Shown piece after piece: positions 1 through 46,580 of a DNA stretch of 46,580 nt. Under the pieces are notes generated by a model that was given only the letters and a program-made list of their open reading frames with translations, had not been told where the DNA came from and ran no database searches. The number at the start of each line of letters is the position of its first letter. Position 1 is the stretch's first letter. Position numbers and translations under genes: made by a program. The DNA is taken from assembly GCA_945871065.1 (NCBI GenBank), contig CAMBUL010000012.1, forward strand, positions 1 to 46,580, read 5' to 3'. The stretch comes from Chthoniobacter flavus (GTDB lineage: Bacteria; Verrucomicrobiota; Verrucomicrobiia; Chthoniobacterales; JACTMZ01).

Positions 1-2510
<2,510 letters not shown>

Positions 2511-2753
2511 TTCCAAAATTCGAAATCAGTTGTTCTTTGCAACCCACCTGCGACCAGCCGTAAAGTGGCCGCGGTTTGGCTTGCGGCCGGGATGAGTCAC
2601 CCCGGCAAATCGTATATCCAAGGACCGCGCAAATAATGGCTCATGTGAACAATTGATTTTTTGCAGTCTTAAAAAAACTTTTTCTCCATGTGGATGTCAA
2701 AGAGCGGACAGTTTTTCACAAATGTTATCATGTTCTTTCTCCAACCGCGGGAA
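2511..2753 (-). other. tRNA-Ile/23S internal transcribed spacer
   Basis: The 243 nt between tRNA-Ile and 23S rRNA hold no gene. They contain the boxA-like element listed separately and an A/T-rich stretch just after it. The pre-23S processing stem should also lie here, but I cannot pair it without the 3' flank, which is outside the window. Confidence 0.7.
2692..2705 (-). promoter_or_regulatory. boxA-like antitermination element in the rRNA spacer
   Basis: On the minus strand the spacer upstream of 23S reads GCTCTTTGACATCC, close to the bacterial boxA core (TGCTCTTTAACA), which binds NusB/NusE in rRNA antitermination complexes. Its position ahead of 23S matches known rrn operons that carry a second boxA in the spacer. 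A nusB gene lies in this window at 33364-33789. The match is by eye. Confidence 0.55.
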
Positions 2754-2830
2754 TGGTGGGCCTGATAGGACTCGAACCTATGACCCCCGCCTTATCAAGG
2801 CGGTGCTCTAACCAACTGAGCTACAGGCCC
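2754..2830 (-). tRNA. ileT: tRNA-Ile (anticodon GAT)
   Basis: Seventy-seven nucleotides on the minus strand fold as a full cloverleaf. The 5' GGGCCTG pairs with 3' CAGGCCC, the anticodon loop is CTTGATAAG (GAT), and the T arm carries GGTTCGAGTCC. The 3' CCA is encoded (minus-strand complement of 2754-2756). It lies between tRNA-Ala and 23S, the reverse of the common bacterial 16S-Ile-Ala-23S order. Confidence 0.96.
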
Positions 2831-2917
2831 TGGTTGATGAAAATGCCAAGTTAAAAAGAGCCAAATGCCAAATTTGACTTTGGAGCCTGGAACTTCACTA
2901 CTTGGAACTTCCGAAGC

Positions 2918-2993
<76 letters not shown>

Positions 2994-3183
2994 TCACGAG
3001 GAGGACAAAAGAAGAAGAGGACGAAAGCTAAATCGTGTGCTGCGGGCTTCCAAAACGCGCGCTTTTATAACTTTGGTTTGCAAGGGGCTTCCACCCGTTT
3101 GCATGAGCCCTTTCAATCCCTTGCGGGCTTGAGACGGGGCTTCGACCTGTTCCAGCGGCTCGTGAGAGCTTGGAACTTCTCCA

Positions 3184-4731
<1,548 letters not shown>

Positions 4732-5129
4732 AGTTAGCTGATACCACCCTTGCGGGTTGAGTACCAAATTCTGACATAGTATCTCCCGCCGGCTGCTAAA
4801 ACCGACGGGCGACGGACCTTGCGGTCCAATTTATGTCGCATAAAAAAACTGCTGACGATAACCCACAATTCAATTTTTGTGGTTACCCTCTGAATTTACT
4901 TTCAGAGTCAGGATTTCAAAAATCAACATGCACTCTCTCCGAGTTGACAACGAGCGGGAAGGTTTTGGCCTTGCTGCTGATGGTGACCGAAAGAAAGAGC
5001 GCGAACCGATTGATTCGGTCCCCATTTAAGGGGATGGAGAGATTGCCAGAAAACAGCGCAGAGTCAACCGCCTTTTTGAAAAAATCTTAAAGTTTTTTTC
5101 GAGGCTCCCCTGCGGGCCGGATCTCCAAG

Positions 5130-5157
5130 TTCGTAGGGTATTGGACCGGGCCGTCAA
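5130..5157 (-). promoter_or_regulatory. candidate rrn operon promoter
   Basis: On the minus strand TTGACG (5152-5157) is followed after 16 nt by TACGAA (5130-5135). This would start transcription near 5123 and give a leader of about 390 nt that includes the boxA-like element. The -10 match is poor. TTGACT at 5062-5067 and TTGTCA at 4945-4950 are competing -35 candidates with equally weak -10 partners. Confidence 0.28.
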
Positions 5158-5263
5158 ACGAACGTTCAAAAAATCTTTCCCCGTGCTCCGGAAAACGGAA
5201 GCCACGGACCCGTTGCCGCTATCGGCCTGCTTCCGTCCGCCACCGCGCACATCGGCCGCTGCC

Positions 5264-5292
5264 TTGTCTCGCGCCCCCCCGTTTGTCATCTT
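5264..5292 (+). promoter_or_regulatory. candidate pgsA promoter
   Basis: TTGTCT (5264-5269), a 17-nt spacer and CATCTT (5287-5292) end 12 nt before the GTG start at 5305. The mRNA would have a leader of only about 5 nt. No Shine-Dalgarno sequence precedes the start codon. This agrees with the short-leader arrangement seen at other operon heads in the window. Confidence 0.35.
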
Positions 5293-5304
5293 CCCTCCCG
5301 AGCC

Positions 5305-5877
5305 GTGACTCTCCCCAACCAACTCACCATCCTGCGCCTTTTTCTGACCGGCATGTTTGTCATAGCGCGCGAGAGCGGCATGGCGTGGGGCGCCACCGTG
5401 GCCGCCGTTGCCTTCGGGCTTGCCGTCCTCAGCGATTACCTCGACGGCGTCCTGGCGCGACGGCTCGGCTGTGAAACCGACTTCGGGCGCCTCATGGATC
5501 CGCTGGCCGACAAAGTCCTCATCGCCGCCGCGCTGGTCTGTCTGGCCTGGTCACACGACATCCCGGCATGGGCCGCCATCATCCTCATCTCCCGCGATTT
5601 TCTCATCACCGGGCTGCGTCAACTGGCCCTTAGCCACGGCACCGTGCTCGCCGCCGATCCCGCGGGCAAGACCAAGACCGCATCCCAGATGATCATGATC
5701 GGTTTTTTTCTTCTGCTTGATGCGAGCGGCGACTTTTTTGGGATCGGTCTCTGGCCGGGGTGGGTCATGAGTGCGGGGCAGGTCCTTATCTGGGCCAGCG
5801 TGGGTCTCTCCATCTATTCCGGATGGCGCTATGCACGAGCCCACTGGCGCGTTGTCGTCCGCAGTGGCCAATCGTGA
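5305..5877 (+). CDS. pgsA: CDP-diacylglycerol--glycerol-3-phosphate 3-phosphatidyltransferase
   Basis: A 190-residue integral membrane enzyme of the CDP-alcohol phosphotransferase family. PgsA makes phosphatidylglycerophosphate from CDP-diacylglycerol and glycerol-3-phosphate, the committed step to phosphatidylglycerol and cardiolipin. The family motif DGxxAR-x8-GxxxDxxxD is complete (DGVLAR at about residues 49-54, then GRLMDPLAD). The N-terminus LPNQLTILRLFLT is typical of PgsA, as is the length. Three to four further hydrophobic segments follow the motif. The start is GTG; no upstream in-frame ATG gives a better N-terminus. It is followed by the NAD(P)HX repair gene on the same strand after about 140 nt. 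Phosphatidylserine or other CDP-alcohol synthases are less likely given the PgsA-like start. Confidence 0.9.
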   Translation: MTLPNQLTILRLFLTGMFVIARESGMAWGATVAAVAFGLAVLSDYLDGVLARRLGCETDFGRLMDPLADKVLIAAALVCLAWSHDIPAWAAIILISRDFLITGLRQLALSHGTVLAADPAGKTKTASQMIMIGFFLLLDASGDFFGIGLWPGWVMSAGQVLIWASVGLSIYSGWRYARAHWRVVVRSGQS

Positions 5878-6015
5878 TCCTTGGGGGCCGGCAGGGATGG
5901 GCGTCCGACCACCCCGCTGAACCGGCATGGTCTGCCGAGTCGCGCTCCCTTGCCCGAAGGCACCCCACGACAACCTTTCTTCTCATCCCGCCGTGGTCCG
6001 CGTAGAAGAGAAGCC

Positions 6016-7503
6016 ATGCTTCTCACCCGCGCGGAAATGCAACACGTCGAGCAAGCGACATTTTCCCGCGGCATCCCCGCCGACGTCCTGATGGAAACGA
6101 TTGGCGCGAAGCTGGCGCGCTTCGTTACCCAATTTTTCCCCCGGCCCGGATTGGTCGTGTGCTATGCGGGCAAGGGCCACAATGCTGGCGACGCCTTTGT
6201 CGCCGCGCGTCACCTCGCCATGCTGGGATGGCGGGTTTTGGTCCGCACCCCGTTTCGAGAGGAAGAGTTTGCCCCGCTAACCCGCGACAAATTCGATGTC
6301 CTGCATTCTTCGGTTTTGCGCGACCCTTTCCGCCCATCCACTCCGCAGGATGGCCCGCTCGTGCAACTCGATGCTTTGGTCGGCCTCGGCTCGCAAGGAT
6401 CCTTGCGGGAACCACTCGCTTCACTCGCTCTCGAGATGAATGAGGCGCGACGCACCGCCAACGCAAAAACGGTAGCCGTTGATTTCCCGTCCGGGCTCGA
6501 CCCCGAAACCGGTATTCCGGGAGACCCTTGCGTCGAAGCGGATTTCACGGCGACCGTCGGCTTTGCCAAGACCGGCCTGGTGGCCGATGCAGCGGTCAAC
6601 CACGTGGGACGTCTCGGCCTTCTCGATTCGCCGGACTTTCTCCGGCCGGAGGCAGGCAATGCCGGCGAATTGCTCACCGCTCCCATGCTGCGCCGCCACT
6701 GGCCGCCACGCGCTTTCGACACAAACAAAGGAATGTGCGGGCGCGCTGTCCTGCTCGCCGGCTCGCGCGGCACGCTGGGCGCGGCACACCTCTGTACGGC
6801 AGGTGCCGTGCGGGGCGGGGCAGGACTGGTTTCGCTCGGCGCTTTGCCCGACGTATACGACCTGCTCGCCGTGACGATGATTCCCGAGGTTATGGTGCGC
6901 CCGCTAACCAAGCTCACCGATATTTTCAATTTTCCGGTCGACGCCATCGGGATCGGTCCGGGGCTCGGCAGCGGACAAGAGGCGCGGACTCTGCGTGTGG
7001 TGCGCGAAGCTCCGTGCCCGGCGGTCGTCGATGCCGATGCTTTGACGGTCATCGCCCACGCCGGACTGCAGCATGTCGATCAGGCCAAGGGCCCGCGGTT
7101 ACTCACCCCTCACCCGGGTGAAATGCAACGTCTCCTCGCGGGCCGGAAAATCAGCAACCGCGGACAAGTGGCCCGTGATTTTACCGACAAGCATGCGGTC
7201 ACTCTCTTGCTCAAAGGCGCGCGCACCGTCATCGCCCAACGGGGCCTCCCCCTCCGCTATAACACGACGGGCCATCCCGGCATGGCCACCGGCGGCATGG
7301 GGGACGTCCTGACCGGCCTGTGCACCGCACTGCTGGCCCAGGGAGCCGACACCTATCAGGCTGCATCGATCGGGGCCTGGGTTTGCGGGCGTGCCGCGGA
7401 AATTGCCGTGGTGCAGGGTGCCTCCACCGAATCGCTCACCCCGAGCGACGTGCTCGAGAAACTCGGCTCCGCCTTCCGCTCGCTCGGCGCGGGGGATTTC
7501 TAG
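6016..7503 (+). CDS. nnr: bifunctional NAD(P)H-hydrate epimerase / ADP-dependent NAD(P)H-hydrate dehydratase
   Basis: A 495-residue fusion of a YjeF_N epimerase domain (about 1-215) and a YjeF_C ribokinase-like dehydratase domain (about 225-495). Together they repair hydrated NADH/NADPH. The dehydratase part shows NKGMCGRAVLLAGS, GIGPGLGSG, the TPHPGEM motif and the catalytic GGMGDVLTG near residue 430. The epimerase part has GKGHNAGDAFVAARHL where most homologues read GxGNNGGDGxVAARHL, so its usually strict loop is altered. The ATG at 6016 is chosen because it begins the family-typical LLTRAEMQHVEQ and follows AGAAGAGAAG. The open frame continues upstream to 5881 but that stretch is arginine-rich and not protein-like. 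Its stop overlaps the convergent L,D-transpeptidase gene. Confidence 0.9.
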   Translation: MLLTRAEMQHVEQATFSRGIPADVLMETIGAKLARFVTQFFPRPGLVVCYAGKGHNAGDAFVAARHLAMLGWRVLVRTPFREEEFAPLTRDKFDVLHSSVLRDPFRPSTPQDGPLVQLDALVGLGSQGSLREPLASLALEMNEARRTANAKTVAVDFPSGLDPETGIPGDPCVEADFTATVGFAKTGLVADAAVNHVGRLGLLDSPDFLRPEAGNAGELLTAPMLRRHWPPRAFDTNKGMCGRAVLLAGSRGTLGAAHLCTAGAVRGGAGLVSLGALPDVYDLLAVTMIPEVMVRPLTKLTDIFNFPVDAIGIGPGLGSGQEARTLRVVREAPCPAVVDADALTVIAHAGLQHVDQAKGPRLLTPHPGEMQRLLAGRKISNRGQVARDFTDKHAVTLLLKGARTVIAQRGLPLRYNTTGHPGMATGGMGDVLTGLCTALLAQGADTYQAASIGAWVCGRAAEIAVVQGASTESLTPSDVLEKLGSAFRSLGAGDF

Positions 7504-8180
7504 CCTGAGGCGCCGTTGTCAGAGCGCACCTTTTCTTCGTCCACCGCCCCTCCGAGAGAAGGGGCCATGTCGTCAACCGTGACCGCTGCGCCCAATGGCA
7601 AAATTCTGAAAAGTTCGACCGCCGCGTCTTTCTGGAGACGGATGCAGCCGAGGGAGGCAGGGCGACCGGGAATGTAACCGACATGCATCCCGACCCCGGT
7701 CTGGGTAAGGCGCATCCAGTAGGGCATGGGCGCGCCGATAAACCAGCCTCCCGAGGGCACCGCGTCCGTGCGGGCATCGGCATCCGATACCACCGTCTGG
7801 CCGTCCCCGGAAACGATGCGCCCGTAGAGATCGGATTGGTGGTCCTTTTTCTTCTCGATGATTTTGTAGGCCCCTTTGGGGGTAGGATGGCTGGCTTTGC
7901 CCGTGGCCACCGGAAAATCCATAGCGACATGGCCATCGACGAGAAGGAACCCGCGTTGTTCCCGCGTGGCAATCTCGACCGCGGAGTTTTGGGCGGTCGC
8001 CTTGGAAAGCAACTCGGCATTCCGGTAGGTCAGCTTGGGCCAATCTTCCTGCGTGCGGAAGTCATCATGTTGTCCGCGGGGCCTCGACACCAGCCGGGAC
8101 CGGGGATTCTCGAAGGTTGCGCAGGCGGTCAGGCTGAACACCGCAGCCCACAACAGTCCATGACGCAACGGAGTCCTCAC
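7500..8180 (-). CDS. L,D-transpeptidase (YkuD fold) lipoprotein
   Basis: A 226-residue envelope enzyme. The N-terminus is a lipoprotein signal with lipobox LTAC (Cys20), so it is probably anchored to a membrane. The YkuD catalytic motif is present as HVGYIPGRPASLGCIRL, with the His and the nucleophilic Cys of SLGCIR. Family members form 3-3 peptidoglycan cross-links or attach proteins to the wall. The GTG start at 8180 overlaps the TGA of gspF (GTGA), so this gene is translationally coupled to the end of the type II secretion operon. That is an unusual place for it and suggests local wall remodelling for the secretion machine, though this is inference. It overlaps the stop of the convergent nnr gene by three nucleotides. 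Confidence 0.88.
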   Translation of the reverse strand: MRTPLRHGLLWAAVFSLTACATFENPRSRLVSRPRGQHDDFRTQEDWPKLTYRNAELLSKATAQNSAVEIATREQRGFLLVDGHVAMDFPVATGKASHPTPKGAYKIIEKKKDHQSDLYGRIVSGDGQTVVSDADARTDAVPSGGWFIGAPMPYWMRLTQTGVGMHVGYIPGRPASLGCIRLQKDAAVELFRILPLGAAVTVDDMAPSLGGAVDEEKVRSDNGASG

Positions 8181-9406
8181 CGTTTGGGCAAACCGGAAAC
8201 GGTGGTGAGAATGCCCGTGATCATCGAGTAAGCCACTAAACCGACGAAGAGCGCGACCATGAGAATGACCATGGGCTGGATCAGTGCGGTCACCCGTTCA
8301 ATCACGACCGAAAGTTGTTTGTCATAGCTTTTGGCACTCCGCTCGAGCGCGGCTCCGAGGTCGCCGGTTGTTTCGCCGACCTGGATGATGTCGATCATGG
8401 TCGGCGGGAAAAATTGCACCCGCTGGATGGCTCGAGACAGCTGGGCCCCGTCCTGCACGTTTTCGGAAATACGCTCGAGCTGCGTCTGCAGGTAGACATT
8501 GGGAGTCGCATTGCGGATGAGTTGCATCGACTGCATAAGCGAGACGTCATTGTTGAGCAGGGTGGAAAGCGTCTGGGTAAACTGAGCGTAAAAACGCATG
8601 CGGAGCAAAGGCCCGAAGATGGGGAGTTGCAGCTTGGTACGGTCCCACCAGATCCGCCCGTCCCCCTTGCTCGTGAAATGCCGGAAGCCGAGAATACCGG
8701 CCGCAAGGACAATAAGGATGACCCACCAATAGGATCCGAAAAACTCGCTTGTGCCGATGAGCATTCGCGTGGCGAAGGGCAAAGACTGCCCGGTCTTGCC
8801 CAGCAGGGCAGTCAACTGCGGGAGCAGGAAGGTCATGAAAATGACCAGCAGGGCGATGCCAGCGGAAAAAATGACGGAGGGATAGATCAGCGCGCTGGTC
8901 ACGCGGCGCTGCAGGTCGCCCATCATGGTGAGGAACTCGACTTGGCGTTTGAGGATTTTCGAGACCGTGCCGCTCGCCTCGCCGGCCTTGACCATATTGC
9001 AATAAAGGTCGGAAAAGCTTGGGCTGGCTTTTTTCAACGCGGCGGAAAAGGTGGCGCCTTCGCGCAGCGATTGACGCGCGCTGGCGGCCACACCGCTGAG
9101 CGAGGATTTGTCCTGCCGTTGTTCGATGACCTGCAAGGCGCGGTCGAGCTTGAGGCCGGCCTCGAGCAGTTCGCACAATTCCTCGGTGAAGAGAAGGACT
9201 TGTGCGCGGTTGAGGTTGTTGTCGCTGGAGGCGGAGGCGCCGGCGGCGGCCGCCGCGGCGGCTTCGGCCCCTTTGGCCGCGAGGGAAAATGGCTGGAGGT
9301 TCTGTTGCCGGAGTTTGGCGAAGGCGTCCTGACGGCTGAGGGCCTCGAGTTCCCCCGAAATCTTGCCGCCCCCGGACTGCAGAGCTTGGTAGACGAAGAG
9401 CGGCAT
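8177..9406 (-). CDS. gspF: type II secretion system inner membrane protein GspF (PilC family)
   Basis: A 409-residue polytopic platform protein of the type II secretion / type IV pilus assembly family. An N-terminal segment with the typical MPLFVYQAL start is followed by an alanine-rich linker (about 47-62) and two T2SSF domains. The motifs FTEELCELLEAGLKLDRAL and FTQTLSTLLNNDVSLMQSM mark the two repeats. Three hydrophobic helices are visible, the last at the C-terminus. GspF sits in the inner membrane and couples the GspE ATPase to pseudopilin assembly. The ATG at 9406 is fixed by the TAATG junction with gspE; the frame extends further upstream only inside gspE. The downstream L,D-transpeptidase overlaps its stop. 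Confidence 0.93.
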   Translation of the reverse strand: MPLFVYQALQSGGGKISGELEALSRQDAFAKLRQQNLQPFSLAAKGAEAAAAAAAGASASSDNNLNRAQVLLFTEELCELLEAGLKLDRALQVIEQRQDKSSLSGVAASARQSLREGATFSAALKKASPSFSDLYCNMVKAGEASGTVSKILKRQVEFLTMMGDLQRRVTSALIYPSVIFSAGIALLVIFMTFLLPQLTALLGKTGQSLPFATRMLIGTSEFFGSYWWVILIVLAAGILGFRHFTSKGDGRIWWDRTKLQLPIFGPLLRMRFYAQFTQTLSTLLNNDVSLMQSMQLIRNATPNVYLQTQLERISENVQDGAQLSRAIQRVQFFPPTMIDIIQVGETTGDLGAALERSAKSYDKQLSVVIERVTALIQPMVILMVALFVGLVAYSMITGILTTVSGLPKR

Positions 9407-11124
9407 TATTCGTCCTGGGCACTGACGTCGGAAGTGGTGACGCGCATGACTTCCTCGATCGTGGTGGTACCGGTGGCGACCTTGTCGAAGCCGTATTTGC
9501 GCAGGGGACGCATGCCTTCTTTTTCCGCCGCGGGCCGCAATTCGGCGGCGGTTTTGCGCTGGGTGATCAGTTCCTGCAGCTTTGGCGTGACCAAGCAAAG
9601 TTCCATGATGGCGAGACGACCCTCGTAACCCGATTGGCGGCAATTCTCGCATCCGACAGCGCGCATGATCTTGCCCTCATATTCCGGCGGGAATCCGATG
9701 CTGCGCAGGTAGGCTGGCGAGTAATCACCCGGCTGGGCGGGCGCCTTGCAAAACGGACAAAGTTTGCGCACGAGACGTTGGGCGATGAAAGCGCGCACGG
9801 CACTGGCGACGAGGAAGGGTTCGACGTTCATGTCGAGGAGGCGGGTGATGCCGCCGACCGCATCGTTGGTGTGCAGGGTGCTGAAGACCAAGTGACCGGT
9901 GAGGGCGGCACGGATGGCAATTTCGGCCGTCTCGTAGTCGCGCATCTCGCCGACCATGATGACATTGGGGTCGCCGCGGAGGAAACTGCGCAAGAGATTG
10001 GCAAAGGTGTTGCCGATCTCGGGCTGGACCGCGCTCTGGTTCACCCCGGCCAGCTTGTGCTCGACCGGATCCTCAATGGTGAGGATGCGGCGCTCCTTGG
10101 TGTTGAGTCCGGAGAGAAAAGTGTAAAGCGTCGTTGATTTTCCGCATCCGGTCGGGCCGGTCACGAGAATGATGCCGTTGGGCAGGGCGAGGAGTTCGCG
10201 GACCTTTTTGACGTAATCCTCATCGAGCCCGAGGCGCTCGAGACTGAACACTTCCTTGCCGAGGAGACGGAGGCTGATGCTTTCGCCGTTGATCGTCGGA
10301 ATCGAAGCCACGCGGACATCGATGGGTTGCCCGCCCAACTCGAGGCTGATCCGCCCGTCCTGCGGGCGGCGGTCTTCGCCCAGGTCCAGGCCGGCGGTAA
10401 GTTTGAGGATGTTGATGACCGAGCGCTGGAGTTTGCGCATCTGGACGGGGACGGGCACTTCCTGCAGCACGCCATCAATGCGGTAGCGGACGCGAAGGTC
10501 GTTGGAGAGCGGCTCCACGTGGATGTCGGTGGCGCGCTCGCGCAGGGCCTCGCGGATGACTTGGTTGATGAATTTTTTGACCGACGCCTCTTCCGATTCG
10601 TCCTCGTCGAGGACGTTGACTTGTTCGCCGCGACCGAGATCGATGTCCTCCTCCATGCCACGACCTTCGAGCAGTTCCTCAAAGGTTTCGGCGCCGATCC
10701 CGTAGACTTGGCGCAAGGCGGGCAAAATGCCTTTGCGCGTGTAGATTTCGTAGCGTACTTCCTGCGGCACGGCTTCGGCCACCGCTTGCCGTGCGAGCAG
10801 GTCGAAGGGATCGTAGGTCAACAGGGTGATCGAGTCGTCGTTGGTCTCGACCGGGAGCAGTTGGTAGCGCAGGGCGATGCGGGCCGGCAGCTTGGCCCGC
10901 ATTTCCGGGGTGGCTTTGGCCACATCCGCCCCGCCCCACCGGAGGTGAAATTTGTCGGCCAATTCACGGTAGAATCCGTTTTCGTCGATCTCGGTACTGT
11001 CGAGCAAAGCGCGCATGAGGGACGACTGGATCCGAGCCGCGTCCTGCAGCGATGCGGTCACTTTGTCCCGGTCAGCTGCGCCGTGGCGCGCCGCGAGTTC
11101 CACCAGTTCGGGAATCAAGGCCAT
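9406..11124 (-). CDS. gspE: type II secretion ATPase GspE (PilB family)
   Basis: A 572-residue secretion ATPase that powers pseudopilus assembly from the cytoplasmic side. An N1E-type domain (about 1-150) is followed by the catalytic core. Walker A is GPTGCGKS at 323-330, the Asp box region includes TIEDPVEH, Walker B is VIMVGEMRD at about 388-396, and the His box is STLHTNDA. A zinc-binding CPFC/CENC tetracysteine lies at 456-459 and 492-495, as in GspE. The sequence is complete for its family. It starts 15 nt after gspD and shares a TAATG overlap with gspF, in the order D-E-F. Confidence 0.95.
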   Translation of the reverse strand: MALIPELVELAARHGAADRDKVTASLQDAARIQSSLMRALLDSTEIDENGFYRELADKFHLRWGGADVAKATPEMRAKLPARIALRYQLLPVETNDDSITLLTYDPFDLLARQAVAEAVPQEVRYEIYTRKGILPALRQVYGIGAETFEELLEGRGMEEDIDLGRGEQVNVLDEDESEEASVKKFINQVIREALRERATDIHVEPLSNDLRVRYRIDGVLQEVPVPVQMRKLQRSVINILKLTAGLDLGEDRRPQDGRISLELGGQPIDVRVASIPTINGESISLRLLGKEVFSLERLGLDEDYVKKVRELLALPNGIILVTGPTGCGKSTTLYTFLSGLNTKERRILTIEDPVEHKLAGVNQSAVQPEIGNTFANLLRSFLRGDPNVIMVGEMRDYETAEIAIRAALTGHLVFSTLHTNDAVGGITRLLDMNVEPFLVASAVRAFIAQRLVRKLCPFCKAPAQPGDYSPAYLRSIGFPPEYEGKIMRAVGCENCRQSGYEGRLAIMELCLVTPKLQELITQRKTAAELRPAAEKEGMRPLRKYGFDKVATGTTTIEEVMRVTTSDVSAQDE

Positions 11125-11139
11125 GATTTGCCCTCTCCC

Positions 11140-13647
11140 CTAGGTGGCCGATCTTTTCTTTTTGCCGGGAGTCGGCGTCGGCTTGGGCTTGGGGTCGGGC
11201 GCATACTCTTGGTAGTCGATTCCGGCCGGCCGCAGCGGATCGCGCGGTTTGCGGACCCTGCCGTCAGGCGTGAGCATGGGTGAGTCGTTGATCACCGGGG
11301 TGCGTCCCAGTTGCCAGGCGTCCGCCTCGTCATAAACCTCGTCCCCCAGCTTGGTGCGGTAACGCTCCTCCGCGCTGGCCACCGCAGTTTCGGCATCATC
11401 TTCCACCACGGTGGGCTGCAAGAGAATCAGTAGTTCCTGGCGCTCCACCGCCCGCGTGGTTTGCTTGAAAATGTAGCCGAGCACGGGCAGCCGCATGAGA
11501 AAGGGCAAGCCTCCGTCGTCTGCCTTGGTCTTTTCAATGATGAGACCGCCCAGCACCACCGTGCCGCCACTGGGCACGGTGACCGTGGTGGTCAGTTCCT
11601 GGGCTCCGACGACCGGCGCCTTGTTCCCGCTGCCGAAAGTTTCCTCGCGGAGCACGTTGTTGTTCGTCTGCACGATGACCAGGGTGACATCCCGGTTGGC
11701 ATTGATCAGCGGGAGCACTTCGAGCTTAAGCAAGACATCAAGATAGGTGATGTTGGCGGTGACGCCGGCGCTCTGGTTCGGGCCGACCCCGGTAATGGAG
11801 GTGGAGGTCAAGGTGCTGCTGGTGTAAGGCACGCGCTGGCCCGAACTGATCACCGCCTTCTTGTTGTTCGTGGTGTAAACGACAGGGCGGGAGATGATCT
11901 TGAACTTGCCGGTCGTCTCGAGGGCCCGCACGTAGTAATCAAGCGAGTTGGCAATGGTTCCGTAAAGGGTCAAGCCGGTAAAGGCGCCAGCGGCCAGCGA
12001 GGCGGGGGTAATGAGGTCCGGCGCGGTGAAGACGTTGGTGCCGGGAAGCGCATTGATTAGCGCGCCGCCCACGCTGCTACCATCCTTGCTCTGGTTGCGC
12101 AGGAAATAGTTGAAGCCGAATTCCATCTCGTCGCTCAAGCTTAGTTCCCCGATCACGGCCGCGATGTAAACCTGGCGCGGTCGCACATCAAGCATGTTGA
12201 GAAGCTGGGCGACTTTCTGGCGGCTGTCCGGTGGCCCGATGGCAATGATCGAATTGGCACTTTTGTCCGCGATAAGTTTGGTGTTGCCGACGATGACCGA
12301 TTCTGGGGCCACATCGGCGTTCGGTTCTTTGATCCGGTCGGGCCGACTGGTGCCACCACCCGCACCGGCTCCCGACTCGGAACCCGTGCCTTGTCCAAAG
12401 GTGGAGCCGCTCTCGACCATGGCGCCATCTGCACCCGCGCGCGGCGTCCCACCGCCGGTTCCACCCTCCTCGCCTTCCGAAAGCAGGTCCTGCAAGACAG
12501 GGAGCACATCACCGGAGGCGACAAACTGCAGCGGACGCTCAAGCACACTGTCGAGCGGCACGGGCGCATCGAGTTGCTCGATGAGTTGCTTGATGTAGGG
12601 GAAGTTGATCGGGCGCGTAACGACAAGAATGCGGTTGGTACGCGGGTCGGCAACGATTTGCGTTTCGCCGATGACAAGATTGGATTCGAACTGACCGGCA
12701 CCCGCACCGCCGAGGGAAGCTTGGATAACTTGTCCCTGCGCATCGACCGGCGGGGCGCCGCCAGGTTGACCCGGGGTTCCAGCACCCTCTTTCCGCTCCT
12801 CGAGCAAGGTTTGCAGAAGTTCGACCACCTTCTCGGCGTCGGCCCGTTTGAGGTCGACAAATTCGGTCATGACCTGCGCGGGCGGCACATCGACCATGGC
12901 TTGAAGACCGATGAGTTGCTGGATGATCGGGACGTTTTCCGTGATGAGCACGGCCTGCACATTGGGTACCGGGGTGAAGGAGGTGTAGGCCTTGGGCGGA
13001 CTGACAAAGGTCTGGAAAAGTTGCGCGGCCTCCTGGGGCGCGAGGTAGCTGAGTTTCATGAAATAGCTGACCACCTGATCGGTGGCCGGCAGCATGTAGG
13101 GTGTGGCAAAGATCGGGATGCCCTCAGCGCGCGGAAATTTCGAAGGGCCGAGGATTTTCACCGTCTTGTCGTCGACCGGGATGAACGAATAACCGTTGAG
13201 CAAGAGGGAGGCCTCGATCAGGCGGATGGCCTCGCTGCGCGGAACCTCTCCGGGCACAACAATGGTCAGCGGCTGTCCCTGGGCGAGCATGGAGTCGCGC
13301 ACAAGACGCTTATCGGTCAGCACCTCGTAAAGACTGAGGATCTCGTTGACCGAGGTATTGGGAAAGGTGAGTCGTACGGTTGGTTCGGGTTGGACCGGAC
13401 GCGAGACGGAGGCGGGAGGCGTTAGCGGGGGGGGGAACCCCGGATCGACCGCGACAGGTGGCAGCGGCGCGGGGGGTGAGGCTTCGGGCACCGCGGCCGG
13501 AGCCGATGGGACGGGCGCGGGGTCAATGTTCTCGAGCGGAGCAATGGGCGGCGCGGGTGCAGCATCCTGGGCAAAGGCAGGGGACGGGGCCAGAAAGACC
13601 ACGACCAGCCAGGCAGACGCGAGAATCGGGGAACAGATGCGACTCAT
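11140..13647 (-). CDS. gspD: type II secretion outer membrane secretin GspD
   Basis: An 835-residue secretin. A signal peptide (about 1-26, ending AFA) is followed by a proline-rich linker, then an N0 domain (about 80-160), N1-N3 modules with serine/glycine-rich insertions, and the C-terminal secretin core. The core carries the conserved VPSGGTVVLGGLI and PVLGYIFK motifs and a final RQELLILLQPTVV strand. GspD forms the outer membrane pore for folded substrates. The ATG at 13647 gives the signal peptide; the frame is open further upstream but without a plausible N-terminus. The long Gly/Ser-rich loop between N2 and N3 is larger than in proteobacterial GspD. It follows the GspC/PilP-like gene by 31 nt and precedes gspE by 15 nt. 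Confidence 0.93.
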   Translation of the reverse strand: MSRICSPILASAWLVVVFLAPSPAFAQDAAPAPPIAPLENIDPAPVPSAPAAVPEASPPAPLPPVAVDPGFPPPLTPPASVSRPVQPEPTVRLTFPNTSVNEILSLYEVLTDKRLVRDSMLAQGQPLTIVVPGEVPRSEAIRLIEASLLLNGYSFIPVDDKTVKILGPSKFPRAEGIPIFATPYMLPATDQVVSYFMKLSYLAPQEAAQLFQTFVSPPKAYTSFTPVPNVQAVLITENVPIIQQLIGLQAMVDVPPAQVMTEFVDLKRADAEKVVELLQTLLEERKEGAGTPGQPGGAPPVDAQGQVIQASLGGAGAGQFESNLVIGETQIVADPRTNRILVVTRPINFPYIKQLIEQLDAPVPLDSVLERPLQFVASGDVLPVLQDLLSEGEEGGTGGGTPRAGADGAMVESGSTFGQGTGSESGAGAGGGTSRPDRIKEPNADVAPESVIVGNTKLIADKSANSIIAIGPPDSRQKVAQLLNMLDVRPRQVYIAAVIGELSLSDEMEFGFNYFLRNQSKDGSSVGGALINALPGTNVFTAPDLITPASLAAGAFTGLTLYGTIANSLDYYVRALETTGKFKIISRPVVYTTNNKKAVISSGQRVPYTSSTLTSTSITGVGPNQSAGVTANITYLDVLLKLEVLPLINANRDVTLVIVQTNNNVLREETFGSGNKAPVVGAQELTTTVTVPSGGTVVLGGLIIEKTKADDGGLPFLMRLPVLGYIFKQTTRAVERQELLILLQPTVVEDDAETAVASAEERYRTKLGDEVYDEADAWQLGRTPVINDSPMLTPDGRVRKPRDPLRPAGIDYQEYAPDPKPKPTPTPGKKKRSAT

Positions 13648-13678
13648 GGCCGGAATTAAAGCATGGTTAGCAAGTTTC

Positions 13679-14536
13679 TCAAGGCGCGGCGGGAATGAGT
13701 GCCCGCCGCCGGATGACCCGGGGGGGCGGCATTTGCCCTTGGCCGCCTTGCACCTGCCCATTCGTTGGAGTGCCCGACCCGGGCACCGGAGGAACAAATC
13801 CGGGGGCTTGAGGCATACCCGGCGCGGGTTGTCCGAGAAACTGGGCGGCGGGGACGGCCCCGGGAGAACCGGCAGCCTGCGGGGGCATACCAGGTGGCGA
13901 TGGCGGGACCACCTGCTGCATGGGCCGGGGCGATGGCATGCCGGGTTGGGGCATTCCCGGAGCCATGGCCACACCGGCATCAAAGCGAACTACACCGACC
14001 TCCGCGCCTTGGCGCAGTGTGGCCGAGGAGTCCGTATATTTCTGCTGCACATCGACTTGCACCAAAGACACACCGGCTTCCTTGCTGTCTGCTTTGACCA
14101 TCAGGCGATTTTGCGTGGCGCGCTCCATGACGAAAGCAATGGGTTCGCCATTGATCTCCGCAATGCCGGTGAGCGCGAAGCGTTGAGCCAGGCCGGCCGA
14201 TTCGGCAGGCGGGGCGACCGATTCCAGTTGGAAAGGAGAGCGCTGCCACAGAGGTTCGTAACGGGAAAGGGGAAAGGCTGGCGTGGTGATGCCTTCTTCC
14301 TCAGGCGGAACAGGTTCAACCTCAGCCGAAGGATCCGCCTCTGCGGGCAGCAAGGGCGTCGGTGAAGGGGTGCCTGCGGGCGGCTTCTTTTCACCTTCGA
14401 CCCCGGTCGACCGCGCCTCGACCAGAGGAACCTTGAGCAATTCCGAGGCATCCGACTTGTCTTCTTCGGCCCAGACGGATGCCGCAAGGCCGAGAAAAAG
14501 CGGGGCCATGGCAAGAGAAAGCCGTGGGCGCTTCAT
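13679..14536 (-). CDS. proline-rich periplasmic protein, candidate GspC/PilP-like subunit
   Basis: A 285-residue protein with an N-terminal signal peptide or anchor (about 1-22, ending VWA). An acidic, proline-rich segment (about 45-85) is followed by a compact domain (about 88-180) and a long Pro/Gly/Met/Gln-rich tail. The compact domain reads LWQRSPFQ, then FALTGIAEINGEPIAFVME, then TLRQGAEVGVVRF. This order of an R-x-P-F element, a GI-x-x-I-x-G strand and a late L-x-x-G strand resembles the HR domain of GspC/PilP, which docks on the secretin N0 domain. Its place between GspM and gspD supports that role. No clear GspC is otherwise present in the cluster. Function is inferred. It overlaps the GspM-like gene by an ATGA junction. 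Confidence 0.6.
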   Translation of the reverse strand: MKRPRLSLAMAPLFLGLAASVWAEEDKSDASELLKVPLVEARSTGVEGEKKPPAGTPSPTPLLPAEADPSAEVEPVPPEEEGITTPAFPLSRYEPLWQRSPFQLESVAPPAESAGLAQRFALTGIAEINGEPIAFVMERATQNRLMVKADSKEAGVSLVQVDVQQKYTDSSATLRQGAEVGVVRFDAGVAMAPGMPQPGMPSPRPMQQVVPPSPPGMPPQAAGSPGAVPAAQFLGQPAPGMPQAPGFVPPVPGSGTPTNGQVQGGQGQMPPPRVIRRRALIPAAP

Positions 14537-15072
14537 TGCTCTCCTCCCTGCACCGGACGATACCAACGCGCCACTTCGACTTCGGCGATCACCTCGGGAG
14601 GTTCGCCACTTTTGATCGAGATCTGTTTGACGGCGCGGAACGCTTTGGGTTGCTGCAATTCGTTGAGCCATTTGACCAGCGACTCCATCTTGCCTTTGAC
14701 CTGCGAGGAATCGAAAACCTCGGCATACGTTCCACCGTCCGGCTGGGTTCCTGCGTCACGCCGAGTGTAAGAGAGCCCGGCATTCTTGGCACTGCTCTCG
14801 ACGAATTCGTAGAACTTCGCATCATCATCCGTCGTCGTGACATCGTCGCCGGGCTGGTGCTGGTCGAGCCAGGCCGCGCGTTCCTGCCAGATCGTTTTCT
14901 CCTCGAGAATGGCACGGCCCTCGGTCAGCTGGCTCTGGAGCTGCACGATGCTGTTTTGCAGCGCGCGTTGGCGATTGAGGAAGGCCTGCAGGCCCACGAC
15001 ATTGAGCAGCACGAAAAGCGCGCCGACCAAAGCGAGGAGTAGTCTTTTTTCCTTAGCCGTCAGCGCTCTCAT
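14533..15072 (-). CDS. GspM/PilO-like assembly platform protein
   Basis: A 179-residue bitopic membrane protein. A short basic cytoplasmic start (MRALTAKEKR), one transmembrane helix (about 10-30) and a coiled-coil stretch (about 32-65) precede a small periplasmic domain ending in a beta-strand pair. That architecture and its position directly after the GspL-like gene match GspM (or PilO), which pairs with GspL in the inner-membrane platform. Sequence signatures of GspM are weak in general, so the call rests on topology and context. The ATG at 15072 lies 20 nt inside the preceding gene. An upstream in-frame Met exists at 15138 but would add an arginine-rich, non-homologous N-terminus. Confidence 0.65.
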   Translation of the reverse strand: MRALTAKEKRLLLALVGALFVLLNVVGLQAFLNRQRALQNSIVQLQSQLTEGRAILEEKTIWQERAAWLDQHQPGDDVTTTDDDAKFYEFVESSAKNAGLSYTRRDAGTQPDGGTYAEVFDSSQVKGKMESLVKWLNELQQPKAFRAVKQISIKSGEPPEVIAEVEVARWYRPVQGGEQ

Positions 15073-16333
15073 CGGTTGCCTCCTCTCCTTCCACCGCCGC
15101 CGCGCCGTGGCGCACGCCGTCGATCTGGAAACGTGCACTGCCGGTGGGCAACGGACGTGGGTTTTCCATTGTCCAATCGTAGGCCGTCAGGTCCGGATTT
15201 TTGCGCACATCCTCCTGGAAGCGCTGCGCCGCCTGCAAGGTCGACGCCTCCCCGGCCAGCACCACCCGGTCCACGTTCATCTGGAACAGGGTCAAACGCA
15301 CACCATCCTTCGGCAGCAAGCGCGCAGCTTGATAAAGAACCTCCAGCGGATAGCCAACCGGATCGAGGGCCGGCTCGATCGCCCCCCAGCGCTGCATGGC
15401 CGCGCGCACCGCATCCACTTCGCCCGCCTCGCCGGCAATCGTTGCCCGCAACGATTCGGCCCGCCACCAAAGCCAGAGCGTGTTGGCGGCCAAGGCCAGC
15501 ACCAAAGCAAAATACACGGTCGCCGCCAAAAGCGCGATTTTCTGCCGCCGGGCACCCGTTTCCTTGGCCAGTTGCAGGTCGCGGACCGGCAAGGGAAGGC
15601 AACCAAGCGGAGCGGACGGACCCACCGGCGGGGGAAATTTTTCCACCGTGACTTCGACACCACCGGCGCTCCGCCAATCCGACAAGTCCGGCACGGCAGC
15701 ACCTTGATAGTAAAGGATGACGCGCCCGCTGCCGTTCAGCATGCGCCCCGCGTCGAGCGAGGACTGCATCAGCCAAATTTCCAACGCCATCCGTGACGAC
15801 GGTGTTTTCTCGGCGAGCGGCTGGAAGTGCAGCAATCGGTCCCCTCGCGTGACCCCGGCCACCCATCCTCCTTCTTCCTCCCATACCGTCACCGCATCCG
15901 GGACGAGCGGCAGGCAGGAAGGCGAGACGGCGTATTCGGTCACATCGCCATGCCAATAGCGCGGCGCCAGATTCGAAGGCAAGACAACGGCATGAAGCAA
16001 AGCCTCATGGCCCTCGCGAGCCACCTCTTGCCAGGAAAAGGAGGTCAATTCCCGCGAGCGGCCAGCCAGTCCGCGCAATTCAAGTTGGGTGAAGATAAGG
16101 TCGCCGAACAAAGATGGATCTTCGGCCGGCACCCAGAAGGCAATGGAAAATGCCCGCCGCACCGGCACGGCCACAAGGGCTCCGGCCTCGGGTCGCAATT
16201 CCGACAAGTCCACCGCCTGGCCCGTCTCGCCCCAAGCCCCGGCCTCGTCCTGCTCCCACTTCTCCCAACCGGCGGAGGCCGGACGAAAGAGGGCGCGACG
16301 TGTCTGGCGCGGGCGTTTTATTTTTCCTCCCAT
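15053..16333 (-). CDS. GspL-like assembly platform protein (large cytoplasmic domain, one TM, periplasmic domain)
   Basis: A 426-residue protein. About 260 residues of soluble cytoplasmic sequence precede a single transmembrane helix (about 265-290), then a periplasmic region of about 130 residues with a ferredoxin-like alternation around 325-410. GspL has this layout: an actin-like cytoplasmic domain that recruits GspE, a TM helix and a periplasmic partner domain for GspM. The actin-like motifs are too diverged for me to point to, so this is a context call. It overlaps gspK by 16 nt and the GspM-like gene by 20 nt, implying tightly coupled expression. A PilM-PilN fusion is an alternative description. 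Confidence 0.68.
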   Translation of the reverse strand: MGGKIKRPRQTRRALFRPASAGWEKWEQDEAGAWGETGQAVDLSELRPEAGALVAVPVRRAFSIAFWVPAEDPSLFGDLIFTQLELRGLAGRSRELTSFSWQEVAREGHEALLHAVVLPSNLAPRYWHGDVTEYAVSPSCLPLVPDAVTVWEEEGGWVAGVTRGDRLLHFQPLAEKTPSSRMALEIWLMQSSLDAGRMLNGSGRVILYYQGAAVPDLSDWRSAGGVEVTVEKFPPPVGPSAPLGCLPLPVRDLQLAKETGARRQKIALLAATVYFALVLALAANTLWLWWRAESLRATIAGEAGEVDAVRAAMQRWGAIEPALDPVGYPLEVLYQAARLLPKDGVRLTLFQMNVDRVVLAGEASTLQAAQRFQEDVRKNPDLTAYDWTMENPRPLPTGSARFQIDGVRHGAAAVEGEEATDESADG

Positions 16334-17244
16334 AACAGGTAAGTGACAGCTTCTCCGCCCTCGCCCGATTCGGCGACCACGGAGATCTGGCGGGAACGCT
16401 CGCCCACCATGCCGCGGCTATCAATTCTTTTGACCGAACTCTCCGTGGTGAGGCGGCCCATGATCTGTTCCGGCGGCAGCGTCGAACCGGCCAGCCAGCC
16501 GGCGACCTGACCGACATCGTCGAAGCGCAGATCGTCCTCCGAAGGTTCGACCCCGTCGCTGCCGCGGCGTTGCTGCAGGATGCCCTGCACCATTTCCGGG
16601 GTGGCACCCGTCACGGCCTGGAGCACGTCGGCCTCCGCCTCGTTCACGTCAATCAAGCCGTCGCTGAAAATGGTGAAACTATCGGCCCAGTCGGGCTTGA
16701 GTGTCGCAAGCTTTTCCATATCGAGCACGCGGCCCATTTCCGGCACGCTGCGGAACGGGCCGTTGGCCGGGGCGCCGGTGATGCCGGCCGCCTCGTATTC
16801 CGTACGCTCCGCACCGCCGAAGCCGGTGCGGAACTCATCCTCGTCGACCCAGTCGGTGAGCTTGTCGATGAGGGCATTCCCCTCGTCCGCAGTGAGCCCC
16901 CACAAAGTGAAAAGATTCAGCATGGTGATACGGTCCTGGTCCTTGAGCAATCGATTGATGTTGAAGCGCGCCCCCTCACCACGGATGCGGACCTGCATGC
17001 GTTCGCCGGCTCCGAAGTCGCGGTTGAGCAATTCGGTATCATCGCGCTTGACCTGCGGGTGCAGACCCAAGGCAACCCCGCTCACGGCAATCTGGCGCGC
17101 GCGCAGGCCGGCCGAGTCGGATACGGTCGTCTCGAGTTCGAGATTCACCACGTTGGCCATCCAGAGCACCGCGAAGGAAATCACCGTGATAGCCCACAGA
17201 ACGAGGAGCAGGGCGGCGCCCGATGGACGTATCGCGGCCGTCAC
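16318..17244 (-). CDS. gspK: type II secretion minor pseudopilin GspK
   Basis: A 308-residue protein with the GspK start GAALLLVLWAITVISFAVL as its N-terminal membrane helix (about 9-30). GspK caps the pseudopilus tip with GspI and GspJ, and unlike other pseudopilins it lacks Glu at +5, as here. The middle holds FNINRL, NALIDKLTDWVDEDE and the LIDVNEAEADVLQAVTG helix-hairpin-helix-like element expected for the family. The start is GTG at 17244, set by the GTGA overlap with gspJ. The open frame extends further upstream only as an out-of-frame shadow of gspJ. Length is normal for GspK. Confidence 0.87.
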   Translation of the reverse strand: MTAAIRPSGAALLLVLWAITVISFAVLWMANVVNLELETTVSDSAGLRARQIAVSGVALGLHPQVKRDDTELLNRDFGAGERMQVRIRGEGARFNINRLLKDQDRITMLNLFTLWGLTADEGNALIDKLTDWVDEDEFRTGFGGAERTEYEAAGITGAPANGPFRSVPEMGRVLDMEKLATLKPDWADSFTIFSDGLIDVNEAEADVLQAVTGATPEMVQGILQQRRGSDGVEPSEDDLRFDDVGQVAGWLAGSTLPPEQIMGRLTTESSVKRIDSRGMVGERSRQISVVAESGEGGEAVTYLLWEEK

Positions 17245-17918
17245 GGTACTTCCACCTCCATTTCCGGCGGAGACCCCTGCGCTTCCGCAGGGGCTTCTTC
17301 CAGAGCTATTTCCTTGACCGGAGGAAGCCAGAAAATGAACTGACGGGGAACTTCCTCGCCGAGCAATTGCAAGTTGAGTTCGACCAGCGGCGGCCGCTCC
17401 CCTTCCAACCATTCGTCCAGCCAATCCTGCTGCTCCACGCTGTAAAAACGCCACTTCACCTCACGCAGGTCGGGCAGCAGACGCAACCAGACCCCGCGCT
17501 CTAGTGCATCGCGCCGCTCCATCTCGCTGAGTGAACCGGACAGGAGCATCAGGCTGAGCTCGCGACCACCGCCGAGGCGCGGACGCGCGGCCAACAGCGC
17601 GGTGCCGGCCGAGGGTCCGCCCATGCCCCAGGCAAAGACACCAGGCGCATCACGAAGCGTGATCTCGGGAAAACCATCACCAGCATCAGCCCGCACGCCC
17701 CCGGAGAACCGTGCGTTGGCCGGCAGGTTGTGGAAAGTGCGCCGGACGAGCGAAACAAAGGCGTTGAGCCGTTGGATCTGCAGATTCTCCTCGGTCAGCG
17801 TTGCCGTGGCGCGGACCGCTGCGTTGACCGTGGCGTAAATCCCACCGGCCAGCAGGACGAAGATGGCGATCACCACCACCATCTCAAAGAGCGTGAACCC
17901 GCGTGCGGCTGTTCTCAT
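17241..17918 (-). CDS. gspJ: type II secretion minor pseudopilin GspJ
   Basis: A 225-residue pseudopilin. The prepilin peptidase site is RG^FTLFE (Gly7, Phe8) with the conserved Glu at +5, followed by the hydrophobic spine MVVVIAIFVLLAGGIYA. Size, order and the long C-terminal globular domain fit GspJ, part of the I-J-K tip complex. The ATG at 17918 overlaps the stop of gspI (ATGA) and its own stop overlaps gspK (GTGA). The frame opens upstream to 17999 but the prepilin signal fixes the start. Confidence 0.88.
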   Translation of the reverse strand: MRTAARGFTLFEMVVVIAIFVLLAGGIYATVNAAVRATATLTEENLQIQRLNAFVSLVRRTFHNLPANARFSGGVRADAGDGFPEITLRDAPGVFAWGMGGPSAGTALLAARPRLGGGRELSLMLLSGSLSEMERRDALERGVWLRLLPDLREVKWRFYSVEQQDWLDEWLEGERPPLVELNLQLLGEEVPRQFIFWLPPVKEIALEEAPAEAQGSPPEMEVEVP

Positions 17919-18295
17919 GGCTGGTAACGTAGGAATTTTTCCTCCCACGATTGCTCCTCCCGTCCCTCGGTCCACTCCGCGCGTACCGTGACCCACCACA
18001 GGCCGGTCAGCTCCTCGTTATCCATGTTGAGCAACTCGGCGGGTTCGGCCCGGACGAAAAACTTCGCCCCCATCGCATCGGGTCCCACCTCGCGGCCTTG
18101 CTCCAGATCGGCGACCGGCATGACCATCGATTCGTCGAGCAATGACTCCAACTGCTGACGCACCTCGCCGTCACGCCGCATCATCACATTGGCCGCGAAA
18201 ATTTTGTCCATCGCCATGGCCAATCCGCCCACCGCAACGACGAACATGAACATCGCGGTGAGTAATTCGATGAGGGTAAATCCGGCCTTCTTCAC
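17915..18295 (-). CDS. gspI: type II secretion minor pseudopilin GspI
   Basis: A 126-residue pseudopilin beginning MKKAG^FTLIELL, with Gly5 at the cleavage site and Glu at +5. The short globular domain carries LTGLWWVTVRAEW, like the C-terminal strand of GspI (xxWxVxVxW). It is the GspI of the tip complex by order and size. The start is the GTG at 18295, which overlaps the TGA of gspH. The reading frame stays open upstream to 19264 (449 codons), but that part runs antiparallel to no known fold and is a frame shadow of gspH and gspG. Confidence 0.86.
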   Translation of the reverse strand: MKKAGFTLIELLTAMFMFVVAVGGLAMAMDKIFAANVMMRRDGEVRQQLESLLDESMVMPVADLEQGREVGPDAMGAKFFVRAEPAELLNMDNEELTGLWWVTVRAEWTEGREEQSWEEKFLRYQP

Positions 18296-18795
18296 GGGAT
18301 GTAGTAACTCTCCTCCTCGATTCCGGCGGTCAGCGGATCGAAGCGCACCTCGATCCAGGCCTCGTCCTCCATGATCCGCACGGTGAGTGGTTCGCACAGG
18401 CCTGTCGGCTGGAAAATCCAGCGCTGTCCGTCCGGACGGAGCGATTTGTCGGCGCCGAAGGGCAGGAGCTGATACCGCGTGCCGCGCGGCAACCGCACCG
18501 ACTCCGAAGGCTCTTCCTCGCCCGCCCGCACCAAAGCAAATCCACCCTTGCCGAAAACCACCTCCGCCGCACGACCCGTGGTCATGGCCTCGGTCCGCGC
18601 CGTTTTGGCCAACACGAGCAGTCCACGCACCGAGTCGCGCAAACGTTGCTCGCGAACAAATCCCGAACTGAGTGGCACCACCGCACCGACCAGCAGGACA
18701 ATGATCGCCACCACCAAGGAAACTTCGAGCAGCGTGTAGCCGCGCGTCCTCCGTCCGGACCACCCGGGGCGCGCCGCTGGCCGGGGCGTGATCAT
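18292..18795 (-). CDS. gspH: type II secretion minor pseudopilin GspH
   Basis: A 167-residue pseudopilin. A basic leader of 19 residues ends RTRG^YTLLE, with Glu at +5 and the hydrophobic segment VSLVVAIIVLLVGAVVPL. The body is beta-rich as in GspH. It follows gspG after 9 nt and overlaps gspI by four nucleotides. The order G-H-I-J-K is the conserved pseudopilin order. GspH is thought to link the tip complex to the GspG major fibre. Confidence 0.87.
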   Translation of the reverse strand: MITPRPAARPGWSGRRTRGYTLLEVSLVVAIIVLLVGAVVPLSSGFVREQRLRDSVRGLLVLAKTARTEAMTTGRAAEVVFGKGGFALVRAGEEEPSESVRLPRGTRYQLLPFGADKSLRPDGQRWIFQPTGLCEPLTVRIMEDEAWIEVRFDPLTAGIEEESYYIP

Positions 18796-18804
18796 GGTCT
18801 CGGC

Positions 18805-19242
18805 TTACTTGCCGCGATCGTTGCCGATGTCGTCCTCGGTGCCCTCTTGGCGGTCCGCCCCGAAGGACAGCAGGTCGAATCCCTGGGGGTTCTTTTTGCC
18901 CGGCCAATAATACTTGTAGGGCAGACCCCAAGGGTCGAGTGGCACGCTCTCGAGGAGTTGCCGCCAGCGGCGCGGCGGCGGGTCGCCTCCCGGACGCTTG
19001 ACCAGCGCCTCGAGCCCCTGCTCGGTAGTCGGAGGACGCAGGTTCTGCATTTCGTAAACACGAATCTGCGTGCTGATGCTCTGGATGTCCGCATCGACCC
19101 TCGCTTCTTTGGCCACATCGAGGTTGCCGACCAACAGATAAATGGCCGATCCGACGAGCACGGCAATGATGCCGAGCACGAGCATGATCTCGAACAACGT
19201 GTAGCCCGCCTCGCGACGGGGCCGTTTCGAAAAGGGTTTCAT
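18805..19242 (-). CDS. gspG: type II secretion major pseudopilin GspG
   Basis: A 145-residue major pseudopilin. The prepilin site is EAG^YTLFE (Gly13), Glu at +5, then IMLVLGIIAVLVGSAIYLLVG. The C-terminus contains PLDPWGLPYKYYWPG and FGADRQEGTEDDIGND, the conserved GspG calcium-loop region. It is clearly GspG rather than a type IV pilin. The ATG at 19242 is preceded by a good promoter ending 9 nt upstream, and no Shine-Dalgarno is seen, so its mRNA may be leaderless. It heads the core gsp block. Confidence 0.95.
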   Translation of the reverse strand: MKPFSKRPRREAGYTLFEIMLVLGIIAVLVGSAIYLLVGNLDVAKEARVDADIQSISTQIRVYEMQNLRPPTTEQGLEALVKRPGGDPPPRRWRQLLESVPLDPWGLPYKYYWPGKKNPQGFDLLSFGADRQEGTEDDIGNDRGK

Positions 19243-19251
19243 CAAGATGAA

Positions 19252-19280
19252 AGGATGCTCGCACTCGACCGCCTTGTCAA
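19252..19280 (-). promoter_or_regulatory. candidate gspG promoter
   Basis: On the minus strand a perfect TTGACA (19275-19280), a 17-nt spacer and CATCCT (19252-19257) end 9 nt before the gspG ATG. It sits in the 121-nt gap between the upstream secreted-protein gene and gspG, so the gsp core can be transcribed separately from the two genes before it. The predicted leader is 0-3 nt. Confidence 0.45.
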
Positions 19281-19363
19281 AGCCCCTTGGCCCGGCCGCG
19301 CAGGGCAAAGCGAAGAGATCTTCAGCAAGTCAACGCGGCGGGCACACGTTTTGTTAGGCCGCT

Positions 19364-20485
19364 TTACAGTGAGCCTTGGCCGCGGCCCCAAAAATCGGAC
19401 AACGCATCGGCCGGCGCATCCACCGAAGCCCCCACCGGCGGCAGCGGTTCGGCAACATCCGGAGGTTCTCCGGCGGGCAGATCCGGTAAGGGCAGGGAGA
19501 GATCCGGTTCACGCGCGGCCGGCGGATAAGACAACTCCAAAACCGCGTCGCGCACGAAGGTGCGATTGCGGTAATCGCTGTTGAGTGGCGAGCGCAACTC
19601 GAGAAGCAGCGAATTCTCCCCCGGCAACATAAGATCGGCCGGGATGTGTACCGAGGCCCGGCGCCATCCGGCAAAAGTCACCTCCCGGCCCGGCAAGCCT
19701 AGATGACCCGGGTCCTCAAGGGTCGGAACTTCCACCGCGATCGGACCGACTTCCTGCCCGTTGACCACCAGCCAAATTTCCTGATCCAAAAAAACCCCAG
19801 CCAACGACGCTTCCAGTCGTGCCTGATCCGGAGCCTGCTCCAGTTCCGCGAGCAGCTCCAGAGAGGGGGTAAGCAACTCCGCTCCCTCCGTCAGTGCCGC
19901 GCGGACCACGCGGTCGCGCCATTCGTCGCGCAAAGCCGGACGGGGACCTCCGTCCACATCCGCTTCGGCCAAAGTGAGCCGGGAAGCAGTCACCACGACA
20001 GGAACATAACGCGCATCCGAGGAAAGCATGGTCCGCTCGGAAACCCATTCGAATTTCACACGATTGACATTCAATTTCGGCCCACCTTGAAGCAGGAGCG
20101 AACCGTTGCCGCCGAGACGCGAAGCACTGATAAGCAGAGGGCGCTGGTTCGGCACGCCGAGGTTCTCGCCAAGATTTTCCGTGAGCAATTCCGGGGTGCT
20201 TTGACCGTCCCGCAACCACTCGACGCGCAAGCCTCCCCCTTCCGTCTCATCGAAGACAAGATGCACGAGCAAGTCCTTGCCGGTCGGCGGAGAAAGATGG
20301 AAGGCAATGCGCGCGCCTTGACCCGGCGCCGAGACCGGAGGCCCGTGCATCCACGCCGGCAACGGTTGGGCCGCGTCAAAAGGAAGGTCGGCCGTGAAGA
20401 CTCCACTGCCACCGGCCCGTGCCGCGGCACAAAAAAAGACTACCGCAAGAGCAGCGGCCAGAAGGAGGGGCAAGCGGGCGTTCAT
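19364..20485 (-). CDS. secreted protein of unknown function upstream of the gsp genes
   Basis: A 373-residue protein with a clear signal peptide (about 1-24, ending ARA). I recognise no domain. Residues about 25-330 look like beta-rich extracellular sequence with few charged helices. The C-terminal 50 residues are rich in Pro, Asp, Leu and Ala and look unstructured. Its ATG overlaps the stop of the TPR gene by four nucleotides (ATGA), and it lies 121 nt before gspG on the same strand. A role as an exported accessory or substrate of the type II system is possible from context only. Confidence 0.72.
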   Translation of the reverse strand: MNARLPLLLAAALAVVFFCAAARAGGSGVFTADLPFDAAQPLPAWMHGPPVSAPGQGARIAFHLSPPTGKDLLVHLVFDETEGGGLRVEWLRDGQSTPELLTENLGENLGVPNQRPLLISASRLGGNGSLLLQGGPKLNVNRVKFEWVSERTMLSSDARYVPVVVTASRLTLAEADVDGGPRPALRDEWRDRVVRAALTEGAELLTPSLELLAELEQAPDQARLEASLAGVFLDQEIWLVVNGQEVGPIAVEVPTLEDPGHLGLPGREVTFAGWRRASVHIPADLMLPGENSLLLELRSPLNSDYRNRTFVRDAVLELSYPPAAREPDLSLPLPDLPAGEPPDVAEPLPPVGASVDAPADALSDFWGRGQGSL

Positions 20486-21372
20486 GGGCGGGAAGCAGGC
20501 TCTGGCGAGTCGGCCAATATGCTGGGATCAAGATAATCTTGGAAGAACGAATCTTGCAACATGGCTTGAAAAACTTCCTCCGGCAGCCGTGTTCTCGCCT
20601 CGCCCAAAAACTCCGCCGCCGCAGCATTATTGCCGCGCAGGAGCGCATCAGCCGCACCGAAAAATAGCTGCTCCGGCGGCCACACACCGTTGATAGCGTT
20701 CAACTTAAGTGGCGGATTGTTGGCCCGGTAGTTCAAGCGCAATCCGGCCAGCCCGGCCTTCACCGTGGTGACCAAAAAGCTGTCCGTCTTGGACACCCGC
20801 TCCAAGGCACGTCGGTAAGCATCGACGGCCAGCCCCGGCCGACCATCCGCACGATAATATTCGCCCATGATATAGAAAGGCATGGGATTGAAAGGGTCGG
20901 TCATCCGCGACTCCTCGAGTAGAGTCAAAATTCCCGCCCCCTGCGCCGCAACCGTGCCTTCGGCCCGCGATTTCTCGAGCAGGATCCATCCGCGTAAGGC
21001 CTGCGCATTGCTGATTTCCTCACCACTATCCACCGAGAGCCGCGCGGCATCGTCCGCCAACCCGTATTCCCCAAGATCCAGATAAGTGAGCGCAAACTGG
21101 TAAGCCAAGCCACGCATCGCCGCGTCTTGGGCCCGCACATCCTCCAACCGGGCCAATGCCTCGCGGTGGTTGCCAGCCAGACGCGCCGCCAGGGCCTGCT
21201 CCAAGAAACTCTTTGCCGCGGCACGCTGCTCGGGTGGCAGTTCGTTGACTATCACCAAGGGCGGCAGCTTATCCGTTTTTTCCGCAATAATGATGCCGGC
21301 CACTAGGGCGATTCCGGCCAACAGGACCACAACCAAACCGTAGAGCACCGAGCGCAGGAGCTTCAACCACAT
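20482..21372 (-). CDS. membrane-anchored TPR-repeat protein
   Basis: A 296-residue protein with one N-terminal membrane helix (about 6-29) and a soluble part made of helix pairs in tetratricopeptide style. One pair reads GNHREALARLEDVRAQDAAM, another GEYGLADDAARLSV, and another YYRADGRPGLAVDAYRRAL. TPRs mediate protein-protein contacts, so it may act as an assembly factor for the secretion system encoded downstream. The ATG at 21372 is preferred because a TTGACC-N17-TTGCAT promoter ends 7 nt upstream. The alternative ATG at 21381 would lie inside the -10 box. The gene is divergent from argD. Confidence 0.78.
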   Translation of the reverse strand: MWLKLLRSVLYGLVVVLLAGIALVAGIIIAEKTDKLPPLVIVNELPPEQRAAAKSFLEQALAARLAGNHREALARLEDVRAQDAAMRGLAYQFALTYLDLGEYGLADDAARLSVDSGEEISNAQALRGWILLEKSRAEGTVAAQGAGILTLLEESRMTDPFNPMPFYIMGEYYRADGRPGLAVDAYRRALERVSKTDSFLVTTVKAGLAGLRLNYRANNPPLKLNAINGVWPPEQLFFGAADALLRGNNAAAAEFLGEARTRLPEEVFQAMLQDSFFQDYLDPSILADSPEPASRP

Positions 21373-21379
21373 GCCCCCC

Positions 21380-21408
21380 ATGCAACCCGCAGCCCGCAGG
21401 CGGGTCAA
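21380..21408 (-). promoter_or_regulatory. candidate promoter of the TPR/secreted-protein/gsp block
   Basis: On the minus strand TTGACC (21403-21408), 17 nt, then TTGCAT (21380-21385). The predicted transcription start at about 21373 coincides with the ATG at 21372, which implies a leaderless mRNA. It faces the argD promoter in a 94-nt divergent region. Confidence 0.38.
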
Positions 21409-21430
21409 GCGCCCTAGTCCCGCTGTCCTC

Positions 21431-21458
21431 TTGCCAGTGCGGCCGCTCCCCCTAACAT
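21431..21458 (+). promoter_or_regulatory. candidate argD promoter
   Basis: TTGCCA (21431-21436), a 16-nt spacer and TAACAT (21453-21458) end 8 nt before the argD ATG at 21467. There is no Shine-Dalgarno sequence and almost no room for a leader, so the message is probably leaderless. Confidence 0.42.
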
Positions 21459-21466
21459 CGCGCATC

Positions 21467-22690
21467 ATGCCCGAGAGCCTGCAACCGACCACCGCCGAAC
21501 TTTATGCGCGGCACGTCATTGCCACGTACGCGCGCTTCCCGCTTGCTTTGGTGCGCGGCGAAGGAGCGCGGGTCTGGGATGAGGAAGGCCGTGCCTATCT
21601 CGACTTCACTTCCGGCATCGCGGTCAATACCCTTGGCCATTCCCATCCCGCACTGCAGAAAGCGCTCGCCACGCAGGCTGCCACGCTTGTCCACATATCG
21701 AACCTCTTCCTCAACCGTCCGCAGGCCGAGTTGGCCGCGCGGATCGGGGCGATGCTCGGAACCCCCGGAAAAATTTTTTTCTGCAACAGCGGAGCCGAAG
21801 CCAATGAAGGGCTTTACAAACTCGCTCGCAAACACGGTTCCGGACGCGGTCGCCACGAGATCATTACTCTGGATGGGTCTTTCCACGGGCGCACCCTCGG
21901 CGGCATCGCCGCCACCGGACAACTCAAGGTGAAGCTCGGCTTCGGGCCGCCCCTCGACGGATTCCTCAACGTACCCGCGCACCTCGAGTGCGTAGAGCAG
22001 GCGGTTGGCGCGCGCACGGCCGCCATCATGGTGGAACCGATCCAAGGCGAAGGCGGTGTGCGACCGCTTCCTGCGGAGTTTCTCCGCACTTTGCGCGCAC
22101 TTTGCAACAAGCACGGCATTTTGTTGTTTTATGACGAAGTGCAGTGCGGCTTCGGGCGTACCGGGCACTGGTGCGGATGGCATGCCACGGGCGCGCCGGA
22201 TGCGGTGCCGGATGCCGTCAGTTGGGCTAAAGGCATCGGCGGCGGCTTTCCCCTCGGCGCTTTCTGGGTGCGTGAGCCATTCGACGATTTGCTTGGACCC
22301 GGCACGCACGGCACGACCTACGGCGGCTCCCCCCTGGCCTGCGCCGCGGCAAAGGCCGTGTTTGACACCATCGAAAAAGAAAACCTCCTGGCCAATGCAC
22401 GGGATCGCGGAGCCCAACTTGCCGCCGCGGCGGGAAAAATGCCGCGTGTCCGCGAGGTGCGGGGCGCCGGACTTCTTCTCGGTGTCGAAGTGGAAGATTT
22501 GCCGCCGCTCGAAGGCGAGGAAGGCACGGTGGCCCTGCGATTGACCAAACGGCTGATCAAAGCCGGGCTTCTCGTTGTCCCGGCCGGCGAGCAGACGATT
22601 CGTCTTCTTCCTCCGCTCAACGTCACCGCCGCCGAGTGCGATGAGGCGGCAGAAATTCTCCACGGTGTCCTCGCCGATCGGCGTGGGTAA
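21467..22690 (+). CDS. argD: acetylornithine aminotransferase
   Basis: A 407-residue class III PLP-dependent aminotransferase. ArgD transfers an amino group from glutamate to N-acetylglutamate semialdehyde in arginine synthesis. Seen motifs are LDFTSGIAVNTLGHSHP, FFCNSGAEANE, IMVEPIQGEGG, LLFYDEVQCGFGRTG and the Schiff-base lysine Lys255 in SWAKGIGGGFPLGAF. Length and motifs are typical. The ATG at 21467 begins MPESLQPTTAELY and lies just after the promoter; the frame is open to 21371 but those residues are Arg/Pro-rich. argF follows 73 nt downstream. ArgD can also act on succinyldiaminopimelate in lysine synthesis in some bacteria. Confidence 0.93.
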   Translation: MPESLQPTTAELYARHVIATYARFPLALVRGEGARVWDEEGRAYLDFTSGIAVNTLGHSHPALQKALATQAATLVHISNLFLNRPQAELAARIGAMLGTPGKIFFCNSGAEANEGLYKLARKHGSGRGRHEIITLDGSFHGRTLGGIAATGQLKVKLGFGPPLDGFLNVPAHLECVEQAVGARTAAIMVEPIQGEGGVRPLPAEFLRTLRALCNKHGILLFYDEVQCGFGRTGHWCGWHATGAPDAVPDAVSWAKGIGGGFPLGAFWVREPFDDLLGPGTHGTTYGGSPLACAAAKAVFDTIEKENLLANARDRGAQLAAAAGKMPRVREVRGAGLLLGVEVEDLPPLEGEEGTVALRLTKRLIKAGLLVVPAGEQTIRLLPPLNVTAAECDEAAEILHGVLADRRG

Positions 22691-22723
22691 CGTGCCCGGG
22701 GAGGGAAACGGCTGATCCTGTAT

Positions 22724-22752
22724 TTGCCGCGATGCACACTTGCGGGTAAGCT
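22724..22752 (+). promoter_or_regulatory. candidate argF promoter
   Basis: TTGCCG (22724-22729), 17 nt, TAAGCT (22747-22752), then 11 nt to the argF ATG. The leader would be about 5 nt and GAAAATTCCC before the ATG has no Shine-Dalgarno. argF could therefore be transcribed independently of argD. Confidence 0.4.
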
Positions 22753-22763
22753 TGAAAATTCCC

Positions 22764-23666
22764 ATGAAGCACCTGCTCAATATCGAATCCCTCGACGCGG
22801 CACAAATCGACGGGATCCTGGCCCGGACGGCCGAGATGAAGCGCCTGCGCGGACCGCACCCCGATGCCCCGCTGGCTGGCGAATGCTGGGCTCTCATGTT
22901 CTCCAAATCCTCCACCCGGACGCGCATCAGTTTCGAGGTCGGAATCCGCGAGCTTGGGGGGCAGCCGGTTTTTCTTGCGGCAAACGACATCCAGCTCGGC
23001 CGCGGCGAACCCATCTCCGATACGGCACGCGTCATGGGCCGCATGGTGCAAGGGGCGGTCATCCGCACCTACGCCCAAGGCGACGTCGAACAGTTCGCGG
23101 CCTTGAGCGGCCTCCGCACTATCAATGCACTCACCGACCTTGAGCATCCGTGCCAAATTTTGAGTGATCTTTTCACCATCATTGAAAAGCGAGGCTCGCT
23201 GGACGGCCTCACGGTCACCTTCATCGGCGATGGCGACTGCAACGTGGCCCGTTCGTGGATTTGGGCCGCCGCCAAACTCGGTTTCGCCCTGCGCATCGCC
23301 GCCCCCGCCAAGTTCCAGCCACCGGCCGAACTCGTGCGCCGCGCGGGTGGGGACATCGTGGTTACCACCGACGTGCTCGGTGCCAGCACCGGCGCCGATG
23401 TCCTTTACACCGATGTGTGGGTCAGCATGGGCAAAGAGGATGAAACCGCTTTCCGCAACGCACAGTTTGGCGGCTACCAAATCAACCAAGCCGCAGTCGA
23501 TGCGGCCGGCGGCTCACCGCTGGTCATGCACTGTCTCCCCGCTTACCGCGGCAAAGAGATCACCGCCGACGTTTTCGAAGGGAACGCGCAGACCATTTTC
23601 GACCAAGCCGAAAACCGCCTACATACGCAAAAAGCCGTTCTCACCTTGCTCGAAAAGCGAGGTTGA
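22764..23666 (+). CDS. argF: ornithine carbamoyltransferase
   Basis: A 300-residue OTCase that makes citrulline from ornithine and carbamoyl phosphate. The carbamoyl-phosphate loop is FSKSSTRTR at about 46-54. HPCQILSDL, FIGDGDCNVARSW, YTDVWVSMGKE and the ornithine-binding HCLPAYRGKEIT are all present. The SMG motif after the DVW region distinguishes it from aspartate carbamoyltransferase. The ATG at 22764 is the start of the family-typical MKHLLNIESL. With argD it supplies two steps of arginine synthesis. It is convergent with dps, 20 nt apart. Confidence 0.95.
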   Translation: MKHLLNIESLDAAQIDGILARTAEMKRLRGPHPDAPLAGECWALMFSKSSTRTRISFEVGIRELGGQPVFLAANDIQLGRGEPISDTARVMGRMVQGAVIRTYAQGDVEQFAALSGLRTINALTDLEHPCQILSDLFTIIEKRGSLDGLTVTFIGDGDCNVARSWIWAAAKLGFALRIAAPAKFQPPAELVRRAGGDIVVTTDVLGASTGADVLYTDVWVSMGKEDETAFRNAQFGGYQINQAAVDAAGGSPLVMHCLPAYRGKEITADVFEGNAQTIFDQAENRLHTQKAVLTLLEKRG

Positions 23667-23686
23667 TCGCGACAGGGCCGTAGGCC

Positions 23687-24139
23687 TTACTTCAGAAAGC
23701 TCCGCAGCATCCAAAGAGCTTTCTCATGCGTCGTGATGCGCTGGATCATGAGGTCCTCGCTTTCCGGATCATTCACTTCGCCGGCGACCGCGCGCGCTTT
23801 TGCGGCATCGGCCACCACCTTTTCATGGCCGGTCATGAGGTGCTTCACATAGCTTTCCTGCGAAAGTGGAGCGGCGAACTCTTTCAGTTTTGCCGTATCG
23901 GCCAAGGCAGCGAGTCCGCCGATGGCGTAGGCGTCAAGGGCGCGGACGCGTTCGGCGATCTCGTCAACTGCGGCGAACATCTCCTCGTATTGCGCCTGAA
24001 ACGCGGTGTGCAGGGCAAAAAAGCCCTGCCCCTCCACGTTCCAATGGGCCAAATGAGTAAGCGACATGAGGGCATAGGTGTCGGCCAGCACTTGATTGAG
24101 GCTGTCGGTGAGATCTGTTTTTCCAGCGGTGATAGTCAT
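23687..24139 (-). CDS. dps: Dps family ferritin-like DNA-protection / iron-storage protein
   Basis: A 150-residue four-helix ferritin-like protein. The inter-subunit ferroxidase pattern H-x11-H-x14-D-x3-E is exact: His32, His44, Asp59, Glu63, within LAHWNVEGQGFFALH and DEIAERVRALD. Dps dodecamers oxidise ferrous iron with peroxide and shield DNA. The N-terminus is short without a lysine-rich tail, so direct DNA binding is uncertain. The ATG at 24139 starts the family region; the frame upstream is Pro/Arg-rich. A TAGGTT hexamer (24147-24152) 7 nt upstream may be a -10 box, but no good -35 accompanies it. Confidence 0.92.
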   Translation of the reverse strand: MTITAGKTDLTDSLNQVLADTYALMSLTHLAHWNVEGQGFFALHTAFQAQYEEMFAAVDEIAERVRALDAYAIGGLAALADTAKLKEFAAPLSQESYVKHLMTGHEKVVADAAKARAVAGEVNDPESEDLMIQRITTHEKALWMLRSFLK

Positions 24140-24167
24140 GCGACTGAACCTAACTGGCCGCGGCCGA

Positions 24168-24740
24168 TCACACCAGCACCCAGGCCATCCCGGCCGCACG
24201 GGCTGCTTCGGTCCCCGTGGCGGTATCCTCGAAAACAAGGCACGTTTCCGGGGCAAGACCGAGGCGGGCGGCCGCAGTGAGGAAGGGGTCGGGGAACGGT
24301 TTGCCGCGGTGGTAGTCCTCGGCGGTAATGACCACTTGGAAAAGCCCGCGAATATCCAGTACCTGCAAGGTTAGTTCAACCAGATCGCGGGGTCCACCGG
24401 ACGCCACGGCGAGCGGCACTTTTCCGTGAAATTCCCGCGCAAGGGCCACCACATCGTGCTTCGGTTCAACCTGTGAGATGAAATCGCGGTAGTAAAGCTC
24501 CTTGCGCTGGACCACGTCCTCGATCGCCATGCCAAGCCCGAACTTCGCATTGAGCCGGCCCACGATCTCCGCGGTGGGAACCCCGCCCCATTCGTAGAAA
24601 AGCTCTTCCGGATAAGATCCGCCGACATCCTCCATCGCCCGGCGCCATGCTTCGTAATGCAAATGCATGTTGTCCGCCAACGTGCCGTCGCAATCGAAGA
24701 TGAACGCGTGGAAGTCTCCCGCCGGCAATTCGAGAGGCAT
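24168..24740 (-). CDS. HAD-superfamily hydrolase, beta-phosphoglucomutase-like
   Basis: A 190-residue HAD phosphatase or mutase. Motif I is FDCDGTLAD (Asp16 nucleophile, Asp18), followed by a small helical cap domain. Motif II is VASGG, motif III is Lys in GKPFPDP, and motif IV is FEDTATG. This is the subgroup containing beta-phosphoglucomutase and fructose-1-phosphate/6-phosphogluconate phosphatases; substrate cannot be told from sequence. It begins 2 nt after the stop of the large TPR gene, so it is the last gene of exbD-TPR-HAD. The link to an envelope operon is puzzling. Confidence 0.88.
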   Translation of the reverse strand: MPLELPAGDFHAFIFDCDGTLADNMHLHYEAWRRAMEDVGGSYPEELFYEWGGVPTAEIVGRLNAKFGLGMAIEDVVQRKELYYRDFISQVEPKHDVVALAREFHGKVPLAVASGGPRDLVELTLQVLDIRGLFQVVITAEDYHRGKPFPDPFLTAAARLGLAPETCLVFEDTATGTEAARAAGMAWVLV

Positions 24741-24742
24741 GA

Positions 24743-27169
24743 TCAGGAAGAGGCGGGCGGCTTGAAATCCGGATAGCGCCGCTGCAACTCCTCGCGTGCG
24801 CGATCGGCATCGGCCGTGTTGTCAGCGCGGCGGTAGGCCTGCTCGGCCAAGACCAGCGCCTGCGGGGTGAGATCTTTTTCGTCGTAAAGAAGGGCGACAG
24901 CCATGAAGGCTCGCGCGGCATCGTCGAATTTATCCTGGGCAAACAAAGCACGCCCGTTGGCCAGCCGCGCCTCGGCGTTAAATCGGCCCTCGGGTTGCAG
25001 GCGCTGCGCCTCCTCGGCCTGGGCCTTGGCTGCAGACCCGTCACGCAAGGCGATGAGGACGTCGGCCATGAGAAGATGGGCGCGGGCCTTGAGGCGGGGC
25101 TCATGGGCTTTGGGCAGGATTTCGTCGAGCGTGGCGCGGGCCGCTTCGTTTTGTCCGGCCCCGAGTTGGGCGCGGGCCAAGGACATGCGCAATTCCGGTG
25201 ACGCCTCATCGCCGGCCGCGAGCGGGGCGAGAAAATCCGCCGCGGTGGCGTAGTCGTTGGCCTCCAGCGCCGATAGCCCCAACCACTCGCGCACTTCGGC
25301 CGGCGCCTTCTCCGGGCCGAGGGTTTTGGCTTCTCGTCCTGTCGCTTCGCGGTCCTGCATCTGGTAATGGCTGAGCATCAAGCGCAACGTGGCGCGTTCG
25401 CCGTATTTCCCGGGATCCAAAGCGCGTGCTTTCTCCAGCGATGCAATGGACTCGCCATAGTGGCCGGCATCGGACGCGGCGTAACCAATCCAGAAATGGG
25501 CCTGCGCGGCCGCTTTGGTCTCGGGATATTCGGCGAGGAGCCGCTCGAAGCCCGCCGCCATGTCAGCCGGACGTTGCATGTTGCCGAGGAGAAGGGCGCG
25601 CTGCGTCATGGCATCTTCCCGCTCCCTCGCATCGCGGTAGCGGTCGATCACCGCCTCAAAGTCGGCCAACGCCGCAATCTGGTCGCCGGTTTCCAGCTGC
25701 GCAACCGCACGCTGAGCATAAGCCGAACCGGCGAGTGGATGGCGCGGGTATTGCAGGAGAAAACGGGTGAGCACTTCCACCGCATCATCGTAACGCTTGG
25801 CCTGCAGTTGGCACCAAGCAAGCCGGTAGATCGCATCGGCGCGGTAGCGTTCCGTGCCACGCGCGGTGGATGCCTCACCGTAAAGTTCGGCCGCCTCGGC
25901 AAAGCGGTCTTGACCGAAAAGCAACTCGGCCTTGAGAAGTTCCGCTTTGGCCTGCTGGTCCTCCGATGACGACGACTGCAAAAAAGCCTCGATTTGCGCG
26001 AGAGAACGCGGATCTTGCTGCGCCACGAGGCTGACCAGACGGTGGAAGCCCGCATCGCGTGCAGCGGTGGATCCGGGGTGATCCACGACGAGACGGTCGT
26101 AGAGAACAAGCGCGCGCTCTTGTTCACCCATCTGCCGGCGGGCATTGGCCGCGAGGAGGAGCACATCCGGCTGCGCCTCGGCAGGGAGGAGGGGAAGGAT
26201 TTTATCGGCCGACTCTGCAGCCGCGGGATAATTCTCCGATTCGTATTCCAGGCGTACCAAACCGGCTTGCGCCGCCGCGCGCCAATTGGCCAGCTCTTGA
26301 TTGGCGGCTGCCATCTCGAGCAAAGGCCGCGCCGCCTCAAAGTCGCGTTGGTCTATGGCGAGCAGGCCGGCTTTGACCGCCGCACTGGTCCGGACAACCG
26401 GGTTCTGCGCCGTCTCGGCCAGACCACGCCACTGGCGCAACGCGCTATCCGTCAAACCGGCGCGCGCGTCGGCCTCGGCCAGATCAAATATGGCGCGCTC
26501 GCGGTAAGGGTTGTTCTCTTTCTGAGCGGCCACCTCACGGTAAGCGGACAGCGCCTCGACCGTGCGGCCGGCCGCCTCCAAAGCCCGTCCCTCGAAAAAC
26601 TTCGCGGCCAGCCGCAACTTGGCGTCGCGCACATGGTGCGTGGCCAGACGGAAGGAAGCGGCGGCACCATCGAAATCGCGCGCCCCGAACTGTATTTCGC
26701 CGAGGCGGTAGGCGGCCGGACCGAGAAATTCGCCGCTGTTGAACTCCGAGAGCAACTGACGGTAGGCCGCGGCAGAGTCGGCATTTCGCTTCGCGGCGCG
26801 CAAGCATTCGCCGAGCCGGAACAGCCCGGCTTGTCGGTCGATGCCGCGCGGGGCCAGGGCGAGGAACTCTTGATATTTGGGCACGGCCAGATCGTACATC
26901 TTCTGGCCGTAGAAAGCGTTGGCCTGCTCGAAAGTGCGACGCGCGGGGTCGTTCGCCAGATTGGAAGGCGCCGCGCGGATGGCCCCGGTACCATCCGTTG
27001 CATCAACCTCCGGTATGGTAGTCGCCGTGCCAGCGGGTGCCACGGGTTCCGCGCGGCGCACCTCGGGCGCGGCCTTACTGGTGACCGGTTCGGCGACGCG
27101 CACCTCGACGCTCTCCTGTGCGCAAAGCAAAAGGGGAAAGAGCAGGAACGGGACGAAGAAGCGCGTCAT
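24743..27169 (-). CDS. large secreted TPR-repeat protein, partner of ExbD
   Basis: An 808-residue exported protein. The N-terminal hydrophobic segment (about 4-16) followed by CAQES looks like a signal peptide. Nearly the whole mature part consists of tetratricopeptide-like helix pairs, for example YDLAVPKYQEFLALAP, AADFLAPLAAGDEASPELRMSLARA and KFDDAARAFMAVALLY. The N-terminal repeats around 75-150 resemble YbgF/CpoB-type periplasmic TPRs. The ATG at 27169 overlaps the exbD stop (ATGA). Pairing with a proton-driven ExbD/TolR homologue suggests a periplasmic scaffold in a Tol- or Ton-like envelope system. No enzymatic motif is visible. Confidence 0.8.
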   Translation of the reverse strand: MTRFFVPFLLFPLLLCAQESVEVRVAEPVTSKAAPEVRRAEPVAPAGTATTIPEVDATDGTGAIRAAPSNLANDPARRTFEQANAFYGQKMYDLAVPKYQEFLALAPRGIDRQAGLFRLGECLRAAKRNADSAAAYRQLLSEFNSGEFLGPAAYRLGEIQFGARDFDGAAASFRLATHHVRDAKLRLAAKFFEGRALEAAGRTVEALSAYREVAAQKENNPYRERAIFDLAEADARAGLTDSALRQWRGLAETAQNPVVRTSAAVKAGLLAIDQRDFEAARPLLEMAAANQELANWRAAAQAGLVRLEYESENYPAAAESADKILPLLPAEAQPDVLLLAANARRQMGEQERALVLYDRLVVDHPGSTAARDAGFHRLVSLVAQQDPRSLAQIEAFLQSSSSEDQQAKAELLKAELLFGQDRFAEAAELYGEASTARGTERYRADAIYRLAWCQLQAKRYDDAVEVLTRFLLQYPRHPLAGSAYAQRAVAQLETGDQIAALADFEAVIDRYRDAREREDAMTQRALLLGNMQRPADMAAGFERLLAEYPETKAAAQAHFWIGYAASDAGHYGESIASLEKARALDPGKYGERATLRLMLSHYQMQDREATGREAKTLGPEKAPAEVREWLGLSALEANDYATAADFLAPLAAGDEASPELRMSLARAQLGAGQNEAARATLDEILPKAHEPRLKARAHLLMADVLIALRDGSAAKAQAEEAQRLQPEGRFNAEARLANGRALFAQDKFDDAARAFMAVALLYDEKDLTPQALVLAEQAYRRADNTADADRAREELQRRYPDFKPPASS

Positions 27170-27582
27170 GATTCGGGTCGCCCAGTGGCAAAGGCGACAT
27201 TCCAAATGTTGGCCGTGCGGCAAACGTCCAACACCGCCACGATGTGACGGTAGTCGGTTGATTGGTCGCCGCGGAGGACCACCGCTTGGTCTGGATAAAG
27301 CTCGGAAATTTTTCGCAGGGTGGCAGTCAATTCCTCCGCCGACATTTCACGGCGATTCATCATGATCGTGCCGTCGGCTTTGACATTGATGATGACTTCG
27401 CCCACGGCACGCCGCGACTCCTTACCTTCCTTCGCCGTGGGCACCTTGACGTCCAGTTCGGTCTCGTAACGCGCGAAATTCCATGTGACCAGAAAGAAGA
27501 TGAGCAGAAGGAAGACAATGTCCACCATCGGCGCGATCTGAAACGCGCCGGGCTCGGGCACGGCCTGTTTGCGGAAGTTCAC
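27166..27582 (-). CDS. exbD: ExbD/TolR family biopolymer transport protein
   Basis: A 138-residue bitopic inner-membrane protein. The start MNFRKQ, then GAFQIAPMVDIVFLLLIFFLV with the conserved membrane aspartate (Asp21), and a periplasmic domain (about 40-138) are all typical. ExbD works with ExbB as a proton-driven motor for TonB- or Tol-type systems. The start is GTG at 27582: it yields the family N-terminus and lies 6 nt after a TTGGCG-N16-TATTTG promoter. The frame upstream is not protein-like. No exbB, tolQ or tonB gene is present nearby; leuB lies upstream and a TPR gene overlaps downstream. Confidence 0.88.
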   Translation of the reverse strand: MNFRKQAVPEPGAFQIAPMVDIVFLLLIFFLVTWNFARYETELDVKVPTAKEGKESRRAVGEVIINVKADGTIMMNRREMSAEELTATLRKISELYPDQAVVLRGDQSTDYRHIVAVLDVCRTANIWNVAFATGRPES

Positions 27583-27588
27583 GGACAA

Positions 27589-27616
27589 CAAATAGTGCGG
27601 GCAAAAACCGCGCCAA
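27589..27616 (-). promoter_or_regulatory. candidate exbD operon promoter
   Basis: On the minus strand TTGGCG (27611-27616), 16 nt, TATTTG (27589-27594), then 6 nt to the GTG start. It fits in the 52-nt gap after leuB and would give a leaderless message. It makes exbD-TPR-HAD a transcription unit of its own. Confidence 0.38.
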
Positions 27617-27634
27617 GCCAAGAACTTCGCGCCG

Positions 27635-28738
27635 TCACAGTGCTTCGGCGATGGCCTTGCCCATCTCCGCGGTGCCAACCAGTTGCGTGCCCTCGGTATG
27701 AATATCTTTCGTGCGCAACCCGGCACGGATGACGCGCTGCACGGCTGCTTCAATCGAAGACGCAGCGTCTTCGCGTCCGGCGGAATAGCGGAGCATCATG
27801 GCGGCGGAAAGGATCTGCGCGATGGGGTTGGCGATGCCCATGCCAGCGATATCCGGGGCGGTGCCGCCGCTCGGCTCGTACATGCCGAAGTAGCGGCCGT
27901 TGCCCTTGGAAATTCCGAGGCTGGCACTGGGCAGCATGCCGAGTGAACCGGCAATCATAGCCAACTCGTCACTCAGGATGTCGCCGAAAAGATTTTCCGC
28001 AAGAATGACGTCGAAGCCCTTTGGGTTGCGGATGAGTTGCATCGCGGCATTGTCCACGTAGAGGTGGCGTAATTTGACTTCCGGATACTCGTTGGCCACG
28101 CGGTCGACCGTTTGGCGCCAGAGAATTCCGTTCTGCAGGACATTGGCCTTGTCGATTGAAGTGACATGACGATTGCGCTTCATCGCGGTTTGGAAGGCGA
28201 CGTGGGCGATGCGCTCGATCTCGCTCTCCCAATAAATCATCGTGTCGACCGCGAACCACTCGCCGCTCTCGTGCTTCATATATTTCGGTTCGCCGAAATA
28301 AAGCCCGCCGGTCAGCTCCCGGACAAAAATGACATCAAACCCACCCTGCACGATCGACTCGCGCACCGGCGAGGCATGGGTCAATTCCGGCAGGCAAACG
28401 GCCGGACGCAGGTTGGCGTAAAGGGCAAAGGTTTTGCGCAGAGCGAGCAGGGCCGCGCGTTCCGGTTGCTGGTTGGGCGGCAGGGATTCCCATTTCGGAC
28501 CGCCGACCGAACCGAACAAAATGGCGTCGGATTCCTTGCAGGTTTGCAACGTCTGGTCGGGCAAGGCCACTCCATCCACATCGATGGCCGCTCCCCCCAC
28601 CCGCTCCTCGCGGAGTTGGTAAAGAATGGAAAACTTGGCCGCCACCGCAGCCAGAACGCGGAGCGCTTCCGCCATCACCTCCGGCCCGATCCCGTCCCCC
28701 GCCAGCACTGCCACTTTGAACTTCTCTTCTTTGCTCAT
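27635..28738 (-). CDS. leuB: 3-isopropylmalate dehydrogenase
   Basis: A 367-residue NAD-dependent decarboxylating dehydrogenase of leucine synthesis. Conserved elements are [13 protein letters not shown], the substrate loop [23 protein letters not shown] with the catalytic lysine, the metal-binding region [21 protein letters not shown] (seen in parts), and the NAD-site [16 protein letters not shown]. The [11 protein letters not shown] loop separates LeuB from isocitrate and tartrate dehydrogenases. The ATG at 28738 is preceded by AAAGG 8 nt upstream and by a promoter. leuA, leuC and leuD are not in the window. Confidence 0.95.
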
Positions 28739-28750
28739 AAAACGCCTTTC

Positions 28751-28779
28751 AAGGTAGCCGATGCCCCCGGAGCGGGCAA
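28751..28779 (-). promoter_or_regulatory. candidate leuB promoter
   Basis: On the minus strand TTGCCC (28774-28779), exactly 17 nt, TACCTT (28751-28756), then 12 nt to the ATG. The transcript leader would be about 5-6 nt. AAAGG overlaps the predicted start site, so the ribosome signal here is ambiguous. Confidence 0.42.
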
Positions 28780-28829
28780 GGCCGGGCCACGGCGACGAAC
28801 TATCACCGCCGGATCTGCGCGGAAAAGTC

Positions 28830-29018
28830 CTAACGCGGCAGGTCTTGGGCCAAAGACACCGGGTCCATGTCACCGCCGGACTGCTGCCAGGCCGACGTGG
28901 CAATCGCCATGCCAAGGGCGAGGAAAGCGGCCACCGCGAGGCAGCCGACCAAGCGACGTAACAGACGGTCGCGCTGGGCGGTGTCCAGACCTGTGTAATC
29001 GGAAGAGTTTGCGCTCAT
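28830..29018 (-). CDS. small single-pass membrane protein of unknown function
   Basis: A 62-residue protein with a polar N-terminus, one transmembrane helix (about 25-45, [21 protein letters not shown]) and a short polar tail. No family is recognised. Support for a real gene comes from a well-spaced promoter (TTGCCT-N17-TAATAA) that ends 9 nt before its ATG, and from its fit between leuB and the C39-like gene. There is no Shine-Dalgarno. Confidence 0.55.
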
Positions 29019-29027
29019 CGGGAGCGG

Positions 29028-29056
29028 TTATTAGTCCAAACCATCATTTAAGGCAA
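29028..29056 (-). promoter_or_regulatory. candidate promoter of the 62-residue membrane protein
   Basis: On the minus strand TTGCCT (29051-29056), 17 nt, TAATAA (29028-29033), then 9 nt to the ATG at 29018. It is another TTGCC-type -35 next to a start codon with no leader. Confidence 0.4.
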
Positions 29057-29219
29057 TAGCCTCCATCGTATCCTCCCCCCGCAGCCAAGACTCACTGGCC
29101 TTCGCGGGTCGCCACCAATTTCTGCATCCCTTGGTTTCCCCCCGCTCTCGGCCACCACCAAACGAGGCTGCGGCTCAAGCACCCGACGCGCCTCTGCGTT
29201 GGTTGATTCTGGAAAATGA

Positions 29220-29951
29220 TTGGGCTCCAACGTGATTTCGCGTCTCTTCAATATTGTGCGTGTTTTCCTCACAGTGGTCACCATCCTCCTCGTCGCCGCG
29301 CTGGCGGCCGGCGCTTACACGGCATGGCGGTGGGCCGAAGGATGGACGGCAACAGCCCGACCGCTCGCCCCGAGTGGCGGGCTGTATTTCCCATTCACCA
29401 TCCTGAACGACGTGCCGCACTTCGCCCAGGCCGATCCACGCTGGGGCGAAAGCCGGCTGGCCGGTGGGGCGACGACAGTGGGTGCGGAGGGATGTGCGGT
29501 GGCGGCGGCCGCCATGGTCCTCGCCTCTTATGGGGCGGCGGTGGATCCTGGGACCCTGAACCGATTCCTGCAGGATAACGGCGGATTCACCCGGCAGGGA
29601 TGGCTCTACTGGGAAAAAGCCGCCGATTTCCCCCCCGGTGTGGCCGAACACCTTTACGAGGACGACCCTTCCCACTTCCTTATCGACTGGAATCTTCTAA
29701 GGAGCAACCCGGTGATCGTGCGCCTGCGCTACCCCAACGGCATCACTCACTTTGTGGTCATCGTGGGCAAACGAGGCCACGAATATCTCATCCGCGACCC
29801 TGGAGGACGCTACAAGGACGGACTCTATTTCCTCTCCGAATTCGGCAGCCCGATCGAGGCGCTCCGCTTTTACCGCCAAGTTGAACCGCCACCGGAACCT
29901 GGCGCGGCAGACGCTGTTCCGAGCCTTGAAAGCTTGTCGCGGCGGCCATAG
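29220..29951 (+). CDS. membrane-anchored C39-like cysteine peptidase domain protein
   Basis: A 243-residue protein with an N-terminal membrane helix (about 12-35) and a papain-like C39 (peptidase_C39_2) domain. The catalytic Cys is in GAEGCAVAAAAMVLASYG, the His in NGITHFVVIVG and the Asp in IRDPGG. The initial NDVPHFAQADPRWG is the usual family start. Such proteins act in the periplasm or at the surface; substrates are mostly unknown. Start choice is uncertain: TTG at 29220 has GGAAA five nt upstream, while GTG at 29232 would remove four residues. It stands alone on the plus strand and is convergent with the rhodanese gene. Confidence 0.8.
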   Translation: MGSNVISRLFNIVRVFLTVVTILLVAALAAGAYTAWRWAEGWTATARPLAPSGGLYFPFTILNDVPHFAQADPRWGESRLAGGATTVGAEGCAVAAAAMVLASYGAAVDPGTLNRFLQDNGGFTRQGWLYWEKAADFPPGVAEHLYEDDPSHFLIDWNLLRSNPVIVRLRYPNGITHFVVIVGKRGHEYLIRDPGGRYKDGLYFLSEFGSPIEALRFYRQVEPPPEPGAADAVPSLESLSRRP

Positions 29952-29967
29952 ACCGCGGCGAAAACCT

Positions 29968-30357
29968 TTACGGCTCACGCACGGGCAGGCCGGCCCGGCT
30001 CCAATCGCTGAAGCCACCGGTATTGACCGCATTGAAACCTTCCTTGCGCAAAATAGACGCCGCGACCTCCGACCGCGCGCCACTCGCGCAGTAAAGGATC
30101 AGCTCTTTATCCTTGTTGGCTTCAAGCACTGTTTTCCATTGCGCCCGGGGGCCGCGCAGATCGCTCAAGGAGCAAAGCAAGGCCGGCCCGGCCACCCCGC
30201 CGGTCCATTCGTCCGGCTCACGCACGTCGATCAGAACCGCCGTGGAGGCCTTGACCCGCTCATCGGCTTCGCCCGCGGTGATCGATGGGCGCGCCATGGC
30301 CCGCTTGACCACGACAAAGGCGACCACGAGCAAAATGAGCAGGATGAGGGTTTTCAT
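29968..30357 (-). CDS. membrane-anchored rhodanese-domain protein
   Basis: A 129-residue protein: an N-terminal helix (about 3-20) then a single rhodanese domain with LIDVREPDEW and the active-site loop YCASGARS (Cys90). Single-domain rhodaneses transfer sulfane sulfur; the anchored form faces the periplasm or cytoplasm depending on topology. The ATG at 30357 has a good GGAG Shine-Dalgarno; a GTG four codons upstream would precede it. It lies 33 nt after the APC permease, probably in one operon. Confidence 0.87.
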   Translation of the reverse strand: MKTLILLILLVVAFVVVKRAMARPSITAGEADERVKASTAVLIDVREPDEWTGGVAGPALLCSLSDLRGPRAQWKTVLEANKDKELILYCASGARSEVAASILRKEGFNAVNTGGFSDWSRAGLPVREP

Positions 30358-30390
30358 TAATATCTCCACTCAGGCCGTTTTAAGCTGGGC

Positions 30391-31893
30391 TCAACCCTCA
30401 AAGGTCGGCGTGTCCTGCCGCAGGGTCTCACCTTGGAAAAATCCGGGCCGGTGCCAGGCGATGATCAGCATGACCACGACACCGAGCAAAATAATGCCCA
30501 CCCCGAGCAAAAAGACGAGGCCCACCCCGAAGACGGAGGATCCGCTGCCGAAGGCCGGGTTCACGCTGTCATAAGAGGTCTGGAGAAAGACCGCGGCGAG
30601 GATAAGACCACCCGCGAGAGGCGCGGCGCCGCGCAGGAAAAAATTTCGTGCGCTACGGAAGAGGGTCTGCCGGAAATAATAGACGCAAGCAAACGCGGTG
30701 AGCCCGTAGTAGAAGCAAATCATCATGCCCAGAGTGAGAATGGTGTCGGCCAGCACATGGTCGCTGACCACGTGCATGAAGGCATAGAAGACGGCCGCAG
30801 CCAACCCGGCGACAACGGTGGCGTAGCCGGGCGAACGGTATTTCGGATGGATCCAAGCAAATCGTTCGGCGATGGCGCGGTAGTGGCCCATGGCCAGCAG
30901 GGTGCGTGCCGGACTGACCACGGTGGATTGCAGCGAGGCGATGGAACTGGCCAGCACCGCAAGAGAGACCAGGATGGCGAAAGGTCCCATGACCGGACCG
31001 GCCATCGCGGCAAGCACGTTCTCGCGGGTCGCGGCATTGCTCAGCCCCAACCCGGTGTCGCCGAGCCCGGCAAAGCGCATGGTCGAAACTGCGACGGCGA
31101 GATAAAGGGTAAGCATGATGAGAATGACCAAGCCCGCCGCCCGGCCCGGGGTGCGGGCCCCATCGGTCGCTTCCTCATTCAAGGTCAGGCAGACATCCCA
31201 ACCCCAGTAGATGAAGATGGAAAGCGAAAGGCCTGCCGCGAACGCGGCAAAGGAACTGACGGAGAGCGGATTGAGCCAATCCCAGGAAAACGGCAAGGCC
31301 GGCGCATCACCCGCGGCCTGCCAAGCGGCGATGGAATACCAGACGAGCACCACGACCTGCAGGATGACGAGCGAGTATTGCACCGCCTTGGTCGCAGTCG
31401 CCCCGCGGTAGCAAACCCAGACCGCCGCGCCCATGAGGACAAAACAGGTCCCTATATTGACCAGTAGATTATGCGACCAATCCGCGATGGCGGGAGCACG
31501 GATAATCTCCGCGAGTAGCAGGTAGAAAAATTCCACCGCGATGCCGGCCAGGTTGGAGAGCACGATGACCGTGGCCGAGACCAGCCCCCACCCGCCGAGC
31601 CAACCGACGTACGGACCGAACGCTTTGGTCGCCCAGGTGAAGGAAGTGCCGCTGTCCGGTGCATCGGCATTCAATTCGCGGTAGCCCAGGGCAACAAGCA
31701 GCATGGGAACAAAACCGACAAGAAAGACGGCCGGCATGTGGTTGCCGACCACAGACGCGGTCGGCCCCATCGTCGCGGTCAGGGCATAAGCCGGGGCGAT
31801 GACCGAGACTCCGAGGGTGGTGATGGCCAGCATACCCATGGACCCTTCGGCCAAGCCCTTACGACTGAGTTTGCTTGTGGCTTGTTCCGGCAT
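30391..31893 (-). CDS. APC-family amino acid/polyamine permease
   Basis: A 500-residue transporter with about 12 to 14 hydrophobic segments. The N-terminal GLAEGSMGMLAITTLGVSVIAPAYAL and the following PMLLVALGYRELNADAPDSGTSFTWATKAFGPYVGWLGGW (seen in parts) mark the APC superfamily. It probably imports amino acids or related amines by proton or sodium coupling; the substrate cannot be told. A rhodanese follows in the same direction. Start ATG at 31893, with a divergent secreted-protein gene 45 nt away. Confidence 0.88.
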   Translation of the reverse strand: MPEQATSKLSRKGLAEGSMGMLAITTLGVSVIAPAYALTATMGPTASVVGNHMPAVFLVGFVPMLLVALGYRELNADAPDSGTSFTWATKAFGPYVGWLGGWGLVSATVIVLSNLAGIAVEFFYLLLAEIIRAPAIADWSHNLLVNIGTCFVLMGAAVWVCYRGATATKAVQYSLVILQVVVLVWYSIAAWQAAGDAPALPFSWDWLNPLSVSSFAAFAAGLSLSIFIYWGWDVCLTLNEEATDGARTPGRAAGLVILIMLTLYLAVAVSTMRFAGLGDTGLGLSNAATRENVLAAMAGPVMGPFAILVSLAVLASSIASLQSTVVSPARTLLAMGHYRAIAERFAWIHPKYRSPGYATVVAGLAAAVFYAFMHVVSDHVLADTILTLGMMICFYYGLTAFACVYYFRQTLFRSARNFFLRGAAPLAGGLILAAVFLQTSYDSVNPAFGSGSSVFGVGLVFLLGVGIILLGVVVMLIIAWHRPGFFQGETLRQDTPTFEG

Positions 31894-31938
31894 CAGAATA
31901 CGCCCCAGAGGAGATACCCCAGAAAAGCTGCCGCCGCC

Positions 31939-32463
31939 ATGTCATTTCGTCGCGTCCCGATGCTCTTAGTGGCCCTTGCCCTGCCGGCCGCGCCTGTTGC
32001 CGCGCAGCAGGAAATCAAGGCGCCCTTCGGCATGCAGTGGGGCGAGCCGCAAGGGCGCATCAAGGATGTGGTGGGCAAGGCCAAGGCCAAGGTGGTCGAG
32101 GAGCGCGGCGCAGGTCCCCGCGAGGTTCTTGTCGTGGAGGGTATCGTGCAGGAAGGCCTCAAACGCACCCTTTTTTATTTCACCAACAACGGACTGAGCG
32201 AAGTCGAGCTGCAATACGACCGCGAGGGCTGGGGCGATGAAAAGGTCAAAGCATGGGTGGCCACGATCAAGCGCGAGGCCGACCGCAAATACGGGCCGGG
32301 CCGCATTTACGCCGATGAAACCGGCAACGAGAGCGGATTCCGCCACACGCTCAAAGGATGGATGTGGGTGCAAAATTTCGTCTCGTTACGGCTTGTCCAT
32401 TACAGCGCGCAGAAAGAAAACGAAACTATGCGGCGGGTCAGTCTGCATTATTGCGCGGAGTGA
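31939..32463 (+). CDS. secreted protein of unknown function
   Basis: A 174-residue protein with a signal peptide (about 1-22, ending VAA). The mature part starts IKAPFGMQWGEPQGRIKDVVG and has alternating charged strands such as TLFYFTNNGLSEVELQYD and a Trp-rich LKGWMWVQNFVSLRLVHY. The FGMQWG...EV..Y layout is like small periplasmic proteins of unknown function in other bacteria, but I cannot name a family. The ATG at 31939 is the natural signal-peptide start; the frame is open upstream through the permease gene. It is convergent with ftsY. Confidence 0.75.
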   Translation: MSFRRVPMLLVALALPAAPVAAQQEIKAPFGMQWGEPQGRIKDVVGKAKAKVVEERGAGPREVLVVEGIVQEGLKRTLFYFTNNGLSEVELQYDREGWGDEKVKAWVATIKREADRKYGPGRIYADETGNESGFRHTLKGWMWVQNFVSLRLVHYSAQKENETMRRVSLHYCAE

Positions 32464-32509
32464 CGAGGGGTGCCGGCCGCAGGCGGGCAGCGAAAAGGAA
32501 AGGTCGCTC

Positions 32510-33361
32510 CTAAAACATCTCGGCCGCGAATTTCTTCGGGTCAAAGGGGGCGAAGTCGGTTTCTTTCTCACCCGTCCCGACGAAGCGCACCGGGATACCG
32601 AGTTCCTGCTGCAAGGCGACCGCTGAGCCGCCACGGCCGCTGCCGTCGAGTTTGGTCAGAATTGCCCCGGTCAAGCCGCAAGCCGCCTGGAATTGCTTGG
32701 CCTGCTCCAGCGCGTTGGAACCAGTCGTGGCATCCAGCACGATGAGCACCTCGTGAGGACTCTCCGGATCACGCCGCGCCAGGACGCGCTTCACCTTGGA
32801 CAACTCCTGCATGAGGTTGTGCTTGGTATGCAAACGGCCCGCCGTATCGCAAAGCAGGAAATCTGCTTTGTCCCGCGCCGCGGTCTCGTAGGCGTCGTGG
32901 CAGACCGCGGCAGGATCGCCCTGATAGGCACCGCGAACAACAGGGATGTGCAATTTTTCCCCCCAGGCCGCGAGTTGCTCGATGGCCGCCGCGCGAAAGG
33001 TATCGGCCGCAGCCATCACCACTGAATTTCCCCCGCGGCCGAGCAAGGCACCCAATTTGGCCAGGGAAGTCGTCTTGCCCGTGCCATTGACCCCGACGAT
33101 GAGCAGCACACGAGGACGCCCCGGCAGGGGAAGGAGCGGCGGAAAGGGCTCGGGCAAAAGTCTGGTCAACTCCGCGCGGGCCTCGCGTTCGACCTGGTCG
33201 GCGGTGGCGGAGAACCCGGTGACGGCCTGCAACGAGGCTACCAGCTGCATGGTCGTCTTCACCCCGAGGTCGGACTGCAGGAGCAACGATTCGAGCTCGT
33301 CCCAATCGACAGGCCTTCCGCGGAAACGCTCCGCGATGGCGCGCAAAAATCCCGCCGCCAT
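32510..33361 (-). CDS. ftsY: signal recognition particle receptor FtsY (NG domain only)
   Basis: A 283-residue SRP GTPase. It has a short N domain and a G domain with GVNGTGKTT (P-loop), AADTFRAAAIEQL, DTAGR and TKLDGSGRGG. FtsY receives SRP-ribosome complexes at the membrane. It lacks the acidic A domain of E. coli FtsY, as in many non-proteobacteria, and reads TKLDGSGRGG where most FtsY have TKLDGTAKGG. The C-terminus DFAPFDPKKFAAEMF is typical of FtsY rather than Ffh, which would add an M domain. It begins 2 nt after nusB, last in ribBA-ribH-nusB-ftsY. Confidence 0.92.
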   Translation of the reverse strand: MAAGFLRAIAERFRGRPVDWDELESLLLQSDLGVKTTMQLVASLQAVTGFSATADQVEREARAELTRLLPEPFPPLLPLPGRPRVLLIVGVNGTGKTTSLAKLGALLGRGGNSVVMAAADTFRAAAIEQLAAWGEKLHIPVVRGAYQGDPAAVCHDAYETAARDKADFLLCDTAGRLHTKHNLMQELSKVKRVLARRDPESPHEVLIVLDATTGSNALEQAKQFQAACGLTGAILTKLDGSGRGGSAVALQQELGIPVRFVGTGEKETDFAPFDPKKFAAEMF

Positions 33362-33363
33362 GA

Positions 33364-33789
33364 TCAGGAGGCCGCGTGCGAGTCGCGGCCGATTTCTTTA
33401 CGCACGCGATCAAGCACACCGTTGGCAAAGCGGGCGGACTCCGCCGTGGCCAGATTGCGGGCTATCTCGATTGCTTCATTGATCGTCACCGCGGGCGGAA
33501 TGTCGGGGCGGGCCAGCATCTCGGCCACGGCCAGGCGGAGGATGGCGCGGTCGACCGCGCCAAGGCGCCGGAGATCCCAATTTTGCAGCGCGGTGGCCAG
33601 CAAGGCATCAATCTCGGACAAACGGCCGAGCGCATGATCGAGGAGTTCCCGGGCAAAAGGCGCCAATTCTTCCTCGGCGAGGGGCGGCGAGGGATCCTGC
33701 GCCACGGGAACGAGAACGCCGCGCATCTCGCAACCATAAAGTTGCTGCACGGCATGGATGCGGGCTTGGCGGCGGTTTTCTTTGGACAC
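33364..33789 (-). CDS. nusB: transcription antitermination factor NusB
   Basis: A 141-residue all-helical protein with the NusB start RRQARIHAVQQLYG and the C-terminal AILRLAVAEML and AVTINEAIEIARNLATAESARFANGVLD (seen in parts). NusB binds boxA RNA with NusE/S10 during rRNA transcription; boxA-like sites are visible in this window's rrn operon. The start is GTG at 33789, 16 nt after ribH. The ribH-nusB pairing is widely conserved. Confidence 0.93.
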   Translation of the reverse strand: MSKENRRQARIHAVQQLYGCEMRGVLVPVAQDPSPPLAEEELAPFARELLDHALGRLSEIDALLATALQNWDLRRLGAVDRAILRLAVAEMLARPDIPPAVTINEAIEIARNLATAESARFANGVLDRVRKEIGRDSHAAS

Positions 33790-33805
33790 GGGGCGTGGAG
33801 AGCGG

Positions 33806-34300
33806 TCAACGCAAGGACGTCTGGGGTTTGAATTTCTCTTTCACCCTAAGCATGGCGAAAGCGGCGCGGGCCGCCTCGATACCCCGGTTGAGTTCCCGGC
33901 CAAGGCAACGCTCGCGCGCCTCTTCCTCGCTGGAGACAAGAAGAACTTCGTGGATCACCGGCAAGGTATGCTTCAGCGCGACCTGCTGCAAAGCATGGCC
34001 CACGCTCAAGGCGATGAATTCGGCGTGCTTGGTCTGGCCCTGGAGAATGAGACCGAGAGCAATGACAACATCGCACTTGCGGTTCGCGGCCACCATTTCA
34101 GCCACGACAGGAATCTCAAACGAACCGGGGGCGCCGAAAAGCTCGACCACGCTGTTCGGGTCGATCTTGTAAAGTTCCTTGCAGGTGTTGTTGATCAACC
34201 CCTGCACGAATTCCGGGTTGTATTCGCTGGCCACGATGGCGAAGCGGGGAGCCGAAACGGCATGCAGCTTCGGCGGACGGGTCGGGAGTTTGTTCGACAT
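33806..34300 (-). CDS. ribH: 6,7-dimethyl-8-ribityllumazine synthase
   Basis: A 164-residue lumazine synthase, the penultimate riboflavin enzyme. Seen are ASEYNPEFVQGLI, VVELFGAPGSFEIPVVAEM, and GLILQGQTKHAEFIA with the conserved His. Two normally strict stretches differ: G-x-V-I-R-G-E-T is GLILQGQT here, and the GVLT strand is EVLLV. Fold and active-site positions still look complete. It follows ribBA by 35 nt and precedes nusB. Confidence 0.9.
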   Translation of the reverse strand: MSNKLPTRPPKLHAVSAPRFAIVASEYNPEFVQGLINNTCKELYKIDPNSVVELFGAPGSFEIPVVAEMVAANRKCDVVIALGLILQGQTKHAEFIALSVGHALQQVALKHTLPVIHEVLLVSSEEEARERCLGRELNRGIEAARAAFAMLRVKEKFKPQTSLR

Positions 34301-34335
34301 GATGCTTTATGATGGAAAATCAGGACGGGCGGCAA

Positions 34336-35544
34336 TCAGAGAAGGTGACCCATTTTGCGCTTTTTCGTTTTGAGGTAGCGTTCGTTCTCGGCGTGGGGCA
34401 CCGACTTGATCGGCACGCGCGCGGCGATTTGCAAGCCGTGGCCGGAAAGGCCGACGACTTTGCGCGGGTTGTTGGTCATCAAGCGGATCTTGCGCACCCC
34501 GAGGTCGGAAAGAATCTGCGCGCCCATTCCGTATTCCCGGAGGTCCGTGGGGAATCCGAGTTTGCGGTTGGCCTGCACCGTATCCAGACCGTCTTCCTGC
34601 AACTTGTAAGCGTGGATTTTGGCCGGTAGCCCGATACCCCGACCTTCCTGCCGCATGTAAAGAAGGATACCCGTTCCGTGCTGCGCGATCTGCCGCATGG
34701 CTTGGTGCAATTGCGATCCGCAATCACAACGGCGCGAGCCGAACACGTCACCGGTCAGGCACTCGCTATGCACGCGGACCAGCACGGGTTGCTTCGGGTC
34801 TATTTTGCCGCGGACCAGGGCGAGGTGGTGTGCTCCGTCGGTCAGCGAGCGGTAAAGATAAAGATCGAAGTCGCCGTAATCGGTCGGCATGCGCACGCAT
34901 TGTTCGCGCTCCACCAATTTCTCGCGGCGCCTGCGGTAGGCGATGAGATCACGGATGGAGCACATCTTCAGCTTGTGCTTGCGGCGGAACTTCTGCAGAT
35001 CGTTGAGCCGCGCCATCGAACCGTCTTCGTTGAGGATCTCGCAGATCACTCCCGTGGCATCGAGTCCGGCCAGACGCACCAGATCAACTGCCGCCTCGGT
35101 GTGGCCCGCGCGTTGCAGGACCCCACCTTCCCGCGCCTGCAGGGGGAAAACGTGCCCGGGCTCAGTCAGGTCGGCCGGACCGCTCTTCGTTCCGGCCAGC
35201 ATGCGGATCGTCCTGGCACGGTCCCGCGCACTGATCCCGGTAGTCACCCCTTTTGCCGCATCGACCGAAACCGTGAAATCGGTCCGGTGCAATTCGCGGT
35301 TGTGCGCCACCATGCGCTGCAAACCGAGTTGCCGCGCACGCGTCGCGGCCAGCGGGACGCAAATAAGACCCCGGCCGTTTTTGGCCATGAAATTGACTGC
35401 CTCGGGCGTCACTTTGCTCGCGGCCATGACCAGATCGCCTTCGTTCTCGCGCTCGGCATCATCGGTCACAATGACCATCTTGCCGGCGCGCACGTCCTTC
35501 AGAACGGACTCGATGGAATCAAAGGCGGTTTTGCTCACGGCCAT
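34336..35544 (-). CDS. ribBA: bifunctional 3,4-dihydroxy-2-butanone-4-phosphate synthase / GTP cyclohydrolase II
   Basis: A 402-residue RibBA fusion giving both entry branches of riboflavin synthesis. The DHBP synthase domain (about 1-205) has TDDAERENEGDLVMAA. The GTP cyclohydrolase II domain (about 210-402) has the zinc cysteines in CLTGDVFGSRRCDCGSQL, and RQEGRGIGL. The start is ATG at 35544. A promoter (TTGCCC-N17-TTTACT) ends only 2 nt before this ATG but 8 nt before an in-frame GTG at 35538, so the true start may be that GTG. No FMN riboswitch is seen upstream. Confidence 0.95.
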   Translation of the reverse strand: MAVSKTAFDSIESVLKDVRAGKMVIVTDDAERENEGDLVMAASKVTPEAVNFMAKNGRGLICVPLAATRARQLGLQRMVAHNRELHRTDFTVSVDAAKGVTTGISARDRARTIRMLAGTKSGPADLTEPGHVFPLQAREGGVLQRAGHTEAAVDLVRLAGLDATGVICEILNEDGSMARLNDLQKFRRKHKLKMCSIRDLIAYRRRREKLVEREQCVRMPTDYGDFDLYLYRSLTDGAHHLALVRGKIDPKQPVLVRVHSECLTGDVFGSRRCDCGSQLHQAMRQIAQHGTGILLYMRQEGRGIGLPAKIHAYKLQEDGLDTVQANRKLGFPTDLREYGMGAQILSDLGVRKIRLMTNNPRKVVGLSGHGLQIAARVPIKSVPHAENERYLKTKKRKMGHLL

Positions 35545-35546
35545 TC

Positions 35547-35575
35547 AGTAAAGCACCCGCGAACCCGTTGGGCAA
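35547..35575 (-). promoter_or_regulatory. candidate ribBA operon promoter
   Basis: On the minus strand TTGCCC (35570-35575), 17 nt, TTTACT (35547-35552). The predicted start site at about 35540 falls within the annotated first codons, which favours a leaderless start at the GTG at 35538. Confidence 0.4.
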
Positions 35576-35597
35576 TGTCCGCCAGGGGCGGAAGGCA

Positions 35598-35625
35598 TTG
35601 ATTTTCGGTGACCGGGCGCTAGCCT
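35598..35625 (+). promoter_or_regulatory. candidate promoter of the carboxypeptidase-pfkA operon
   Basis: TTGATT (35598-35603), 16 nt, TAGCCT (35620-35625), then 9 nt to the ATG at 35635. There is no Shine-Dalgarno. Matches to the hexamers are moderate. Confidence 0.33.
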
Positions 35626-35634
35626 CGATTTGTC

Positions 35635-36561
35635 ATGTTTCTCACGCGCGGCACACTTATTGCCACCCTTCTCTTCCTCGCCGCCGGAGTGGTCCCGGCC
35701 GCGGCTGGGAGTTGGATCATTTTGGACGACAATACGGGACATGTGCTCGCCGCTTCTGAGCAGAACGAGAAACGTCAAATCGCGAGCCTGACCAAAATCG
35801 CCACCGCCATGGTCGTGCTCGACTGGGCGGAATCATCGGGGACTTCGTTGAGCACTTTGGTCAGCGTGCCGTCCGAAGTCGGAGGAGTGGGCGGGGTCAA
35901 TCCCTGCCAACTTCAACCCGGCGACCAGATCTCCCTGCGCGACTTGCTTTACTCGGCCATGATGAGTTCCGACAACCACGCGGCCTATACCCTGGCGCAA
36001 AATGTGGGCGTGCGTTTACCCAATCCGCAGGCCCTCTCACCGGTGGACAATTTCTCCGCGCACATGAATGCCCTGGCCCGCAAGCTCGGCATGAAGCGTT
36101 CGCTTTTTCTCAACCCGCACGGCTTGGACAACATGTCGCCTCCCCCGCATTCGACCGCGGCGGATCTTGCCCGTCTGACGCGCTACGCTTACAGCCATGC
36201 GGGATTCAACTTTTATGTCTCGCAGCCCACCCGGGAAATTTCTATCCAAGGAATTGACGGAACCACCCGCGGTTTCCTCCTGCGCAACACCAACGAATTG
36301 CTCGGCCGCGACGGCATCGAGGGAGTGAAGACCGGCCGCACCCGGCTGGCTGGTGATTGCATCGTGCTGGCCGCCGACCGTGAGCCGGAAGCCGTGGAGC
36401 ACGACGGGCAAAAGATCGCCATCCCGCGGCGCATCATTGTCGTGCTGCTCGGATCAGCAGACCGTTTTTCCGAGGGGCTGGCACTGATCCAGCGCGGCTG
36501 GAGCCTGCATGAAAGCTGGTCCGCAGAGGGCAGACCGGTCAGTAAGCGCAGCACCCTCTGA
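35635..36561 (+). CDS. D-alanyl-D-alanine carboxypeptidase (S11 family penicillin-binding protein)
   Basis: A 308-residue exported enzyme trimming peptidoglycan stem peptides. A signal peptide (about 1-24) precedes the serine acyltransferase motifs: SLTK (Ser51, Lys54), SDN (112-114) and KTG (about 230). It is shorter than E. coli PBP5 and lacks a clear C-terminal amphipathic membrane anchor, resembling PbpG/PBP7-type or low-mass S11 enzymes. pfkA begins 3 nt after its stop, so the two are co-transcribed. Confidence 0.9.
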   Translation: MFLTRGTLIATLLFLAAGVVPAAAGSWIILDDNTGHVLAASEQNEKRQIASLTKIATAMVVLDWAESSGTSLSTLVSVPSEVGGVGGVNPCQLQPGDQISLRDLLYSAMMSSDNHAAYTLAQNVGVRLPNPQALSPVDNFSAHMNALARKLGMKRSLFLNPHGLDNMSPPPHSTAADLARLTRYAYSHAGFNFYVSQPTREISIQGIDGTTRGFLLRNTNELLGRDGIEGVKTGRTRLAGDCIVLAADREPEAVEHDGQKIAIPRRIIVVLLGSADRFSEGLALIQRGWSLHESWSAEGRPVSKRSTL

Positions 36562-36564
36562 CCC

Positions 36565-37644
36565 ATGCCCGCCTCGCGTCTGGGCATCCTGACCGCCGGC
36601 GGCGATTGCGCCGGGCTCAATGCCGTGATCCGCGGTTTCGTTTGCGCGGCCAATGCGCGGAACCTCGAGGTGGTCGGCTTCCCCGAAGGCTACGAGGGCC
36701 TGCTTCATCCTACCGGCGCGCGCCTGCTCACCCCGGCCAACACCCTCGGGATCGAGGCCACAGGAGGAAGCATTCTCGGGACAACGAACAAAGGACGTTT
36801 CCAGACGCGGCGTGGTCCGGCCGGACAAACCATTTTGCCGGAACCGCTGGTCCGAGCCACCCGCCAAGCACTCGAGCAAAACCGGGTCGGGGCGCTGGTC
36901 GTGTTGGGTGGCGATGGTTCGCTCCGCACCGCATTGCAATTGGCGCGTTCCGGGGTTCCGGTCATCGGCGTGCCCAAGACGATCGACAACGATCTCGATT
37001 CGACCGATGTCACTTTCGGCTTCGATACTGCGGTGACGCGGATTGCCGAAGCGGTGGCCAATCTTCGAACCACGGCCGAAAGTCACCGGCGCATCCTTGT
37101 GCTCGAAGTCATGGGACGCCACACGGGCTGGCTCGCCTTGCACGGGGCGGTGGCCGGCGGTGCGGAAATCGCCTTGCTACCCGAGTTGCCATTCGATGGT
37201 GATCGTTTGGCCCGCTTCATCAAGGAATCGGAGCGGCGCGGACAACGCTCGCTGATTGCCGTGGTGGCCGAAGGCGCGCGGGCCAAGGCCGGGCGACAGA
37301 TCCGGCGACAAACCTCGACGGGGGACAGCCGCCTCGGCGGCATCGGTACCTACGTCGAATCGCTGATTGCCGCGCGCACCGGACGCGAGACCCGTTCGTG
37401 TGTGCTCGGCCACCTCCAGCGCGGCGGCGCTCCGGGGGCTTTCGATCGGGTGATCGGACAGCAATTCGGGGTCCGTGCGGTGGAACTCGCCGCCGACGGA
37501 ATGTTTGGACGCATGGTCAGCTACCGCTTCGGGTCGGTCACCGATGTGGCCTTGGCCGATGCGGTCAACCGGCCGCGCACGGTTTCCGAGGAAAGCCAGA
37601 TCCTGCGCCACGCCCGCGCGCTGGGGATTTTTCTTGGGGAGTAA
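36565..37644 (+). CDS. pfkA: 6-phosphofructokinase, group III type (probably ATP-dependent)
   Basis: A 359-residue phosphofructokinase. It carries LTAGGDCAGLNAVIRG, VVLGGDGSLRTA, the catalytic PKTIDNDL, and MGRHTGWLAL. The residue pair that signals phosphoryl donor is Gly in GGDG (ATP type) and Lys in PKTIDND (as in PPi and group III enzymes). This Gly/Lys combination is known from ATP-using actinobacterial enzymes. Donor use is therefore inferred as ATP, not proven. It is co-transcribed with the carboxypeptidase and converges with the heme importer genes 15 nt away. Confidence 0.92.
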   Translation: MPASRLGILTAGGDCAGLNAVIRGFVCAANARNLEVVGFPEGYEGLLHPTGARLLTPANTLGIEATGGSILGTTNKGRFQTRRGPAGQTILPEPLVRATRQALEQNRVGALVVLGGDGSLRTALQLARSGVPVIGVPKTIDNDLDSTDVTFGFDTAVTRIAEAVANLRTTAESHRRILVLEVMGRHTGWLALHGAVAGGAEIALLPELPFDGDRLARFIKESERRGQRSLIAVVAEGARAKAGRQIRRQTSTGDSRLGGIGTYVESLIAARTGRETRSCVLGHLQRGGAPGAFDRVIGQQFGVRAVELAADGMFGRMVSYRFGSVTDVALADAVNRPRTVSEESQILRHARALGIFLGE

Positions 37645-37659
37645 AGTTGCCTCGGCATC

Positions 37660-38454
37660 CTACCGCGTTCTTTCCGCCGACAAACTGACCAAGGCGCGTT
37701 GTCCGCCCTCACGGATTTCGGTCACGCGGCAGCCGTAGATTTCAGACAAAACTGCGGGCTGCATGATCTCGGAGGCCGGACCGCTGGAGTGGATGCGTCC
37801 GGCAGCGAGCAAGGCCACCTCATCGGCGTAGTGGGCCGTGAGATTGAGATCATGGAGGATGGCGAGAACACCATGTCCGGCCCGAGCCAGGCGCCGCGCT
37901 TCGCCGAGGAGTTGGTGCTGGTGCGAGGGATCGAGGCTCGAAACCGGCTCGTCGAGCAAAAGCACGCCGGCCGTCTCCCCGCCGGATATTTGCGCGACCG
38001 TGCGGGCGAAAGCCACCCGCTGCCACTCGCCGCCGGAAAGGCGCGAGCAGTCACGTCCGGCCAGGTCGGAGAGATTCATCTGCTGCAACATTTCCCAGGC
38101 CACGGAGCGCACATCTTCCTCGGCGCCATAGGCCAGGCGCCCGAGTTCGACCGCTTCGAGCACCGTCATGCCGGAAGGCCGCGCGTTGTCTTGCCGCATC
38201 ACGGCACAGTGCCGTGCACGTTCGGACGGACGATAGTCCGAGATCGCGCGTCCGTTGAGCATGACCTGTCCGCTCCCCGCCTTGAACAATCCGGACATGA
38301 CCGAGAGCAAAGTGGATTTGCCGGCGCCATTGGGACCGATCACGGCCATAAACTTGCCGGGCGTCACGGCAAGTGAAACGCCGTCGAGGATCCGGCGCGT
38401 CTCGCGGGACAGCGTGATCTCTTCCGCGACCAAAGAGGGGACGTTCTTGCTCAT
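37660..38454 (-). CDS. hmuV: heme/iron-complex ABC transporter ATP-binding protein
   Basis: A 264-residue FecE/HmuV-type ATPase. Walker A is GPNGAGKST (40-48), the signature LSGGEWQRV, and Walker B VLLLDEPVSSLD. It powers import by the adjacent FecCD-type permease. The ATG at 38454 overlaps the permease stop (TGATG), fixing the start; the open frame extends upstream only inside the permease gene. Heme specificity is inferred from the neighbouring heme oxygenase; siderophore or B12 uptake uses the same family. Confidence 0.9.
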   Translation of the reverse strand: MSKNVPSLVAEEITLSRETRRILDGVSLAVTPGKFMAVIGPNGAGKSTLLSVMSGLFKAGSGQVMLNGRAISDYRPSERARHCAVMRQDNARPSGMTVLEAVELGRLAYGAEEDVRSVAWEMLQQMNLSDLAGRDCSRLSGGEWQRVAFARTVAQISGGETAGVLLLDEPVSSLDPSHQHQLLGEARRLARAGHGVLAILHDLNLTAHYADEVALLAAGRIHSSGPASEIMQPAVLSEIYGCRVTEIREGGQRALVSLSAERTR

Positions 38455-39491
38455 CAGGTGGACCAGGAAGACGGGCGGCGGAGCAAGGCGAGGAAGAAGG
38501 GTCCGCCAATCACCGCGGTGAGGATCCCGACCGCGAGTTCGGCCGGGGCGGCCAGAGTGCGGGCCCCGAGATCGGCCAAGACGAGAAGCATGGCGCCGAG
38601 CAGGATAGCTCCGGGCAGAACGAGGCGATGCAGGCCGCCAAGCAAAAGGCGCGCCATGTGCGGCGCGACCAAGCCGATGAAACCGATGGTGCCGGCAAAA
38701 GCCGTGGCCGCGCCGACCAGCAAGGCGGCGGCCAAGATGATCTCGCGGCGCACCCGCACGACCGATACCCCGAGGTGCGCGGCCTGTTCCTCGCCGAATT
38801 GCAATGCATCGAGGGAGCGCGCATTCCGCCAGAGGAGAATCACGCCGATCGCGAGGAAGATGAGCAGGACGACCACCTGGGGCCATTGGGCCGAGGCGCA
38901 ACTGCCAAGGGTCCAGAAAGTCATGGAGCGCAAGGCATCGTCACTCGCCGAAAAAAGAAAAAATCCCAACACACTTCCGAGCATGGCATTGAGCGCGACG
39001 CCGGCGAGAATGAGCTTGGCCGTGCCGCCGGCCGCAAAACCGGCATTGAAAATTCCCAAAACAAGCACCGCGAGCCATCCGCCGACAAAAGCCGCCAGGG
39101 GCAGCAGCCAGCCGCCGAGCAATCCTTCCCAGCCGAAAAAGAAACAAACCACCGCACCCAAGGCGGCGCCGGCGCTCACCCCGATCAGCGCGGGGTCCGC
39201 CAGCGGGTTACGGAAAAGCCCTTGCACCCCCGCCCCGGCCAGGGCGAGAGCCGCACCAACCAACGCCGCGAGTAAAACGCGCGGCAGGCGGATCTCCCAG
39301 AACACGGCGCGGACAATTTCCGGGACCTGAGCTGGAGCGGCGACGAGATTCCACAAATCGACGAGGCCGATGTTGACCGCGCCGACGGCGGAAGCGGTCA
39401 AAAGGACAAGGGGCAAGAGCGCAGCCAGAAGCCAAAGCCGTCCATGAGCCCGACTCCGCCGACGCGAGTCGTTCTCCCGCTCCGCGTTCAC
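38454..39491 (-). CDS. hmuU: heme/iron-complex ABC transporter permease (FecCD family)
   Basis: A 345-residue permease with about ten hydrophobic segments. It has the family stretches RLPRVLLAALVGAALALAG, VQGLFRNPLADPALIGVSAGA and GFIGLVAPHMARLL. It is the membrane component of the importer. The start is GTG at 39491, within a GTGA overlap with the binding-protein gene, and it overlaps hmuV by one nucleotide. Confidence 0.92.
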   Translation of the reverse strand: MNAERENDSRRRSRAHGRLWLLAALLPLVLLTASAVGAVNIGLVDLWNLVAAPAQVPEIVRAVFWEIRLPRVLLAALVGAALALAGAGVQGLFRNPLADPALIGVSAGAALGAVVCFFFGWEGLLGGWLLPLAAFVGGWLAVLVLGIFNAGFAAGGTAKLILAGVALNAMLGSVLGFFLFSASDDALRSMTFWTLGSCASAQWPQVVVLLIFLAIGVILLWRNARSLDALQFGEEQAAHLGVSVVRVRREIILAAALLVGAATAFAGTIGFIGLVAPHMARLLLGGLHRLVLPGAILLGAMLLVLADLGARTLAAPAELAVGILTAVIGGPFFLALLRRPSSWST

Positions 39492-40318
39492 GGCTGTCTC
39501 AACGCCGTGGCCACCTGAGTAGCAGCGGCCGGAGTGCGCGGGCCGAAACCGAGGAAGGCCGCGTCGTCGACGCGAATGACCCGCAGTTCGCGGCCGGCCG
39601 GCGTGGCGCCGAGCCCCGGCACGCGCGCCAGCAACTGGGCGTCATCACCGCCCACGCTCTCCGAAACGATGATGAAGTCGGGCGTGGCGGTGGCGAAAAT
39701 TTCGGCCGAGAGAGGTTGATAGCCGGTGAAGGAAGCGCAGACGTTGCGTCCGCCACTGGCCTCGACCATGGCATGCGCTGCGGTCTCCGTGCCCGCAGCC
39801 ATGAGGTTGCCCCCATGCCGCGCAAGGAGAAAGACCACCCCGGGACGCTCGCCCTCGTTGGCGGCCGTCGCGGCGCGGAGCGCCTGCACGTCGGCATCCA
39901 CGCGAGTGATGAGCTTCTCTCCGTCTTCAACCCGGCCCGTCGCCGCGGCAATGGCGCGGATCTTGTCGTCGATATTGTCGAGGGAATAGCCGTTGGAAAT
40001 GACCACCACATTCACGCCCGCCGATTTGATCTGCTCGAGCACGGGCGGCGGACCGGCCTCGCTGGAAACGAGGACGAGATCGGGCTTTTGCGAGAGGATG
40101 CCCTCCGCACCGAGCATGCGGACATAGCCGATGTCGGGTTTGTCGCGCGTTTCCTCGAGATGTTTGCTCGAGGTATCGACCGCGACAATCTGCGGGGCGA
40201 GACCGAGACCGGAGACGATTTCGGTCACTGCCGCGCCTGCCGTGACAATACGGGCCGGCTCGGCTCGCGCGGTCAGCGCGGTGAGCAAGACGGCCAGGAT
40301 AGTCGCCGGACGAAGCAT
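39488..40318 (-). CDS. hmuT: heme/iron-complex ABC transporter substrate-binding protein
   Basis: A 276-residue class III periplasmic binding protein. A signal peptide (about 1-19, ending ARA) precedes RIVTAGAAVTEIVSGLGL, KPDIGYVRMLGAEGILSQKPDLVLVSS (seen in parts) and a long rigid helix. HmuT binds heme, usually through a Tyr or His; a GY element in DIGYVRML aligns with a heme-ligand position in HmuT. The ATG at 40318 is set by the signal peptide. It follows the heme oxygenase after 20 nt. Confidence 0.87.
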   Translation of the reverse strand: MLRPATILAVLLTALTARAEPARIVTAGAAVTEIVSGLGLAPQIVAVDTSSKHLEETRDKPDIGYVRMLGAEGILSQKPDLVLVSSEAGPPPVLEQIKSAGVNVVVISNGYSLDNIDDKIRAIAAATGRVEDGEKLITRVDADVQALRAATAANEGERPGVVFLLARHGGNLMAAGTETAAHAMVEASGGRNVCASFTGYQPLSAEIFATATPDFIIVSESVGGDDAQLLARVPGLGATPAGRELRVIRVDDAAFLGFGPRTPAAATQVATALRQP

Positions 40319-40338
40319 CGGGCTGGAGGTGGGCGCGG

Positions 40339-40974
40339 TCAGGCCACGTGGATTTCGTCGTCCAGCGCGGAAATTGCGTCGAACGTATCTTGTGCGGCTT
40401 TGACCATGGTGTCCTGCTCTTCGGACGACCAATCGATGGCATTCATGTCCTCGCGGAATTTCATCCACAGTCCACGCTGCGCTTCGCCGTGCGGGTCGAG
40501 GTATTTCATTCCCTCGCCATCCGTCTTGCCCCAGGCCTTGCCGAGGGCGCGGGCGATGAAACGGGCGCCATTTTTGCTGCCTTCGAAAACGTAATAGATG
40601 CCCATGAGCACGGCCGGCGACGGTGCTTGCTGGATGGTCCCGACCAGATTTTGCGCGCCCTTGAGCGGCTCGATCGTGGATGTCTCGACCCCCAAGTAGC
40701 CGAGGTCGGCTTCGATGTTCGCGGTCTGGTAGAGACCCGGCAGGCCGAGATGGGAGAGACGATGGTCCTCACCGAGCACACGGTCGGTCGCCGCCTCGAG
40801 TTCGCGATGGATGAGCCAGCGCTGGCCGAGATATTGTTTGTATTGGTCGTGGTCGATGGAGCCCGCGACAAGCGCGGCTTCCAGAGGTTTGGCTTCGGCA
40901 ATGGCATGCTGCTCGGCCGTCTCGGCCTTGAGCCGGCCCATGATGCCGGTGGGTGCTGCGGTGGTGGTGGTCAT
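40339..40974 (-). CDS. hmuO: heme oxygenase (biliverdin-producing)
   Basis: A 211-residue HO-1-type heme oxygenase that opens heme to biliverdin, iron and CO. The proximal His is in ETAEQHAIAEAKPL (His23). The distal-helix region with small residues corresponds to SPAVLMGIYYVFEGSKNGARFIA. Length matches bacterial HmuO. It is the first gene of hmuO-T-U-V, a complete import-and-degrade unit for heme iron. The ATG at 40974 has no strong Shine-Dalgarno; the promoter is unclear (TTGCAC-N17-TTGACT is a weak candidate). Confidence 0.9.
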   Translation of the reverse strand: MTTTTAAPTGIMGRLKAETAEQHAIAEAKPLEAALVAGSIDHDQYKQYLGQRWLIHRELEAATDRVLGEDHRLSHLGLPGLYQTANIEADLGYLGVETSTIEPLKGAQNLVGTIQQAPSPAVLMGIYYVFEGSKNGARFIARALGKAWGKTDGEGMKYLDPHGEAQRGLWMKFREDMNAIDWSSEEQDTMVKAAQDTFDAISALDDEIHVA

Positions 40975-41017
40975 AGTTGTTAGATAGTCAACGATTGCGG
41001 GCTTAGGAGTGCAAGCC

Positions 41018-41782
41018 TCAGTGCATAGCGAAGCCGATTTCCGACTGATTTTCCCACAAACGCTCATCGCGCAACTGTTCGCGATCCAACAATTCTGTGT
41101 GGCCATCAAGAAAGACCACAAGGGCTTTGTCACCGGCATGACGGAAGGCAACGTTGCGGTCCGGGTATTCCACGCTGAAGTAGCCGGGTTGCTCCCCGCC
41201 CATCCGCGAGTCGTTGTATTCGGCGGAGACAAAAGCGATGAGTTGCGAGGGTTGGTGGACTTGCACCATGCGGGTTACACCGCCTTGCTCGGCAAACCGG
41301 TGAGCGAAGCGAGGGTTGAAGGGGTTGGGAGATTTGCGGTCATCACCACCGATATAAACGGTGTTCATGCCGAGAGAGGGGATAAGGCTGATCATGTATT
41401 GCCGCTGCGTGGGATCCTCGATTTTTTGCCCGCTGGCCAGAAAGGCCTTCTGCACATCGTAGCCGAGGTAAGGTGCCAGTCTCCACGGGTAACGTTTGGC
41501 CGTTTGCCCGGTGATGGGATTGTTGTCGTTATCCATGACGGTCTCGCCAGGGCGGACGTAAAAACCGGGCATGACAGCACCATTATTGTCCGCCGCATAC
41601 ATTTGCATCCCGGAAGCGATGGAGCGTGCCGCGGCAATTTCCGCAGCCAATCGTGCTCCTTTTCCGGAGTTGGCCAAGACGGGAACTGCCAATGCGGCGA
41701 GAACACCAAGGATGGCTACAACGACCAATATTTCGACCAAAGTGAAGGCGGATGTCCTTTTTAGGTTTTGGCAAACTTTCAT
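41018..41782 (-). CDS. pseudopilin-like protein with prepilin N-terminus and H-x10-DG element
   Basis: A 254-residue protein. The prepilin site is SA^FTLVE (Phe13, Glu at +5) followed by ILVVVAILGVLAALAVPVL. A large globular domain follows. Near the C-terminus is RHAGDKALVVFLDGHTELL, a one-residue-longer variant of the H-x9-DG element common in prepilin-like proteins of Planctomycetes and Verrucomicrobia. These are far larger than classical pseudopilins and not linked to a gsp cluster. It is the last gene of a three-gene operon, overlapping the preceding gene by ATGA. Confidence 0.85.
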   Translation of the reverse strand: MKVCQNLKRTSAFTLVEILVVVAILGVLAALAVPVLANSGKGARLAAEIAAARSIASGMQMYAADNNGAVMPGFYVRPGETVMDNDNNPITGQTAKRYPWRLAPYLGYDVQKAFLASGQKIEDPTQRQYMISLIPSLGMNTVYIGGDDRKSPNPFNPRFAHRFAEQGGVTRMVQVHQPSQLIAFVSAEYNDSRMGGEQPGYFSVEYPDRNVAFRHAGDKALVVFLDGHTELLDREQLRDERLWENQSEIGFAMH

Positions 41783-42915
41783 GGCTGAGATGTTTTGGAA
41801 ACGGCTACGCGGTAGAATCTGGTACTCACGCCGTCCGGAAGAAGGTCGTCGTGCATTAAGGTTCCGCCCGTGCCTTGACGGTAATTGTCAAGCGGGTGCC
41901 AATCGCCCGAGTGGAAGCTGTCCCGGTATTCGATCTGGTAGGTCTGGCCGGCCACGGTGTCGAAGGCGATCCTGAAGCCTCCGGTCGTCGGTGTAACCAC
42001 GGTGGACGGCATGAGTAAAACCTCTGCCTCAAGTTGCGGGCCGAGATAGTAGGGGATGGCCGGATCCTTGAAGTCCTTGGTGTAGAACTTCGGTATGTCT
42101 TGGCTCTCCTGCGAGGTGCCATAAAGCGAGCTGATCATGAGGTGGAGCCTGCCGGCCTGAAGCGCGTCTTGCAGGTAAGCGATGGTGCGCTCATTGCTGA
42201 GATCGACTTGAAATCGGAACACGCGACCTTCGGGAACCAGACTGCCTTCCTCCAAAGCACTGCTGACATAGTTGCCGCTGAAGTCCATGAACCCTGGTGA
42301 GTCGGCGATCGCCCAAGGGTTGGCCTCAAAGACATCTTCGACATTGTTTGAAACGTCCCGACCCGAACCATCCGGCGCGAAATCAAGAGCATACGCGTTT
42401 CTGACGCGGGTTAAATTCTGCCCGCCGGCAGAGAGGGTCTGAAAAGGGGAATCCTCGGTAAAAGTTTCACGTGTCCAACCAGCTCTGTAACCCACGCCAT
42501 ACAACTCGATCGGACGTCCCGCATCGGAGTCTGCCCCACCCGTGAAAGTGGCCAGTGAGTCGAATGTCGGGTCGTAGCGGAATGCACCCTCGTTTCCGAC
42601 AACAACGGTGACAACGAGACTAAGAATCCGGTAATTTTTCGCCCCCTGGCCCGGGGCAGCCAGCGCCTCGGTGGCAAAATCGAGAAAGAACTGACCGTCC
42701 CGGTCATCGAAACTCCAGCCGGGGATCGAATCGATCGAACCATAGGCGCCGAAAACGCCCGCCCAAGCGCGGCGATACTGCGAGGGGACGTCATCAATGA
42801 AGGGGTAGATGTATTTGTCTCCCGCCGGTTGGAGAACAACCGAGGTGCTGCCACTGCTGGGTGCGATGATGAGGACGGACAAAACCAATCCGGCCAAAAC
42901 GAGGAGACTCTTCAT
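41779..42915 (-). CDS. secreted protein with verrucomicrobial C-terminal beta-domain
   Basis: A 378-residue protein with a signal peptide (about 1-23). Most of it is beta-rich with Asp and Asn loops and no family I can name. The last 75 residues (GFRIAFDTVAGQTYQIEYR, then a Trp, then RFYRVAV) match a C-terminal module common on exported proteins of Verrucomicrobia and Planctomycetes. It overlaps the PEP-CTERM gene and the pseudopilin gene by four nucleotides each, so the three are translated together. Its role is probably extracellular; nothing suggests an enzyme. Confidence 0.78.
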   Translation of the reverse strand: MKSLLVLAGLVLSVLIIAPSSGSTSVVLQPAGDKYIYPFIDDVPSQYRRAWAGVFGAYGSIDSIPGWSFDDRDGQFFLDFATEALAAPGQGAKNYRILSLVVTVVVGNEGAFRYDPTFDSLATFTGGADSDAGRPIELYGVGYRAGWTRETFTEDSPFQTLSAGGQNLTRVRNAYALDFAPDGSGRDVSNNVEDVFEANPWAIADSPGFMDFSGNYVSSALEEGSLVPEGRVFRFQVDLSNERTIAYLQDALQAGRLHLMISSLYGTSQESQDIPKFYTKDFKDPAIPYYLGPQLEAEVLLMPSTVVTPTTGGFRIAFDTVAGQTYQIEYRDSFHSGDWHPLDNYRQGTGGTLMHDDLLPDGVSTRFYRVAVSKTSQP

Positions 42916-43604
42916 ATGCGGACGGCCTCGGTTGCGCGGCGAGGCAAGACCGAAAAGACGAGGCACCCGGCCGAAAAAAGTAGTAGGGCCCAAGTGGAGG
43001 GCTCAGGAACAACGGAAACGCGGTCCAGCCCGACGTTAACGACCTGGCCCACAATACCGGGAGTCTGGTTTGTCGAGAGGGCAATCTGTACGTTCTGAAT
43101 GTTAGTGAAAACGGACGTGAATGATCCAGCGCCGTAGGACTGGAACGAGGTTGGAGCGTCAACCAAGGGAACCTCTAGCTGGAACCAGTTCGACGAAGGG
43201 ACACTGAAATCAATGCTGCTGCCAGCGCGTCCGGCCCCCGCATCGAGACGCGCGTAGAAATTCAAGGCAACGGGCGCGTCGTGCCAGATATAAGCAGAAA
43301 AGGTGGTCACTCCTCCGCCTATCCAGTTGCCGACAAAGGCTCCGCCACTGGCATTGGTCGCGGCGTTGCCCCGGAAGACAATGGCGCCGAACCCGCTCGT
43401 GGCCACCGTGCCGCTGGAAGTAATGAATCCGCCATCATCAACGCCACCCGTGGGCAACCAACCCGCCGCCACGCTCGAATTCCCGGTGGCCCAGTTGGCG
43501 TTACTTAAGGTGAAATCCTCGGTGAAAGGAACAATCAAGGCGGAGGCTGGGAAAACAGACGCCAAAAGAGCGAACAAGGCGGCAAAGGAGTGGCGGGTGA
43601 TCAT
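42912..43604 (-). CDS. PEP-CTERM sorting-domain exported protein
   Basis: A 230-residue exported protein. A signal peptide (about 1-21) leads a beta-sandwich-like domain (FTEDF..., GNSSVAAGW..., about 25-195) reminiscent of lectin/carbohydrate-binding jelly rolls. The C-terminus is a classic PEP-CTERM signal: VVPEPSTWALL, a hydrophobic helix, and a basic tail PRRATEAVR. Such proteins are processed by an exosortase and sent to the surface or matrix. No exosortase gene is in the window. It heads the operon with the secreted protein and the pseudopilin. Confidence 0.9.
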   Translation of the reverse strand: MITRHSFAALFALLASVFPASALIVPFTEDFTLSNANWATGNSSVAAGWLPTGGVDDGGFITSSGTVATSGFGAIVFRGNAATNASGGAFVGNWIGGGVTTFSAYIWHDAPVALNFYARLDAGAGRAGSSIDFSVPSSNWFQLEVPLVDAPTSFQSYGAGSFTSVFTNIQNVQIALSTNQTPGIVGQVVNVGLDRVSVVPEPSTWALLLFSAGCLVFSVLPRRATEAVRI

Positions 43605-43803
43605 GGACGGGCAATATAAAATACACGATTGCGGCCAACCTCCAAATGAGGGCGCATCTTTAAGCACGGCCGTCGATACTGCGATTGTGTCTCAATCTCA
43701 ATAAGGGTCAAGGCCTATTTATTTTGGTTCGAAATGGGACGCGCGGCCTTGAAGGGCGCAAGAGGGCGCCGAAACAGGGTACTCACTCACCCTGGTGCTG
43801 ATC
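43605..43803. other. intergenic region between the PEP-CTERM operon and cobA/hemD
   Basis: About 200 nt with no gene. It holds the candidate promoter for the PEP-CTERM operon and, just after the cobA/hemD stop, a perfect 6-bp inverted repeat CAGGGT/ACCCTG with an 8-nt loop (43775-43794). That repeat has no U-run, so I do not call it an intrinsic terminator. Confidence 0.5.
43684..43711 (-). promoter_or_regulatory. candidate promoter of the PEP-CTERM/pseudopilin operon
   Basis: On the minus strand TTGACC (43706-43711), 16 nt, CACAAT (43684-43689). The predicted leader is about 75 nt, unlike the leaderless heads elsewhere in the window, which leaves room for post-transcriptional control. Confidence 0.4.
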
Positions 43804-45306
43804 TCAGGCCGTGTAGAATGCGGAAATAGCTTGGACTAAACCGTTGATATCATGCTGCTTAGCTTTGATAGACGGCTTGACCTGAAACTCCGCCATGGTC
43901 CCGGTGGTCACTGGTCCAATGCTGGCAAATTGGAGGCCTTTCGGCATTTTGAGCTTCAAAGCGAAAAAATTCCGCACGGTCGAAGAGCTGGTAAAAACCA
44001 CAAGATCGGCCCCTTCCTCCGCGAAGCGCTGGCGCGCGCGGGTCCGGTCTGTCGTCTCGGCCACCGTGCGGTAGGCGATGGCTTCGTCGACGATCGCTCC
44101 CATTTTCGTCAGCTCGAGGGCGAGCCCGCCGCTGGTCTCGGCCGGGCGGACGGCGAGCATTTTCACATTTTCCACGTCGGTGTAGTCACGGAAGGTCGCA
44201 GCTAGAGACTTGGCCTGGAACTCCTCGGCCACGAGGTCCACATGGAAATGCCAGTCCTTGATCCGCTGCGCCGTGGCGGCGCCGACCGCGCCGAATTTTG
44301 TCCCGCCGATTTCCCGCGCATCGTCGTACAGCTTGTAGAAGATCTCGAAAAAAGCATCCACCCCGTTGGCGCTGGTGAAGACGATCCACTCGTAACTGTG
44401 CGCGTCCTGCACCAACTCGGCAAATTCGCGCAAGTTCTCGGGCTCCTCGCGTTTGATCAGTGGCATCTCGTAAACATCGGCCCCGAGGTCACGCAAGGCG
44501 CCGGACAATTTCGAGGCACCGGCCCGGCTGCGGGTCACCAAGATCCGGCGGCCGGTTAAGGGTCGCGGACAAAGCAGCGCGTGGTCGACGGAAGCGACCG
44601 CACCGAAAACGACCACCGCCGGCGGACGCAGTCCCTCGGCAGCCACGCGGTCGGCGACCTCCGAAAGCGGGGCGCGCACCGTGACTTGGTCACCCATCGT
44701 AGCACGGCGGACCACAGCCACCGGCAAATCCGGCGCAGCTCCTCCGGCCTGCAGCTCCCGGGCGATACCGGCCAAGCGCTCCAGCCCCATCAACATGACC
44801 AGAGTGCCACCCCGAGCCCCCAACCCGCGGTAGAATTCGCGCCCTTCCTTGCTCTCCGGATCCTGATGTCCGGTAAAAACACCCAGGTCCTCATTCACCC
44901 CGCGCCGCGTCACCGCGATACCGGCCGCGGCCGGCCCGGCCAAGGCGGAGCTGACTCCGGGCACAACCTCGAAGTCGAGGCCTGCGGCGGCCAAGGCCCC
45001 GGCTTCCTCCGCCCCGCGCCCGAAAACATAAGGGTCCCCGCCCTTCAGCCGGACAACCAGACGGCCGGCCGCCGTCTGCTCCACCAGAAGGCGGTTGATC
45101 TCTTCCTGCGCCATGCTGTGGTCGTCCGGTTTCTTACCCGCATAGAGCAACTCGGCCGTCTCCGGAGCAAGCCCGAGCAACTCCGGATTGGCCAGATTGT
45201 CATAAACGACAACCTCCGCGCGTCCGAGCACTTCGTTTCCACGCAGGGTGAGCAAGCCCGGGTCACCGGGACCGGCTCCGACCAGAAAACATTTTCCTTT
45301 TTTCAT
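43804..45306 (-). CDS. cobA-hemD: uroporphyrinogen-III C-methyltransferase / uroporphyrinogen-III synthase fusion
   Basis: A 500-residue fusion. The SUMT (CobA) domain (about 1-245) has FLVGAGPGDPGLLTLRG, VRLKGGDPYVFGRGAEE, PGVSSALAGPAAAGIAVTRRG and GTLVMLMG. The HemD domain (about 250-500) has RRILVTRSRAGASKLSGALRDLGADVYEMPLI (seen in parts) and FTSSSTVRNFF. HemD closes hydroxymethylbilane to uroporphyrinogen III; CobA methylates it to precorrin-2 for siroheme or B12. The fused order CobA-HemD is known in several phyla. The ATG overlaps the hemC stop (ATGA). Confidence 0.93.
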   Translation of the reverse strand: MKKGKCFLVGAGPGDPGLLTLRGNEVLGRAEVVVYDNLANPELLGLAPETAELLYAGKKPDDHSMAQEEINRLLVEQTAAGRLVVRLKGGDPYVFGRGAEEAGALAAAGLDFEVVPGVSSALAGPAAAGIAVTRRGVNEDLGVFTGHQDPESKEGREFYRGLGARGGTLVMLMGLERLAGIARELQAGGAAPDLPVAVVRRATMGDQVTVRAPLSEVADRVAAEGLRPPAVVVFGAVASVDHALLCPRPLTGRRILVTRSRAGASKLSGALRDLGADVYEMPLIKREEPENLREFAELVQDAHSYEWIVFTSANGVDAFFEIFYKLYDDAREIGGTKFGAVGAATAQRIKDWHFHVDLVAEEFQAKSLAATFRDYTDVENVKMLAVRPAETSGGLALELTKMGAIVDEAIAYRTVAETTDRTRARQRFAEEGADLVVFTSSSTVRNFFALKLKMPKGLQFASIGPVTTGTMAEFQVKPSIKAKQHDINGLVQAISAFYTA

Positions 45307-46211
45307 AAAAGCAACATCGCGGCCACCGCGATCCCGAGTTCTTCGGCCTCCTCGCGGGCTCCGCTCAGCGCCGCCATCTTCGGTTCCCCGCCGGAGTGGT
45401 CAAACAGAACCGCCTCTAGGTGCAACCGGCCGCCGTCCACCCGGCCGAGTGCTCCGAGGGCCAGATGACACCCGCCCCCGATTGCCCGCAGCACCGAGCG
45501 TTCGGCCCGCACGGCCGCAGCCGTCTCCCCATCGTCCAGCACGCCGACCATCTCCCGCGCCCGCACATCTTCATCGCGTACTTCGACCGCAATGGCCCCC
45601 TGCCCCGGAGCTGGCAAAAAGGACGTGAGCGGAAAGGCATGAAGCATCAACGGACCAATAAGGAACGGGCCGTCCGCAGGAAACCCGAGTCGCTCCAAAC
45701 CGGCCGCGGCGAGGATCACGGCATCAAACTTTCCTTCGGCCACGCGACCGATGCGGGTGGGCACGTTCCCGCGGATTGGGACCACTTCGGTATCGCGGCG
45801 CAGAGCCTGCATCATGCCGGCCCGCCGCGGGCTGCCCGTCCCGATGCGGGCCCCGGCGGGCAGGCCGGCCGGGCCGCCGGGTTGTCTGCTGACCAGCACG
45901 TCACCGGCTGCCCCGCGGGGCAGGATGGCGCCGAGGGCCAAGCCGAACGGAAGATCCACGGGCAAATCTTTCAGACTGTGCACCGCAGCCGAGGCGCGCC
46001 GGTCGAAAAGCGCCGCCTCCAGTTCCTTGGTGAAGACCCCGGATCCGCCAAGCGCAGTCAGGTTTTCCTCCGGATGCCGGTCGCCGGTCGTGCGCACCAC
46101 ATCCTCGTGCACCGTGAGGTGCGGCCAGGCGCGGACCAGACCCTCGCGCACCATGCGGGATTGCACGCGGGCCAACTCGCTGCCACGCGTCGCAAGGATG
46201 AAGTCGGACAT
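45303..46211 (-). CDS. hemC: hydroxymethylbilane synthase (porphobilinogen deaminase)
   Basis: A 302-residue enzyme that joins four porphobilinogens. Seen are ATRGSELARVQSRMV, GGSGVFTKELEAAL, AVHSLKDLPVDLP, GTGSPRRAGMMQALR, IRGNVPTRIG, LAAAGLERLG and PGQGAIAVE. The dipyrromethane-cofactor Cys is in IGGGCHLALG. It starts 6 nt after the hemA stop and overlaps cobA-hemD by four nucleotides, giving the tetrapyrrole order hemA-C-cobA/hemD. Confidence 0.95.
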   Translation of the reverse strand: MSDFILATRGSELARVQSRMVREGLVRAWPHLTVHEDVVRTTGDRHPEENLTALGGSGVFTKELEAALFDRRASAAVHSLKDLPVDLPFGLALGAILPRGAAGDVLVSRQPGGPAGLPAGARIGTGSPRRAGMMQALRRDTEVVPIRGNVPTRIGRVAEGKFDAVILAAAGLERLGFPADGPFLIGPLMLHAFPLTSFLPAPGQGAIAVEVRDEDVRAREMVGVLDDGETAAAVRAERSVLRAIGGGCHLALGALGRVDGGRLHLEAVLFDHSGGEPKMAALSGAREEAEELGIAVAAMLLL

Positions 46212-46217
46212 GATGGC

Positions 46218-46580
46218 TCAGGCCGCCGCCGCGAAGGCCGGTCGCTCCGCGACGCGGCGGGCAAATTCCGCGACCTGTGCAGCGATGACCGCCTCGGCTT
46301 TTTCCACCTCGGCCGCGCGCAAGGATTCGCCCTCGCGGGCCACCGCTTCGAGGTCGTCGATGTCATAGAGGGTAGCACCGCGTAGCACCCGGATGGCGGG
46401 GTCAAAGTCGCGCGGCACGGCGAGATCGAGAAGAAAGAGCGGACGTTCCTCGCGCACCGCGAGGAAAGGGGCCAGTTCGTCGGCCCGCAACAAACGTGAC
46501 GGGGCGTCGGCACAGGCGATGACGATGTCGGCGGTGGCCAGATGATCACGCCAGCGCTCGAATTCCACGGCGCGCCCTCC
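46218..46580 (-). CDS. hemA: glutamyl-tRNA reductase, C-terminal part (5' end outside the window)
   Basis: The frame runs to the window edge, giving the last 120 residues. The visible part has the end of the NADP-binding domain (RWRDHLATADIVIACADAP and the LFLLDLAVPRDFDP element of GluTR) and the start of the C-terminal dimerisation helix. GluTR makes glutamate-1-semialdehyde, the first step of C5-route tetrapyrrole synthesis. The C-terminal helical domain looks shortened: after DIDDLEAV only about 45 residues remain, less than the family's usual dimerisation domain. Confidence 0.88.
   Translation of the reverse strand, partial: GGRAVEFERWRDHLATADIVIACADAPSRLLRADELAPFLAVREERPLFLLDLAVPRDFDPAIRVLRGATLYDIDDLEAVAREGESLRAAEVEKAEAVIAAQVAEFARRVAERPAFAAAA

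Follow-up and report, generated by a model that had tools for sequence, protein, structure and literature searches.

The Isd system of Staphylococcus aureus combines sortase-anchored NEAT proteins with the IsdEF importer and the IsdG/I heme oxygenase (PMC7815599). The genes described herein resemble Isd in that exported, sorted surface proteins are encoded together with an ABC importer for heme and an enzyme degrading it, but they differ in having a diderm host, an exosortase in place of the sortase and a pseudopilin among their products; furthermore, neither PEP nor SEC, two of the exported proteins, gave any NEAT match in Pfam. TonB-dependent heme receptor operons, arranged as receptor, HemS and HmuTUV, form a second counterpart with the same HemS or heme oxygenase (HO) and HmuTUV genes, although the loci with the surface genes lack a TonB receptor and none was detected in the genome of the window. 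Sorting of PEP-CTERM proteins by exosortase has been described (Haft et al. 2006, cited in PMC4960237), and in agreement with it PEP bears the signal and the genome has an exosortase gene. Within the open-access literature, with subscription journals lying mostly outside this scope, we found no description of a link between PEP-CTERM/exosortase sorting and heme. The third exported protein, PIL, is similar to type IV pilins and T2SS pseudopilins (GspG, ComGC, PilA4) with regards to its methylation motif, long helix and weak pilin fold match, differing from them by a globular domain of ~200 residues and by scores under the NCBIfam equivalog cut-offs. Finally, the predicted core of SEC shares the fold of CBM96/CBM100 and TGF-beta propeptides; in sequence, SEC matches no solved PDB chain, and the likeness is one of predicted fold only. 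Many Verrucomicrobiota and Planctomycetota encode numerous PEP-CTERM proteins and pseudopilins without known roles.

The analysed sequence, here called the window, is a stretch of 46,580 nucleotides from Chthoniobacter flavus. An initial annotation had described PEP, SEC and PIL as an operon of three exported proteins joined by two ATGA overlaps, and we could confirm the coordinates as well as both junctions, each a 4-nt overlap, with all three frames open on the minus strand. That finding was correct but understated, as the trio is probably the front half of a heme-iron acquisition operon. Directly after PIL follow genes for a heme oxygenase and an HmuTUV-type importer, whose binding protein, FecCD permease and heme-type ATPase lie side by side (Table 1), the best NCBIfam match of the ATPase reaching 256.6 bits, just under the cut-off of 261. 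The adjacency of such importers to heme oxygenase or HemS suggests that heme is their substrate. The seven genes extend from 43604 to 37660, with the longest gap being the 43 nt between PIL and HO, and with gaps from HO through hmuTUV of -4 to 17 nt. Because the genes lie this close together and a crude consensus scan gave no terminator-like site between PIL and HO, we read all seven as probably forming a single operon. Congeners keep the same seven-gene unit beside different upstream neighbours.

Table 1. Coordinates of the seven-gene unit, its upstream elements and the secretion genes in the window
Feature	Position	Strand	Properties and evidence
Type II secretion/pseudopilus genes (T2SSF, T2SSE, secretin, T2SSK, prepilin-like)	8177..17999 (about 8.2-19 kb)	-	Family matches in window
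hmuV-like ATPase	37660..38457	-	NCBIfam heme ABC transporter ATP-binding protein
hmuU-like FecCD permease	38454..39491	-	7e-89
hmuT-like periplasmic heme-binding protein of ABC importer	39488..40318	-	Peripla_BP_2, 2e-32
Heme oxygenase (HO)	40339..40974	-	PF01126, 1e-21; follows PIL
PIL, type IV prepilin-like with conserved ~200-residue globular domain	41018..41782	-	254 aa; Pfam, model
SEC, secreted, ~246-position core and C-terminal FN3-like module	41779..42915	-	378 aa; profile, predicted fold
PEP, exported and bearing a PEP-CTERM signal for exosortase	42912..43604	-	230 aa; Pfam match
20-nt element ATTGAGATTGAGACACAATC, candidate operator	43683..43702	-	Conserved upstream in four congeners
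Promoter-like site TTGACC-16-CACAAT	43684..43711	-	Consensus match; -35 and spacer kept in four congeneric genomes

The family assignments of the trio were then as follows. PEP scored above the cut-offs of both Pfam PEP-CTERM (PF07589, 21.2 bits against 20.7) and TIGR02595 (19.3 bits against 16), and carries the conserved motifs PFTEDF..W... and RHDAP, while PIL exceeded that of the prepilin methylation motif N_methyl (PF07963, 27 bits against 21.2). PIL remained below every NCBIfam equivalog cut-off: matching by its N-terminus only, it was neither GspG (31.3 against 88.85 bits) nor ComGC (29.8 against 75), nor a Verru_Chthon cassette protein C (TIGR02599, 14.6 against 256.5) or D (TIGR02596, 28.1 against 70). 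The Pfam search of the window proteins gave no match for SEC. SEC and the globular domain of PIL, the latter with signatures RYPWRLAPY and LDG..DMR.WS, are conserved families lacking a fitting Pfam entry. The H-x10-DG element that had been proposed for PIL is present as the string HAGDKALVVFLDG at residue 215, but only its DG is nearly invariant in the PIL alignment, with the His found in 26 of the 66 family rows, so that the His does not stand as a conserved feature. The x10 spacing also departs from that of the H-X9-DG prepilin-type domain, and no such family was among the Pfam and NCBIfam matches listed. The C-terminal module of SEC, annotated as verrucomicrobial, is indeed found again at the termini of very large Verrucomicrobia proteins and looks FN3-like.

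A leader separate for this operon, as the initial annotation had it, was supported by a promoter-like site and a recurring element upstream of PEP. TTGACC-16-CACAAT is the sole promoter-like site of the region, although by count alone no better than in shuffles. Overlapping it is ATTGAGATTGAGACACAATC, which contains the inverted repeat GATTG-N5-CAATC and is found upstream of the trio exactly in three congeners (G003, G006 and G008) and with one mismatch in a fourth (G010), with the DNA around it being mostly diverged between these genomes. The ATG lies 81 nt away in the window and in three of the congeners, and 116 nt away in G008. The window genome holds one copy and shuffles of the window none. 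Further copies with two and three mismatches occur in G002 and G003, just 5' of one same predicted outer-membrane-like gene; the inverted repeat is present in every copy except the one-mismatch copy of G010. As a classical Fur box, the element gave no score above shuffles in the window. We regard it as a candidate operator that may be under iron or heme control.

Turning to predicted structures, the model of PIL (mean pLDDT 93.4) has a long N-terminal helix (residues 15-65) and a compact globular domain; its best structural match was the Thermus pilin PilA4, with a Z of 5.1 that is weak and fits the pilin core, and the globular domain was unseen in the PDB structures compared. The model of SEC (mean pLDDT 90.4) has as its core a CBM96/CBM100/TGF-beta-propeptide-like beta-sandwich, closest in fold, and in fold only, to two CBMs, 8wab, which binds chondroitin sulfate (Z 12.7 over 172 residues), and 7vbo, which binds alginate (Z 11.7 over 169 residues), and next resembling TGF-beta-type propeptides (Z 8.3), with a tail resembling FN3 domains. 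Foldseek alone gave no significant match for either protein. Among these likenesses no known heme-binding fold was found, a point against the heme reading, with SEC resembling polysaccharide-binding modules and PIL only pilins. The SEC core would suit a general surface lectin or adhesin, related to the matrix idea of the initial annotation, with SEC binding carbohydrate and the trio holding cells or exopolysaccharide together and in some lineages just sharing its regulation with heme uptake. The fold keeps that possibility alive, although a common fold does not show function; considering also the neighbourhood evidence given below, we find it unlikely.

Homologues of PIL were found in 18 of the 117 genomes of the order to which the window belongs, in 21 of a phylum-wide sample of 387 genomes, and at 80 named PIL loci in Verrucomicrobiota, Kiritimatiellota and Planctomycetota. 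Among the PIL loci examined, SEC (as detected with a 246-position profile) was found at 55 and PEP at 17, while 22 had SECB, a different secreted protein family occupying the slot of SEC; that SECB could be a divergent SEC was dismissed, as profile comparison gave a probability below 1%. Family alignments revealed a conserved Tyr and no conserved His in SEC, and one conserved His each in PEP and SECB. The SEC-PIL pairing recurs in Verrucomicrobiota, Kiritimatiellota and Phycisphaerae, that is over the PVC superphylum, which upholds the exported genes as conserved neighbours. At most same-strand SEC-PIL or SECB-PIL junctions, including those of L076, L082 and Kiritimatiellota, the -4 overlap is readable, and because of this wide occurrence the overlap must be considered old and not the result of a recent local deletion; the genes were found together in relatives and not mostly apart.

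Two other claims of the initial annotation were not supported by this comparison. Fixed stoichiometry had been deduced from the overlaps, but in Phycisphaerae SEC and PIL are divergently transcribed, and translational coupling is therefore not essential. Three different targeting signals had been pointed out as unusual, but they are not a required feature, since the anchor of SEC changes between lineages: behind a conserved core, the tail carries a PEP-CTERM signal in L058 and L076, is FN3-like in the window and resembles a GC-type dockerin, below cut-off, in Phycisphaerae. Such an interchangeable anchor would also be in line with a surface lectin. One locus, L096, has both the PEP and SEC domains in a single 621-aa frame. 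We did not use it as Rosetta-stone evidence, because an internal C-terminal sorting-like tail and an internal signal peptide make it likelier that two genes were joined by a lost stop, be it real or an assembly error.

Heme genes (HO, HemS, hmuT or hmuU) were found near 24 of the 80 named PIL loci, in Chthoniobacterales, other Verrucomicrobiota, Kiritimatiellota and Phycisphaerae. When neighbours were clustered, heme genes were the commonest after PIL itself and the SEC/PEP/SECB group, with hmuV-like ATPases at 22 PIL loci, HO at 13, hmuT at 10 and HemS at 9; an AraC-type regulator and one more cluster, mainly from Phycisphaerales loci, were found at 11 loci each. The gene order is trio-HO-hmuTUV in the genus of the window and hmuTUV-HemS-SEC-PIL in Kiritimatiellota, while in Phycisphaerae HO lies downstream of SEC with PIL divergent; at L129, L130, L133, L136 and L147 HO is convergent. 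No functional neighbours recur more often than heme genes, which stay beside the module through such changes of order and orientation, and this argues against a lectin that only shares its regulation with heme uptake.

Heme oxygenase is encoded in 14 of the 117 genomes of the order. Ten of these enzymes are of the type found in the window (59-100% identity): eight directly adjoin PIL, the one in G009 comes after PEP, and the one in G001 lies at the very start of a contig, cut by its edge. The remaining four share 24-27% identity with the window enzyme and have phytochrome genes beside them. G057, at first a candidate for an HO adjoining a TonB receptor, was dropped as its HO neighbours a phytochrome gene.

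The linkage has clear limits. A heme gene is missing from the flank examined at 43 of the 63 PIL loci that have SEC, SECB or PEP as a partner, and among 42 such genomes tested, 19 have an HO elsewhere (mostly Phycisphaerae, and of the PIL-linked type in all but one) and 23 have none; these counts speak against heme acquisition as the function of the module. SEC-PIL pairs unlinked to heme are common in Phycisphaerae and occur in some Verrucomicrobiota, as a surface lectin would allow. In favour of the heme reading, Phycisphaerae with such unlinked pairs often encode an HO of the PIL-linked type elsewhere in the genome. Over all 80 PIL loci, heme linkage was not associated with a SEC or PEP partner (p 0.77), because some heme loci have PIL alone and heme genes are missing from many SEC-PIL loci. 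With 43 of 63 partnered loci lacking a heme gene, the core SEC-PIL module may have a scope wider than heme. It could be a surface module acquiring metals or metallophores more broadly, heme being one substrate and other metals being taken up where the neighbours differ: the heme-less L121 carries ABC-3 metal transporters with an iron-dependent repressor domain, ABC-3 genes are also found near the Kiritimatiellota heme locus L076, and other heme-less loci carry DUF4198 (L101 and L139), DUF6607 (L080 and L083) or a di-haem peroxidase (L097). However, these neighbours come from few loci, lacking a control count, and at many Phycisphaerae loci there is no transport gene nearby at all, making this alternative quite improbable in our judgement.

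The loci having HemS also bear on TonB receptors. Ten genomes of the order have a strong HemS locus, of which seven adjoin PIL, two have a TonB-dependent receptor and one (G047) has neither, with none of the ten having both. In the two receptor genomes (G042 and G046) the receptor gene lies immediately before HemS-hmuT-hmuU, followed by hmuV, and its slot is the place taken elsewhere by PEP, SEC and PIL or analogues; this alternation again is not what would be expected of a mere lectin. A TonB receptor profile built for this study gave no match in heme-linked PIL loci. The window genome (95% complete) had neither a TonB barrel (PF00593) nor a plug (PF07715) match, and the other genomes of its genus that were searched had no PF00593 barrel match. 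Throughout the order, TonB receptors were found in 76 of 117 genomes, with 4 of the 18 PIL genomes having them versus 72 of the 99 others (Fisher p 7.5e-5, uncorrected for kinship and with the genus driving much of the effect). Some module-bearing genomes also have TonB receptors, a point against the heme reading, though these are located away from the heme-linked PIL loci.

Components by which the trio could be displayed are also encoded. The exosortase gene of the window genome (PF09721, G000:C1:78222-79001) was found with an E-value of 3.6e-48, and the T2SS-type genes of the window are candidates for the machinery assembling PIL. The same genes could mean that PIL is a dedicated pseudopilin aiding T2SS export of SEC and PEP, having no role in uptake, as would also agree with its pilin-like nature and its pairing with SEC across phyla. 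We consider this very improbable, as PIL retains a large conserved globular domain absent from the PDB structures compared, and the signal peptides of PEP and SEC look ordinary by eye. To our knowledge, pseudopilins dedicated to one cargo are furthermore not an established kind. The initial annotation had instead proposed a surface fibre or matrix. A surface assembly stands in part, given the exported, conserved neighbours together with the exosortase and T2SS genes, but the fibre or matrix part is not supported, as it leaves out the heme oxygenase and importer that round off the unit and lie next to the trio again in relatives.

Taken together, we find it rather probable that the trio is a surface module for acquiring heme, built on exosortase sorting and a pseudopilin, heading a heme operon and filling the place of a TonB receptor. 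The basis for this reading is the gene content and compactness of the unit, the linkage to heme in several lineages with shuffled gene order, the alternation with TonB receptors at HemS-hmuTUV, the lack of a detected TonB receptor in the window genome, the exosortase and T2SS genes, the promoter element and the predicted folds. PEP would be anchored by exosortase, SEC exported with its interchangeable anchor module, and PIL, after processing by prepilin peptidase, assembled into a short pseudopilus. The three proteins, presumably in a physical complex and with heme as their putative ligand, would pick up heme at the surface, be it free, in heme proteins or in a heme-bearing matrix, and pass it inward, where HmuT would bind it in the periplasm, HmuUV import it and heme oxygenase free the iron. 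The module would hereby occupy, in this lineage, the position of the TonB-dependent heme receptor of relatives, and the trio may take part in crossing of the outer membrane; counting against this, porins may let heme through outer membranes, so that no special device would be needed. A bolder version, which we put forward as a tentative and rather doubtful idea, would be a TonB-independent machine of PVC bacteria: surface proteins, exosortase-anchored and CBM-like, would catch heme, and a dedicated pseudopilus, driven by a T2SS-type system, would carry it through the outer membrane to HmuTUV.

The trio may thus represent an undescribed route for collecting heme in bacteria lacking the usual outer-membrane heme receptor. 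The seven-gene unit ties PEP-CTERM proteins, pseudopilins and heme uptake without TonB receptors to a defined and testable pathway, and a comparison is offered inside one single order, between HemS-hmuTUV loci having a TonB receptor and those having the surface module. If the module carries heme, it would be an outer-surface strategy unlike both the TonB receptors of Gram-negative bacteria and soluble hemophores.

The placement of hemA-hemC-cobA/hemD upstream of the heme operon is conserved in the congeners G003 and G010, and not in G006 or G008. At HemS-hmuTUV loci (hmuTUV, a heme-type ABC importer) an AraC-family regulator stands alongside both where a TonB receptor forms the surface part and where the module of PEP-CTERM (PEP) and prepilin-like (PIL) proteins does so, and in some relatives a large PEP-CTERM protein with passenger-associated autotransporter repeats is encoded between PIL and HemS/hmuTUV. 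Some loci carrying PIL, with or without the secreted protein SEC, and lacking heme genes have DUF6607, DUF4198 or an ABC-3 metal permease as neighbours. At one locus a single frame holds both PEP and SEC, with a sorting-like tail and a signal peptide both internal; a true fusion is disfavoured here, a lost stop or an assembly error being preferred. Another has two tandem SEC paralogues, differing in their C-terminal anchors, beside a single PIL.

Features at the heme operon and related loci
Feature	Coordinates	Remark
hemA-hemC-cobA/hemD	window 43804-46580	directly upstream of heme operon, same strand
AraC-family regulator	L232:2755-3714	likeness to others judged by eye
AraC-family regulator	L070:489-1418	beside HemS-hmuTUV
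AraC-family regulator	L059:12454-13365	beside HemS-hmuTUV
Large PEP-CTERM protein	L068:4457-6376	639 aa, autotransporter repeats
Large PEP-CTERM protein	L070:5205-7574	789 aa, autotransporter repeats
DUF6607	L080:6044-6976	no heme genes
DUF6607	L083:2423-3361	no heme genes
DUF4198	L101:10295-11047	no heme genes
DUF4198	L139:18477-19157	no heme genes
ABC-3 metal permease with iron-dependent repressor domain	L121:13751-15064	no heme genes
PEP and SEC in one frame	L096:7292-9157	621 residues
Tandem SEC paralogues	L118:7624-9614	
Predicted outer-membrane-like protein	L226:753-1487	G002
Predicted outer-membrane-like protein	L230:1494-2273	G003

The inverted repeat GATTG-N5-CAATC, a candidate operator upstream of PEP, also occurs immediately 5' of the gene for a predicted outer-membrane-like protein of ~245 residues (weak Pfam indication, DUF6662) in two genomes. 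The shared element suggests that this gene and the heme operon form a small common regulon.
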